Shown here piece after piece: positions 1-45,645 of a DNA stretch of 45,645 bases; the first letter of the stretch is position 1, and every line of letters begins with the position of its first letter. The position numbers were made by a program, and so were the translations under genes. Origin of the DNA: Pirellulales bacterium (GTDB lineage: Bacteria > Planctomycetota > Planctomycetia > Pirellulales > JALHPA01). The notes under the pieces are model-generated. The model did no database searches, was not told the origin of the DNA, and worked only from the letters and a program-made list of their open reading frames with translations. The stretch spans positions 1-45,645 of the forward strand of contig JANRLT010000010.1 in the NCBI GenBank assembly GCA_033762255.1. The letters run 5' to 3'.

Positions 1-200
1 GGGACACGGGAGACGGGAGACGGGAGACGGGACACGGGAGACGGTAGACGGGAGATGGGAGACGGGAGACGGGAGACGGGAGTTGGGAGTTGGGAGACGG
101 GAGATGGGAGGTGGGAGACGGGAGATGGGAGGTGGGAGACGGGAGGTGGGAGACGGGAGATGGGAGACGGGAGATGGGAGACGGGAGATTGGGTGACGGG
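1..200. repeat. Polypurine tandem repeat, GGGAGACGGGAGAT type
   Basis: Degenerate tandem run of the words GGGAGACGGGAG, GGGAGATGGGAG and GGGAGGTGGGAG with a 7-bp basic period (GGGAGAC / GGGAGAT). The strand is almost pure purine with no stop codons in two plus frames, so spurious open frames run out of it into the next gene. The same word recurs at about 34066-34100, and a related GGGACGC run is at about 28975-29000, so this is one member of a dispersed family. The repeat continues to the window edge and may extend beyond it. The remaining bases up to the prolyl oligopeptidase start show nothing recognisable. Confidence 0.9.
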
Positions 201-317
201 TCTAAGAATCAATCGCGAAGTGATAAAATCAGACGCCTGCCAACCGTTGGCACACGGTGCCGCATCCGTTATGTTAATTTCATTCTCTCCCTTGGGTACC
301 CGCCTTATTTTTCCGCC

Positions 318-2486
318 ATGCCAACGCCGATCCCAATGTCTCCCCTGGTTCCACCCCCACGCAGCCCCTGGTGTCCTGGGTGGTTACTTTTTCTTGTCTT
401 TTGTGCCATGCCCACGACTGCCGCCGAACGGCCCCGGTTTGACTATCCCGCCACCAAGACCGTTGATCAGGCGGACGAATATCATGGCACGCGGGTTGCC
501 GATCCGTATCGCTGGTTGGAAGAGGATGTGCGTGAATCCCCAGCTGTCGCCGAGTGGGTCGAGGCGCAAAACCGTGTTACGTTTGGTTACCTGGAAAAGC
601 TGCCCCAGCGGCAAAAGCTGCGCGACCGCCTGACCGAAATCTGGAATTATGAACGATTTAGCGCGCCGATGTTGCACGGGGGAAAGTATTACTTCTATAA
701 AAATGACGGACTGCAGAATCAAGCGGTACTGTATGTGCAAGACACGTTGACCGCGGAGCCGCGCGTGGTGCTGGACCCCAATACTTGGTCAAAGGATGGC
801 ACGATCGCGCTGGCGGGGATGTCCTTTAGCGATGATGGCCGCTACCTGGCGTATGGCCGGGCCAAAAGTGGCTCTGACTGGAACACCTGGCATGTGCTAG
901 ATTTGACCACGGGAAAGCTGCTGCCGGATGAACTGGATTGGATCAAATTTAGCGGCGCGTCCTGGACGCCGGATAATCGGGGATTTTATTACAGCCGCTA
1001 CCCGCAGCCCGCCAGTGGCGAATCGTTCAAGCAACTCAACCTTGATCAAAAAGTGTACTACCACGCGCTGGGAACCGCGCAAGACACTGATCGCCTCGTT
1101 TATGAACGGCCCGACGAACCGACGTGGACATTCAGCGCGGATGTGACCGAGGATGGAAATTATTTGATCATTACTGTCTCCAAGGGGACTGATGACAAGT
1201 ACCGAATCTTTTACCAGGATTTACAAAAACCCGACGGCAAGATTGTGCCGCTCATTGACAATTTTGACCAAGAGTACAGCTTTATCGGCAACGATGGGCG
1301 TGTTATGTATTTTCGCACGGACCGGGACGCCCCCCGTCGCCGGGTGATCTCGATTGACCTGGACCAGCCAGAGCAAGAACATTGGCGCGAATTGATTCCG
1401 CAGTCGGCAGACACGCTGGAATCAATCAGTTTGGTGGGGGATCAATTTTTTGCCGAGTATTTGCATGACGCGCAAAGCCAAATCAAGGTATTTGACTTGG
1501 CGGGTAAATTCATCCACGAAGTGCCGTTGCCGGGGATCGGCAGCGCGTCGGGCTTTGGTGGCAAGCGCAAGGACACCGAAACGTTCTATACGTTTTCTAG
1601 CTTTACCACCCCCGCGAATATCTTTCGATATGATCTCGCGAGCGGAAAAAGCGAATTGTTGCGGCAGGCTAAAGTCAAATTCGATCCCGATAAATATGTG
1701 GTCAAGCAGGAATTTGCCACCAGCCGCGACGGGACCCGCGTGCCGCTATTCATCATTCATCGTCGGGACATCAAATTGGACGGATCAAACCCGACGCTGT
1801 TATACGGCTATGGCGGGTTTAGCATTTCGCTGACGCCCGGCTTTTCGGTCAGCCGGATTGTCTGGCTGGAACAAGGGGGCGTGCTGGCCGTGGCAAACCT
1901 GCGCGGTGGGGGGGAATATGGCGAGGAATGGCACAAAGCGGGGACCAAGCTAAATAAACAAAACGTGTTTGATGATTTTATCGCCGCGGCGGAATGGCTC
2001 ATCGAGCACAAGTACACCCGCCCCGACAAGCTGGCTATCCAAGGGGGGAGTAACGGGGGCTTGCTGGTCGGGGCGGCCATGACCCAGCGGCCCGAACTAT
2101 TTGGCGCGGCAATCCCCGCCGTCGGCGTCATGGATATGTTGCGCTTTCACAAGTTCACCGCCGGGCGCTTTTGGGTGGATGATTATGGCTCGGCCGATGA
2201 TCCTACCGAATTCGCCGCGCTCTACAAGTACTCTCCCTACCACAACTTAAAGCCCGGGACCAAGTATCCCGCGACATTAATCATCACCGCCGACACCGAC
2301 GACCGCGTGGTGCCGGGGCATAGCTTTAAATATGCCGCCGCGCTGCAGGCCGCGCATACCGGCGACGCCCCGGTCCTCATCCGCATCGAAACCAAGGCCG
2401 GTCATGGCGCGGGCAAACCTACCAGCAAACTGATCGAGGAAGCGGCCGATCAATGGGCGTTTCTGCTGGATGTGCTGGGGAATTAG
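318..2486 (+). CDS. Secreted prolyl oligopeptidase (S9A family)
   Basis: 722-residue serine peptidase predicted to cleave after proline in short peptides, outside the cytoplasm. The chosen ATG gives a signal peptide with the hydrophobic core WLLFLVFCAM ending near TTAAE (about residue 36). Upstream in-frame codons lie in the polypurine repeat and are not believable protein; an alternative ATG is at 336. The N-terminal part matches the S9A seven-bladed propeller (for example YRWLEEDV near the start). The C-terminal alpha/beta hydrolase domain holds the catalytic motifs: Ser578 in GGSNGG, Asp661/662 in ADTDDRVVP and His696 in AGHGAGKP. Length fits the family (about 690-720). No clear ribosome-binding site is seen. 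The TAG stop overlaps the first copy of the next repeat. Cleavage specificity is inferred from family. Confidence 0.95.
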   Translation: MPTPIPMSPLVPPPRSPWCPGWLLFLVFCAMPTTAAERPRFDYPATKTVDQADEYHGTRVADPYRWLEEDVRESPAVAEWVEAQNRVTFGYLEKLPQRQKLRDRLTEIWNYERFSAPMLHGGKYYFYKNDGLQNQAVLYVQDTLTAEPRVVLDPNTWSKDGTIALAGMSFSDDGRYLAYGRAKSGSDWNTWHVLDLTTGKLLPDELDWIKFSGASWTPDNRGFYYSRYPQPASGESFKQLNLDQKVYYHALGTAQDTDRLVYERPDEPTWTFSADVTEDGNYLIITVSKGTDDKYRIFYQDLQKPDGKIVPLIDNFDQEYSFIGNDGRVMYFRTDRDAPRRRVISIDLDQPEQEHWRELIPQSADTLESISLVGDQFFAEYLHDAQSQIKVFDLAGKFIHEVPLPGIGSASGFGGKRKDTETFYTFSSFTTPANIFRYDLASGKSELLRQAKVKFDPDKYVVKQEFATSRDGTRVPLFIIHRRDIKLDGSNPTLLYGYGGFSISLTPGFSVSRIVWLEQGGVLAVANLRGGGEYGEEWHKAGTKLNKQNVFDDFIAAAEWLIEHKYTRPDKLAIQGGSNGGLLVGAAMTQRPELFGAAIPAVGVMDMLRFHKFTAGRFWVDDYGSADDPTEFAALYKYSPYHNLKPGTKYPATLIITADTDDRVVPGHSFKYAAALQAAHTGDAPVLIRIETKAGHGAGKPTSKLIEEAADQWAFLLDVLGN

Positions 2487-3038
2487 CCCGCAGCGTGAGC
2501 AAGGGACCTCAGCCCGCGGCGTGAGCCAGGGAACAGAGGCCAGGGAACAGGGCATTCAGCCCGCCGCGTGAGCCAGGGAAGTTACATACCTGTAATTTTA
2601 TCACGGAGTCACTGACGAAACACTGAGGCACACGGAGCGGTCAGGAACACAAGCTATCGAACACAGCTGATGCGGATGGGACAGATTGCCACGGATTAGC
2701 ATATAGATTTAAAATATAATTTCCCATCCGTGAAAATCAGCGATTATCCGTGGCTAATGATTTCTTTTTGTAGCCACGGATATTCACAGATGAAACACGG
2801 ATGATGCGGCCGTTTACCTACTCCGTTCCACTCGGTGCGATCTACGTAAACGCTGGGGGGAGTCACCACTCAGTATTGCCCCCCACCAGGTCCAATTAAT
2901 CCAGCAAATTTCCGGGAATTTAGCTTGTCGCACTCGCCCCTAGCTTGAATCCCCGTTTATAATCGATTTTTCCGTGGCATGACGAAAAATTTATGAGGAG
3001 TGCTTACGCCAAACCCTCCAGCTTACGGGAGAACCGGG
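2487..3038. repeat. Intergenic region with three dispersed repeat types
   Basis: Just after the peptidase stop come three copies of AGCCCGCNGCGTGAGC (from 2486, 2512 and 2557), the last two followed by CAGGGAA. Next is a CACGGAGTCACTGA / GGCACACGGAGC segment (about 2602-2640). Then there is a long imperfect inverted repeat built of CACGGAT and ATCCGTG words (about 2690-2810), with the arms around an AT-rich centre. The same words appear at 5640-5870, 24250-24300, 31998-32035, 44290-44370 and 44660-44690. A TATAAT hexamer lies at 2958-2963 before the next gene, but I see no convincing -35 partner. Confidence 0.7.
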
Positions 3039-5627
3039 ATGTCGCAGCAGCCAGTTAATATCGACAAGACAGCCTCAGCATGCTGGATATTTCCGTTAGG
3101 CAGTTCCCCTGTGGTGTGCATTTCACGAATCCCTGGCTGTCGCTGGCTCTTCTGTCTGGCCACGGTTCTTTTTTTAGGCAAACTTGACGCCGCGGAAACG
3201 CCTCCCCAGGCACCCGCCGCTCCCACGGAAGCGGCTAAAGTGGAGCCAACTGCGGATCAGACTGAACCAACTACCACACCGGCGGAGTCTACAGCCGCTC
3301 AGCTTGATTTTTTTGAGCAGCATATTCGGCCCCTGCTGGTGGCCAAGTGTTATTCGTGCCACAGCGCGACGGCGGAGGAACTGGGAGGGGAGCTATTATT
3401 AGATTCGCGCGGGGGGAGTCGCCGCGGGGGAGGGACCGGCCCGGCGGTTGTTCCTGGAGATTTGGAAAAGAGTCTGCTCATCACGGCGGTGCGGTACAAA
3501 GATAGCGATTTGCAAATGCCCCCCGACGGCAAATTGTCCGACCCAGAAATCGCTCTATTAGAAAAATGGATCTCCACCGGCGCGGCCGATCCCCGCGACG
3601 CCGACACCAAGCATGCGGGAAAAACGCTGGACCTAGCCGCCGCGCGGCAATTCTGGTCGCTGCGGCCGATTACCCCGCCGCCAGTCCCCGCGGTTCGGCA
3701 AACGGACTGGCCCCTGACCGATATCGACCGGTTTGTCCTGGCTCGGCAAGAAGCACAAAATCTAGCCCCGGCCGCCGATGCCGACAAGCGCGCCTGGCTG
3801 CGCCGCGTGACGTATGACGTGACGGGACTTCCCCCCACCCTGGAAGAAGTGGCCGCGTTTATCGCGGATGATTCGCCCAGCGCGTTTGCCACCGTGGTGG
3901 ATCGGTTGTTGGCCTCCCCCCGGTATGGCGAACGTTGGGGGCGGCACTGGCTAGACGTCGTCCGTTATGCCGACACCGCCGGCGATAACTCGGACTATCC
4001 CATTCCGCAAATGCACCGCTACCGCGATTGGGTGATCTCCGCCCTCAACCGGGATCTCCCCTACAACGAATTTGTGCGCGATCAACTGGCCGGGGACCTG
4101 CGCGGCGGTTCGACCGAGGCAGAACGTCAGGCGCGGATTATCGCCACCGGCTACTTGGCGAATGCCCGCCGGTTTGGCTCCACGGTCCCTGATTATCCCT
4201 GGCATCTGACGATCGAGGACACCATCGATAACGTCAGCCGGGCGTTCCTAGGCACATCACTGGGCTGTGCCCGCTGTCATGATCACAAGTTCGATCCCTT
4301 GACCACCCGCGACTATTACGGGATTTATGGCATCTTTCAAAGCACGCGTTATCCTTGGCCGGGGATCGAGTTAGAGAAGCAGCAGCGGGATTTCATTCCC
4401 CTAGTTTCCCCGGAAAAATTGCCCCAGGCCCTGGCCAACCAAGCCGCGCACGAACAACAGCTAAAAGACCTGGCGGATGAAATTGGGAAATTGGACGAGT
4501 CGATTAAGGGAGCGGAAGGGGAAGAAAAAAGCCGCCAGGAACAGGCCCGCAAGGTGGCCAAGGAACGCCTGCAACAACTGCGTGAGGCTCCCCCCGCGTT
4601 TGAAACCGCTTATGCCGTCACTGATGCCGAGAAGCGTGCCGACGCGGCGATTCAACTCAAAGGAAATCCGGCCCAAACGGGGGATGTGGTGCCGCGGCAT
4701 TTTCCCGAAGTCCTGGGGGGGCAAAAGCTTCCGCCGGACCACCCCACTAGTGGCCGCGAGCTGTTGGCTGAATGGATTGTGGCCCCGGAAAATCCCCTGG
4801 CCGCGCGGGTCATTGTGAATCGGGTCTGGCAACACCACTTTGGACGGGGAATTGTTCCCACGCCCAATGATTTTGGCAAACAAGGTCAACCGCCGACGCA
4901 TCCAGAGTTATTGGACCATTTGGCCAGTCAATTTGTGGCGGACGGCTGGTCGCTCAAGGCCCTGCACCGGCGGATACTACTGTCGCGCGTGTATCGGCTT
5001 TCCACGCAACGATCGGAGAGTTCAATGGCCGCCGATCCCGCGAATATTTGGCTAAGCGGTTATCCCCGCCGGCGGCTCGATGCCGAGGCGATCCGCGACA
5101 CGCTGTTGGCGGTGGGGGGAAATTTGGATCTGAGTCCGGCGGGACCGCATCCGTTTCCGGCGATGGCGACCTGGGGATTCACGCAGCATCATCCGTTCAA
5201 GGCGGTCTATGACAGCCAGCGGCGCAGCGTCTATCTGATGACGCAGCGGATTCAGCGGCATCCGTTTTTGGCGATTTTTGACGGGGCGGACCCTTCCGCC
5301 AGCACGCCGCTGCGCCAGACCAGCACCACGCCGGTGCAGGCGTTGTTTTTGCTCAATGATCCGCTGGTGCATGGCCAGTCGCGGTTGACAGCGCAGCGCG
5401 TGCTAGCGCGGGCCAGCGATCCGGCCGCGCGGGTGGGTTATGCCTACGAATTGCTATATTGCCGAATTGCCACCGAGGAAGAGATTACCGCCGCGCTGCG
5501 ATTTTTTGACCATGCGAAGGAGTTGCTGCGGCAGCGGGGCGTGGCGGCCGAGGAGTTGGAACTGGCCGTGTACAGCGCATACCTGCGGACGTTGCTGAGT
5601 ACCAATGAATTTGTGTATTTGGATTAG
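3039..5627 (+). CDS. PSCyt1-DUF1549-DUF1553 cytochrome-like protein
   Basis: 862-residue planctomycete-type secreted protein. An N-terminal hydrophobic stretch (WLFCLATVLFLG) ends in DAAET and is followed by an Ala/Pro/Thr-rich linker. A PSCyt1 cytochrome-c-like domain has heme-attachment CYSCH at residues 104-108 and a likely distal Met160 in QMPPDG. DUF1549 (about 195-420) ends in the diagnostic CARCHDHKFDP (from 410). A short charged helical, probably coiled-coil, insert is at about 467-520. DUF1553 follows from about 570 (SGRELLAEW, NRVWQHHFGRG). The ATG is preferred because GGGAGA lies upstream; a GTG at 3000 is in frame but has no spaced ribosome-binding site. Family members form pairs with DUF1501 proteins, as here. 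Substrate is unknown; roles in polysaccharide breakdown have been proposed for the family. Confidence 0.92.
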   Translation: MSQQPVNIDKTASACWIFPLGSSPVVCISRIPGCRWLFCLATVLFLGKLDAAETPPQAPAAPTEAAKVEPTADQTEPTTTPAESTAAQLDFFEQHIRPLLVAKCYSCHSATAEELGGELLLDSRGGSRRGGGTGPAVVPGDLEKSLLITAVRYKDSDLQMPPDGKLSDPEIALLEKWISTGAADPRDADTKHAGKTLDLAAARQFWSLRPITPPPVPAVRQTDWPLTDIDRFVLARQEAQNLAPAADADKRAWLRRVTYDVTGLPPTLEEVAAFIADDSPSAFATVVDRLLASPRYGERWGRHWLDVVRYADTAGDNSDYPIPQMHRYRDWVISALNRDLPYNEFVRDQLAGDLRGGSTEAERQARIIATGYLANARRFGSTVPDYPWHLTIEDTIDNVSRAFLGTSLGCARCHDHKFDPLTTRDYYGIYGIFQSTRYPWPGIELEKQQRDFIPLVSPEKLPQALANQAAHEQQLKDLADEIGKLDESIKGAEGEEKSRQEQARKVAKERLQQLREAPPAFETAYAVTDAEKRADAAIQLKGNPAQTGDVVPRHFPEVLGGQKLPPDHPTSGRELLAEWIVAPENPLAARVIVNRVWQHHFGRGIVPTPNDFGKQGQPPTHPELLDHLASQFVADGWSLKALHRRILLSRVYRLSTQRSESSMAADPANIWLSGYPRRRLDAEAIRDTLLAVGGNLDLSPAGPHPFPAMATWGFTQHHPFKAVYDSQRRSVYLMTQRIQRHPFLAIFDGADPSASTPLRQTSTTPVQALFLLNDPLVHGQSRLTAQRVLARASDPAARVGYAYELLYCRIATEEEITAALRFFDHAKELLRQRGVAAEELELAVYSAYLRTLLSTNEFVYLD

Positions 5628-5898
5628 GGAGGGTGGCAAAGCCAAGACACTTAGCTTGGAGTCACGGAGAAAAATACAGAGGGGCACAGAGAAGACAAAT
5701 CCAATTGGAACGCTGATAACGCGGATTCAAGTAGACTTTAGCGGATCAGCAAGCGGGAGTTCTTATTCAATTTGAAATTTCAAATCTGAAATCCGAGATT
5801 TGCAATTTTGATGCGTGAACATCCGAGTCTGTCTGTGGCTAAAAGAACTTCGCCACGGATGAAACACGGGCTTTAATAAATACAACGGAGAACCCTAC
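5628..5898. repeat. Intergenic CACGGAG and TTTCAAAT repeat words
   Basis: Contains GGAGTCACGGAG and GGCACAGAGAAG words (about 5659-5697), then an AT-rich run of alternating TTTGAAATTTCAAATC / TGAAATCCGAGATT words (5771-5810), then CCACGGATGAAACACGGG (about 5850-5868). These belong to the same dispersed families seen elsewhere in the window. A GGAG ribosome-binding site for the next gene sits at the end, about 9 bases before its ATG. Confidence 0.7.
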
Positions 5899-7326
5899 AT
5901 GCGTCAAATTTCTTTACAATCTCCGCTTCCCCGCCGCGCGGTGTTGCAATCGCTGGTGGGGGGGTCCCTCCTGCTCCCCGGCATCTTAAGCGAACTGCTG
6001 GCGGCTGACTCCGCCCCGGGACAAGAAACGTCCCCGCCCCCTGGGTCCGCGCCCGATCCCCTCTTGCCGCGGGAGCCGCACTTTGCCGCGCGGGCCAAGC
6101 GGGTGATTTTTGTCTTTTCCAATGGGGGCGTATCGCACATGGACACGTTTGATTACAAGCCGGAACTGTTTAAGGCCGATGGCAAGCGGACCGGCGTGGG
6201 TGGCGGGTTATCCCGCGACCAGCGAAAATTACAAAAGCCCTTGTGGGAGTTTAAGCCCGGCGGCCAGTGCGGCACGCTAGTGAGCGATATCTTTCCGCAC
6301 ATACGCGATTGTATGGACGACATTTGTCTGTTTCGTTCTTTGCATGGCGAGGATAACGAACATTACAACGCCACGCTGGGGATGCATACCGGGTCGTTCT
6401 TTTTCTCCCGGCCCAGCATCGGCTCGTGGGTGAGTTACGGACTGGGGACGATGAACCAGAATTTACCGTCGTTTGTGGCGCTGGCGCCGCAGATGCCGTA
6501 CGCCGGGACGCAGATTTTTAATAATGATTTTTTGCCCGCGTATCACCAGGGAGTGCGGGTGATCGGCGGAGCGGAGCCAATCGCCAATCTGGCCCGTCGC
6601 TCCCCCCAGGAGGGCCTGCAAGAACTGGAACTCAAGCTGGCGGACGCGCTCAACAACCGGCATCTGCGGGTGCGCGGCGCGGATAGCGAGCTTTCGGCCC
6701 GGATTCGCAGCTTTGAGACGGCGTTTCACATGCAGACCGAAGCGCCCGAGGTTTTTGATCTAGAGCAAGAGTCCGACGAAACGCTGGCCCTGTATGGGCT
6801 GGAGCGCGGTAAGCGCGAGGGTTTTGGCTGGCAATGCCTGGTTGCGCGGCGGTTGGCGGAGCGGGGGGTGCGGTTTATCGAGGTGGTCGATGGCAGCAGC
6901 AGCCACAATTGGGACCAGCATGACGACATGGCCAAACACGCCGACCATGCCAAAAATATCGATCAACCGCTGGCGGGTTTATTAAAGGACCTAAAGCAGC
7001 GGGGGATGCTGGCGGACACGCTGGTGGTTTGGACGACCGAATTTGGCCGGACGCCCGGCGCGGATGGAGAAAAAGGGCGCGGGCATCATAGCGCGTGCTT
7101 TTCGTCCTGGCTGGCGGGAGGCGGCGTCAAGGGAGGGATGACGTATGGCGCCACGGACGAGATTGGCGCCAAAGTGGCCGAAAACGGCGTCCATGTGCAT
7201 GACTTTCACGCGACGATCTTGCATCTATTGGGGATTGACCATACGCGGCTGACGTACCGCCACGGCGGGCGCGACTATCGCCTGACCGACGTCGCGGGCA
7301 AAGTGGTGAAAGAGGCGCTGGGGTAA
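5899..7326 (+). CDS. DUF1501 family protein with Tat-like signal
   Basis: 475 residues. The N-terminus reads PRRAVLQSLVGGSLLLPG, a twin-arginine signal in the form usual for this family, so export in a folded state is likely. The body is a sulfatase/alkaline-phosphatase-fold relative: FSNGGVSHMDTFD at about 73-85 corresponds to the metal-site region, LVVWTTEFGRTPG and GRGHHSACFSSW (about 394) are family hallmarks. A GGAG ribosome-binding site precedes the ATG. It follows the PSCyt1-DUF1549-DUF1553 gene in the standard planctomycete pair, so the two probably act together in the periplasm. The actual reaction is not established for the family. The stop is only 14 bases before the next gene, suggesting cotranscription. 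Confidence 0.92.
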   Translation: MRQISLQSPLPRRAVLQSLVGGSLLLPGILSELLAADSAPGQETSPPPGSAPDPLLPREPHFAARAKRVIFVFSNGGVSHMDTFDYKPELFKADGKRTGVGGGLSRDQRKLQKPLWEFKPGGQCGTLVSDIFPHIRDCMDDICLFRSLHGEDNEHYNATLGMHTGSFFFSRPSIGSWVSYGLGTMNQNLPSFVALAPQMPYAGTQIFNNDFLPAYHQGVRVIGGAEPIANLARRSPQEGLQELELKLADALNNRHLRVRGADSELSARIRSFETAFHMQTEAPEVFDLEQESDETLALYGLERGKREGFGWQCLVARRLAERGVRFIEVVDGSSSHNWDQHDDMAKHADHAKNIDQPLAGLLKDLKQRGMLADTLVVWTTEFGRTPGADGEKGRGHHSACFSSWLAGGGVKGGMTYGATDEIGAKVAENGVHVHDFHATILHLLGIDHTRLTYRHGGRDYRLTDVAGKVVKEALG

Positions 7327-7340
7327 CGGGGGGGGATATT

Positions 7341-7994
7341 ATGACCTACGAGCGCTTTGAGGAAGTACCGGTTTGGCAAGTCGCGGCGGATCTGGCCGCC
7401 CGTTTGCTGCTTTGGACCCAGCAAGGGATTTTTCGCAACAAGGGCGATTTGGCCAAACAAATGCAGCGGGCGGTGTTGTCGATTTCCAACAATATCGCGG
7501 AAGGCTTTGAACGGGGCACCACCAAGGAGCTATTGCAGTATTTATACATCGCGCGGGGATCGGCGGGCGAGGTTCGCAGTATGCTGTGTGTGTTGGAAAG
7601 AATGCTGCGGCTGCAATCGGCAAACCCCACCGGGCAAAATCTCAAATCTAAAATTGCAAATTTGAGATCACAGATTTCAGATTTTCAATCCGAGGTTGCG
7701 GAATATAAAGCGATTTGCGAATCGATCTCGCGTCAAATACGCGGGTGGGCGAATAGCCTGCAAAATTCCGACATTACCGGTCAGCGGCATTTGAATGACG
7801 CGACACGGAATAAATATCAAGAGCAACGTCGACAAACAGAGTTGGACGAAAAACGGCGTGCCTGGAGAACAGAATTTGAACAACGGCTAAAATGTGAAGC
7901 GGCCAATCGAGCAACCGCAAATGATGGGGTTGAGCAAGATATAACGCCAAAAGACTTAGCGCAAAAGGATTCAGCGACAGAATACCGTGATTGA
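7341..7994 (+). CDS. Four-helix-bundle (S23-like) protein with repeat-derived insert
   Basis: 217 residues. Residues 1 to about 95 match the four-helix-bundle family related to 23S rRNA intervening-sequence proteins: FEEVPVWQVAADLA, LAKQMQRAVLSISNNIAEGFERG and LLQYLYIARGSAGEVRSML. Family members are usually 115-130 residues, so this one is long. Residues about 100-117 are encoded by an AT-rich stretch (7638-7691) made of the same ATCTCAAATCTAAAATTGCA / TTTGAGATC words that fill intergenic regions, so a dispersed repeat seems to have entered the gene and stayed in frame. The rest is charged and predicted helical. GGGGGG lies about 6 bases before the ATG. Function is unknown for most members. 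There is no reverse transcriptase here, so a diversity-generating retroelement role is not supported. Confidence 0.82.
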   Translation: MTYERFEEVPVWQVAADLAARLLLWTQQGIFRNKGDLAKQMQRAVLSISNNIAEGFERGTTKELLQYLYIARGSAGEVRSMLCVLERMLRLQSANPTGQNLKSKIANLRSQISDFQSEVAEYKAICESISRQIRGWANSLQNSDITGQRHLNDATRNKYQEQRRQTELDEKRRAWRTEFEQRLKCEAANRATANDGVEQDITPKDLAQKDSATEYRD

Positions 7995-8039
7995 ATTAAT
8001 TCCGATCACATTCAGTCCTTCCACCAACTAGAAGAGTTT

Positions 8040-8100
8040 GCTTCTACACACAATCCCAAATTTGAAATTTGAAATCTCAAATTTGAAATCTCAATCCTAA
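8040..8100. repeat. AT-rich TTTGAAATTTGAAA repeat upstream of hisI
   Basis: Alternating words AAATTTGAAATTTGAAATC and TCAAATTTGAAATCTCAA run from about 8046 to 8094 and stop about 12 bases before the hisI ATG. Same family as the stretches at 5771, 7638, 16965, 21690, 23812, 32190, 32500 and 44697. Confidence 0.8.
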
Positions 8101-8105
8101 CCCCC

Positions 8106-8507
8106 ATGTCCCGCACCGAACACATTCACCTGCCGAACTTTGCCGCCGCGGCCGACGGCCTAGTCCCCGCCATCGCCCAGGATGCCGCCACCGGCCAGGT
8201 GCTCATGCTGGCCTGGATGAACGCCGAGAGCTTTGCCGAAACGCTCTCCACCGGTCGGGCGGTTTACTATAGCCGTTCCCGCGGCAAACTATGGCACAAA
8301 GGAGAGGAAAGCGGCAACGTGCAACTGGTCCGCGATGTTCGCATCGACTGCGACGGCGACACGATCCTGCTGCTGGTGGAGCAAGTCGGCGGCGCCGCCT
8401 GCCACGAGGGGTACGCCAGTTGCTTCTTTCGCAGCCGCGCGGGGGACGCTTGGCAGGTCAATGGCGAGCGAATATTTGACCCGGCGACCGTGTATGGGTT
8501 AAAGTAG
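8106..8507 (+). CDS. hisI: Phosphoribosyl-AMP cyclohydrolase
   Basis: 133-residue cytoplasmic enzyme of histidine biosynthesis that opens the purine ring of phosphoribosyl-AMP. The family core is intact: [11 protein letters not shown] (33-43), [18 protein letters not shown] (54-71), then DCDGD (81-85) for metal binding, and [11 protein letters not shown] with Cys99 and Cys106. Cys82, Cys99 and Cys106 have the spacing of the zinc ligands of characterised monofunctional enzymes. No HisE (phosphoribosyl-ATP pyrophosphatase) domain is fused. No ribosome-binding site is visible; the leader is a dispersed AT-rich repeat. No other his gene is nearby, so the pathway is scattered. Confidence 0.96.
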
Positions 8508-8577
8508 AATAATTGTCATTTAGCAAACGCCTGACCCGTGTGTGGCTTAAGAAAAATTAACGTTTAGGGCCTTTGCC

Positions 8578-8991
8578 ATGAATCCCTATGAACCGAGCCA
8601 GTTGCCGGCGAGCGCGTTCACGAATAACACCCTGGAGCAGCCACGGCTGGAAGGTTGGGCGATTTATCGGGAAATCTTTTTGCGCTGGGAGCGGCTGCGG
8701 CTGGTGTTTAACGCGGTCCTGGTGGCTTTAAGTCTGATCGTTGGTTCGGCATTTGGCCTCTTAAATACATTTCGCTTTTGGCTGTTATGTGTGGAAGGGG
8801 GGATTGTGCTCAACATTTGCTATTTTGCCGGTCCCGTGGTTGAATCGTACTTTACCTGGCTAACCGGGCGCGAGCTTAAAGATATGGGGTTTATTTTATT
8901 TATATTGGGGACGATCCTTTGTATGCTTGCAGCTGTTTTTTCGATCGCAATGCAGAGCATAAATTTCACGTTTCCCGCACCTACGTTTTAA
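8578..8991 (+). CDS. Hypothetical membrane protein
   Basis: 137 residues beginning MNPYEPSQLP, a start seen often in small planctomycete membrane proteins. Three or so hydrophobic segments follow: LVFNAVLVALSLIVGSAFG, LLCVEGGIVLNICYFAG and FILFILGTILCMLAAVFS. No catalytic motif is visible. Codon use looks more AT-rich than its neighbours. I do not recognise a named family, so no function is proposed. Confidence 0.7.
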   Translation: MNPYEPSQLPASAFTNNTLEQPRLEGWAIYREIFLRWERLRLVFNAVLVALSLIVGSAFGLLNTFRFWLLCVEGGIVLNICYFAGPVVESYFTWLTGRELKDMGFILFILGTILCMLAAVFSIAMQSINFTFPAPTF

Positions 8992-9071
8992 AATCCCTGA
9001 TTGCACGGCAGTCGCTGCACAGTCCCTTTGTCTTGCAGTGTGGCAAACCATCATGCGTATACGAGGCAAAC

Positions 9072-9800
9072 ATGCTTAAGAAGCAACCTGTTCTATCATT
9101 CACCCTGTGCTGCTGGCTCTGCGCGCTGCTTTCGCTGGCTTTGTCGCTTTTTCTGATACCGCAGCATTCCCGCGCGGACGAACCTTCCCCGGATCAACCG
9201 CGGCTTCCCCTCCTCCTGCACGAAACGTTCGACAAGGACGCCGACCGCTGGGAACCAACCGACGCCAAAGCCTGGAAGTTAGTCCAGCCCACCAACCGTG
9301 ATTCGCGGGCCTATTCCCTGTTTCAAGCCAGTAAATACAGCCCCCCCGTCCGCAGCCCGGTGAATTACAGCCTGCTAAAAGACCTTAACCTGGGCGAGTT
9401 CACGCTGGATGTACAGGCCCAAAGCACCGGTCGCGATTATGGCCACCGCGATCTTTGCCTGATCTTTGGCTATCAAGGGCCGCAGGAATTTTACTATGTC
9501 CACTTGGCCCGCAACGCCGACGATCACGCCAATCAGATTTTCATTGTCAATAAGGCCCCGCGCGTCAAAATCAGCCAGACCACCACGGAAGGGACCAAAT
9601 GGGACGACAACTGGCACAAACTCCGCCTGACTCGCAATCCCGCCGATGGTGCGATCGCCGTTTACTTTGACGACCTGGAAAAACCCGTCATGACCGCCAG
9701 TGATAAAACGTTTGCCTGGGGGCGCGTGGGCGTGGGTTCATTCGACGATACCGGCAACTTTGACGAGCTATTTTTGTATGGCGAGGAAGCCGCAAAGTAG
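9072..9800 (+). CDS. Secreted LamG/DUF1080-like beta-sandwich protein
   Basis: 242 residues from the ATG that yields a clean signal peptide (MLKKQPVLSF, then a Leu/Ala core, ending SRADE). In-frame codons upstream lack a start with a signal. The mature part reads as a concanavalin-A-like sandwich: LLHETFDKDADRWEP, FTLDVQAQSTGRDYGHRDLCL, FYYVHLARNADDHANQIFIV, WHKLRLTRNP and WGRVGVGSFDDTGNFDELFLYG. This pattern is shared with DUF1080 (3-keto-disaccharide hydrolase-like) and LamG-type domains, so carbohydrate binding or cleavage is possible but unproven. The TAG stop is formed by the GTAG foot of the first unit of the adjacent hairpin array. Confidence 0.8.
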   Translation: MLKKQPVLSFTLCCWLCALLSLALSLFLIPQHSRADEPSPDQPRLPLLLHETFDKDADRWEPTDAKAWKLVQPTNRDSRAYSLFQASKYSPPVRSPVNYSLLKDLNLGEFTLDVQAQSTGRDYGHRDLCLIFGYQGPQEFYYVHLARNADDHANQIFIVNKAPRVKISQTTTEGTKWDDNWHKLRLTRNPADGAIAVYFDDLEKPVMTASDKTFAWGRVGVGSFDDTGNFDELFLYGEEAAK

Positions 9801-10102
9801 CAGGCACGGTCCCCGTGCCGTTGAAGCGTTAATCAGCATTAGATACTGCTGGACGCTCGCGGAACGGTGACGGCTGCGGGACGCAGCCTACTACTTTTAC
9901 GTAGCAGGCACGGTCCCCGTGCCGTTGAAGCGCTAATCAGCATAGTATATTGCTGGGCACCCGTGGTACGGTGACGGCTGCGGGACGCAGCCTACTACAT
10001 TTACGTAGCAGGCACGGTCCCCGTGCCGTTGAAGCGCTAATCAGCAAAATATATTGCTGGACGCTCGCGGTACGGTGACGGCTGCGGGACGCAGCCTACT
10101 AC
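9797..10102. repeat. Three 104-bp tandem units, each an inverted pair of GTAG hairpins
   Basis: Units start at 9797, 9901 and 10005, exactly 104 bp apart. Each unit opens with GTAG-CA-GGCACGG-TCC-CCGTGCC on the plus strand (7-bp stem, TCC loop). It closes with the mirror element on the minus strand, GTAG-TA-GGCTGCG-TCC-CGCAGCC. The roughly 50-bp spacer differs by a few substitutions between units. Two inverted GTAG-footed hairpins are the layout of a REPIN/BIME mobilised in trans by RAYT (TnpA-REP) proteins, which recognise a 5' GTAG foot. The array starts inside the stop codon of the plus-strand gene and ends inside the stop codon of the convergent minus-strand gene, so it could also work as a two-way terminator. 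Confidence 0.92.
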
Positions 10103-10326
10103 TATTTACCCCCCTGCAAACGTTTAGGCAGTGTAAAGGAATACAATATCACTACCACCCCCGCCGACATGAGGCTCCAAGGAGCCCAGTCCGGCGGGGA
10201 AATTTGCGTGGTTTGGGCGTTGGGGATATCCCGGCTGCTGATAAGCGTGGCTTGTTCAATAATCAAAAACTCCACGCCCAGGATCACCGCAAAGATGCCC
10301 ACAGCCAAAAAAAACGCCCGCCACAT
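10102..10326 (-). CDS. Small conserved two-helix membrane protein
   Basis: 74 residues, MWRAFFLAVGIFAVILGVEF at the N-terminus and a second hydrophobic segment SLMSAGVVVILYSFTLP before a basic end (KRLQGGK). The middle DIPNAQTTQISPPDWAPW is probably on the far side of the membrane. An AAGGAGC ribosome-binding site lies about 7 bases before the ATG, the best in the neighbourhood. The MWRAFF...PPDW.PWSL...LYSF layout resembles short uncharacterised proteins common in Pirellulales (from memory, not searched). Its TAG stop overlaps the end of the hairpin array. Function unknown. Confidence 0.78.
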   Translation of the reverse strand: MWRAFFLAVGIFAVILGVEFLIIEQATLISSRDIPNAQTTQISPPDWAPWSLMSAGVVVILYSFTLPKRLQGGK

Positions 10327-10495
10327 GTTTATGCTCCTTAACCATGCTCCAGGAGATAGGATATCCTGCCGTGGATCGCATCCCGGGGTTGATACGTGAA
10401 GGGTTGGTTATACATTGACGGGGATAATCCTTTGGCATCGGCTATCATCGGCATTTTTGCGGCTAGCCGTTTGTTTCCCTTGACCCGGCCCAGTT

Positions 10496-11674
10496 ATGCC
10501 GACTAAAAAAACCTTGCCGCCAGGAATTTGCAACATGGCCCCGCCCCGGACCTGGCCAACCGCTATCAAGCACAATGGATGGTCCGTCCTCCCCTGTATG
10601 ATGATTACCCTATCCTGGTGGGTGGTCATGCCGATTGCGGCGATCGGGCAAATTGAATCGGATAAAACCGCGATTCCCAGGAACAGTACCATCACTGCCG
10701 CCGAGCAGACCTTGCGCGGCGCGGGTTTGACGCCTGTGGAACGGGTATGGTATCTGCCAGAGGAACTGCACCAGCGCCAGCGTTTGCCGGAATTGGAAAA
10801 GCTGGATCAGCACGCCGCCGAACTAAACCAATTGATCGCGCGGCATGTTCAAGCCCGTGAGGTTTTGCGGCAGCAAATTGTCCAATTGCAAGAAACGACT
10901 CGGACGAACCGGACCGCCGCGGCAAAATTGCCGCCAGGCGCACCTGCTAAGTTATTATTGGATAAGGAGTTCCAGCTACAATCCGCTCAATTAACCGCGG
11001 CCGAAAAGTCATTCCTCTCCGTGGAAAAATGGGCGATGGCCGCGCCGTTGGGCAATTTAACAATGGATTTATTGGCGACTCGCTCGGAATTGCTGGACGG
11101 AATATTGCAACTTTCGGCCGCCGCCCCCGTGACCGCCGCCACTTATGAGCGCTTGCGATCCGACTCGCAAATTACCGCCGCGTTGGCGGGTTTTGCGGCT
11201 CCCCAGCGATTAGGGCCGGCAAAAGCCATCGCGGCCGAGGCCAAAATTCTATCGCGTCTCGCCCAACAACAGTTGCGACAGGCTTTTTTACCCCTGGCCC
11301 GCAGCGGCAATGACTGGCTGGTGACGGGGATCTTCAATGAGCGGCACGTGCTGACCGTGGTTTGGGACGCCGAGCGTTCAGAGACGCTGTTGCCCCATAG
11401 TTTGTTCCAAAAATGGGAACTAGAGATTGATCGTGGACAAGAACCTCGACGGATTACGCTGGAGGATCAAGAAATTCAAATTCGCCCGTCAATCATAAAA
11501 ACCGTGCGATTGGGAACGGCCGCGGCCAACGACGTCACCGTGTGGGTGATGCCGGCGGAAGCGGAGCATTTTGGTCCGCGCTTGGGTTATGAGTTGCAGC
11601 AAACGCTTCGCGCGACACTGCGGCCGGAACGATTGGCGGTGGAAATCGCGGTGCCAGAACAAAAATTGCCGTAA
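10496..11674 (+). CDS. Hypothetical exported protein, possible degenerate retropepsin-like domain
   Basis: 392 residues. A hydrophobic segment (MMITLSWWVVMPIAAIG, about 36-52) may be a signal or anchor; later ATG codons at 10535 and 10598-10601 could be the true start, and none has a ribosome-binding site. The middle (about 70-250) is helical and rich in Gln, Leu and Ala, with likely coiled coil (LDQHAAELNQLIARHVQAREVL). The last 120 residues alternate beta strands in the order of a single-chain retropepsin domain: LVTGIFNERHVLTVVWDAER, SETLLPHSLFQKWEL, RITLEDQEIQIRP, VRLGTAAANDVTVWVMPAE. The expected catalytic Asp-Thr/Ser-Gly is WDAERS, so it would be inactive. The fold call is inference. 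Confidence 0.7.
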   Translation: MPTKKTLPPGICNMAPPRTWPTAIKHNGWSVLPCMMITLSWWVVMPIAAIGQIESDKTAIPRNSTITAAEQTLRGAGLTPVERVWYLPEELHQRQRLPELEKLDQHAAELNQLIARHVQAREVLRQQIVQLQETTRTNRTAAAKLPPGAPAKLLLDKEFQLQSAQLTAAEKSFLSVEKWAMAAPLGNLTMDLLATRSELLDGILQLSAAAPVTAATYERLRSDSQITAALAGFAAPQRLGPAKAIAAEAKILSRLAQQQLRQAFLPLARSGNDWLVTGIFNERHVLTVVWDAERSETLLPHSLFQKWELEIDRGQEPRRITLEDQEIQIRPSIIKTVRLGTAAANDVTVWVMPAEAEHFGPRLGYELQQTLRATLRPERLAVEIAVPEQKLP

Positions 11675-11902
11675 CCGATTTGAGTTACGTCGGCCCGCTA
11701 AAGAATAATCATGGGTACGCGATTTTTATTTAATTAGAATGCCCATAATATTGATTCGCGGCCGGTGGTTGTCTGATTATGCCCATCCGCTCAGTTGTGG
11801 CAAGGCGGTCCCCAACCAACAGCGGCGATTGTGATCCGGTGCCAAGGGCCGCCGTCCCACAATCGCCGCAGGCTTCACAATGACATTCCGTGCGCGATTA
11901 AC

Positions 11903-12574
11903 CTAGAGGCGGTTGGGTTGCGTGCCCGCGGGGACCGAATTTGCACCACCGGAAGTGTTGGTGTCGTCTACCGAATTGGTATTGGACGGGGAATTCCCCA
12001 CATCACCCGTGTTATTGCTAGGTGAGTTGCCAAACTGGGCGCGATTGGGCGATTGGTTATTTGCGCCCTGGCCGGCACCACCGCCATTATTAATATTCGC
12101 TCCCGAGTTTACGCCACCTTGGACATTTGCGCCCAAGCCGCGCCCGCTGGGATTGTTTCCTTCATAATTTTGTCCAAAAGTGGGACCGGAGCCATATTGA
12201 CCGCCCCCCGCTCCAGGACCATAAAAACCAGCTCCAGCCTGACCACCATATTGACCCTGGTAGCCGCCCTGGCTGTGAAATGCCTGGCCCTGCATCCCTT
12301 GGCCGCCATAACAGCCTTGGCCGCCAAATCCTTGGCCGCCATAGCCCTGACTTGCATAACCGCCCGATCCGCAGCAATCGGACATGGGAGGGCCGGCGTC
12401 AAAATATTGTCCACCATGACAGGTATTGACCGGAGGACAATAGGAAACCTGCTCTCCACAGCATCCACCCCCGCGATGCCGACCGCGACGATGCCGATGA
12501 CCGGCTTCCGCGGTATCCCATACACAGACCATCACTCCTAAAAATAAGAGTCCTCCCAAAAAATACTTGTTCAT
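11903..12574 (-). CDS. Gly/Gln/Asn-rich secreted low-complexity protein
   Basis: 223 residues. Signal peptide MNKYFLGGLLFLGVMVCVWD ending near AEA-G. The mature N-terminus is a basic His/Arg cluster (HRHRRGRHRGGG) followed by six Cys (CCGEQVSYC, NTC, DCC) that may form disulfides or bind metal. Next is a run of GGQG, GYGGQGFGGQG and GGQYGSG repeats, then an Asn/Ser/Gly tail ending in NSVPAGTQPNRL. An AGGAG ribosome-binding site lies 8 bases before the ATG. No enzymatic domain is visible. A structural, cell-wall or stalk-associated role is conceivable but not shown. Confidence 0.8.
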   Translation of the reverse strand: MNKYFLGGLLFLGVMVCVWDTAEAGHRHRRGRHRGGGCCGEQVSYCPPVNTCHGGQYFDAGPPMSDCCGSGGYASQGYGGQGFGGQGCYGGQGMQGQAFHSQGGYQGQYGGQAGAGFYGPGAGGGQYGSGPTFGQNYEGNNPSGRGLGANVQGGVNSGANINNGGGAGQGANNQSPNRAQFGNSPSNNTGDVGNSPSNTNSVDDTNTSGGANSVPAGTQPNRL

Positions 12575-13033
12575 CGTCCCAACTCCTCATAACAAAAGTT
12601 CAACCGGGTAATAACACGAGACTTGCCCTGGTTTTCCAGGATTAGCAAAATCCATTCCCCCCGTTTCTTCCCGGGGGGATGTAACAAATTTACCCAGCTT
12701 TTGCCAGGGAACTGTCGCTCTGGAAACCAATATGTCCCTTTGGCGTCCGCGCCTCACTCTTGTGCGTCGAACGGACTCGCTTATGAAAGCCCCCAGTAAA
12801 AAATTCGACCCGCATGGCAAATTTTTGTTGCCTTGGTAAAGAATAGTGCTCTGGCAACGATTAATTTTCGGAGGAGCCGTAGGGCGCTAGCCCACGATTA
12901 GAGCGGCAAAAACCATGGGCTAGCGCTCAGCGGCTGATCTGCCAAACTCAAATCTTTAGCTGTAACACAGCAATAGTAACCCAGAACTTTATCATGAATA
13001 TATAATTCATGCATATAAAGATGCCGCCGCGGC
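12575..13033. other. Intergenic region with two hairpins downstream of lpdA
   Basis: Two inverted repeats stand out. The first pairs TCCCCCCG (12656-12663) with CGGGGGGA (12672-12679). The second begins GTAGGGCGCTAGCCCACG at 12878 and pairs with CATGGGCTAGCGCTC ending near 12928, with a 16-base loop. The second has the GTAG foot of the REP-like family. Either could terminate leftward transcription from lpdA, though neither is followed by a strong T run on the minus strand. Nothing else is recognised. Confidence 0.6.
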
Positions 13034-14449
13034 CTACATATGTATCGCCTTGGCAAAGGTCGCCCAGGCCGCTTCCTTGAGGGTTTCTGGCAGCGTCGGA
13101 TGCGCGTGGCAGGTGCGGGCGATGTCCTCGCTGCTGGCCCCAAAGCTCATCGCCGCCCCCGCCTCCGCAATGAGGTCCCCCGCCCGCGGGCCGATGATAT
13201 GCACGCCCAGCACGCGGTCGGTGGCCTGGTGGGCGAGGACCTTGACCCAGCCCGTGGTCAGGCCCAGGGAGATCGCCCGGCCATTGGCGCGGAAGGGGAA
13301 TTTTCCCTTTTTGTAGGGGATATTGGCGGCTTGCAGTTGTTCCTCGGTCTGGCCGACGCTGGCGATTTCGGGATCGGTAAAAATCACCGCCGGAATGACG
13401 TCATAATTGACATGGCTGTGGCCAGTGACCAAATATTCGGCCACGGCCACTCCTTCCTCCTCGGCTTTGTGGGCCAACATGGGACCGTCGATGACATCGC
13501 CGATGGCATAGACGCCGGGCACGCTGGTGGCATAGTGCCGATCGACGGGAATTTTGCCTTTTTTGTCCACGGTCAGGCCGATGGTTTCTAGGCCCAGGTG
13601 TTCGGTATAGGGGACGCGTCCCACGGCGACCAGGACGCGGTCGGCCCGCAATGGTTCGGTTCCCTCGGCCTGGACGATCGCGCCGTCGCCATCCGCGCGG
13701 GCCGAAAGAACTTTGGTTTTGAGGCGAAAATCAAATCCTTGTTTGGCGAAAATGCCGTAGGCCTCGCTGGCAATTTCGGCATCGCTGCCGGGCAGGATGC
13801 GGTCTAAATATTCCAGTACGGTCACTTTGCTGCCCAGGCGCAGCCAGACAGAGCCTAGTTCCATGCCGATGTACCCGCCGCCAATGACGATAAGGCGACC
13901 GGGGACGCGGTCATACGAGAGCGCTTCGCTGCTGGTGCCGACGTAGTTGCCGTCCAACTCGATACCGGGCAAGGTGGCGGACTTGCTACCGGTGGCGATG
14001 ATGATTTTGGGGGCGGTGAGTTCGGTGGATTTTGCTTCGGTTGTGTCGGCTGACGAAATGGGCTGGGGGGAATCAACGAGGATTTTTCCCGGACCGGCAA
14101 AGCGTCCCGTGCCGGTGTAGCGGGTGATTTTGTTCTTTTTTAGCAGGCCCTCGATCCCCTTGGTCAGCGTGTCAACGACCTTGGTCTTGCGCGCTAACAT
14201 CGCGGGCAGGTCCAGCTCGACCCCGCTGGTTTTGATGCCATGCGCGGCGTAGGAATGTTGGACCTCATAAAATTTTTCGCTGGATTCCAGCAGCGCCTTG
14301 GACGGGATGCAGCCGATCCGCAGGCAGGTGCCGCCAAGTTGCGGTTCTTTTTCGACGCAGGCGACATTCAGGCCTAGTTGGGCGGCGCGGATGGCGGCGA
14401 CATAACCGCCGGGACCGCCGCCAATGACAATCAAATCGTGGTGTGGCAT
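13034..14449 (-). CDS. lpdA: Dihydrolipoyl dehydrogenase (E3)
   Basis: 471-residue flavoprotein that reoxidises dihydrolipoamide on E2 with NAD+. FAD-binding GGGPGGYVAA is at 10-19, the redox disulfide GGTCLRIGCIPSK at 39-51 (Cys42, Cys47), the NAD-binding GGGYIGMELG lies mid-protein, the second FAD motif is YAIGDVIDGPMLAHKAEEEG, and the interface catalytic pair is His450/Glu455 in HAHPTLPE. Length is normal. An unusual insert rich in Ser/Thr/Glu (SSADTTEAKSTEL) sits before the IIIATGS motif. It is the last member of the minus-strand 2-oxoglutarate dehydrogenase group, separated from E2 by a toxin-like gene pair. It probably also serves other 2-oxoacid dehydrogenases. Confidence 0.97.
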   Translation of the reverse strand: MPHHDLIVIGGGPGGYVAAIRAAQLGLNVACVEKEPQLGGTCLRIGCIPSKALLESSEKFYEVQHSYAAHGIKTSGVELDLPAMLARKTKVVDTLTKGIEGLLKKNKITRYTGTGRFAGPGKILVDSPQPISSADTTEAKSTELTAPKIIIATGSKSATLPGIELDGNYVGTSSEALSYDRVPGRLIVIGGGYIGMELGSVWLRLGSKVTVLEYLDRILPGSDAEIASEAYGIFAKQGFDFRLKTKVLSARADGDGAIVQAEGTEPLRADRVLVAVGRVPYTEHLGLETIGLTVDKKGKIPVDRHYATSVPGVYAIGDVIDGPMLAHKAEEEGVAVAEYLVTGHSHVNYDVIPAVIFTDPEIASVGQTEEQLQAANIPYKKGKFPFRANGRAISLGLTTGWVKVLAHQATDRVLGVHIIGPRAGDLIAEAGAAMSFGASSEDIARTCHAHPTLPETLKEAAWATFAKAIHM

Positions 14450-14568
14450 GGGAAAAGAAAAAATACCATATGTGAGAAGTCGCGAGCGTTAAAACTAAAA
14501 TAATGACAAGGCCAGTTAAGGTTTAGAATGAAAAACCAAAGTGAGCTTGTTTACTATTTTAGTTAAGC

Positions 14569-14820
14569 TCAAGACCGTGATTCATGGGCCAATTGATAGA
14601 GTGAAATGATGGGGTTACTTAAATTTAGGGGCGGATTGGGGGATGAAACGCCAATTTGATCGGGGGTAATAATTACAATTTGGCCATTAATTAGCCCACA
14701 GACCGGTACGCCTAATTGTTGATGTTCCCAGACAGCCTGTTGAACGGCACGCCGCGCAGCCCCGGTGAACTCATCGGCATAGCGAACAAAAATGTCGGGA
14801 GAGTGACTCATTTGGCTCAT
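14569..14820 (-). CDS. Small putative antitoxin/partner of zeta-like kinase
   Basis: 83 residues. Its ATG overlaps the TGA of the upstream kinase gene (ATGA), so translation is probably coupled. The core RRAVQQAVWEHQQLGVPVCG (23-42) followed by INGQIVIITPDQI is the pattern of short proteins that accompany zeta-like P-loop kinases in many bacteria: a helix, then a short strand pair ending in PP/TP-D/E-E/Q-I. It is not like epsilon, the classical zeta antitoxin. Here it lies after the kinase, the reverse of the usual antitoxin-first order. The C-terminal tail (SSPNPPLNLSNPIISLYQLA) is unlike the core. Antitoxin function is inference. Confidence 0.72.
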   Translation of the reverse strand: MSQMSHSPDIFVRYADEFTGAARRAVQQAVWEHQQLGVPVCGLINGQIVIITPDQIGVSSPNPPLNLSNPIISLYQLAHESRS

Positions 14821-15392
14821 AACTTTGACTTTCGGAGAAAATCGTTCCAAACTTCCGGTAAATCTATACGATTAACACTACGACCCACGCCATTGGCCAC
14901 AAGCCGGGGCATGTTTATTAAACTATTATCGAACAATATCCAACTCGACGCCAGCGGTTGGTATGTCGTACAAAAATTTCTTATGCTTTTTAAGTATCTG
15001 CGTCGAATATCATGTCCACCCCTTAATACGCGTTGCCCCACCCGCTGAATTGCTAATTCAGGCGATTCCAAATAAACAAAAACCAAGTGAAATCCATATC
15101 CTGCTTCAATCCATGTTTGGATTTTTCGAGCGTAAGCTAAACCAGAAAGCGTTGTTTCAAAGGCGAAGGACTGACGCTCATCCACAAGCTCATCGATTCG
15201 AGTGAGCATGATTCTGCCAGCCTGAAAGGCCACGGATGCCGACGCTGTTCCAGCCAACCCTTGGGCAATCGCATCGGCGTTTACTGTGGTGGCTATTTGC
15301 AATTCTTGAAGAATTTGTGCGGTAATCGTCGTCTTGCCAGCGCCATTAGGCCCGGCCATCCCCAGGGCCATGGGTTGTCCCCTGTTATCCAT
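14817..15392 (-). CDS. Zeta-toxin-like P-loop kinase
   Basis: 191 residues. Walker A GPNGAGKT is at 14-21, NAD (38-40) and FAFETTLSG (E79) follow in the order of zeta toxin/UDP-GlcNAc kinase-like proteins, and FVYLESPELAIQRV then RVLRGGHDI form the lid Arg region. ATG at 15392 is preferred over an in-frame GTG at 15410; no ribosome-binding site is clear. The gene lies 51 bases after sucB in the same direction and overlaps a small partner. Base composition is visibly more AT-rich than the flanking dehydrogenase genes, suggesting acquisition. A toxin kinase acting on a sugar nucleotide is possible, but related family members may phosphorylate other substrates. Confidence 0.85.
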   Translation of the reverse strand: MDNRGQPMALGMAGPNGAGKTTITAQILQELQIATTVNADAIAQGLAGTASASVAFQAGRIMLTRIDELVDERQSFAFETTLSGLAYARKIQTWIEAGYGFHLVFVYLESPELAIQRVGQRVLRGGHDIRRRYLKSIRNFCTTYQPLASSWILFDNSLINMPRLVANGVGRSVNRIDLPEVWNDFLRKSKL

Positions 15393-15443
15393 AAAATGAT
15401 TGGGTATCACTAATGCACTCGTTGGCTAGAAATTGCCTCCCCC

Positions 15444-16883
15444 CTATGCCTCCAGCAGTAGCCGCGACGGATCCTCAATCGCGTCCTTGATCCGCTTTAA
15501 AAACGATACCGCCTCCCGGCCGTCGACAATCCGGTGGTCATAGGTCAACGCCACGTACATCATCGGGCGGATCACCACCTGGCCATTCCGGGCCACGGGG
15601 CGGTCCTGGATGGCGTGCAAACCCAGGATGCCGCTTTGCGGCGGATTGAGGATGGGCGTGCTAAGCAGCGAGCCATACACGCCGCCATTGCTAATGGTAA
15701 AAGTGCCGCCAGCCAGCTCGTCCAGCTTGATTTTGTTCTCGCCGGCGCGTTTGCCAAAGTCCGCGACGCGCCGCTCGATATCCGCAAAGGACATCGTCTC
15801 GGCATTGCGCAGGATCGGCACCAGTAGCCCCTTCCCCCCGCCAACGGCGATCCCCACGTCGTAATAATTCTTGTAGACAATGTGCGGATCGCGAATTTCC
15901 GCGTTTACCGCCGGGTACAGCTTGAGCGCGTCGATGGCCGCCTTTACAAAAAAACTGGTAAAGCCCAGCTTGACCCCATGCCGTTCCTTAAAGGCGTCCT
16001 TGTCGTTGTATTTGGCCCGCAGTTCCATCACCGACGACATGTCGATCTCGTTAAAGGTCGTCAACATGGCCGCGGTCGCCTGGGCCTCCAGCAGGCGCTG
16101 CGCGATCCGCTGGCGAATGGGACTCATCTGGACAAAATTTTCCTCGCGCGCGGGTGTGCCGGCCAGCTTGACAATCTCGCCTGATTTGGCGGGTGCGGGG
16201 GAAATGGCAGTCCCGGATGTCACCAAGCCGGGATTTGTCCCCCCGGAATTCACCACCGCGCCGGGAGTGGCCGGGGCGGCCCCTGTCGCCGTGCTACCGA
16301 CCCCCGAGGAGCCCCCTCCCCCCATTGTGCCCGCGGAAGATGTAGCCCGCTGCACGTCCTCCTTTAGCATCCGCCCCCCCGGGCCCGTGGGCGTGACAGC
16401 GGCGGGAGAAATATTTCCAGCGGCCAGCGCGGCCTGCGCGGCGGGCATGACAAATGGAGGATTGGCGGAACTGGAAGTTGTCGGTGACGGGGAACCGGTG
16501 GGGGCCGCTCCGGTCGCCTCCGGAGTGCCAATCGAGACATTATTTCCACGATTAGTCACCGGGACCGTGGTCCCCGAGGGGGCTTGGCTAGGTTGGGTGG
16601 GAGGCGCGGCTGGTGGAGCGGAAGAGGTGGATGCCCCGGCTTCTTCACCGGTAAGGATATAGCCAATCACCTCGCCCACTAAAACTTTTTCCCCGGCGGG
16701 CTTAAGAATCTTTCCCAATCTACCATTCCCGGGGGCGGGGAGGTCGCTAGTGGCCTTATCGCTTTCGATTTCGACAATATTTTCATCCAGCTTGACGGAG
16801 TCCCCCTCGGATTTGTGCCATTTGCTAATCAGGCCCTCGTTGACGGATTCTCCAAATTTAGGAACGACAAGTTCTATCGGCAT
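15444..16883 (-). CDS. sucB: 2-oxoglutarate dehydrogenase E2, dihydrolipoyl succinyltransferase
   Basis: 479 residues. The N-terminal lipoyl domain starts [17 protein letters not shown] and carries the lipoylated Lys43 in [10 protein letters not shown]. Two long Ala/Pro/Gly/Thr-rich swinging linkers flank a peripheral-subunit-binding domain ([31 protein letters not shown]). The catalytic domain has the succinyltransferase pattern ([33 protein letters not shown]) and the active-site DHRIVDG with His450 and Asp454. The linkers are longer than in the E. coli protein. It transfers succinyl groups to CoA in the TCA cycle. No ribosome-binding site is seen; the leader just upstream is a TTTGGAGAAAT repeat. 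Gene order is E1, E2, then a toxin-like pair, then E3. Confidence 0.96.
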
Positions 16884-17083
16884 GGTGATGATGGAGAAAT
16901 GGAGTTTGGGGGAGTGGAGTTTGGAGAAATGAAGTTTGGAGAAATGAAGTTTGGAGGGGGGGTCTTGAATCTCAAAGTTGAAATTTTGAAATCTCAGATG
17001 AGATGATCATCGGCGACGGAGTCGCTTCCTACACAGGCGGATCTACGGCTAGCCCTGGGGGATCACGATCCAACCAACCATTC
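16884..17083. repeat. Repeat-filled gap between sucA and sucB
   Basis: Holds three repeat families in 200 bases: GAAGTTTGGAGAAAT units (about 16893-16963, 15-bp period); an AT-rich AATCTCAAAGTTGAAATTTT stretch (16967-17000); and a minus-strand GTAG hairpin of the GGCGAC-TCC-GTCGCC type (17010-17032). The hairpin has one substitution in its foot-proximal bases. The gap separates E1 from E2 and could reduce or stop read-through between them. Confidence 0.8.
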
Positions 17084-19966
17084 CTACACATCGCCAAAGG
17101 CCGCGGCCAGCAATTTTTCTTGTTCCAGTTTATGGCTGCTGCCCGACCCCGTGGCGGGACTAGCGGCGCTTTGCCGATAAATTCCCGCAAATGGCAGCCG
17201 GTCAAACAGACGCTCGCCCAGGTGAATACGCCAAAACCGCCAGGCCCCCATGTTTTCCGGCTCTTCCTGGACCCAATACACGGGCGTGCCGTCGGGATAC
17301 TGGCCTAAGATGGTGCGAAGTTGTGTTTTCGGCAAGGGGTAATACTGTTCGACGCGGATAATCGCCACATCGTCGGTCCGCTTGAGTTCTTCCCGTTTTT
17401 GTAGCAATTCGTAATAAATTTTACCGGAACATAGTAAAATCCGCTCGACTTCGCGGTAATTGGTAATGCTGGCGTCGGGAATCACCCGTTGGAATGATCC
17501 ATAAGCGCATTCCTCCAAGGTGGAGACCGCCTTGGGGAGGCGCAACAGGCTTTTGGGGGTCATGATGATCAGCGGTTTGCGCCAGACGCGCAACACTTGC
17601 CGCCGCAGGCAGTGAAAATACTGCGCCGGGGTGGTCAAGTTGCAAATTTGAATGTTATCCTTGGCCGCTTGCATCAAAAAGCGCTCCAGCCGAGCACTGC
17701 TATGTTCCGGACCTTGCCCCTCGAACGCATGCGGCAAGAGCATGACCAGCCCGCTCAGGCGATTCCACTTGTCCTCGGCGCTAGTGATAAACTGATCAAT
17801 GATCACCTGCGCGCAATTGACAAAGTCGCCAAACTGCGCTTCCCACATGACCAGCCCATCGGGACAGTCCAGGGAGTAACCATATTCAAAGCCCAAGACC
17901 CCCATTTCTGACAAGGGGCTGTTGTAGATTTCGACGGGCGCTTGTTGCGGGTCGAGGTGGGCCAGAGGCATATAACACTGCCCCGTTTCCACATCGTGCA
18001 ACACGGAATGCCGATGGCTAAAAGTGCCCCGTTCGGCGTCTTGTCCGCTCATTCGCACCCGCAATCCCTGGGCGGCAATCGAGGCAAAGGCCATCGCTTC
18101 GGCGGCTCCCCAGTCGAGCGGTTTTTTACCCTCGGCCATTTCGGCGCGGGTTTCTAGCAGTTTGCGCAGCTTGGGGTGGGGGGTGAATCCATCCGGGACT
18201 TGGGTTTGCCGCAATAGCAAATCCGCCATCTTGGCGCGGTCCAGGCCCGTTTCTACCTCGGCCGCTTCCCGTTCCCGACCGCCAATATAAAACGCCCAAA
18301 AGCCTCCGACATCATTGCGGCGGACGTATTCCTCGCTTTTAGCAACGCTCAGTTCCTTATCCAGTCGGGCCCGTTCATCGTCGGCCATGTGGTCAGCCTC
18401 TTCGCGGCTGACCTCGTTAAGTTTAAGCAAGTGGTCCAGGTACCCTTCGCGAACGGGTTTGCGTTGTTTGATCGCCCGGTACAGCGCGGGCTGGGTGAAT
18501 TCTGGCTCGTCGGTTTCGTTGTGGCCCCGGCGGCGGTAACAATACATATCTATCACCACATCACGCTGAAATTCCCGTCGAAAATCGAGCGCCAGCCGCA
18601 CGCATTGGGCGACGGCCTCGGGGTCTTCGCCGTTAACGTGAAAGATGGGAATTTGTAGCATTTTGGCGACATCGGTGGCGTAGGTGCAACTGCGCGCCTC
18701 GGACGGGTCGGTGGTAAAGCCTAGTTGGTTGTTGACCACGACATGCAACGTGCCGCCGATTTTGTATGCTTCGAGCTGGCTGAGGTTAAGCGTCTCCTGG
18801 ATGATCCCCTCGCCGGCGAAGGCCGCGTCGCCGTGGATCAGCACGCACAGACCCCGTTTGCGGTCAAAATCCTCGGCTCGATCCATTTTTGCCCGGGTAC
18901 GGCCAATGGCGACTGTATTGACGAACTCCAAATGGCTGGGATTAAAGCATAACGACAGGTGAATGCGGTGCCCGTTGGCGCAGGTCCAGTCGCCGCTATA
19001 TCCCAGGTGGTATTTGACATCGCCGCGGCCGATGTGCAGTTCGGGGTCGATATCGGCAAATTCGCGAAAAATCTGCTGCGGGCTCTTGCCCATGATATTG
19101 GCCAGGACATTCAACCGGCCGCGGTGGGCCATGGCCAGGATGATTTCGTCGGTTTCTTGTTCGCCCGCTCGTTCGATGGCTAGTTCGAGGAGTGGAATCA
19201 GGCTTTCGGCCCCTTCCAGGGAAAAGCTTTTTGCGCCGAGAAAGCGTTTTTGGATGAATTCCTCAAAGACGGTGGCATTGGTCAGGCGGCGGAGGATTTT
19301 TAGCTGTTCGTCCCGTGTGAGCATGCAGCGATTTTCGGTCCCTTCCATGCGCACCTGCAACCAATCCCGTACCTGCAATTCGTCCATGTGCATGAACTGC
19401 ACGCCAATCGACCGGCAATAGGTGTTCCGCAGCCGTTCGATGATCCGGCGCAGCGTCATTTGCTGCGGGCCTTGGATGGTGTCGGTAGAAAACGTCCGAT
19501 CCAGGTCGGTATCACTAAAGCCATAATAGGCCGGATCCAGCTCGGGCAAGGTGGGCCGGGGCAGGCCCAGGGGGTCAATCGCGGCGACCAGATGTCCCCG
19601 CACCCGATAGGCGCGAATGAGCTGGTCGACCCGGTCCTGCAAAACGGCCAATTCCATATGCCGGGTTGCGGCGGGGCGGCTGCTGGTCCCGGCGGCGCCC
19701 GCGCCGGTCCCGATGGCGCCGTTCGTCCCCCCATGGGAAACGACGTACCCGTTGGTACCGGGGGAAGCGCCGACGGCGTTGTTCCACACGGATTGGGTCT
19801 CGCGCGGTAATTGCCCCTGGCGGCGCAGCGTGTCCTCAAAGTAGGAACGCCAGTCGGGCGAAACGGATTCCGGATCGCGCAGATAATCCCCGTACAGACT
19901 TTCGACAAACGCCAGGCTACCACTATCCAAAGCAGCCTGTTCAACCACTTCTGCGATACCAGACAT
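17084..19966 (-). CDS. sucA: 2-oxoglutarate dehydrogenase E1
   Basis: 960 residues from the ATG in [10 protein letters not shown]; an in-frame TTG six codons earlier is less likely. The N-terminal segment [25 protein letters not shown] (split here across about 19-43) is the E2-binding arm of E1o proteins. A Gly/Ala/Thr-rich linker at about 65-95 then leads into the thiamine-diphosphate enzyme: [16 protein letters not shown] (279-294), GDAAFAGEG (379-387) and [11 protein letters not shown] for ThDP/Mg binding, [10 protein letters not shown], and the pyrimidine domain with SVLHDVETG and [21 protein letters not shown]. It decarboxylates 2-oxoglutarate and succinylates the E2 lipoyl group. The Gly-rich linker is longer than usual. 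It is the first gene of the minus-strand OGDH group. Confidence 0.97.
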
Positions 19967-20877
19967 AATGGAGTAATTTCCCAAAGATCGAGCCCGAGGG
20001 GGTAACGGCCGTTGCCAGTTCGGCGGAGCTTGCTAAATCCGCCACTTCCCCTCACTATGCCAAGTTACTCTCCACCGGACAAAGTTCGCGCTTTATCCCG
20101 TCGAGATCCCACCAACGAAAATACTGAAGCAATAAATTTGTGGATAGGCTTTGCCGCCGATCCGGTTTACCACTCTCCCGGGGAGCACATTCCAGCCCTA
20201 TCTGGCTGGTGCGTTCTACCCCGCGCAACCTAGGCCCGAGGCACGGGCGCACATGAAGTCAAATCCCCGCCGGGGCGGAAAGTTCGTTTAACTGTAATAT
20301 CTTAGCGGTTATGGGTAGCGGGTGTAATGCTAAATCGGGAAAACAGCGCTGAATTCCGCCACCTTTTCCCCTGTCGCTGGGCCTTCTTTAGCCTTCGCTT
20401 GGTCAGCTTGTAATTGCTTATCCTGATTATACTTAGGTAAGGATTTATACAGCTCATTTCACCCGCTTTTGCTTGCTAAAAACATCACGTGACCGGCATT
20501 TGCGTAATGACCGCCGCATTCGCCGATGATCGACGACAATTAGGCGTTTCAACCAGGGTAAATTGGCATCTTGTAATAGGCCGGCGGCAGGCCCGGGCCC
20601 CTTATACGGCAGCCGGATGAGAGCCGCGTCGTTGGGGTGGGACGCCGGAACCAGGCGGGAATAAACCTCTTTGGTCGTTGCGCCTTGCTATCCCATCCGC
20701 GAAATGTACAACAATAGGTGATTCCCGCGCGATTTGTCGACAAGATCAAAGGATTGTCGGCGAATCGCCCGTGGATGCAAATTTTCAACATCTTTCCCCT
20801 GTCGATCCCTGCCGACGGGCGCGTGGTACGCCAGGATTTTTTGCAGCTTGCACTTTCTTGACACAAGGAATCGCACG
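19967..20877. other. Long divergent intergenic region, sucA/pspA
   Basis: About 900 bases between divergently transcribed sucA and pspA, presumably holding both promoters. I find no convincing gene: open stretches in it lack start signals and family motifs. I also find no clear sigma-70 promoter, no tRNA and none of the dispersed repeat families that fill other gaps. Absence of repeats in the longest gap is itself unusual here. An AAGGA ribosome-binding site for pspA is at the right edge. Confidence 0.55.
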
Positions 20878-21627
20878 ATGATTTTTGGCAAAATTTGGTC
20901 GGCGTTTGCGGCACAAATGAACAAAATCGCGAATTGGTTTTGGACTGCGGATCCTGTCGCACAAATGCAGTACGAATACGACAAGGCGGTGGAACAGCTA
21001 AAAGAAGGGCGCGAGGGGCTGGAACAATATCGCGCGCTGGTCGAGCGTGTTAGCGGCCAGGTCGCTCGGAACAAGGCCCATGTTTCCCAGTTGGAGGGAA
21101 AGGTGAAAGCCTATTTGCAAGCCGGGGATAGGGACACGGCGTCCAAATTTGCCCTGGAAATGCAAAAGGCCAAAACCGAATTGGCCGCCAATGAGGAACA
21201 ACTTAAAATGCATGAAGAGTCCTATAACAATAACGTGACCAAAATTAAGCACGCCACGCATAAACTGGCCGAGTTAAAAGAAAAAATCCACAAATACGAC
21301 GCCGAACTTAAAATGTCCAAGGCCGAGGCCGAAATGGCCAAACTGGCCCAAAGCTTTAACTTTGATGTGACCACCGACCTGGGCCAGATCGAATCGGTGA
21401 TTCAAGACAAGATTTCGCTCAATCGGGCCAAGGCGCGGGTAGCCGCGGACCTAAGCGGCGAAGGCCTGGCCACCATTAAAGCCGAGCAAGCGGCTGAAAA
21501 AGCGATGGCCGACCAGGCCCTGCGGGAATTTGAGATGCAGCTAGGGATGGTCACCCCCGATACCGCGGGCGTCACCGCCAGCCAAAAAGACCTGGGCCCC
21601 GCGGTCAAGGCGATGGAGAAGAATTGA
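20878..21627 (+). CDS. pspA: PspA/IM30 (Vipp1) family membrane-stress protein
   Basis: 249 residues. The N-terminal MIFGKIWSAFAAQMNKIANW is an amphipathic helix, then long coiled coil follows: DKAVEQLKEGREGLEQYRALVERVS, LQAGDRDTASKFALEMQKAKTEL and ELKEKIHKYDAELKMSKAEAEMAKLAQSF (broken here into shorter pieces of the same helix hairpin). The order and length agree with ESCRT-III-like PspA/IM30 proteins that polymerise on the inner membrane and repair or remodel it. AAGGA lies 8 bases before the ATG. No PspF or other Psp regulator is nearby; instead it heads a row of an AAA ATPase, a small protein and an ABC system. Its C-terminus lacks the extra Vipp1 helix. Confidence 0.9.
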   Translation: MIFGKIWSAFAAQMNKIANWFWTADPVAQMQYEYDKAVEQLKEGREGLEQYRALVERVSGQVARNKAHVSQLEGKVKAYLQAGDRDTASKFALEMQKAKTELAANEEQLKMHEESYNNNVTKIKHATHKLAELKEKIHKYDAELKMSKAEAEMAKLAQSFNFDVTTDLGQIESVIQDKISLNRAKARVAADLSGEGLATIKAEQAAEKAMADQALREFEMQLGMVTPDTAGVTASQKDLGPAVKAMEKN

Positions 21628-21937
21628 TGAAGTTGTGGGGGGGCGTGATTCGCCTGTGTAGGAGGCGTCTCTGTCGCCGAACAAAACTCAATCTAAAATT
21701 TCAAATTTGAGATTCAGATTGTGGAATTGTGTTCCCACTCCTCCGGAATGGTCCCTGTATTTGTCAACCAAACTCCAAAAACCAAATACCAAACTCCATC
21801 CTGTAAACCCCACTCCTCCAAACACCCATCGGCGACGGTGTCGCCTCCTACAAAGCTTTTATCCCTTGGGGATGATTCCTGCTTTTGTCAACCAAACTCC
21901 AAAAACCAAACTCCACTTCTCCAGCCACTCCCCCCAC
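21628..21937. repeat. Duplicated repeat block before the AAA ATPase
   Basis: In order: a GTAG hairpin (21658-21682, one mismatch in its stem), an AT-rich CTAAAATTTCAAATTTGAG segment (about 21691-21720), a 40-bp block TTTGTCAACCAAACTCC + AAAAACCAAA (21751-21797), a minus-strand GTAG hairpin (21829-21851, GGCGAC-ACC-GTCGCC), and a second copy of the 40-bp block (21874-21912). The two blocks form a near-perfect direct repeat around the hairpin. This obscures the true start of the next gene. Confidence 0.85.
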
Positions 21938-23728
21938 GTGTCCGAAACGCCCCTCCTGACCACTTCCGACGCTAAACCGCACGACGCCCTCCCCGCGTGG
22001 TATCCGGCCTGGGCGCGCGAATTGGCGGATTTGTACTTTTCCGGCACGACCTGCGTCTTTGTCCTGCATGGAAATGTCCATGACCTGATCTATTGCCAAA
22101 ACGATAAAGGAGAACCATCGTATTGCAGCCTGAACGAATTTTTGGCCGCGCAAGTCTTTGGCAAATGGGACCTGGTCCTGGGCTATGATCTGAGCCGCGG
22201 TTTGCGGGCGATGGCGGCGGGGAGCCCGGACCGCCTGCGGGGGATGATGCAGTACCTGACCGGCCGTTGGGGGGAACCAGCGGGTTGGCCCCGCGAACCG
22301 GACAAAATCCTGCTGGCGCTTGATCTGTTTATCGAACGCAACCTGCTCGATGACGAGAAAAATCGCAAAAGCCTAGCGCTCATTTTTGATTATGCCCAAT
22401 ATTTGATCTCAGCCGGAGATCTGGAATCCCTGGCCCGGGGGAATGCCGCCCGCTTAGTAAAGTTTCTTTCTTGGGCACAAAGTCCACTCATCAAACGCGT
22501 GAATATGGCGTTTGTGTTAATTGTGGACAAGCTGGTCGAAATTAGTGATCGCCTGGTCAATAGTCCCCATGTCGGCACGATTGACATTCCCCTGCCGGAT
22601 CGGACCGAACGGGAGCGGTTTGTCGCACAGGCCACCGCGGGACAAGATTTGGCCAAATTGACCGACTTTACCGCGCCTCAGTTGGTGGAATTGTCCAATG
22701 GGCTGAGCTTGACCAGCTTGGACGTGGTCCTGGCCCAAGCAGCCAAATCGGGCCGTCGGTTGGATGCCCCGCGTTATAAGCAACTCAAAAAGCAACTGTT
22801 GGAGCGGCAATGCCAGGGGTTGATTGAGTTTGTGGAACCGCGGCACACGTTGGAGCTGGTCATTGGACACGATGACGCGATCAATCGGCTGCGGGACGAT
22901 GCGGCCGCCATCCAAAATGGCCACCTTAGCCTGGCGCCGATGGGTTATTTGGTTTGTGGCCCCGTAGGGACGGGAAAAACCTGGCTGGCGGAGTGCTTTG
23001 CCGGGTCGATTGGCATTCCGTGCGTGGTGCTGAAGAACTTTCGATCAAAGTACGTCGGCGAGACCGAGGGGAACCTGGAGCAGGTGTTGTCTGTCCTGCG
23101 GTCGCTAGGCCCGGTGCTGGTGATTATTGACGAGGCGGACGCCGCGCTGGGCAATCGGCAGGCCAGCGGTGATAGCGGCACGTCGTCGCGGGTGTTTTCG
23201 ATGATTGCCAGCCAGATGGGGAACACGGCTTATAGGGGCAAAATTGTGTGGATGCTCTTAACCAGCCGTCCGGACCTCTTGCCAATTGATCTAAAGCGCC
23301 AGGGGCGGGCGGAAGTCCATATTCCGCTGCTGTATCCCCATACCGAGGATTCGGTGCGGAAGATGTTCCAGGCGATGGCGAAAAAGAATAAAATAACGCT
23401 CACGGAAGGGAATATACCCCCCATAGATATGGGGCGGCGGCTGAGCGGCGCGGATATCGAAAGCGTGGTCCTGACGGCCAAGCGGGCGGCCCTGACCGCC
23501 GGACGCAACGAATTGACCGCGGCCGACCTCGAAGCGGCCCTAGCGGAATTTATCCCCTCCGCGCAGGGTTTGGAAAAGGAATTGCAAGAAATTGCGGCGG
23601 TGCTCGAATGCACTCAGATGAGTTTTTTGCCGCCAGAATGGCAAGAGCGGGTCAAACAACCCAATGGCCGCAGCCAGTTGCAAGAGCGTATGGTGGCGAT
23701 CCGGCAATTGTTGGAGGAAGGAATGTGA
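21938..23728 (+). CDS. Ycf46-like two-domain AAA+ ATPase
   Basis: 596 residues if GTG is the start; an ATG at 21872 would add 22 residues but lies in a direct repeat. The C-terminal AAA domain is complete: Walker A GPVGTGKT (341-348), pore-like KYVGETEGNLEQVL, Walker B VLVIIDEADAALG, sensor 1 WMLLTSRPDLLP and Arg-rich LKRQGRAEVHIPL, then a lid helix region (RRLSGADIESVVLTAKRAA). The N-terminal half looks like a degenerate AAA domain: YFSGTTCVFVLHGNVHDLI, SLALIFDYAQYL in place of Walker B, and IDIPLPDRTERERFV. This twin layout is that of Ycf46-type ATPases. Located after pspA, it may remodel or regulate PspA assemblies (inference). Confidence 0.85.
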   Translation: MSETPLLTTSDAKPHDALPAWYPAWARELADLYFSGTTCVFVLHGNVHDLIYCQNDKGEPSYCSLNEFLAAQVFGKWDLVLGYDLSRGLRAMAAGSPDRLRGMMQYLTGRWGEPAGWPREPDKILLALDLFIERNLLDDEKNRKSLALIFDYAQYLISAGDLESLARGNAARLVKFLSWAQSPLIKRVNMAFVLIVDKLVEISDRLVNSPHVGTIDIPLPDRTERERFVAQATAGQDLAKLTDFTAPQLVELSNGLSLTSLDVVLAQAAKSGRRLDAPRYKQLKKQLLERQCQGLIEFVEPRHTLELVIGHDDAINRLRDDAAAIQNGHLSLAPMGYLVCGPVGTGKTWLAECFAGSIGIPCVVLKNFRSKYVGETEGNLEQVLSVLRSLGPVLVIIDEADAALGNRQASGDSGTSSRVFSMIASQMGNTAYRGKIVWMLLTSRPDLLPIDLKRQGRAEVHIPLLYPHTEDSVRKMFQAMAKKNKITLTEGNIPPIDMGRRLSGADIESVVLTAKRAALTAGRNELTAADLEAALAEFIPSAQGLEKELQEIAAVLECTQMSFLPPEWQERVKQPNGRSQLQERMVAIRQLLEEGM

Positions 23729-23931
23729 CTTTGTAGGGCGGATCGTGATCCGCCAGGATAGTGATAGAACACTTTGTAGGAGGCGACTCCGTCGCCGAAC
23801 CAGAACTTGATTTTTAAATTTGAGATTTCAAATTGCGGAATTGTACTCAACCACAACCCATCATCCACTGCTCACCTCAACACCCCATTCATAATTCATA
23901 ATTTTTAATTCTTAATTGAAAGAGGCTTCCC
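23729..23931. repeat. Two GTAG hairpins and AT-rich words after the AAA gene
   Basis: Four bases after the stop is GTAG followed by GGCGGATC-GT-GATCCGCC, a perfect 8-bp stem (23733-23754). At 23776-23799 is GTAG-GA-GGCGAC-TCC-GTCGCC-GAA. Then come TTTTAAATTTGAGATTTCAA (about 23812-23833) and ATTCATAATTCATAATTTTT (23888-23907) words. The hairpins could terminate or stabilise the AAA transcript end. The next gene has GAGG-like bases before its ATG. Confidence 0.85.
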
Positions 23932-24225
23932 ATGTCCAGTTGGTTTGACACCCAGTCCGAGACGCCCCTGATTGCCGAGATGGCCCGCAACCTCGATAGC
24001 TTTTTGGCCGCCGTGGCCGATGGCAAAGTCACCACTCAAGAGGTTTCCGCCCAGGAAGACCGCGTGGTGGCGATCATGAAAAAGCTGGAGCCAGAGTTGG
24101 CACGGCACCCCGTCTTGCATGCGCAGGTGACGGAATTGCTGGTGGAATTGACCGCCTACGACCTGATGCAGATGATGAGCATGCTGCGGGAGAGCCGCCA
24201 AAGCAAGCAAAAGCTCGTGCTGTAA
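23932..24225 (+). CDS. Small helical protein of the PspA cluster
   Basis: 97 residues, all predicted helix: SETPLIAEMARNLDSFLAAV, KVTTQEVSAQEDRVVAIMKK, LEPELARHPVLHAQVTELLV and LTAYDLMQMMSMLRESRQSK. No signal, membrane segment or cysteine. A GAAAGAGG stretch about 10 bases before the ATG may be a weak ribosome-binding site. I do not recognise the family. Position between the AAA ATPase and the ABC genes suggests an adaptor for one of them, which is only inference. Confidence 0.75.
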   Translation: MSSWFDTQSETPLIAEMARNLDSFLAAVADGKVTTQEVSAQEDRVVAIMKKLEPELARHPVLHAQVTELLVELTAYDLMQMMSMLRESRQSKQKLVL

Positions 24226-24546
24226 TTTTTCCGCGTACTAGAAAATGCATTTAGCACAAAGTCACGATGGAGTTTCCGGGCAGCACAGAGAAGGCAACAT
24301 CGTTTGAACGTCGTTCGGGCTTCAGCCAACATCCCAGCGCGGAGTGTTAGTGAACTTGTTGGTCAAATCGGACAAATAGGGCCGTTGGCTCTTTCCTGGT
24401 TTTACATTACATTGGCTTAGGACGACGCCGCGCTTGCCACATCCATAATACCACGGCTGGGATATGCGGGGCCTTCGGCCCACAAGGTAGCCAACGCCAT
24501 ATCCAACTTGCCTATTACATCCTTCATCTGAATTAGGGCACAACCC
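24226..24546. other. Intergenic gap before the SBP-OmpA gene
   Basis: Contains an AAAGTCACGATGGAG / GGGCAGCACAGAGAAGGC segment (about 24258-24297), a degenerate copy of the CACGGAG family. A GGCTGGGATATGCGG stretch follows at about 24456. No gene, hairpin terminator or promoter could be supported. Whether the ABC genes have their own promoter here is open. Confidence 0.45.
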
Positions 24547-26289
24547 ATGGCCGGACAACCCAAACCCGCCTTTTACGTCGCTTTGTTTTTGGTCATCGCG
24601 GGCCTGGTGGCGTTTGCCGCTTATCGGGCGGATCTGCTGTCGGTGCTGGCCCCGCAGGCCCCCGGAAATGGCCAACAACCAAAGGGGGGGCCGATCAACC
24701 TTCCCCCCGCCGAGGATGCCGACGCCACCGCCGTCACCACCGTCAAGGAATACAAGTACAAGCCAGCCGAAAAGCTCCCCCCCGTCGCCGGTACCTCCAA
24801 CTACCTCGCGCTTGATAAAAATGACAACACCGTCAAATTCGCGCTGAACGTCTGGGCCGGTTGGGGGCCGATCATCCTCGCGAATGAAGGGTTCAAGCCG
24901 GGCAAAATCTGGAAGACCCCCGACGGCCAGGAATTCAAGCTGGAATTGGTCCTCATCGATAATCCCATCGCCATGCGCGACGCCTACGCCGCCGGTGAAG
25001 TCCACATCGGTTGGGCGACGCTAGACATGCTGCCGTTGTTTATGGAAGGGTTTGTAGATAAGCAGGGCAAGCCCAAGGATAGCCGCGTGATGCCTCGCGT
25101 GTATCAGCAGGTCGATTGGTCCAACGGCGGGGACGGCATTGTCGTGCGGGATGATATCGTGGGGGTCAAGGGTTTGGCGGGCAAGAAAATCGTGCTAGCG
25201 CAAAACTCTCCCTCGCACTATTTCCTCTTAAATATGCTCGTCTCCGGTGGGTTGCAGCCGGGGGATGTGGATATGGTCTTTACCGATGACGCCTTTCAGG
25301 CCGCGGCAGCGTTCAACGCCAATAAGCAAGAACTGCAAGGGTGCGTCTCGTGGGCTCCGGATATTTACAATCTGGCCGAGACCAAGGGAAACAAAATGCT
25401 GGTCACCACCGGCACGGCAAATAAGCTCATCGCCGATGTCTGGTTCGCCCGGGCGGACTTTGCCAAGGATCATCCCGGCATTTGCGAGGCCCTGGTCCGG
25501 GGTATTTTTGACGCCATGGTCGATCTCAAGGATGAGGCCAAAAAATCCAAAACCGCCGAACTGATGGCCGCCGGTTACAATATTCCCGCCACCGAAACGA
25601 TCAAAATGTTCGCCGACGCCCACAACACCAATTGGGCCGAAAATTACCAATTTTTTGTCAACCAAAATAACCCCGCCAACTTTGAGCGAGTATGGAACCA
25701 AGCCTACTATCTGTACCGCAGCATCGGCTCGATCACGCATCGCAAGGTGGAGTTTGACCAGGTGATGGATTACAGCATCATCGAAAAGCTGGGCAAGGAG
25801 GACAAATACGCGCGGCAGATTGATGAATATAAGGTGCTATTGCCTCCGCGCAGCGTCAAGCAAATCGAGGCCGAATCCGACGAGATTTTAACCAATACGA
25901 TCGTCATTCATTTCTTTCCCAATAGCGCCGACCTGCATAAAAAAATCGTCAAGGAAATCGACGGCAAATCGACCGAAAGCCCCTATGATCCCAACGTGGA
26001 TCTGGTCATGAAGGACGCGGCCAGTTTATCAGCCCAGTTTGGCGCGGCCCGCATCATTATCGAGGGACACACCGACGCCTCCATGCGCGGCCGCGCGCCC
26101 GAGGCCCTGGTCAAGCAGCTTTCCGCCGACCGGGCCGAGGCCGTGCGCAAGGAACTAATCGATAAATATAAAATCGAGCCGGGCCGCATCAGTTCCATCG
26201 GTTACGGCTGGGATCGACCGGTCGAGGATGGCAACCACGCCGTCAATCGCCGCGTCGAGATCAAAGTTTACTCGGCGGAACAGCAGTAG
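24547..26289 (+). CDS. Membrane-anchored ABC substrate-binding protein fused to OmpA domain
   Basis: 580 residues. An N-terminal uncleaved-looking anchor (FYVALFLVIAGLVAFAAY, about 9-26) and linker precede an SsuA/NrtA-like periplasmic binding domain (about 95-400): LNVWAGWGPIILANEGF, AMRDAYAAGEVHIGWATLD, IVVRDDIVGVKGLAGKKIVL and PSHYFLLNMLVSGG. The C-terminal 150 residues are an OmpA/MotB peptidoglycan-binding domain: IVIHFFPNSADL, EGHTDAS with Asp510, LSADRAEAVRKEL, ISSIGYGWDRPV and NRRVEIKV with Arg568/569, the residues that normally bind diaminopimelate. The protein could therefore bridge inner membrane and wall while feeding ligand to the permease encoded next. Ligand is unknown; the binding fold suggests a small anion or similar solute. 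Confidence 0.88.
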   Translation: MAGQPKPAFYVALFLVIAGLVAFAAYRADLLSVLAPQAPGNGQQPKGGPINLPPAEDADATAVTTVKEYKYKPAEKLPPVAGTSNYLALDKNDNTVKFALNVWAGWGPIILANEGFKPGKIWKTPDGQEFKLELVLIDNPIAMRDAYAAGEVHIGWATLDMLPLFMEGFVDKQGKPKDSRVMPRVYQQVDWSNGGDGIVVRDDIVGVKGLAGKKIVLAQNSPSHYFLLNMLVSGGLQPGDVDMVFTDDAFQAAAAFNANKQELQGCVSWAPDIYNLAETKGNKMLVTTGTANKLIADVWFARADFAKDHPGICEALVRGIFDAMVDLKDEAKKSKTAELMAAGYNIPATETIKMFADAHNTNWAENYQFFVNQNNPANFERVWNQAYYLYRSIGSITHRKVEFDQVMDYSIIEKLGKEDKYARQIDEYKVLLPPRSVKQIEAESDEILTNTIVIHFFPNSADLHKKIVKEIDGKSTESPYDPNVDLVMKDAASLSAQFGAARIIIEGHTDASMRGRAPEALVKQLSADRAEAVRKELIDKYKIEPGRISSIGYGWDRPVEDGNHAVNRRVEIKVYSAEQQ

Positions 26290-26424
26290 CTTTGCCCGGG
26301 TGTATTTTTTCCATAGCTGACCGCCCCCGTAGGCCAGAATTGACATAGGACAGCTTGCCCAACGCGCCGCGGATGCTTTCCCAACCGGCATCCCTCCGCT
26401 CTTACTCGATACCTTTACGCACCC

Positions 26425-27474
26425 ATGTCCCACAGCGGCATTTGGTCACTCCGCAAAGAACTGCCCGCTTGGGCCAGATTTTTCTGGGGGGTCGTGGGCG
26501 TGGCCGCCGTCCTGGCCTTGTGGTGGTTTGTCACCTGGGGGGAACCCCGGGAAGATCGCATTTTATCACCGGCCGTTCTACCCAGCCCGGCGGAAACCTT
26601 CGCACCCGAACAACTGCACGAACTGTGGTTTGACCGCCATTTGACACTAAATACCCTGAGCAGTCTGCGCCGGTTGCTCCTTGGCTATGGCCTGGCGGTG
26701 GTGGTCGGCGTGCCGATCGGCTTATTGTGCGGCTGCTTTCCCTGGATCAAGGCGATCTTTACGCCCCATCTGGTTTTTGGGCGCAATATTCCCGTCGCCG
26801 CCCTGATTCCGCTGACGTTTTTGATCTTTGGCCTGGGCGAAACCTACAAGATTATGTTTTTGTTCCTCGCTTGTATCGCGTTTGTCATCGCGGATACGGC
26901 CAACGCCATCGAGGATGTCAGCCAGCGCTACGTCGACACGGCCTATACGCTGGGGGTGAATCGCTGGCAAATCATCTACAAGGTGTTGTTTCCCCTGGCC
27001 TTGCCCAACATTTTTAATTCGCTGCGGCTGCTCTTTGGCCTGGCCTTTGGCTATATCATGTTGGCCGAACAGGTCAAGGACACCTCCACCATTTACGCCG
27101 GCATTGGCGACATCATCAATCAATCCCAAAAGCGCAACCTTAAAGAGCCAATCATCCTGGTCCTCTTGCTCATTCCGCTGCTGGCCGTGGGTGTGGATCG
27201 GGTGCTGTTTTTTGTGCAAAAGCAACTCTTTCCCTATCAATACGGGGGCTTGGGCCTATTACAAAAATTTTGGACCTGGCTCATGCACCTAGGGGAGGAT
27301 ATCAAGCACCTGTTTATTCGCCCCATCCCCATCGCCGAATTTGACGCCACCCGCGCCGCCGCGGCCCTGCATCCCAATTCCGCCAAGAATTTGGCTCCTG
27401 CAGCGCAAAGCGTTACGACAAAAGAAGTTGCCTCAACCATTCCTCCCCGCGATCCCATCCAGGGAGGCGCGTAA
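26425..27474 (+). CDS. ABC transporter permease (SsuC/TauC/NrtB-like)
   Basis: 349 residues. After a short cytoplasmic start, helix WGVVGVAAVLALWWFVTWG is followed by the permease core: LRRLLLGYGLAVVVGVPIGL, LIPLTFLIFGLGETYKIMFL, ACIAFVIADTANAIEDVSQ, the ATPase-docking EAA loop YTLGVNRWQIIYKVLFPLAL, then FGLAFGYIMLAEQ and PIILVLLLIPLLAVGVDRV. The C-terminal 70 residues are hydrophilic and Ala-rich, longer than usual. It presumably transports the ligand of the upstream SBP-OmpA protein with the ATPase encoded one base downstream. Start is the ATG before SHSGIW; no strong ribosome-binding site. Confidence 0.93.
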   Translation: MSHSGIWSLRKELPAWARFFWGVVGVAAVLALWWFVTWGEPREDRILSPAVLPSPAETFAPEQLHELWFDRHLTLNTLSSLRRLLLGYGLAVVVGVPIGLLCGCFPWIKAIFTPHLVFGRNIPVAALIPLTFLIFGLGETYKIMFLFLACIAFVIADTANAIEDVSQRYVDTAYTLGVNRWQIIYKVLFPLALPNIFNSLRLLFGLAFGYIMLAEQVKDTSTIYAGIGDIINQSQKRNLKEPIILVLLLIPLLAVGVDRVLFFVQKQLFPYQYGGLGLLQKFWTWLMHLGEDIKHLFIRPIPIAEFDATRAAAALHPNSAKNLAPAAQSVTTKEVASTIPPRDPIQGGA

Positions 27475-27475
27475 C

Positions 27476-28459
27476 ATGGAGTCGCCCCTTTCTACCCAGA
27501 CATCCCGGACAGCCCAGCCCAACCAACCAGCCCCCGCAGGCAGTTCCCCCCCCTCCACACCCATCACCTCCAGCACCGCTGATTCCACGCCCATCGCCGA
27601 ACAGATTGGCATGGGCGTGACGCTCGCGCATCCGACGACCAAGGAGGAATTGTACGTCCCGCCGGTGGTGGAATTTCGCCACGTGGAAAAGACGTACAAC
27701 GCCGGCCAGCCAAACGCGTACACCGCGATTCGCGATATTAATTTTGTCGTGCCAGACCTGCCGGATAAGGGGGAGTTTGTGTGCATCCTCGGCCCTAGCG
27801 GCTGCGGCAAAAGCACGATCCTGCGGTTGATCGCGGGGCTGGAGCCGCAGCATCCCGCCACCAAGGGAGAGGTGCTGGTGCAGAATCAACCGGTCACGGG
27901 ACCCGGTGCCGACCGGGGGATGGTGTTTCAGGACTACACCAGCTTTGACAATCGGACCGTGCTGGACAACATCGTCTTTGGACTGGAATGCCTGGGTGTG
28001 CGGCGGGAAGAACGCTATGCCCGGGGTCGGGAATGGATCAAGCAAGTCGGGCTGAATGTGACCGCCGACGCCGAGAAATATCCGCACGAGCTGTCGGGGG
28101 GGATGAGGCAGCGGGTGGCGATCGCCCGGACGCTGATCCTCAAGCCGCGAATTATACTCATGGACGAGCCATTCGGGGCGCTCGACCCGGTGACGCGGAT
28201 GAATATGCAGGACCTCCTAGTCAAACTGTGGCGGGACGTGCAGGCGACGGTGTTTTTTATCACGCACAGCATCGAGGAGGCGGTGTTCCTGGGGGACCGG
28301 GTGTACATTATGAGCAACGCCCCGGGGACAATCCTTGAGGAGCTAAAAATTGAACCGGCGGACAAACCGGCCAAGCAAATGCAAAGCGAGCCGCGCTTTC
28401 AAGAAACCGTCCGTTACCTGCGCGAAAAAATCGCCAATTTGGAAATGGGGAAAGACTAA
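27476..28459 (+). CDS. ABC transporter ATP-binding protein (SsuB/NrtD-like)
   Basis: 327 residues. AGGGAGG lies 8 bases before the ATG, inside the end of the permease gene; the permease stop and this start are one base apart. A Pro/Ser/Thr-rich extension of about 60 residues precedes the nucleotide-binding domain, which is not usual in the family. Motifs: Walker A GPSGCGKS (106-113), Q-loop Gln152, signature LSGGM (206-210), Walker B ILMDEP (Asp230, Glu231) and switch His264. It powers import through the preceding permease. It is the last gene of the six-gene PspA-to-ABC row; a repeat array starts 13 bases after the stop. Confidence 0.95.
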   Translation: MESPLSTQTSRTAQPNQPAPAGSSPPSTPITSSTADSTPIAEQIGMGVTLAHPTTKEELYVPPVVEFRHVEKTYNAGQPNAYTAIRDINFVVPDLPDKGEFVCILGPSGCGKSTILRLIAGLEPQHPATKGEVLVQNQPVTGPGADRGMVFQDYTSFDNRTVLDNIVFGLECLGVRREERYARGREWIKQVGLNVTADAEKYPHELSGGMRQRVAIARTLILKPRIILMDEPFGALDPVTRMNMQDLLVKLWRDVQATVFFITHSIEEAVFLGDRVYIMSNAPGTILEELKIEPADKPAKQMQSEPRFQETVRYLREKIANLEMGKD

Positions 28460-28472
28460 GTGCAGGGGTGAG

Positions 28473-28999
28473 GTTTAGCCGCGACGCGCAGCGGAGCGCG
28501 CCAGAGTGGAACCAGGGATAAGGAACGCGGGACACAAACCCGTAGCGGCGACATTCCGTCGCCGATCTGTTCGTAGCGGCAAGTTGTACTCGCCAATCAG
28601 GCTTTTGATTTTTTTACAGCCGCTCTTTGTTTAGCCGCGACGCGCAGCGGAGCGCGCTGCGGCGGAACCAGGGATAAGGAACGCGGGACGCGAACCCGTA
28701 GCGGCGACATTTTGTCGCCGATCTGGTCGTAGCGGCGAGTTGTACTCGCCAATCAGGCTTTTGGTTTTTTTGCGGCAGCTCTTTGTTTAGCCGCGATGCG
28801 CAGCGGAGCGCGCTGCGGCGCAACCAGGGGCGAGGGACGCGGGACGTGAGTCGCAGGGATATTCTGTCGCCGATCTGTTCGTAGCGGCAAGTTGTACTCG
28901 CCAATCTGGTTTTTGGTTTTTTTTGCGGCAGCTCTTTGTTTAGCCGCGATGCGCAGCGGAGCGCGCTGCGGGACGCGGGACGCGGGACGCGGGATGAGA
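28473..28999. repeat. Tandem array of ~145-165 bp units carrying GTAG hairpins
   Basis: Units begin TTTAGCCGCGACGCGCAG or TTTAGCCGCGATGCGCAG at 28473, 28630, 28796 and 28939 (spacings 157, 166 and 143; the last is partial). Each full unit then carries GCGGAGCGCGC, AACCAGGG, GGGACGCG and two GTAG hairpins in direct order: GTAG-C-GGCGAC-ATTCC-GTCGCC and GTAG-C-GGCGAGT-TGT-ACTCGCC. It ends with a T-run and GCGGCAGCTCTTTG. Stems of individual copies carry scattered substitutions. A lone copy of the unit head recurs at about 31438, just after the serpin gene. The rest of the gap to the serpin start (29000-29232) holds no recognised repeat. Confidence 0.92.
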
Positions 29000-29232
29000 G
29001 AGCGGAGAATATAACGACGCTGCTTGCCGTGGCCGAATCGGGGAAAGCATTAAATTTTGGGCATAATTTGATTGCCATCCCCGATGCGTTATTCTAGGAT
29101 GAGATTACTTTTCTTGCCGACGCGTTCTCCCACGCGGCAGGGGGCTGTTTTAATCGAATCGACGCGAGGCGGCGAGTTTCTTCGCACGCTTGCTGGCGAA
29201 TGCATTCTTATTAACTCTGCGGAGGACGACGT

Positions 29233-31425
29233 ATGCGAACGGCGATAACGTGGGTTTGCCTAGGATTGGTGCTTTGTGCGGGTTGGACATTGATCGCGTC
29301 GGCGTTTCAAAGGGGCTTAGCGTATGAACCGCCCCGTCCGCTGGTTCGCACGGGGCCGTTTGTCGCGCAGGTTGCCACGCAACCGACGAAGGCACCAACA
29401 CCAGGGGCCGCAACAGCGCTTGATGCGGGCGTGCAGACGATCGTTCCCCCGACCGGTAATCTAACGAATCCGCAAGCAGCCAAAAACACTCAGCAAACCC
29501 AGCCGCTGGAACCGACCCCCGAAGAGCGCATTCTCGCAACCTTGCGCGAACCGACGGAATTTGACCTAAAAGACGCCACCATCGAACAGATTGCCACCTA
29601 CGTGGCGGAACGACACAAACTGAACGTGTTCGTGGATCACAAAGCCTTGAATGACGAAAACTTTGATATAAGTACAAAGTTCAACTTCCGGGCCAAGAAT
29701 CTACAACTGCGCGAGGCGCTCCGCTTAGTGCTAGATCACCATGACCTAAGCTATCTGATCCAGGAAGCCGCCCTGGTCCTCACCACAAAAAATGAAGCAA
29801 TCAATCATTTGCTAATCCGTGTCCACTATGTGGGGGACATCCTCACCCCGGATGAAAATGGCGAGTGCGATGTGCTGGGGCTAATTGAAGTGGTTAGTAG
29901 CACCGTCCAACAAGATTCTTGGAAAGAGAGCGGTGGACAAGGTTGCATGGCCGGATTTGGCCAGTCGCGGTTGGTCGTCAGCAATACTAATGAAGTTCAT
30001 GAAAAGATTGAGGATTTGCTAGCACGAATTCGCCGCGACATCCACCTGCATCCCGATCCTCCGGCCAGTAAGCCCAGTCCCAATGGCCCAAGCCGCCCCA
30101 AACAAAGTAGTACATCCAAAATCGAGGAATTGCTGGGGCTAAAGCCCGACAAGCCCGCGGTGCAAATGGCGGCGTTGCCCCTGACCAACGCCCACAAACA
30201 AGCCGCGCGGGCCATTAACCAATTTGGCATTGATTTTCACCATCGGCAGGCGGCCGCGCAACCGGACGAGAACTATTTTTGCTCCCCCCTCAGCATTGCG
30301 ACTGTGTTGGGGATGAGCGCGTTGGGTGCCAAGGAAAAAACCCTAGCGGAAACCTGCCGCGTCCTGCATTGGGAAGAAAACGGCCAGCCGCGCCCCTACC
30401 ATGCCGAGACCGGCGAACTGCTGGCCGATCTGCTGCGGGCGAACCAGACCGAAGATGTAAAAATCACCAACCAGCAGGCGCTGTGGGTGCAAAAAGGCTT
30501 GCCGTTGCAGGACTCCTTTACCACCATCCTAAAGCGTGACTACCAATCAACGCCGCGCATCCTTGATTTTGCGCTGGAGACAAACGCCGCGCGGCAGGGG
30601 TTAGGGGACTGGGGCCGCGAACAGGGTTTTGCCGAGCTTCCCGGCTTCGGCGAGGCAATCACGGCTGATACCCGCTTTTTCCTGGCCAATGCGATCAATT
30701 TTAAGGGGCGCTGGCAGCACGAATTTGATAAAGACAGCACCAAGTACAAGCCGTTTTATCTGGCAAACGGCCAGGCGATGCGCACCAACTATCTAATCCA
30801 AAAAGAGGAATTTGAATACGCCAAAACGGACGAGTGCAAGCTGCTGCGGTTGCCATATCGGCAAACTCGGTTCGGCTGCGTGTATCTGCTGCCCAAAAAT
30901 CGCGACGGACTTCCCGCCCTGGAAAAATCCCTTACCGAACAAAAACTACGCGAGTTGCTGGCCCAGCTTAAGCCGGTCTCGCTGGATGTGGAGGTTCCCA
31001 AATTCAAAATGAGCTGGCAGGGAAATTTAATCAAAGACCTGAAGGCCCTGGGGATGAGTGCGCCGTTTGACCAGGAACAAGCGGATTACTCGGGAATGAC
31101 ACCGCGCCCACCGGAGGGGCTGTGGGTGCAGTCCATCATGCATCAAGCGGAGGTCGAATTTGACGAAGAGGGGACCACGGCCAAGGCGGTGACGGTTATG
31201 GGTTATGCTGGTGCCATCGTGGAGGAGCCGCCGTCGTTTCGTGCGTATCATCCGTTTTTGTTCTTGATCATGGACCAGCACAGCGGGCTGATTTTGTTCA
31301 TGGGGCGATTTACCGATCCGGCTAAAGCAGTGGGAAGCCAGGATGCCTTGAACGGGGTGGAATTGTCACCGCCACCGGCAAATCCTCCCCCGGAACGACC
31401 CCGGCAAAGTGGAGGAATTTTTTAA
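29233..31425 (+). CDS. Secreted STN-like domain fused to serpin
   Basis: 730 residues. GGAGGA lies about 7 bases before the ATG. Signal or anchor helix: ITWVCLGLVLCAGWTLIASAF. After a Thr/Pro linker, residues about 96-265 resemble the STN/secretin N-terminal fold frequent in planctomycete proteins (LKDATIEQIATYVAERHKLN, LRLVLDHHDLSYLIQEA, LVVSNTNEVHEKIEDLL). Residues about 326-705 are a full serpin: YFCSPLSIATVLGMSALGA, FFLANAINFKGRW, EVPKFKMSW and the signature HPFLFLIMDQHSGLILFMGR. The reactive-loop hinge is EEGTTAKAVT with P15 Gly647; by counting, P1 is about Ala661 and P1' Ile662. That would suit an elastase-like target, if inhibitory. Lys at P11 and Val at P9 are less typical of inhibitors. 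Confidence 0.9.
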   Translation: MRTAITWVCLGLVLCAGWTLIASAFQRGLAYEPPRPLVRTGPFVAQVATQPTKAPTPGAATALDAGVQTIVPPTGNLTNPQAAKNTQQTQPLEPTPEERILATLREPTEFDLKDATIEQIATYVAERHKLNVFVDHKALNDENFDISTKFNFRAKNLQLREALRLVLDHHDLSYLIQEAALVLTTKNEAINHLLIRVHYVGDILTPDENGECDVLGLIEVVSSTVQQDSWKESGGQGCMAGFGQSRLVVSNTNEVHEKIEDLLARIRRDIHLHPDPPASKPSPNGPSRPKQSSTSKIEELLGLKPDKPAVQMAALPLTNAHKQAARAINQFGIDFHHRQAAAQPDENYFCSPLSIATVLGMSALGAKEKTLAETCRVLHWEENGQPRPYHAETGELLADLLRANQTEDVKITNQQALWVQKGLPLQDSFTTILKRDYQSTPRILDFALETNAARQGLGDWGREQGFAELPGFGEAITADTRFFLANAINFKGRWQHEFDKDSTKYKPFYLANGQAMRTNYLIQKEEFEYAKTDECKLLRLPYRQTRFGCVYLLPKNRDGLPALEKSLTEQKLRELLAQLKPVSLDVEVPKFKMSWQGNLIKDLKALGMSAPFDQEQADYSGMTPRPPEGLWVQSIMHQAEVEFDEEGTTAKAVTVMGYAGAIVEEPPSFRAYHPFLFLIMDQHSGLILFMGRFTDPAKAVGSQDALNGVELSPPPANPPPERPRQSGGIF

Positions 31426-31624
31426 GGGATGATTTTCAGCCGCGACGCGCAGGTTGTGGCCAAGCTAAAAAAGTATGTAAGTCAATTGAGGAATGCGTCT
31501 TGATCACAAGGGGGATAGCCTTCCGCCGCCGCTACCCGGGAAAAATAAATAATTCCCATGACGCATCGCAAATCAGCGCCGAAGCACCTCAACTAAATAC
31601 TCCATTCCTTTCCCCCTCTCCGCC
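31426..31624. other. Intergenic gap after the serpin gene
   Basis: A short copy of the array-unit head, CAGCCGCGACGCGCAG (about 31438-31453), stands 12 bases after the stop. The rest shows no gene or hairpin I can support. Confidence 0.55.
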
Positions 31625-31957
31625 ATGAAATTCAGCATCGAACAGCATGAAGAAACGCTGGCGGCGATCTTCGCCCCGCTGTGGCTCCGCGCGATCTGCT
31701 TCTTCGTGGCGATCTATCTGGGCTTGACGCTCGCCTCGCTCTGGGTGAATCAGGAACTGGTGGGGATGGAGACCTTTGGCTGGTTCGCCGTCGCGTCGAT
31801 TTACGGCTGGGTGGTGTCGTTCCGGCTGTTTGTCATGAATATCACGTTGTTGTGCGCCCTAGTGACGCTGGTCACGACCGAATCCGGCCTGGCCGTAATT
31901 TACGCCCTGCTGGCCGTGATCGGCATGAGCTGTTTTGCGGGGTTGACATGGTTTTGA
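31625..31957 (+). CDS. Small hypothetical membrane protein
   Basis: 110 residues. A short N-terminal cytoplasmic stretch (MKFSIEQHEETLAAIF) precedes three or four hydrophobic segments: AICFFVAIYLGLTLASLW, FGWFAVASIYGWVVSFRLF, MNITLLCALVTLVTT and AVIYALLAVIGMSCFAGLTW. No catalytic or binding motif is seen. No ribosome-binding site. Not a recognised family; judged real from its continuous hydrophobic pattern and good codon use. Confidence 0.68.
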   Translation: MKFSIEQHEETLAAIFAPLWLRAICFFVAIYLGLTLASLWVNQELVGMETFGWFAVASIYGWVVSFRLFVMNITLLCALVTLVTTESGLAVIYALLAVIGMSCFAGLTWF

Positions 31958-32612
31958 GAGATTCAGAGCCTTATGCCTGACGAAATACCCTGCAAATCAC
32001 GGAGACGCGGAGGAGAGACGGAGTTACACGGAGCAGGCGATTGAGTTCTCCAGATTTGCGTCAAGTGGCGTGAAAATTGTAGGAGGCGACTCCGTCGCCG
32101 AATAGTTATTTGGTGGCTGGATTATGGTTTTTAGATTTTGGTGGTTGGTTCATGGCTGAAAATGCGAAGCCGCCGAAATCCGGGTTTTTAAACTGCAATC
32201 TCAAATCTGAAATTTCAGATTTGAGACACAAACGGTTAGTAGGGTGGCGACAAGCGGCGAATCGCTTGGCTATTTTCTAAATGGATGGACGGCGCAGTCC
32301 CACCATGACCTGTCGGAGGTTACTCTTTTGCCGAATATTTGCATTCTAATTAAATTGTCTTCACCGCTGCGCGGCGGCAAGATTTTGTATTAACTTTTTC
32401 CGTGGGCTTGCGCCCACGGCTACGATCCTGCGCCGCTATGCGGCAAATACTTTGTTTGTATCCAAGTCACATAATTCAACCTTGCATCGCAAATCCAAGC
32501 CGAAATTTCAAATCTTAAATCTTTGATCTCAAATCCAAAATTATCACCCACTTAATCGTACTCCACCTTGCCTCATCAGACTTCCCAATTCTTCATTCTT
32601 AATTCTTCATTC
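31958..32612. repeat. Long repeat-rich gap
   Basis: In order: CACGGAGACGCGGAGGAGAG / TTACACGGAGCAGG (about 31998-32036); GTAG-GA-GGCGAC-TCC-GTCGCC-GAA (32079-32102); GT-rich TTTGGTGGCTGG words (32110-32155); TGCAATCTCAAATCTGAAAT and TTTCAGATTTGAG (32193-32225); GTAG at 32239 before a CAAGCG/CGCTTG hairpin; a minus-strand GTAG hairpin with a perfect CCGTGGGC/GCCCACGG stem (32400-32423); AATTTCAAATCTTAAATC words (32504-32535); and ATTCTTCATTCTTAATT twice (32588-32618). The last repeat contains the stop codon of the leftward aldehyde dehydrogenase-like gene. No gene is seen. Confidence 0.85.
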
Positions 32613-34031
32613 TTAATTGACCACCATCTGATACGCCCGCGCGCGGTACAGAAAGTCAATAATGTTCCCCTCGTGCGGTTGCAGCCAATCCAGCCGGGTC
32701 GTGGGGATGGGGCCGATGTTGAGCCGGTCGATCTGCACGGCGTCGGTCAGTTCCCGCTGCCAAGCGGCGTTCTCGGTAATGGCCGTTCCGACCAGCGTGT
32801 AGCCGATTTTATCCAGCATTTGTTCCTGCGGGCATTCCACCACCGTCACAAACGGGAACATGAACTCGCTTTTGACAATATTCGCCTCGGTGCCGCTGCT
32901 ATGCGCCACGACGGGCCGCAGGTAGGCGCACCGCTCGATCTCGACCAGGCGCGGACCGTACTGCGCCGTCAGGTCCGTGACGCCGCTTTCGGAAAGGTCC
33001 TTTTCGATCATTTTCCAAATTGCCGCCGCCGCGCCGGGGGTCGTAAACGCCGCCAGTTTGCAATCCGGGTCCTCCGGCGGCTTGACCTCGACTGGGCCAA
33101 TTTTGGCTGCGATGGCCGCCGCGATCTCCCGCGTGTGGCGGCTGGCCCAAATGGTCGAGGCGTTGATGCACCCCCGGCCGCTATTGGCAAAGACGCTTTC
33201 CACCATCAGGTCCAAATATTCGGGCCAGCGGTCGACCACATCGTCGCCAATCAGAATTTTGCTAAAGCCCGGGCCGTGCACCTGGACTTTGGGATTTCCC
33301 TTGTATTGGTCAACGGTCTTGGCGCTGCCAAAAATCATCGCCCGGTCGCAGTTGGACAGCACCGCCGGGCCGACGTCGTTGCTGCCGGGGTAAATGGCGA
33401 TCGCCTCGGCGGGGATACCCGCCTGCGTCATGGCGGCGAACATGCGGTACGGCGTCCACGGCTCGCTGCTGCCGGGCTTGATCACCAAGCCGATCTGCAG
33501 GGGAATCACCGGCAGCCACAGCGTATGCACCCCCGGCGAATTGCTGGGTAGCACCAGCCCAATAGCGTTGCACTGCGCCTGATAGCTAACGGTGACGCCG
33601 CGGCTTTCCACGCCGTAGCCGCGGGTCAGGATATCCAGCGGCAGGCCGCGCGTCAGGGCATCCAGGACGCGGTCCATTTGCGACAGGACAAAGTGATTTT
33701 TGGTCATGTTGGCGCGGGCCAGGGATTCCGGCAGTCCGGTCGAGCCGGATTGGGCCTTTACAAATTGCTCGGGCGATTGCTGGCTATCACCGACGGAAAG
33801 GGTGGCGTTCAGGTACAGTTCGCCGGCGGTTTTGAGCCGGGCGATCAGGTCGGGGATGGAAAAATCGCGTAGCAGTTGGCGGGCGCGTTTGGCAAAGCGC
33901 ATGTCGCGCTGCAGCATGGCGCCGTTGGCCAGCGACATCTGCGCAATCGGCTCGCCGGTCAAAAAGTGGGTGAGGGTCGATTTTTCCAGCGAGTCGTAGG
34001 GCTTTCCCCAACGGAGTACGGGTAGGTGCAT
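32613..34031 (-). CDS. Aldehyde dehydrogenase-fold, LuxC-like acyl reductase
   Basis: 472 residues. The aldehyde dehydrogenase Rossmann and catalytic parts are clear: AIGLVLPSNSPGVHTLWLPV, QIGLVIKPGSSEPWTPYRM, FGSAKTVDQY, and the nucleophile Cys288 in NSGRGCINAS. At the position of the usual general-base motif (ELGGK) the protein has VHGPGFSK, so the Glu used for water activation seems missing, as expected for reductases that work on acyl thioesters rather than oxidising aldehydes. The stop TAA lies in a dispersed ATTCTTAATT repeat. About 0.9 kb upstream on the same strand is a LuxE-like acyl-adenylating enzyme. Together they may reduce an acid to an aldehyde (inference); a HicBA pair sits between them. 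Confidence 0.82.
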   Translation of the reverse strand: MHLPVLRWGKPYDSLEKSTLTHFLTGEPIAQMSLANGAMLQRDMRFAKRARQLLRDFSIPDLIARLKTAGELYLNATLSVGDSQQSPEQFVKAQSGSTGLPESLARANMTKNHFVLSQMDRVLDALTRGLPLDILTRGYGVESRGVTVSYQAQCNAIGLVLPSNSPGVHTLWLPVIPLQIGLVIKPGSSEPWTPYRMFAAMTQAGIPAEAIAIYPGSNDVGPAVLSNCDRAMIFGSAKTVDQYKGNPKVQVHGPGFSKILIGDDVVDRWPEYLDLMVESVFANSGRGCINASTIWASRHTREIAAAIAAKIGPVEVKPPEDPDCKLAAFTTPGAAAAIWKMIEKDLSESGVTDLTAQYGPRLVEIERCAYLRPVVAHSSGTEANIVKSEFMFPFVTVVECPQEQMLDKIGYTLVGTAITENAAWQRELTDAVQIDRLNIGPIPTTRLDWLQPHEGNIIDFLYRARAYQMVVN

Positions 34032-34250
34032 GGCTGTTTTAGGGGGGAGTGGTCAGGGGGGAGGGAGGTGGGAGACGGGAGTGTGGAGGTGGGTGCGCGG
34101 GCACAAAGCCGCCGATGGCATCGGCGGAGAGGGTGGGTGGCGGGACCTAGTTGGGGGGAAAAAAGCGTGGAATTCAATCATGCAGCCACTGATTACGCAT
34201 GGTGACTTAGATGAAGGATAAACTGTTTACGTGGGGATGTATTTGTTTTT
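34032..34250. repeat. Gap with GGGAGACGGGAG words and a perfect palindrome
   Basis: GGAGGTGGGAGACGGGAG (about 34066-34082) repeats the polypurine word of the window start. At 34109-34127 is CCGCCGATG-G-CATCGGCGG, a perfect 9-bp inverted repeat. No gene recognised. Confidence 0.75.
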
Positions 34251-34463
34251 TCAGGCATTTTCAAAGTCCTTCCAATTTAAGCCTAATTGCCTAATCGCGG
34301 CACGAAGGGTGCCTAACTTAATATCCCGTGCACCCCAGTCAGGAATAACTGTCGCGGTATTTGTCGCCGGATTGAACCATTTGCGGTGTAAACCACCCCC
34401 TTCTCGCAATTTCTCCTGACATCCCAAGGATACTAATTTACGGGCTGCTATTCGATAATTCAT
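34251..34463 (-). CDS. hicA: HicA-like mRNA interferase toxin
   Basis: 70 residues from the ATG that overlaps the upstream TGA (ATGA), so translation is coupled to HicB. The dsRNA-binding-like fold pattern is present: ARKLVSLGCQEKLREGGG, the catalytic-region His26 in GGLHRKWFNP (single His, where classical members have GSHH), VIPDWGARDIKLGTLRAAIR and QLGLNWKDF. HicA toxins cleave mRNA during translation and are neutralised by HicB. The region is more AT-rich than its neighbours. It interrupts the LuxC/LuxE-like pair on the same strand. The single His and atypical motif leave activity uncertain. Confidence 0.85.
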   Translation of the reverse strand: MNYRIAARKLVSLGCQEKLREGGGLHRKWFNPATNTATVIPDWGARDIKLGTLRAAIRQLGLNWKDFENA

Positions 34464-34705
34464 GGACAACCCACAAGCGTTTCAGAACAAATCACTTCGC
34501 CTGTTACAGGCAGTGTTATGCTTGCCGGTAAAGCACGCCCTAGATCGGCGTATAATTCTAATACCGCCATAAAGGCATCTTGAACATTTCCTTGGGCTTC
34601 TTCCAGGGTGTTTCCTTCTGTAAGAAATTCCGGCAGTACGGGTGAAGTGACGGTATATCCCCCTTCCGGCTGGGGAGTAAAGACCAACGGTAATCGGTAA
34701 ACCAT
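34460..34705 (-). CDS. hicB: HicB-like antitoxin
   Basis: 81 residues starting MVYRLPLVFTPQPEGGYTVT, the usual HicB N-terminal strand pair; an in-frame ATG at 34753 would add 16 charged residues and is less typical. The partial RNase-H fold continues with PVLPEFLTEGNTLEEAQGN and VQDAFMAVLELYADLGRALP. The C-terminus is short (PVTGEVICSETLVGCP), with no separate helix-turn-helix or ribbon-helix-helix DNA-binding domain visible, so autoregulation may be weak or need a partner. Antitoxin precedes toxin, the usual hicBA order for this type. No ribosome-binding site seen. Confidence 0.85.
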   Translation of the reverse strand: MVYRLPLVFTPQPEGGYTVTSPVLPEFLTEGNTLEEAQGNVQDAFMAVLELYADLGRALPASITLPVTGEVICSETLVGCP

Positions 34706-34753
34706 ACTAATGACCTTTGTTTTCTTTTTGAGTTGCCATTCTGAATTGATCAT

Positions 34754-34926
34754 TCACACAACGTTGTTTATTTCATGAATGTTAAAAAATTAATAATTTG
34801 CCACAAAAATTCTAAACTTATCATACCTCCTTCTACCTTTTCCGCTGTGGCGGGCTCGCTTAGGCTCGACTACCACCTCTTGCCACCCCCCGCACCAGTC
34901 CCGTCCGGCGGACGGGACCTACCGCA
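34754..34926. other. Gap between LuxE-like gene and hicB
   Basis: AT-rich leader (ATGTTAAAAAATTAATAATT region) on the hicB side, and GTCCCGTCCGGCGGACGGGA (34898-34917) on the ligase side. The latter is an inverted repeat, GTCCG/CGGAC with CCCGTC/GACGGG, and is likely a terminator-like hairpin for the leftward ligase gene. Confidence 0.5.
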
Positions 34927-36057
34927 CTAATACACGCCCACGGTCGTGGCTTCGGCCAGTTCGTGGAATGGCCGGACGCCGCTGACGCCGTCCCAAGGGT
35001 ACTTTACATACGGCGGTTCGCGTTCCCCTTCGTCCCGTTCCATAAAGCCCGGCACGAAAAATTCCTTCGTCAAGGTGGTCAGCTTGACCCGTCCGGTCCC
35101 GCCATAGGGAACCACCGTGTGATAATCGCCAAATTCGACCACTTCGATGACCGCCCGCGGCTGCGGGGCATAGTAGCTGATCTTGTACCCTTCCTCCGGC
35201 GTCACGGGTCGCGAGGCCGCCAGGCCCATCAGCGTGTTCCCATAGGTCGGGGTCATGTACACATCTTCCAGGTATTCCTCGGTGACAAAGCGGGTCCATT
35301 GGGGGGTAAATTCCGTCCCGCCCGAAAAGATCCCCTTAATGCCGCAACTTTTGAGCGTCTTTCCTTTTTTCTCCAAAGCGTGCACGAGCGATTCTAACAG
35401 CTTGGGCGTGGTAAACATGCACTGCACGTCATGCCCAGCCTCCAGGATGGTGATCGCCTGATCGATGCAGTGCTGCTTGTACGCCTCGAGGTGTTCCATC
35501 CAACCTTTTTTGATCAGTTTGATCACCCAGCGGGGGTCCAGGTCGATGCAAAAGCAGATTCCCCCACGATGCTGCGCCAGATGTTCAATAGCCAGCCGCA
35601 GCCGCCGGGGACCGCTGGGGCCGAGCATGAGCCAGTTGGCCCCCGGAGGAAATTTATCATCCGGCAAGGTATCGCTAAACATCGAATAATCGATCCGAAA
35701 GTCCTCGTGGGCGATGCGGCTTTTTGGCACGCCGGTCGTGCCGCCGGTTTCAAAGACATAGATCGGCTTAGTGGCATAGGCCTGGGGGACCCAACGGCGG
35801 ACCGGCCCGCCGCGCAGCCATTCGTCCTGAAACTCGGGAAACTTTTTGAGGTCGTCCCAGCCTTTGACCTCGGTCAGGGGGTCGAATTTTAGCTCCCGCT
35901 TTTTTTCCAGCCAAAATGGGCAACCGGTGGAATCATGAAAGTGCCACTGGACCATTTCCACGGTTTGCGCGTCAAGTTTTGCGCGGGCGTCGCGGCACAG
36001 ACGTTCCATAGTGGCGGCATCGGCGCCGATATAAGGGGGAGTGGCGGTAGAGGGCAT
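34927..36057 (-). CDS. LuxE-like acyl-adenylating enzyme (PaaK-related)
   Basis: 376 residues. It carries the adenylate-forming P-loop YVFETGGTTGVPKS (100-113) and ligase-like later motifs (SGGTEFTPQWTR, VYMTPTYGNTLMG, YGGTGRVKLTTL). The chain ends soon after this at VPGFMERDEGE...TTVGVY, so it lacks the C-terminal lid with the catalytic Lys present in full-length phenylacetate-CoA ligases. That length and truncation resemble LuxE acyl-protein synthetases (about 370 residues). It probably activates a carboxylic acid as adenylate and hands the acyl group on, plausibly to the LuxC-like enzyme encoded downstream. No ribosome-binding site is visible. No luciferase genes are present, so bioluminescence is not implied. 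Confidence 0.8.
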   Translation of the reverse strand: MPSTATPPYIGADAATMERLCRDARAKLDAQTVEMVQWHFHDSTGCPFWLEKKRELKFDPLTEVKGWDDLKKFPEFQDEWLRGGPVRRWVPQAYATKPIYVFETGGTTGVPKSRIAHEDFRIDYSMFSDTLPDDKFPPGANWLMLGPSGPRRLRLAIEHLAQHRGGICFCIDLDPRWVIKLIKKGWMEHLEAYKQHCIDQAITILEAGHDVQCMFTTPKLLESLVHALEKKGKTLKSCGIKGIFSGGTEFTPQWTRFVTEEYLEDVYMTPTYGNTLMGLAASRPVTPEEGYKISYYAPQPRAVIEVVEFGDYHTVVPYGGTGRVKLTTLTKEFFVPGFMERDEGEREPPYVKYPWDGVSGVRPFHELAEATTVGVY

Positions 36058-36381
36058 GATAGGCGGGTGAAAGGTAAAGACGGAGGGGGGCGACCGGGGG
36101 CGGAGACGGAACGAGCCGCTGTTAGGTCGTGGTGGGGCAAAGCCCTCAAATTACCGCAAAAGGTGCGATAATTCAATCGGCGGGACTTACCCGAATTCTA
36201 GGCCGATGGCGGTTTTGAGCAAGTTGATGGGGAGAAGGTATAATAGGGGGGGGCAGCGGTGGGCGTTTTTGTGGCCAAGTTGCCGTCGGTGCGCGGTTAC
36301 GAATGTTTTAATGGTTGGATACAATTATATATATTTTGGAATTGAGCTGATCGAGGATTGTGTCTTTTTGAGAATATTCAA
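36058..36381. other. Divergent intergenic region
   Basis: Between the leftward LuxE-like gene and a rightward hypothetical gene. Other than the promoter candidate listed separately and an AT-rich stretch ACAATTATATATATTTTGG (about 36320-36338), nothing is recognised. None of the dispersed repeats occurs here. Confidence 0.5.
36215..36244 (+). promoter_or_regulatory. Possible sigma-70 promoter
   Basis: TTGAGC (36215-36220) and a perfect TATAAT (36239-36244) are 18 bp apart, facing the hypothetical gene at 36382. The implied leader is about 130 bases. Planctomycete promoters are poorly predicted by such matches, so this is only a candidate. Confidence 0.3.
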
Positions 36382-36753
36382 ATGCTCAAAAGCAATCGCG
36401 TTTGGGAACAAGAACTGGTGCTGTGGGAGGATCGGTTGCGAGCCGTGGACGCAATGCGGCAATTATGTGATGATTGGGACGGACAAGCCGCGCAGGCGCC
36501 TGGTGAAGCTGTTGTCAGTTTGACCCTGGCCACCCTGCAAGAGCTAATCACGAATCTTTATCCTGCGCCGACCATCGTGTCCGCCGGGGTAAATGGGACG
36601 ATAGTTTGCGAGTGGAACATGGCTGAATCAACTATCGAGCTGGAGATTGAGACCGATCTACGGAGGGAATGCATCATTATCAACAAGTTATCTAATACAG
36701 TAACTCAATTGCCGATGGAAACGCTATTGCGCGGCGAATTTGATTATGATTAA
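36382..36753 (+). CDS. Hypothetical protein, WDG-type
   Basis: 123 residues from ATG; a TTG eight codons earlier is also possible. Visible pattern: a helical N-terminus (LWEDRLRAVDAMRQLCDDWDGQ), then LATLQELITNLYP, then beta strands PTIVSAGVNGTIVCEWNMAE and TIELEIETDLRRECII. The order DDWDGQGA-like turn, helix, and strands with dG-x-i-x-leW is shared by short uncharacterised proteins found next to partner genes in several phyla (from memory). No signal or membrane segment. Base composition is more AT-rich than the window average. It probably forms a unit with the next gene, 69 bases downstream. Confidence 0.72.
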   Translation: MLKSNRVWEQELVLWEDRLRAVDAMRQLCDDWDGQAAQAPGEAVVSLTLATLQELITNLYPAPTIVSAGVNGTIVCEWNMAESTIELEIETDLRRECIIINKLSNTVTQLPMETLLRGEFDYD

Positions 36754-36822
36754 TTAGACTAGTCGAAAATCTTCATGTAACAGGAAGTCGAGCCGATTAC
36801 GGCGGAGGAATGGTTACTGCGA

Positions 36823-37194
36823 ATGTTTCATAGGGACCGCTTTGATGGACAAACGCTTTCCCGCAGTACTTTTGAACCGCGCGATCGTAAATCCCGCCAA
36901 CCTGATGTTCGCGGGATCAGTCTTTACCGTGAAACCTGTCTCACGGATCGGTCGCTGATTCTTACTTTGCTGCGTCCGGAACAACAACTCTTGCATGGTA
37001 TCGCTCGAATCCCTGTATTTCGTGTCTTGGAATTGGGATTAATCGTACAATCCGATCCCATTTACGAATTGCCAGGTCATGTCGTCATTCCGGAATTGCA
37101 CTCCGACAGCAAGAAAGACCCGCGTTATAAAATATGGTTGCGAAAATTAGCGGATTTGTCGGGTTGCGAAATTGTCCACCACCCACAAAGTTAA
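36823..37194 (+). CDS. Hypothetical protein with uncertain N-terminus
   Basis: 123 residues from the first ATG. In-frame codons just upstream (36781-36822) read QEVEPITAEEWLLR and look like the true family N-terminus (an acidic ITAEE-W-LLR start before a DG and FEPRDRK segment), but no standard start codon exists between the stop at 36778 and this ATG. A GGCGGAGGAA sequence lies about 15 bases before the ATG. The body reads FEPRDRKSRQPDVRGISLYR, RVLELGLIVQSDP and LPGHVVIPELHSD; it resembles short planctomycete and cyanobacterial proteins of unknown function paired with a WDG-type protein, as here. Possible N-terminal loss or a rare start codon. Confidence 0.65.
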   Translation: MFHRDRFDGQTLSRSTFEPRDRKSRQPDVRGISLYRETCLTDRSLILTLLRPEQQLLHGIARIPVFRVLELGLIVQSDPIYELPGHVVIPELHSDSKKDPRYKIWLRKLADLSGCEIVHHPQS

Positions 37195-37204
37195 GAGTTA
37201 AGAT

Positions 37205-37759
37205 ATGCTAGAAGTTGCCTACAAAAATATAAACGCCGCGCCCCTTTTTCAGTCCTTTTACGCACGTCCCGCGCTCACCGTCGCGCGGGAGCTGATTGGC
37301 AAATGTCTCATCCGGGCGCACGCGGACGGCACGCACACCTGCTGGCCCATCACCGAAGTCGAGGCCTACACCGGCGCGCAAGATCTAGCCTGCCACGGCC
37401 GCATGGGCCGGACGCAGCGCAACGCTGTCATGTTCGGCCCGGCGGGGCATTGGTATCTGTATTTTATTTACGGCATCCACTGGATGCTCAACATTGTCAC
37501 CGACCAACCAGAGATTCCCGCGGCGGTCCTCATTCGCGGGGCTGGCCCCGCCGATGGCCCGGGCAAACTGACCCGCGCCTTGGGCCTAGACCGCGAATTG
37601 AACGGCCTGGCCGCGACGCCCCATGCGGGTCTGTGGATCGCGGAGTGTGGCGTGCGTGTGCCGCGACGACAGGTGCGCCGCACGCCCCGCATCGGCGTCG
37701 ATTACGCGGGAGATTGGGCCAAAAAACCGTACCGCTGGGTGTGGGACGCGCGTAATTAA
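37205..37759 (+). CDS. mpg: 3-methyladenine DNA glycosylase (AAG/MPG family)
   Basis: 184 residues. Base-excision repair enzyme that removes alkylated purines. The family's catalytic region is complete: FYARPALTVARELIGKCLI (19-37), WPITEVEAYTG with catalytic Glu53, DLACHGRMGRTQRNAVMFG (60-78), YLYFIYGIHWMLNIV (84-98), AVLIRGAGP and GPGKLTRALGL. Length is at the short end of the family. The start lies 10 bases after the stop of the hypothetical gene before it, so they may be cotranscribed. It converges with the GTPase gene that follows. Confidence 0.95.
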   Translation: MLEVAYKNINAAPLFQSFYARPALTVARELIGKCLIRAHADGTHTCWPITEVEAYTGAQDLACHGRMGRTQRNAVMFGPAGHWYLYFIYGIHWMLNIVTDQPEIPAAVLIRGAGPADGPGKLTRALGLDRELNGLAATPHAGLWIAECGVRVPRRQVRRTPRIGVDYAGDWAKKPYRWVWDARN

Positions 37760-37879
37760 AAATGAAATTTAACAATGAAGTCATACCTACCATCTGTGCA
37801 TACTCGATTTCGATAATTCTTATAACAGGCACGCAAATCAAATCCCATACTTCAAAAACCAAATCCACCGTTTTCGCGG

Positions 37880-39769
37880 TTACAACAACTCCGCGCGGAG
37901 GCGGCTTAGGCTGCCGTCTGCTTCCGGGGGAGCCAGTTCCTTGCGCCACGCTTGCAACCGCGCTGTCAATGCTTCCAGATTTTGCCGCTGCTTGGCCAGT
38001 CCGTCGATTTCGGTCTGTAAGTCGCCAAACAGCGTGTCGACCGCTGAACGTGGAGTAAACTCATTCAGCGCGGATTGCGCGTCCCTTTGCCAGCCAACCA
38101 GCACCAACTGTCCCAACACTGTCCGCCACAACCAGCCCCACAGTAACACCCATAACGCTCCCTGGGCCAAGACTTCCAGGCTGGCAGGTTCTCCCCCTAA
38201 CCACAAATAGTGGTAAAAAAAGTTGTGGCCCACGCGTGCCAAAAGCGCGGCTGGCAGGGATAAAAACAGCGCTTCGAACAAAAATTGCCAAGCCCAAGAG
38301 GTTTGCCGCGCGACCCGTAGGCCCACTTGGCGGTCGATGGAGCTAGCCAGGTTTGCCTCGGTTTTATGGACCAGTTGCTCTAACCTCGCGGTTCGTTGAG
38401 CATCGCGCGCCGCGGATGGGAGAGGCGCGTTTTCAGCGATGGGCAATCGAGCTTCCGTGGCCAAGCCCCGGACGATTGATTCGGTTTGGGCGAGTTCCCC
38501 AGCCCCCCAGCCTAGTTCGGCGGCATCGAGGTTGGTTAAGGTCAAGTCAGGCGTGCGCAAGGCTGCGGAAAGGGCCTGACCGGCGCTCAGGCCGCCCGCG
38601 ACGACCAACCCGCCCAAACCCCGCGCGCGTAAAAACGGGGCCCAGCGGAGCCAACTCCACAGGTTGCTGGTCAAACGCAAAAACACACCAAAAGGCCCGG
38701 CCCCCCACCGCGCGGCCACATCCCCCAGCAGCCGCGTGCGCCAGGCGGATCGTTCCGCCAGCAGTCGCTGCCGCAACTGGTTTTGCGCCAGTTGCGTCAA
38801 GCGGGTCGCTTCTTCACCGATGGCTTGTTGAACCGGCGTGACACTCGCCCAGGCGATATTCCAGGTATGCGTCGCTCGCTGCGCGTACTGGCACCATAAA
38901 TCGAGGGCGTTGGTCCGGCGAATGCGCTCCCGTCCCCGGGCAGAGAGTTCCCCTTCTAGGATCGCGCGCAGTTCGGAGAATTCAGCGGGTTGTGGCAACC
39001 GCTGTTGATGTTGGTCGAGGGCCGCCTGGCTATCCAGCCGGAGAATCTTGGCCACGGTCAGGCCGGCTCCCTCTAAGACGCGTTGCCAGTCGGCGCGAAT
39101 GTCCGGGTCGTAGGCGGCATGCGTCTGGATAAAGATAATGGCCCGCCCCGGGGCGAATCGCCGCAGTTCCTCATAGACGGCCAAGGTCTTGTATTTTTGC
39201 GCGGTTCCCAGGCAAATGAGCACGTCGCAAACGGGTAATATTTTTTGCAACACGTCGCGATTCACATTGGTCACTGTTTCTTGCGCGGCGGTTTCCGGGG
39301 GATTCGCCGATAAGTGCCCCTCGTTGAGGAGGCCAGGGTGGAGATGCCGGGGCTGCGTGTCGGGGTCGGGGCAATCGATGAGGATCAGATTTTCTAAAAA
39401 TGGCAAAGGCCGCGCTACCAGTCGGGCGTCCCAATCGGCCAGCGGCAAAAAAGCCGGGTCGCTCCGGGGATGATGGATGACAATGGGCTGTCGCGTGGTG
39501 GGTCGCTCCTTATCGCTGGCGGTGGTCACGGTTTCTCCCACCAGCGCGTTGACCAACGTGCTTTTGCCGGTGCCGGTTCCCCCCAGCACGCCCACGACCA
39601 GCACGCGGTCGAGCGTCTCGCCTAACTCGCGTAGGCGGGGTTCCAGCCGCTGCCAAAGGGGGCGCAGATCGCGGATCGGCTGCCAGGGAGGGACTCCCGC
39701 CTGCCACGCCCGCCAGTCGGCCAGTTGCGCGTCCCATTGGGCCAGGTCGAGTTGTTCTTGGAGGGGCAT
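37880..39769 (-). CDS. Dynamin-like membrane GTPase, second of a pair
   Basis: 629 residues. P-loop VLGGTGTGKSTLVNAL (61-76), switch-I Thr in RPTTRQP (about 91), and G3 LIDCPDPDTQ (131-139). The G4 position reads IIFIQTHAAYD rather than NKxD, so base specificity may be relaxed. A long helical middle (about 270-480) with LTQLAQNQLRQRLLAERS is followed by hydrophobic helices near 480-560 (FLFEALFLSLPAALLA, GALWVLLWGWLWRTVLGQLV), then a coiled end (LQTEIDGLAKQRQNLEAL). This G-domain, stalk, membrane hairpin, stalk order is that of bacterial dynamin-like proteins, which often occur as adjacent pairs. It converges with mpg. A role in membrane remodelling is inferred. Confidence 0.82.
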   Translation of the reverse strand: MPLQEQLDLAQWDAQLADWRAWQAGVPPWQPIRDLRPLWQRLEPRLRELGETLDRVLVVGVLGGTGTGKSTLVNALVGETVTTASDKERPTTRQPIVIHHPRSDPAFLPLADWDARLVARPLPFLENLILIDCPDPDTQPRHLHPGLLNEGHLSANPPETAAQETVTNVNRDVLQKILPVCDVLICLGTAQKYKTLAVYEELRRFAPGRAIIFIQTHAAYDPDIRADWQRVLEGAGLTVAKILRLDSQAALDQHQQRLPQPAEFSELRAILEGELSARGRERIRRTNALDLWCQYAQRATHTWNIAWASVTPVQQAIGEEATRLTQLAQNQLRQRLLAERSAWRTRLLGDVAARWGAGPFGVFLRLTSNLWSWLRWAPFLRARGLGGLVVAGGLSAGQALSAALRTPDLTLTNLDAAELGWGAGELAQTESIVRGLATEARLPIAENAPLPSAARDAQRTARLEQLVHKTEANLASSIDRQVGLRVARQTSWAWQFLFEALFLSLPAALLARVGHNFFYHYLWLGGEPASLEVLAQGALWVLLWGWLWRTVLGQLVLVGWQRDAQSALNEFTPRSAVDTLFGDLQTEIDGLAKQRQNLEALTARLQAWRKELAPPEADGSLSRLRAELL

Positions 39770-39841
39770 GCGTGGGAGGATTGAGTTTGGAGTTGAGAGG
39801 ATGGAGATGAGAATTGGTAAATTTGCAATTGCAGGTCGTCT
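39770..39841. repeat. TTTGGAG-type repeat between the two GTPases
   Basis: GAGTTTGGAGTTGAGAGG and GGAGATGAGAATTGG words (about 39782-39816) belong to the TTTGGAG family. TTTAATTAGTAATG and TTTGTAATTAATCC words just beyond hold the stop of the right-hand gene. The gap is short, so the two GTPase genes are probably one transcript. Confidence 0.75.
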
Positions 39842-41638
39842 TTAATTAGTAATGTGTACTTGGTCATTTGTAATTAATCCCTGCACCGTTTTCCATGCGG
39901 CGCTATTGGTCAATTCCGCGGCGGCATGCAAATCCAAGAGTGCCTCCCCCAGGACCAGGTCGTGCAGCAGGTTGGCCAGCAGTTCACCCCGTTCGGCATA
40001 AAATCGATTAAAAAGCTGGGCCAGCAAGTGTTGCACCGGCACCATGGCTCCGGCAAATAGCCCCTCTCCCGTGACGGCGGTCGCGGTTCCCACGACCAAA
40101 TCCCCGGTCACATTGATCAAGTGTCCCCCCGCCAAATCAACCAGATGCGCCCCCATCAGGCCCAGGCCGATCGTCACCACCGGCCGGACAATCGCCGTGC
40201 CAAACAGCGACCAGGTGATGCCCCGCAAAACCCCCGGATGCGTCTGGCCAAATTGATCCAGTTGTTCCCGCACATAGCGGCGGTATCCGTCGCTAAGTAG
40301 CGGCAGTTGGGCGTGGCGGCGGCGCAGTTCCTCAAACACGCGGCGGCGGTCCTCGGGTGGAGCCGATTTTGTCAGGGTCTCGCGAATGATAGCGTTACCG
40401 CCGCGACGCAGCGTGCCCAAGCGGTCTAAAAACTCCTCGAGCGCCTGCTGCAGGGCGTGCCATTCGGCTTCTTGATAGCGGACGACTTCCTCCGCGGCCG
40501 CCGGGGTAAACCATTGGGTCACCAACCCGCTCACTTGGCTGTAAAAGCCATTCACCCAACGATCAAAGGCCGAGCGATGCCGCGCGAGCCAGGTCCAAAT
40601 TTCGTCCCAGACGGCGCGGCGGGGGAGTTGGGGCAAGTTATCCATCCGCACGCGCAAGTCCCGCGCAAGTAGTTCGTATGCCGTGGCGTGTTCGCGGCTT
40701 TCCCGATGGCAGGCGGCCAGCCAGGCGGGCAGACCCCGCGTGGGATGGAGCACCTCTCGCAGGCTCCCCGCCAGGGCTTGTTGTTTAAGCGGGCCAAACT
40801 GCAATTCCGCCAAATCGCGCTGGGGAGTGGTGGCTCCGGGGGTCAAAGGAAAAAATTCCAGCGACAGCGATTCGGCCTGGTCGGGATTCCACGGTGCGGC
40901 GTATGCGGCCCGCAGGCGCACGCCGGTCTGTTGGACAAAAGTTTGCAACCAACCCGCGCAATGTGGTTCTTGCCGCGGCCAATGGACCATGTTGATGATC
41001 GCCAAGACGGTTTTATCCGCGCGGGCGGCGGCGGCAAAAAAGTCCCGGACGACCGCATCGTTGTATTTTTGCTGTGTCAAAACCGCTATCAACACATCCG
41101 CTGCGTGGCGGACCAGCTCGGCCCGTTGGTGATTTTGTGATAACACCCCATCCACGTCCGGCGTGTCCAATACCACCAGGCTTTCCGGTTGGCGGCCGGT
41201 GGGATCGGCCCGCCAAAGTAGCAAGTTGTCCGACCCGTCGGCCAAGGCTTCTTCGGCATGCTTCCACACGCGCAGTTCAAAATCTGGAAATACGACCGCC
41301 AGATCATGTTGTTGCGCAAAGTCCCGCGGCACCGAGCAAACTGGATGTTTGGTCTGGGTGGCCAGATGATGCGACTGGCTGACCGCATGCCCCGCCAAGT
41401 GGTTAAAGATCACACTTTTGCCGGTGTTGGTGCCCCCACAGACCGCCGCAATAAGATAAGGGGCCGCCGTGACCTGGGGGAGCAGCTTGCTAAAGAGCGC
41501 TCCCCGCCATTCGGCCTGATCCGCCAGGGAATCACCCGCAAACGCCGGCCATCCCGCAATTTGCTCATCCAGCCGCTTTACCCCCTCCGCCAGTTGGCGA
41601 ATCTGGTCAGCCCAGTGGTGATAGGCGGCGTCGGACAT
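39842..41638 (-). CDS. Dynamin-like membrane GTPase, first of a pair
   Basis: 598 residues from the ATG in MSDAAYHHWADQ; a TTG two codons earlier is in frame. P-loop VCGGTNTGKSVIFNHL (66-81), switch-I Thr in HLATQTKHP, G3 VVLDTPDVDG (155-164) and a degenerate G4 (LAIINMVHWP) are seen. A helical middle follows (WHALQQALEEFLDRLGTLR), then a hydrophobic Gly-rich region near residues 460-525 (ITWSLFGTAIVRPVVTIGLG, VGTATAVTGEGLFAGAMV) likely to enter membrane. The last residues (ITNDQVHITN) are encoded by a TTTGTAATTA/TAATTAG word, so a repeat seems to supply the C-terminus. It is upstream of, and unlike in sequence to, the second GTPase; a heteromeric pair is plausible. Confidence 0.82.
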   Translation of the reverse strand: MSDAAYHHWADQIRQLAEGVKRLDEQIAGWPAFAGDSLADQAEWRGALFSKLLPQVTAAPYLIAAVCGGTNTGKSVIFNHLAGHAVSQSHHLATQTKHPVCSVPRDFAQQHDLAVVFPDFELRVWKHAEEALADGSDNLLLWRADPTGRQPESLVVLDTPDVDGVLSQNHQRAELVRHAADVLIAVLTQQKYNDAVVRDFFAAAARADKTVLAIINMVHWPRQEPHCAGWLQTFVQQTGVRLRAAYAAPWNPDQAESLSLEFFPLTPGATTPQRDLAELQFGPLKQQALAGSLREVLHPTRGLPAWLAACHRESREHATAYELLARDLRVRMDNLPQLPRRAVWDEIWTWLARHRSAFDRWVNGFYSQVSGLVTQWFTPAAAEEVVRYQEAEWHALQQALEEFLDRLGTLRRGGNAIIRETLTKSAPPEDRRRVFEELRRRHAQLPLLSDGYRRYVREQLDQFGQTHPGVLRGITWSLFGTAIVRPVVTIGLGLMGAHLVDLAGGHLINVTGDLVVGTATAVTGEGLFAGAMVPVQHLLAQLFNRFYAERGELLANLLHDLVLGEALLDLHAAAELTNSAAWKTVQGLITNDQVHITN

Positions 41639-41644
41639 GGGCAA

Positions 41645-41919
41645 GCAGGGTAAAAGCTGAAGGGAAACTATGAAATGGGCAAGACAATAATATGGAGGAT
41701 TCTTTGTACGAGAAACCGTGAAAATATTAATAAAGGACGATGCCGCCGAGATTTTCCCTTATTCTGGTTAATAGGCAAAATCTTGCTGATGAATACTCTA
41801 CCAGGTTGAAATTATCAGAGTTTATTGTAGATAGCCGCTCTAATTTATGAAAATATCTGGATTTTACCCGGGTTGGCCGTAATTTACTTTGATCACTCAA
41901 TATCTACCACAGTCAGGGT
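41645..41919. other. AT-rich intergenic gap
   Basis: Between two minus-strand genes. AT-rich, with no dispersed repeat family, strong hairpin or gene visible. It presumably carries the GTPase-pair promoter on the minus strand, but none can be pinned down. Confidence 0.4.
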
Positions 41920-42456
41920 TCACCGTTCGCGGGTGGCTTCGCGCCAGGCGACGTAGGACATCCACAAAAAAGATGTCAAGATAAACGTTAAAATCCCTCC
42001 AATGACCGCCGCGCTAGCGCAGCCGAGGATCCAGCCGCTGAAACTCCCTTGGGACCAATCCCACAACAGCCAGCCCCCCAAGGTACCCCCCGCCAGAGTC
42101 CCCGCTCCGGCCCCCCAGGCAATCCCCAAATGAGGCGTCGAACGAACGGAGAGCCGCTCGGGCGGACGAATTTGGTACGTCTGCAACAATCTTCCCGGAG
42201 CATCCGGGCGTTGCAGGGGAACGGCGTGCGCAGGGGGTAATTCCCGTCGCTGTAATTCTGAATGATCGCGTAAATGCACGCCCAGGCCATTCCCCGCAAC
42301 ATGCGCCGCGATCAGGCTGGCCACTAGGCCCACCATGGCTAACGGGAGCGAAAACGGGGACTGCACAATTGCCAAAATCGCGGCAAATCCGGCAAATACC
42401 AAAAGCACCGTAGAGATGCTAAATTGCCAGCGGGGAGGAGGGGGAGCGTTATCCAT
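41920..42456 (-). CDS. Hypothetical membrane protein, four helices
   Basis: 178 residues from ATG before DNAPPPPRWQFSISTVLL; upstream in-frame codons lack membrane or family character. The RWQFSISTVLLVFAGFAAIL start is typical of many planctomycete membrane proteins whose first helix follows an R-F-S-I/L-x-T-L-L motif. Further helices: LPLAMVGLVASLIAAHVAG, GIAWGAGAGTLAGGTLGGWLL and GCASAAVIGGILTFILTSFL. A basic, Pro/Arg-rich loop separates the helix pairs. Function is unknown. Confidence 0.75.
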   Translation of the reverse strand: MDNAPPPPRWQFSISTVLLVFAGFAAILAIVQSPFSLPLAMVGLVASLIAAHVAGNGLGVHLRDHSELQRRELPPAHAVPLQRPDAPGRLLQTYQIRPPERLSVRSTPHLGIAWGAGAGTLAGGTLGGWLLWDWSQGSFSGWILGCASAAVIGGILTFILTSFLWMSYVAWREATRER

Positions 42457-42775
42457 AACTTCTATTCTAGCCGCGATCTCCCATTGTGACAGAATAGGTC
42501 TAACACAGCAAAAATTGGGCAAGCTTTCTTAGGAATTGCCTACGTAACGACACTTGGGCGGCAGGCCCGCTGGACCGTCCAGAAAAAAATCGACCAGCCT
42601 CGCACCACTGCGCCAAATACGTGTATGTTTTTTTAACTATCCTGCCAAATTTTTATGCAGTTGTCCAATTTTACCCCGCTGTGGCTAGGAAACTGCTACC
42701 TTTTTTGGCTAAAACTATGGTTGCTAGCCAACTCTGGCTAATGCTGATTTTCGGGTCCAGAATCAAAAAACAACA
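42457..42775. other. Divergent intergenic region before zwf
   Basis: Separates the leftward membrane-protein gene from zwf. A GC-rich inverted stretch GGGCGGCAGGCCCGC (about 42556-42570) and T-runs at 42630 and 42702 are seen. No clear promoter, repeat or gene; no ribosome-binding site before zwf. Confidence 0.4.
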
Positions 42776-44230
42776 ATGCCGCATACCTTGATCATCTTTG
42801 GAGCTTCGGGCGATCTGACTAGCCGTAAATTGATTCCGGCGCTGTACAGTTTATTTGAAAAAGGGAGACTCCCCCCTGAGACGCGGATTGTGGGCTTTTC
42901 GCGGACGGAATATACCCACGAAGAGTGGCGTGCCAAGCTGGCGGAAAGCACGGCCAAATTTGAGCCGCAACATTATCAAGCGGAATCGTTTGCCCGGTTC
43001 GCGCAGCAGTTGTTTTATTGCCCCGGTGATATTGGGACGGCGGCGGACTTTCTTACCTTAAGGGACCTGCTGGACAAGCTGGAAAACGACCAGCCGTGCG
43101 ATCGGGTGTATTACCTGAGCACCTCTCCCGTGTTTTATACGACGGCCATTTCGCAATTAGGCCAGGCGGGGTTGGCGACAGAGGATCGTGGTCAACGGCG
43201 GATCGTCATCGAAAAGCCCTTTGGCACGGATCTGGCCAGCGCGCGGCAATTGAACGCCCATTTACATACGGTCTTTGCCGAGTCGCAGGTTTACCGGATC
43301 GATCATTACCTGGGCAAGGAGACCGTGCAGAACATCCTGGTGTTGCGGTTTGCCAATACGATTTTTGAGCCGATCTGGAATCGCCGCTACATCGACCATG
43401 TGCAAATTACCGTTGCGGAGGAGGTTGTCGTGGGACGCCGGGGGGATTACTACGACACCGCGGGGGTGCTGCGGGATATGTTTCAAAATCATATTTTGCA
43501 GTTGCTGATGGTGATTGCCATGGAGCCGCCGGCGCGGTTTCGGGCGGATAGCATTCGTGATGAAAAGGTAAAGGTGCTGCAGGCGATCCCACCGCTAACC
43601 CCAGCGCAGGTCGCCACGGAAAGCATTCGCGCGCAGTACGCCGGTTATTTAACAGAACCCGGCGTGAAGCCGGACAGCATCACGCCGACCTTTGCGGCGT
43701 TCAAGCTGGAAATCGACAACTGGCGGTGGAAGGGGGTGCCGATTTACCTTCGCAGCGGCAAGGGAATGTCCTGCCGCACCACCCAAATTGTGATCCAATT
43801 TCGCGAACCCCCAACGCTCCTCTTTAGCCGCCGGGATCAACTTCCCCCCCAGCCGAACATGCTGGTCATTCAGGTGCAGCCAGCGGAGGGGATCCAGTTG
43901 CATATTCAATCCAAGGTTCCCGACGCGGGGATGAAGCTGCGGCAGACGGCGCTGGACTTTCGCTTTCAGCGGGAGTTTCCTCAAAATATGCCAGAAGCGT
44001 ACCAGCGGCTGCTGCTGGACGCGCTCACAGGGGATGCCAGCCTGTTTGCCCGCGCGGACGAAGTCGAGCAAGCCTGGGCGATTATCGATCCGATCTTGGA
44101 GGCTTGGAAAACCAGCGGCCAACCCCCCATGGATACGTATGAAAAGGGCCTTTGGGGACCAGAGCGATCAACCGACTGGATGCGCGCGCAGGGTCGGGAG
44201 TGGTTTGATTTATGTCCGGTGTTGGGGTAG
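42776..44230 (+). CDS. zwf: Glucose-6-phosphate 1-dehydrogenase
   Basis: 484 residues, full length. NADP-binding IIFGASGDLTSRKLIPALY is at the N-terminus (6-24), EKPFGTDLASA precedes the substrate motif RIDHYLGKE with Asp176, His177 and Lys181, and DMFQNHILQLLMV supplies the second active-site His. Later motifs PIYLRSGKGMSCRTTQI and EAYQRLLLDALTGDASLFARADE are also standard. It makes 6-phosphogluconolactone in the oxidative pentose-phosphate pathway and supplies NADPH. No 6-phosphogluconolactonase or gnd lies alongside. Confidence 0.97.
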   Translation: MPHTLIIFGASGDLTSRKLIPALYSLFEKGRLPPETRIVGFSRTEYTHEEWRAKLAESTAKFEPQHYQAESFARFAQQLFYCPGDIGTAADFLTLRDLLDKLENDQPCDRVYYLSTSPVFYTTAISQLGQAGLATEDRGQRRIVIEKPFGTDLASARQLNAHLHTVFAESQVYRIDHYLGKETVQNILVLRFANTIFEPIWNRRYIDHVQITVAEEVVVGRRGDYYDTAGVLRDMFQNHILQLLMVIAMEPPARFRADSIRDEKVKVLQAIPPLTPAQVATESIRAQYAGYLTEPGVKPDSITPTFAAFKLEIDNWRWKGVPIYLRSGKGMSCRTTQIVIQFREPPTLLFSRRDQLPPQPNMLVIQVQPAEGIQLHIQSKVPDAGMKLRQTALDFRFQREFPQNMPEAYQRLLLDALTGDASLFARADEVEQAWAIIDPILEAWKTSGQPPMDTYEKGLWGPERSTDWMRAQGREWFDLCPVLG

Positions 44231-44870
44231 GGAAGTGATATTTGTTTTTTGGCGTTAGGGATTTGGTTTCCATGAATCTTAGAATACAAAATGCGATAGA
44301 ACACGGATACCACTGATGAAACTAAATTTCACAGTTCAGTCTTTTTAAATGATTATCCGTGTTCCATCAGTACTACTAACCTTTCGAATTTTCGTTACGT
44401 GAGATGATTATTAGTTGCTCAAGCAATGGTTTGCCAAGGGTGTTTAATTCTTTGCGGGCCAAAGGCGTTTGATTCCTGCGGGCCACAGGCCCGACCTATC
44501 CCAGCCGAGGGCAAGCGCAGCGTCGCCCTAGGTAAATGGGAAGAAATGAATGGAAGGGCCAAAGGCCCGATTCAACCAGTTCAACCAACAAAATCAGTTT
44601 ACAGCCTTGAGTTGCGGGCCAAAGCCCGCAACTGGAATATCTGTGTCTGAAATTATTCCTAGCCACGGATGAGCACGGATTTTCACGGATCAGGAATTTC
44701 AAATCCCAGCAGCCAGTTTTCAAAACTCAGATCGCTGATTTCAAATCTCAAATCTGCAATTTGAAATCACAGATTGGAATTTCACATCTATCCGCTGCTA
44801 TGATCAGTGAAAATCTGTAAAATCAGTATCGTCTACGATCCCTATTGGTATTCATCCCCCTGCGTGAGCT
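44231..44870. repeat. Long repeat-rich gap before the SDR gene
   Basis: Contains AACACGGATACCACTGATGA and AAATGATTATCCGTGTTCC (44300-44366) forming an inverted pair; a hairpin cluster (CGGGCC-ACA-GGCCCG at 44479-44493, AGGGC/GCCCT near 44510-44530, GGGCC-AAA-GGCCC at 44556-44568, and GTTGCGGGC-CAAA-GCCCGCAAC at 44611-44632); CCACGGATGAGCACGG with TTTTCACGGATC (44663-44692); and AT-rich TTTCAAATCTCAAATCTGCA words (44697-44790). No protein gene is supported. These are the same families seen at 2.5-2.8 kb and elsewhere. Confidence 0.85.
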
Positions 44871-45638
44871 ATGCAACTCGCCCGACAGACATTTGTGGTA
44901 ACCGGTGGGGCGTCGGGGTTGGGCGCGGCGGTTGCAAAGGATTTTTTAGCAGCCGGGGCAAATGTCGCTCTGCTGGATCGACAACCATGCGATCTGGGCG
45001 GTTTTTCACCCATTGATCAGGCGCTTTGTCATAGCCTCCTGGCCGATGTCACGCAATTTGATCAAGTTGTCTCGGCGTTTGATCAGGCTTTGGCCAGATT
45101 TGGTTCCATTCAAGGCGTGGTCCATTGCGCGGGAGTCATACACGCCGAAAAAATCCTCGGCAAATCCGGTCCGCATGACGCCGCGGCCTTTGCCAAGGTG
45201 CTGCAAATCAATCTCATCGGGACGTTTCATGTCTTAACCGTCGCGGCCACCCGCATGACAAGTAGTCCCCCCCAGGTGGATGATGAACGGGGAGTGATTA
45301 TCTTGACCAGTTCCATCGCCGCCAGTGAGGGACAGATTGGCCAGATTGCCTATGCCGCCAGCAAGGCGGGCGTGGCGGGGTTGACCCTGCCCGCCGCGCG
45401 CGAGCTAGCACGCCACGGCATTCGCGTGGTGACCATCGCTCCGGGCGTCTTCGACACCCACATGCTGGCGGGGCTGCGCGACGATGCCCGCGACAGTCTG
45501 GCCACGCAGGTGCCCTTTCCCCGTCGTTTGGGTCAACCGGCGGAGTTTGCCGCGTTGGCCCGGCACATTGTGGAAAATGCGTTGCTTAACGGCTGTGTGA
45601 TTCGCCTGGATGGCGGGTTACGGATGAGCGCGCAGTGA
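44871..45638 (+). CDS. SDR oxidoreductase, 3-hydroxyacyl-CoA dehydrogenase type 2-like
   Basis: 255 residues. NAD-binding TGGASGLG (11-18) and the NNAG-equivalent VHCAGV (84-89), with catalytic Ser148, Tyr161 and Lys165 in LTSSIAASEGQIGQIAYAAS and the following KAG. Ser-to-Tyr spacing and the EGQIGQIAY context match HSD10-type 3-hydroxyacyl-CoA (2-methyl-3-hydroxybutyryl-CoA) dehydrogenases, as does APGVFDTHMLAGL and the IRLDGGLRM end. It probably takes part in fatty-acid or isoleucine breakdown. No ribosome-binding site; the leader is repeat sequence. The window ends seven bases after the stop, so an operon further right cannot be judged. Confidence 0.93.
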   Translation: MQLARQTFVVTGGASGLGAAVAKDFLAAGANVALLDRQPCDLGGFSPIDQALCHSLLADVTQFDQVVSAFDQALARFGSIQGVVHCAGVIHAEKILGKSGPHDAAAFAKVLQINLIGTFHVLTVAATRMTSSPPQVDDERGVIILTSSIAASEGQIGQIAYAASKAGVAGLTLPAARELARHGIRVVTIAPGVFDTHMLAGLRDDARDSLATQVPFPRRLGQPAEFAALARHIVENALLNGCVIRLDGGLRMSAQ

Positions 45639-45645
45639 TTTCTTT

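Follow-up and report, generated by a model that had tools for sequence, protein, structure and literature searches.

A conserved planctomycete gene row of PspA, a double AAA ATPase and an ABC importer, with a possible likeness to ESCRT-III/Vps4

The window, a 45,645-nucleotide stretch of DNA from a Pirellulales bacterium, contains a row of six genes encoding PspA, a double AAA ATPase, a 97-residue protein (SM97), a substrate-binding protein fused to an OmpA-like domain (SBP-OmpA), and the permease and ATPase of an ABC importer (Table 1). The gene set, gene order and domain layout of this row recur in Planctomycetota, its members co-occur, and a motif in the tail of its PspA is conserved. Chances are about even that the row constitutes a bacterial analogue of ESCRT-III/Vps4, in which the AAA protein would pull PspA polymers by their tail, joined to a wall-anchored importer. 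A more elaborate version is proposed tentatively: a planctomycete ESCRT-like machine of tagged PspA (K-x-Phi-G-P) and p97-like AAA, with SM97 as adaptor and the product of a seventh gene, TMCC, as linker coupling the importer.

Table 1. Coordinates of the features discussed, numbered along the window
Feature	Position	Strand	Basis or remark
PspA/IM30-family protein (ESCRT-III superfamily), 249 aa	20878..21627	+	PF04012
PspA C-terminal motif K-D-L-G-P, residues 237-241, candidate AAA docking tag	21586..21600	+	
Double AAA ATPase, p97/Rix7-like layout, first domain degenerate	21872..23728, start uncertain	+	PF00004, model vs PDB
Walker A GPVGTGKT, active AAA domain	22958..22981	+	
Pore-loop-like Y-V-G (SKYVGE), active AAA domain	23051..23059	+	Sequence
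SM97, small helical protein, 97 aa, family without a name	23932..24225	+	
SBP-OmpA, substrate-binding protein fused to OmpA-like domain	24547..26289	+	
N-terminal hydrophobic segment of SBP-OmpA, residues 8-26, the only one	24568-24624	+	
OmpA domain of SBP-OmpA	about 26017-26250	+	
ABC importer permease, taurine/nitrate/sulfonate type	26425..27474	+	PF00528 BPD_transp_1; NCBIfam matches below cut-off
ABC importer ATPase	27476..28459	+	PF00005 ABC_tran; Walker A, LSGG, Walker B
Non-coding tandem repeat, 152-156-nt unit, at the position of TMCC in relatives	28473..28971	.	

Layout and conservation of the gene row

All six open reading frames lie on the plus strand, no unrelated gene interrupts them, and together with Pfam matches they give the order PspA, AAA, SM97, SBP-OmpA, permease, ATPase in the window. 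The co-directional, uninterrupted row of the initial annotation is thus real, as are its six genes; the set was incomplete, TMCC having been missed. The identical full order was found at 55 of the 80 named loci (78 of which are titled Planctomycetota) and, within a sample of relatives, in the window and 6/56 other genomes, more than expected by chance in both cases, although these counts are not phylogenetically independent and about ten genomes are counted as both named loci and G genomes. The adjacency therefore extends far beyond close relatives, as had been asked of it. Contig ends truncate 20 of the 25 named loci without the full order.

Median intergenic distances along the row are 160, 84, 83.5, 6 and -52 bp (59-71 loci, ORF starts called mechanically), a spacing typical of a single transcription unit. 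A second arrangement (type II), with the order PspA, SBP, permease, ATPase, TMCC-like, AAA, is present in G286, G201 and G341; as the same partners are kept in a different order, their adjacency is not mere inertia. A reading of the row as a defence system was rejected, as PADLOC yielded no more than weak or generic matches: PspA drew coiled-coil matches, the AAA domain matched IetA (59.8 bits) and the ABC ATPase matched mad3 (101 bits).

The PspA tail motif and the AAA ATPase

The PspA of the row matches PF04012 with 50.5 bits (cut-off 33.9; residues 1-195, positions 1-189 of the 220 in the profile) and the genome of the window yields no other match to this family at E up to 0.001. Row PspA copies end in a flexible tail bearing a K-x-(L/M/I)-G motif, which lies within the last 30 residues of 59/60 named PspA and in none of 13 ordinary PspA paralogs; a shuffled-tail control gave 1.65 of 60 tails. 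When R was allowed and the last 50 residues were considered, the motif was present in all 34 PspA examined from the phylum sample (which has 37 matches, three of them left out), compared with 1/13 paralogs and 3.5/60 shuffled tails. The entropy of the motif columns is low (K 0.12, L 0.56, G 0.0 bits), while the four preceding columns reach 2.1-2.9. Such sequence conservation suggests that the motif is likely a docking tag for the AAA protein.

The link between motif and AAA is weakened by its support from a single AAA-less genome, G006 (one contig, 95% complete), which has a row-type PspA but no tail motif. Two groups of genomes count against it: G241 and G186 (81-82% complete) keep the motif with no AAA detected, and G164 and G059 have a more distant PspA without the motif though AAA is present. 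Within the same order, ordinary PspA proteins function untagged, which is likewise counted against the ESCRT-like reading.

The AAA protein (PF00004, 79 bits) has one Walker A motif, in its second domain only, in agreement with the degenerate first domain initially ascribed to this partner of PspA. Residues 1-538 of its model (pLDDT 88) align with D1-D2 of p97 (Z 22.2, rmsd 8.2 over 464), the N-terminal half superposing on D1, and the second domain aligns with the Vps4 structures 4d82 (Z 21.0, rmsd 3.4 over 250) and 3eih (Z 20.9, rmsd 3.4 over 262). The Y-V-G of the active domain is presumably a pore loop, a meaning carried over from AAA unfoldases. No MIT domain was matched by Pfam at E up to 0.1 in the protein read from 21869. 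The layout, with its degenerate first AAA domain, would fit Ycf46, the name first given to the protein; no Ycf46 model matched it in Pfam or NCBIfam. As a start codon, the ATG at 21872 is likelier than the TTG at 21707 that opens the ORF; the alignment with relatives starts at 21998, and a 52-nt repeat pair (21740-21791 and 21864-21915) lies nearby.

SM97, TMCC and the importer

The small helical protein was initially described as unrecognised, and SM97 indeed has no Pfam or NCBIfam family above cut-off and no convincing sequence match in the PDB (the best, to a designed protein, has E 0.064). Its AF2 model (pLDDT 89) consists of two short helices and a long hairpin; Foldseek returned no PDB match for it, an absence that does not establish a new fold. 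Profile comparisons were negative for SM97 as a piece of either PspA or TMCC. The family co-occurs with PspA/AAA, and 62/68 named copies have a C-terminal F-x-G end, which is lost in G039, G117 and G185 and kept in the AAA-less G006; among the named copies and G genomes, no tie of this end to one partner was found. The window's own SM97 has also lost it, which is counted against the ESCRT-like reading.

TMCC combines a hydrophobic hairpin with a coiled coil and lies 3' of the ATPase at 40 of the 45 loci with room for it. None was found in the window by tblastn; the copy of this genome is located on another contig (C7:74491-75351, minus strand). Two identities were rejected for TMCC: that of a PspA/Snf7 homologue carrying a membrane segment, for which the TMCC-PspA profile comparison was negative, and that of a plain membrane protein, hydropathy passing in 23/28 copies and failing in the copy of the window's genome.

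The ATPase motifs, the permease domain and the binding protein point to a type I ABC importer; the importer NCBIfam matches shown are all under cut-off. SBP-OmpA matches OmpA with 42.3 bits and NMT1_2 with 23.7 bits (just below the cut-off of 24.7), and its OmpA domain was aligned with that of Omp38 (3td3). In OmpA-like domains, peptidoglycan is held by the GHTD and LSxxRA residues, found here in 72/74 and 66/74 copies, respectively. These residues and the OmpA score bear out the wall-binding domain first assigned to the binding protein. An N-terminal hydrophobic segment is present in 72/74 copies.

PspA family proteins polymerise on the cytoplasmic membrane, at its inner face. In the ESCRT-like reading, a PspA polymer would coat this face, and the double AAA (dead D1, active D2, Y-V-G pore loop) would bind the K-x-(L/M/I)-G tag and extract PspA subunits from the polymer, much like Vps4 acting on ESCRT-III; the remodelling step is proposed by analogy. 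SM97 could be a small adaptor of the PspA/AAA core, as its co-occurrence suggests. Permease, ATPase, binding protein and TMCC would form the importer module, the binding protein being anchored by its N-terminal helix in the inner membrane and by its OmpA domain in the cell wall, and TMCC may connect the importer with the PspA coat.

In the phylum sample, AAA is present in 35/37 genomes with row-type PspA and in 46/55 with SBP-OmpA; among the relatives (57 genomes, the window's own included), it is found in 9/9 with a strong SBP-OmpA match. Distances of PspA, AAA and SM97 correlate at 0.87-0.88 with those of SBP and at 0.86-0.91 with those of TMCC, and less with permease (0.71-0.80) and ATPase (0.41-0.48; wrongly called ORF ends may obscure the ATPase correlations, 0.34-0.56 overall), the lower values being counted against the ESCRT-like reading; these correlations indicate co-inheritance only. 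The correlations with SBP and TMCC, the nine relatives and the type II rows speak against two independent units, namely, membrane care by PspA, AAA and SM97 and a nutrient importer, kept together mainly by co-inheritance. This somewhat unlikely alternative agrees with the genomes in which the modules part: G009, G026, G427 and G185 have PspA, AAA and SM97 but no strong SBP-OmpA match, G359 has SBP-OmpA and permease 8 Mb from the core, and L144/G443, the sole such case, has importer and TMCC with no AAA detected. It also agrees with the 321-bp gap between SM97 and SBP in the window (in relatives, the median is 83.5 bp, with more than 200 bp in 12/70).

Because the core occurs without a strong SBP-OmpA match and the importer without AAA, a functional seam at 24.2-24.5 kb exists in evolution, and the coupling may be loose, as the modules part in several genomes. 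A division into two unrelated units at this place had been named as what would refute the initial annotation, although the gap there is usually short in relatives. The annotation's idea that damage sensing is coupled to the importer might hold, co-inheritance being strong.

Improbably, AAA could be an assembly or quality-control chaperone of the importer complex, with PspA merely shielding the surrounding membrane. A diverged AAA (27% identical) adjoins an SBP-like protein in G016, which has no row-type PspA, and AAA-positive genomes (67/392) outnumber PspA-positive ones (37/384) at different cut-offs. However, PspA and AAA are present without an SBP-OmpA match in nine genomes, several of them incomplete (G065, with the two genes on separate contigs, G083, G185, G228, G305, G306, G356, G364, and G427), and the PspA of all nine keeps the tail motif. 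It is very improbable that SBP-OmpA and the ABC parts form no nutrient importer and instead sense the wall or solute state and signal to PspA via TMCC: its hydrophobic segment and GHTD residues make the binding protein look anchored at either end, and G164 and G184 rows have PspA, AAA, SBP-OmpA-like and TMCC-like genes with no permease match, but the window retains the permease and ATPase families with intact ATPase motifs, and SBP residues 193-321 align with taurine-binding protein.

Comparison with known systems

The ESCRT-like reading rests on likeness to archaeal and eukaryotic ESCRT-III/Vps4: a gene of the ESCRT-III superfamily, PspA, lies directly upstream of a classical AAA, whose active domain, as modelled, superposes on Vps4. 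The row AAA differs in that its active domain is preceded by a degenerate AAA domain and that no MIT domain was matched. The PspA tail motif is reminiscent of MIM motifs and is not known to correspond to one of them. Makarova et al. 2024 (PMC10936438) place systems that combine vps4 with ESCRT-III in archaea and eukaryotes only, and Liu et al. 2021 (PMC8281802) call it not clear whether PspF plays a Vps4-like role or whether an equivalent ATPase assists Vipp1. To this question, open in print, the row AAA brings a clear candidate for the Vps4-like motor of bacterial PspA/Vipp1, and the short PspA tag makes it testable by a single truncation.

Canonical Psp systems (PspF-ABC; Lia; PspMN) likewise have PspA as effector, whereas Pfam detects no PspF, PspB or PspC domains among the six row products, for which the initially reported absence holds, and the row AAA belongs with the classical remodelling AAA proteins rather than with the enhancer-binding activators. 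With the taurine, nitrate and sulfonate importers (TauABC, SsuABC, NrtABC) the row shares its permease, ATPase and binding-protein families; its binding protein differs by the OmpA-like domain and the N-terminal hydrophobic segment.

The closest counterpart is found in section 18 of Ravi et al. 2024 (PMC11237479), which describes PspA with a double AAA ATPase whose N-terminal copy is dead, in operons that add an ABC ATPase, a permease and PBPB-OmpA (e.g., OGG56892.1). The row has the same components, namely, a two-domain AAA with an inactive N-terminal copy and, in one row, ABC ATPase, permease and SBP-OmpA fusion, and the same proposed ESCRT-like role, so the initial statement that no system with the full set had been described fails for all but the 97-residue protein. 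Section 18 gives no 97-residue protein, fixed order or PspA tail motif; SM97, TMCC or the motif may appear in the tables of that work, and the "Snf7 homologs with a TM segment" mentioned there could be TMCC or something else. To the printed core set, the present analysis adds SM97, TMCC and a likely PspA docking tag, and the two unnamed components should be of use to anyone extending the work of Ravi et al.

The row and its seventh gene

As the initial annotation described, six genes lie on the + strand of contig C10 in this 5.47 Mb genome, encoding PspA, a double AAA ATPase (AAA), SM97 (a 97-residue helical protein without a family name), a substrate-binding protein fused to an OmpA-like domain (SBP-OmpA), a permease (PERM) and an ABC ATPase (ATP). 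The start of AAA is uncertain because of a 52-nt repeat pair (see the table). Immediately past the repeats 3' of the row lies a gene for a serpin-domain protein (287 bits) whose N-terminal part resembles STN (17 bits, under cut-off). Serpins are uncommon among bacteria.

Reading these genes as one row is borne out by conserved adjacency among 57 relatives (the window's own genome counted): the full order PspA-AAA-SM97-SBP-PERM-ATP occurs in the window and in genomes G008, G021, G025, G034, G036, and G048. SM97 is matched in 13/57 genomes, AAA strongly in 12 (with some match in all 57), and SBP-OmpA strongly in nine (23 at E up to 0.001). Contig ends truncate the rows of G011 and G001. G006 shows just PspA-SM97; in G009 and G026, PspA-AAA stand together and SM97 lies at another place; G023 carries AAA-SM97, its ATPase and a seventh gene, TMCC, being on a different contig; and G039 has SM97 alone. 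The SBP-OmpA profile matched 158 genome-contig relatives, the best 80 of which form the named loci (L handles; 78 titled Planctomycetota, L140 Deltaproteobacteria, L130 just "bacterium"; about ten overlap with the G-handle genomes). The full order is found in 55 of these best 80, and the remaining 25 comprise eight SBP-PERM-ATP sets, 16 other partial sets, and one SBP alone. Twenty of the 25 stop at a contig end on the missing-gene side, while L144, L158, L184, and L185 are incomplete despite room; AAA is found elsewhere in the genomes of the last three and nowhere in that of L144. L118, tallied without SM97, does show it on per-domain search.

Flanking-ORF clustering places TMCC (about 285 residues; hydrophobic hairpin plus coiled coil) right after the ATPase, on the same strand, in 28/55 full loci. 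By profile search it follows the ATPase in 40 of the 45 full loci whose contig extends 1.5 kb or more to the right; four of the other five have their match in an ORF whose called start lies within the ATPase, leaving L174 as the sole case among the 45 where TMCC was not found. Among the relatives, TMCC is strong in 10/57 genomes (all nine with strong SBP-OmpA, and G023) and weak and partial in G006 (2e-13). The N-terminal hairpin is over the hydropathy threshold in 23/28 copies. In the window, the usual place of TMCC 3' of the ATPase is taken by a tandem repeat; the genome's copy adjoins no other gene of the set, is 51% identical to that of L114, and has a hairpin under the threshold.

Features of the window genome (contigs C10 and C7) and of single loci
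Feature	Location	Coordinates	Strand
52-nt repeat pair	C10	21740-21791, 21864-21915
27-nt short elements, direct or inverted copies	C10	21654, 21829, 23772
SM97 C-terminal stretch, ending in KQKLVL	C10	24193-24222	+
About three copies of a non-coding 152-156-nt unit, downstream of ATPase	C10	28473-28971
Serpin-domain protein	C10	29233-31425	+
TMCC	C7	74491-75351
203-220-aa uncharacterised protein after AAA, type II rows	L079	11408-12019
	L080	8662-9273
	L082	9353-10015
Tandem SBP-OmpA gene pair within one type II row	L081 (G171)	9463-13005	-
Diverged relative set	L036 (G016:C4)	6073-12687	-

Partners across the phylum

In a phylum-wide sample of 392 genomes, 16 match SM97 (12 strongly), 67 match AAA (E up to 1e-30), and 55 match SBP-OmpA (E up to 1e-15); the PspA search covered 384 and found row-type PspA in 37 (E up to 1e-12). 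AAA accompanies row-type PspA in 35/37 genomes (exceptions G186 and G241) and SBP-OmpA in 46/55, the Fisher values for both pairs ignoring relatedness and mixing the 384 and 392 samples. Gene order was read in 40 stretches. Type II rows, which keep the partners in another order, lack SM97 and read PspA-SBP-PERM-ATP-hairpin protein-AAA (G286, G201, G341) or PERM-ATP-hairpin protein-AAA-220 to 247-aa protein-PspA-SBP (G112, G225; G112 with a 940-aa ORF after AAA). Other stretches contain PspA-AAA with importer genes absent nearby. The TMCC profile recognises the hairpin protein in 14 of 17 loci tested (40-281 bits) and gives no match in L086, L096, and L036. That the partners are kept together despite the changed order points to a common task.

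The 203-220-aa protein of three type II loci, without a family above cut-off, perhaps occupies the place of SM97. The diverged set of L036 comprises AAA (27% identical), an SBP-like protein without a Pfam match of its own, a VWA protein, and an OmpA protein with a weak NMT1 match; row-type PspA is absent from the set, and a permease-like ORF lies 3-4 kb beyond it.

The PspA tail and features of its partners

A K-x-(L/M/I)-G tag lies within the last 30 residues of 59/60 named PspA copies, followed directly by P in 32/60; the sole miss, L184, has R-L-G-P in register and its genome's AAA on another contig. The tag occurs in 1.65/60 shuffled tails and in the last 30 residues of 0/13 ordinary PspA_IM30 paralogs taken from the same order (matches that had a locus and fell outside the row type). 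When R is also accepted for K and the last 50 residues are searched, 1/13 paralogs and 3.5/60 shuffled tails match as well. Among 34 of the 37 phylum-sample tails (G169, G324, and G331 left out), 31 carry the K form within the last 30 residues; it lies further in in G225, and R replaces K in G184 and G341.

The tag is read as a likely docking site for AAA because AAA is the one partner common to tag-bearing rows; SM97, SBP-OmpA, and TMCC are each absent from some of them. By loci (duplicates included), 87/88 PspA at most 3 kb from AAA carry the tag, the apparent match of L087 being discounted from 88/88 as it lies inside a helix. The single-contig G006, with PspA and SM97 and neither AAA nor tag, also counts for the link. 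Against it count G164 (L087) and G059 (L084), whose more distant PspA lacks the tag although AAA is present, and G241 and G186 (81-82% complete), where the tag is present and AAA was not found.

The AAA model (AF2 from 44 sequences, pLDDT 88) resembles the double AAA protein Rix7 (Foldseek E 8e-20, TM 0.51), and its residues 1-538 align with p97 (Z 22.2, rmsd 8.2 over 464 residues). On its own, the second domain aligns with p97 D2 (3cf0; Z 21.8, rmsd 2.9 over 259) and with Vps4 (Z 21.0 and 20.9), and the large two-domain rmsd may come from relative domain placement. Walker A is present in the second domain only; the Y-V-G past it resembles unfoldase pore loop 1.

F-x-G forms the C-terminal end of SM97 in 62/68 named copies. 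The window copy ends otherwise, and the motif is also lost in G039 (SM97 alone), G117 (AAA without adjoining PspA), and G185 (PspA and AAA both present).

Comparison with known systems

SBP-OmpA has an N-terminal hydrophobic segment in 72/74 copies, and a simple pattern finds no lipobox. Residues of wall-binding OmpA domains, GHTD (72/74) and LSxxRA (66/74), are retained, and its OmpA domain was aligned with Omp38. This layout of inner-membrane anchor and wall-binding end is similar to that of MotB. The closest binding proteins are of the taurine, sulfonate, or putative urea type, under curated cut-offs.

The available portions of Popp et al. 2022 and Makarova et al. 2024 (PMC10936438) make no mention of the row. 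The initial annotation knew of no described system with this set; its gene company is nevertheless in print in Ravi et al. 2024 (PMC11237479, section 18), who proposed ESCRT-like remodelling linked to transport, and the row is therefore of a known kind. Relative to the main texts, supplements aside, the new elements are SM97, the regular presence of TMCC as a seventh gene, a fixed gene order, and the PspA tail tag.
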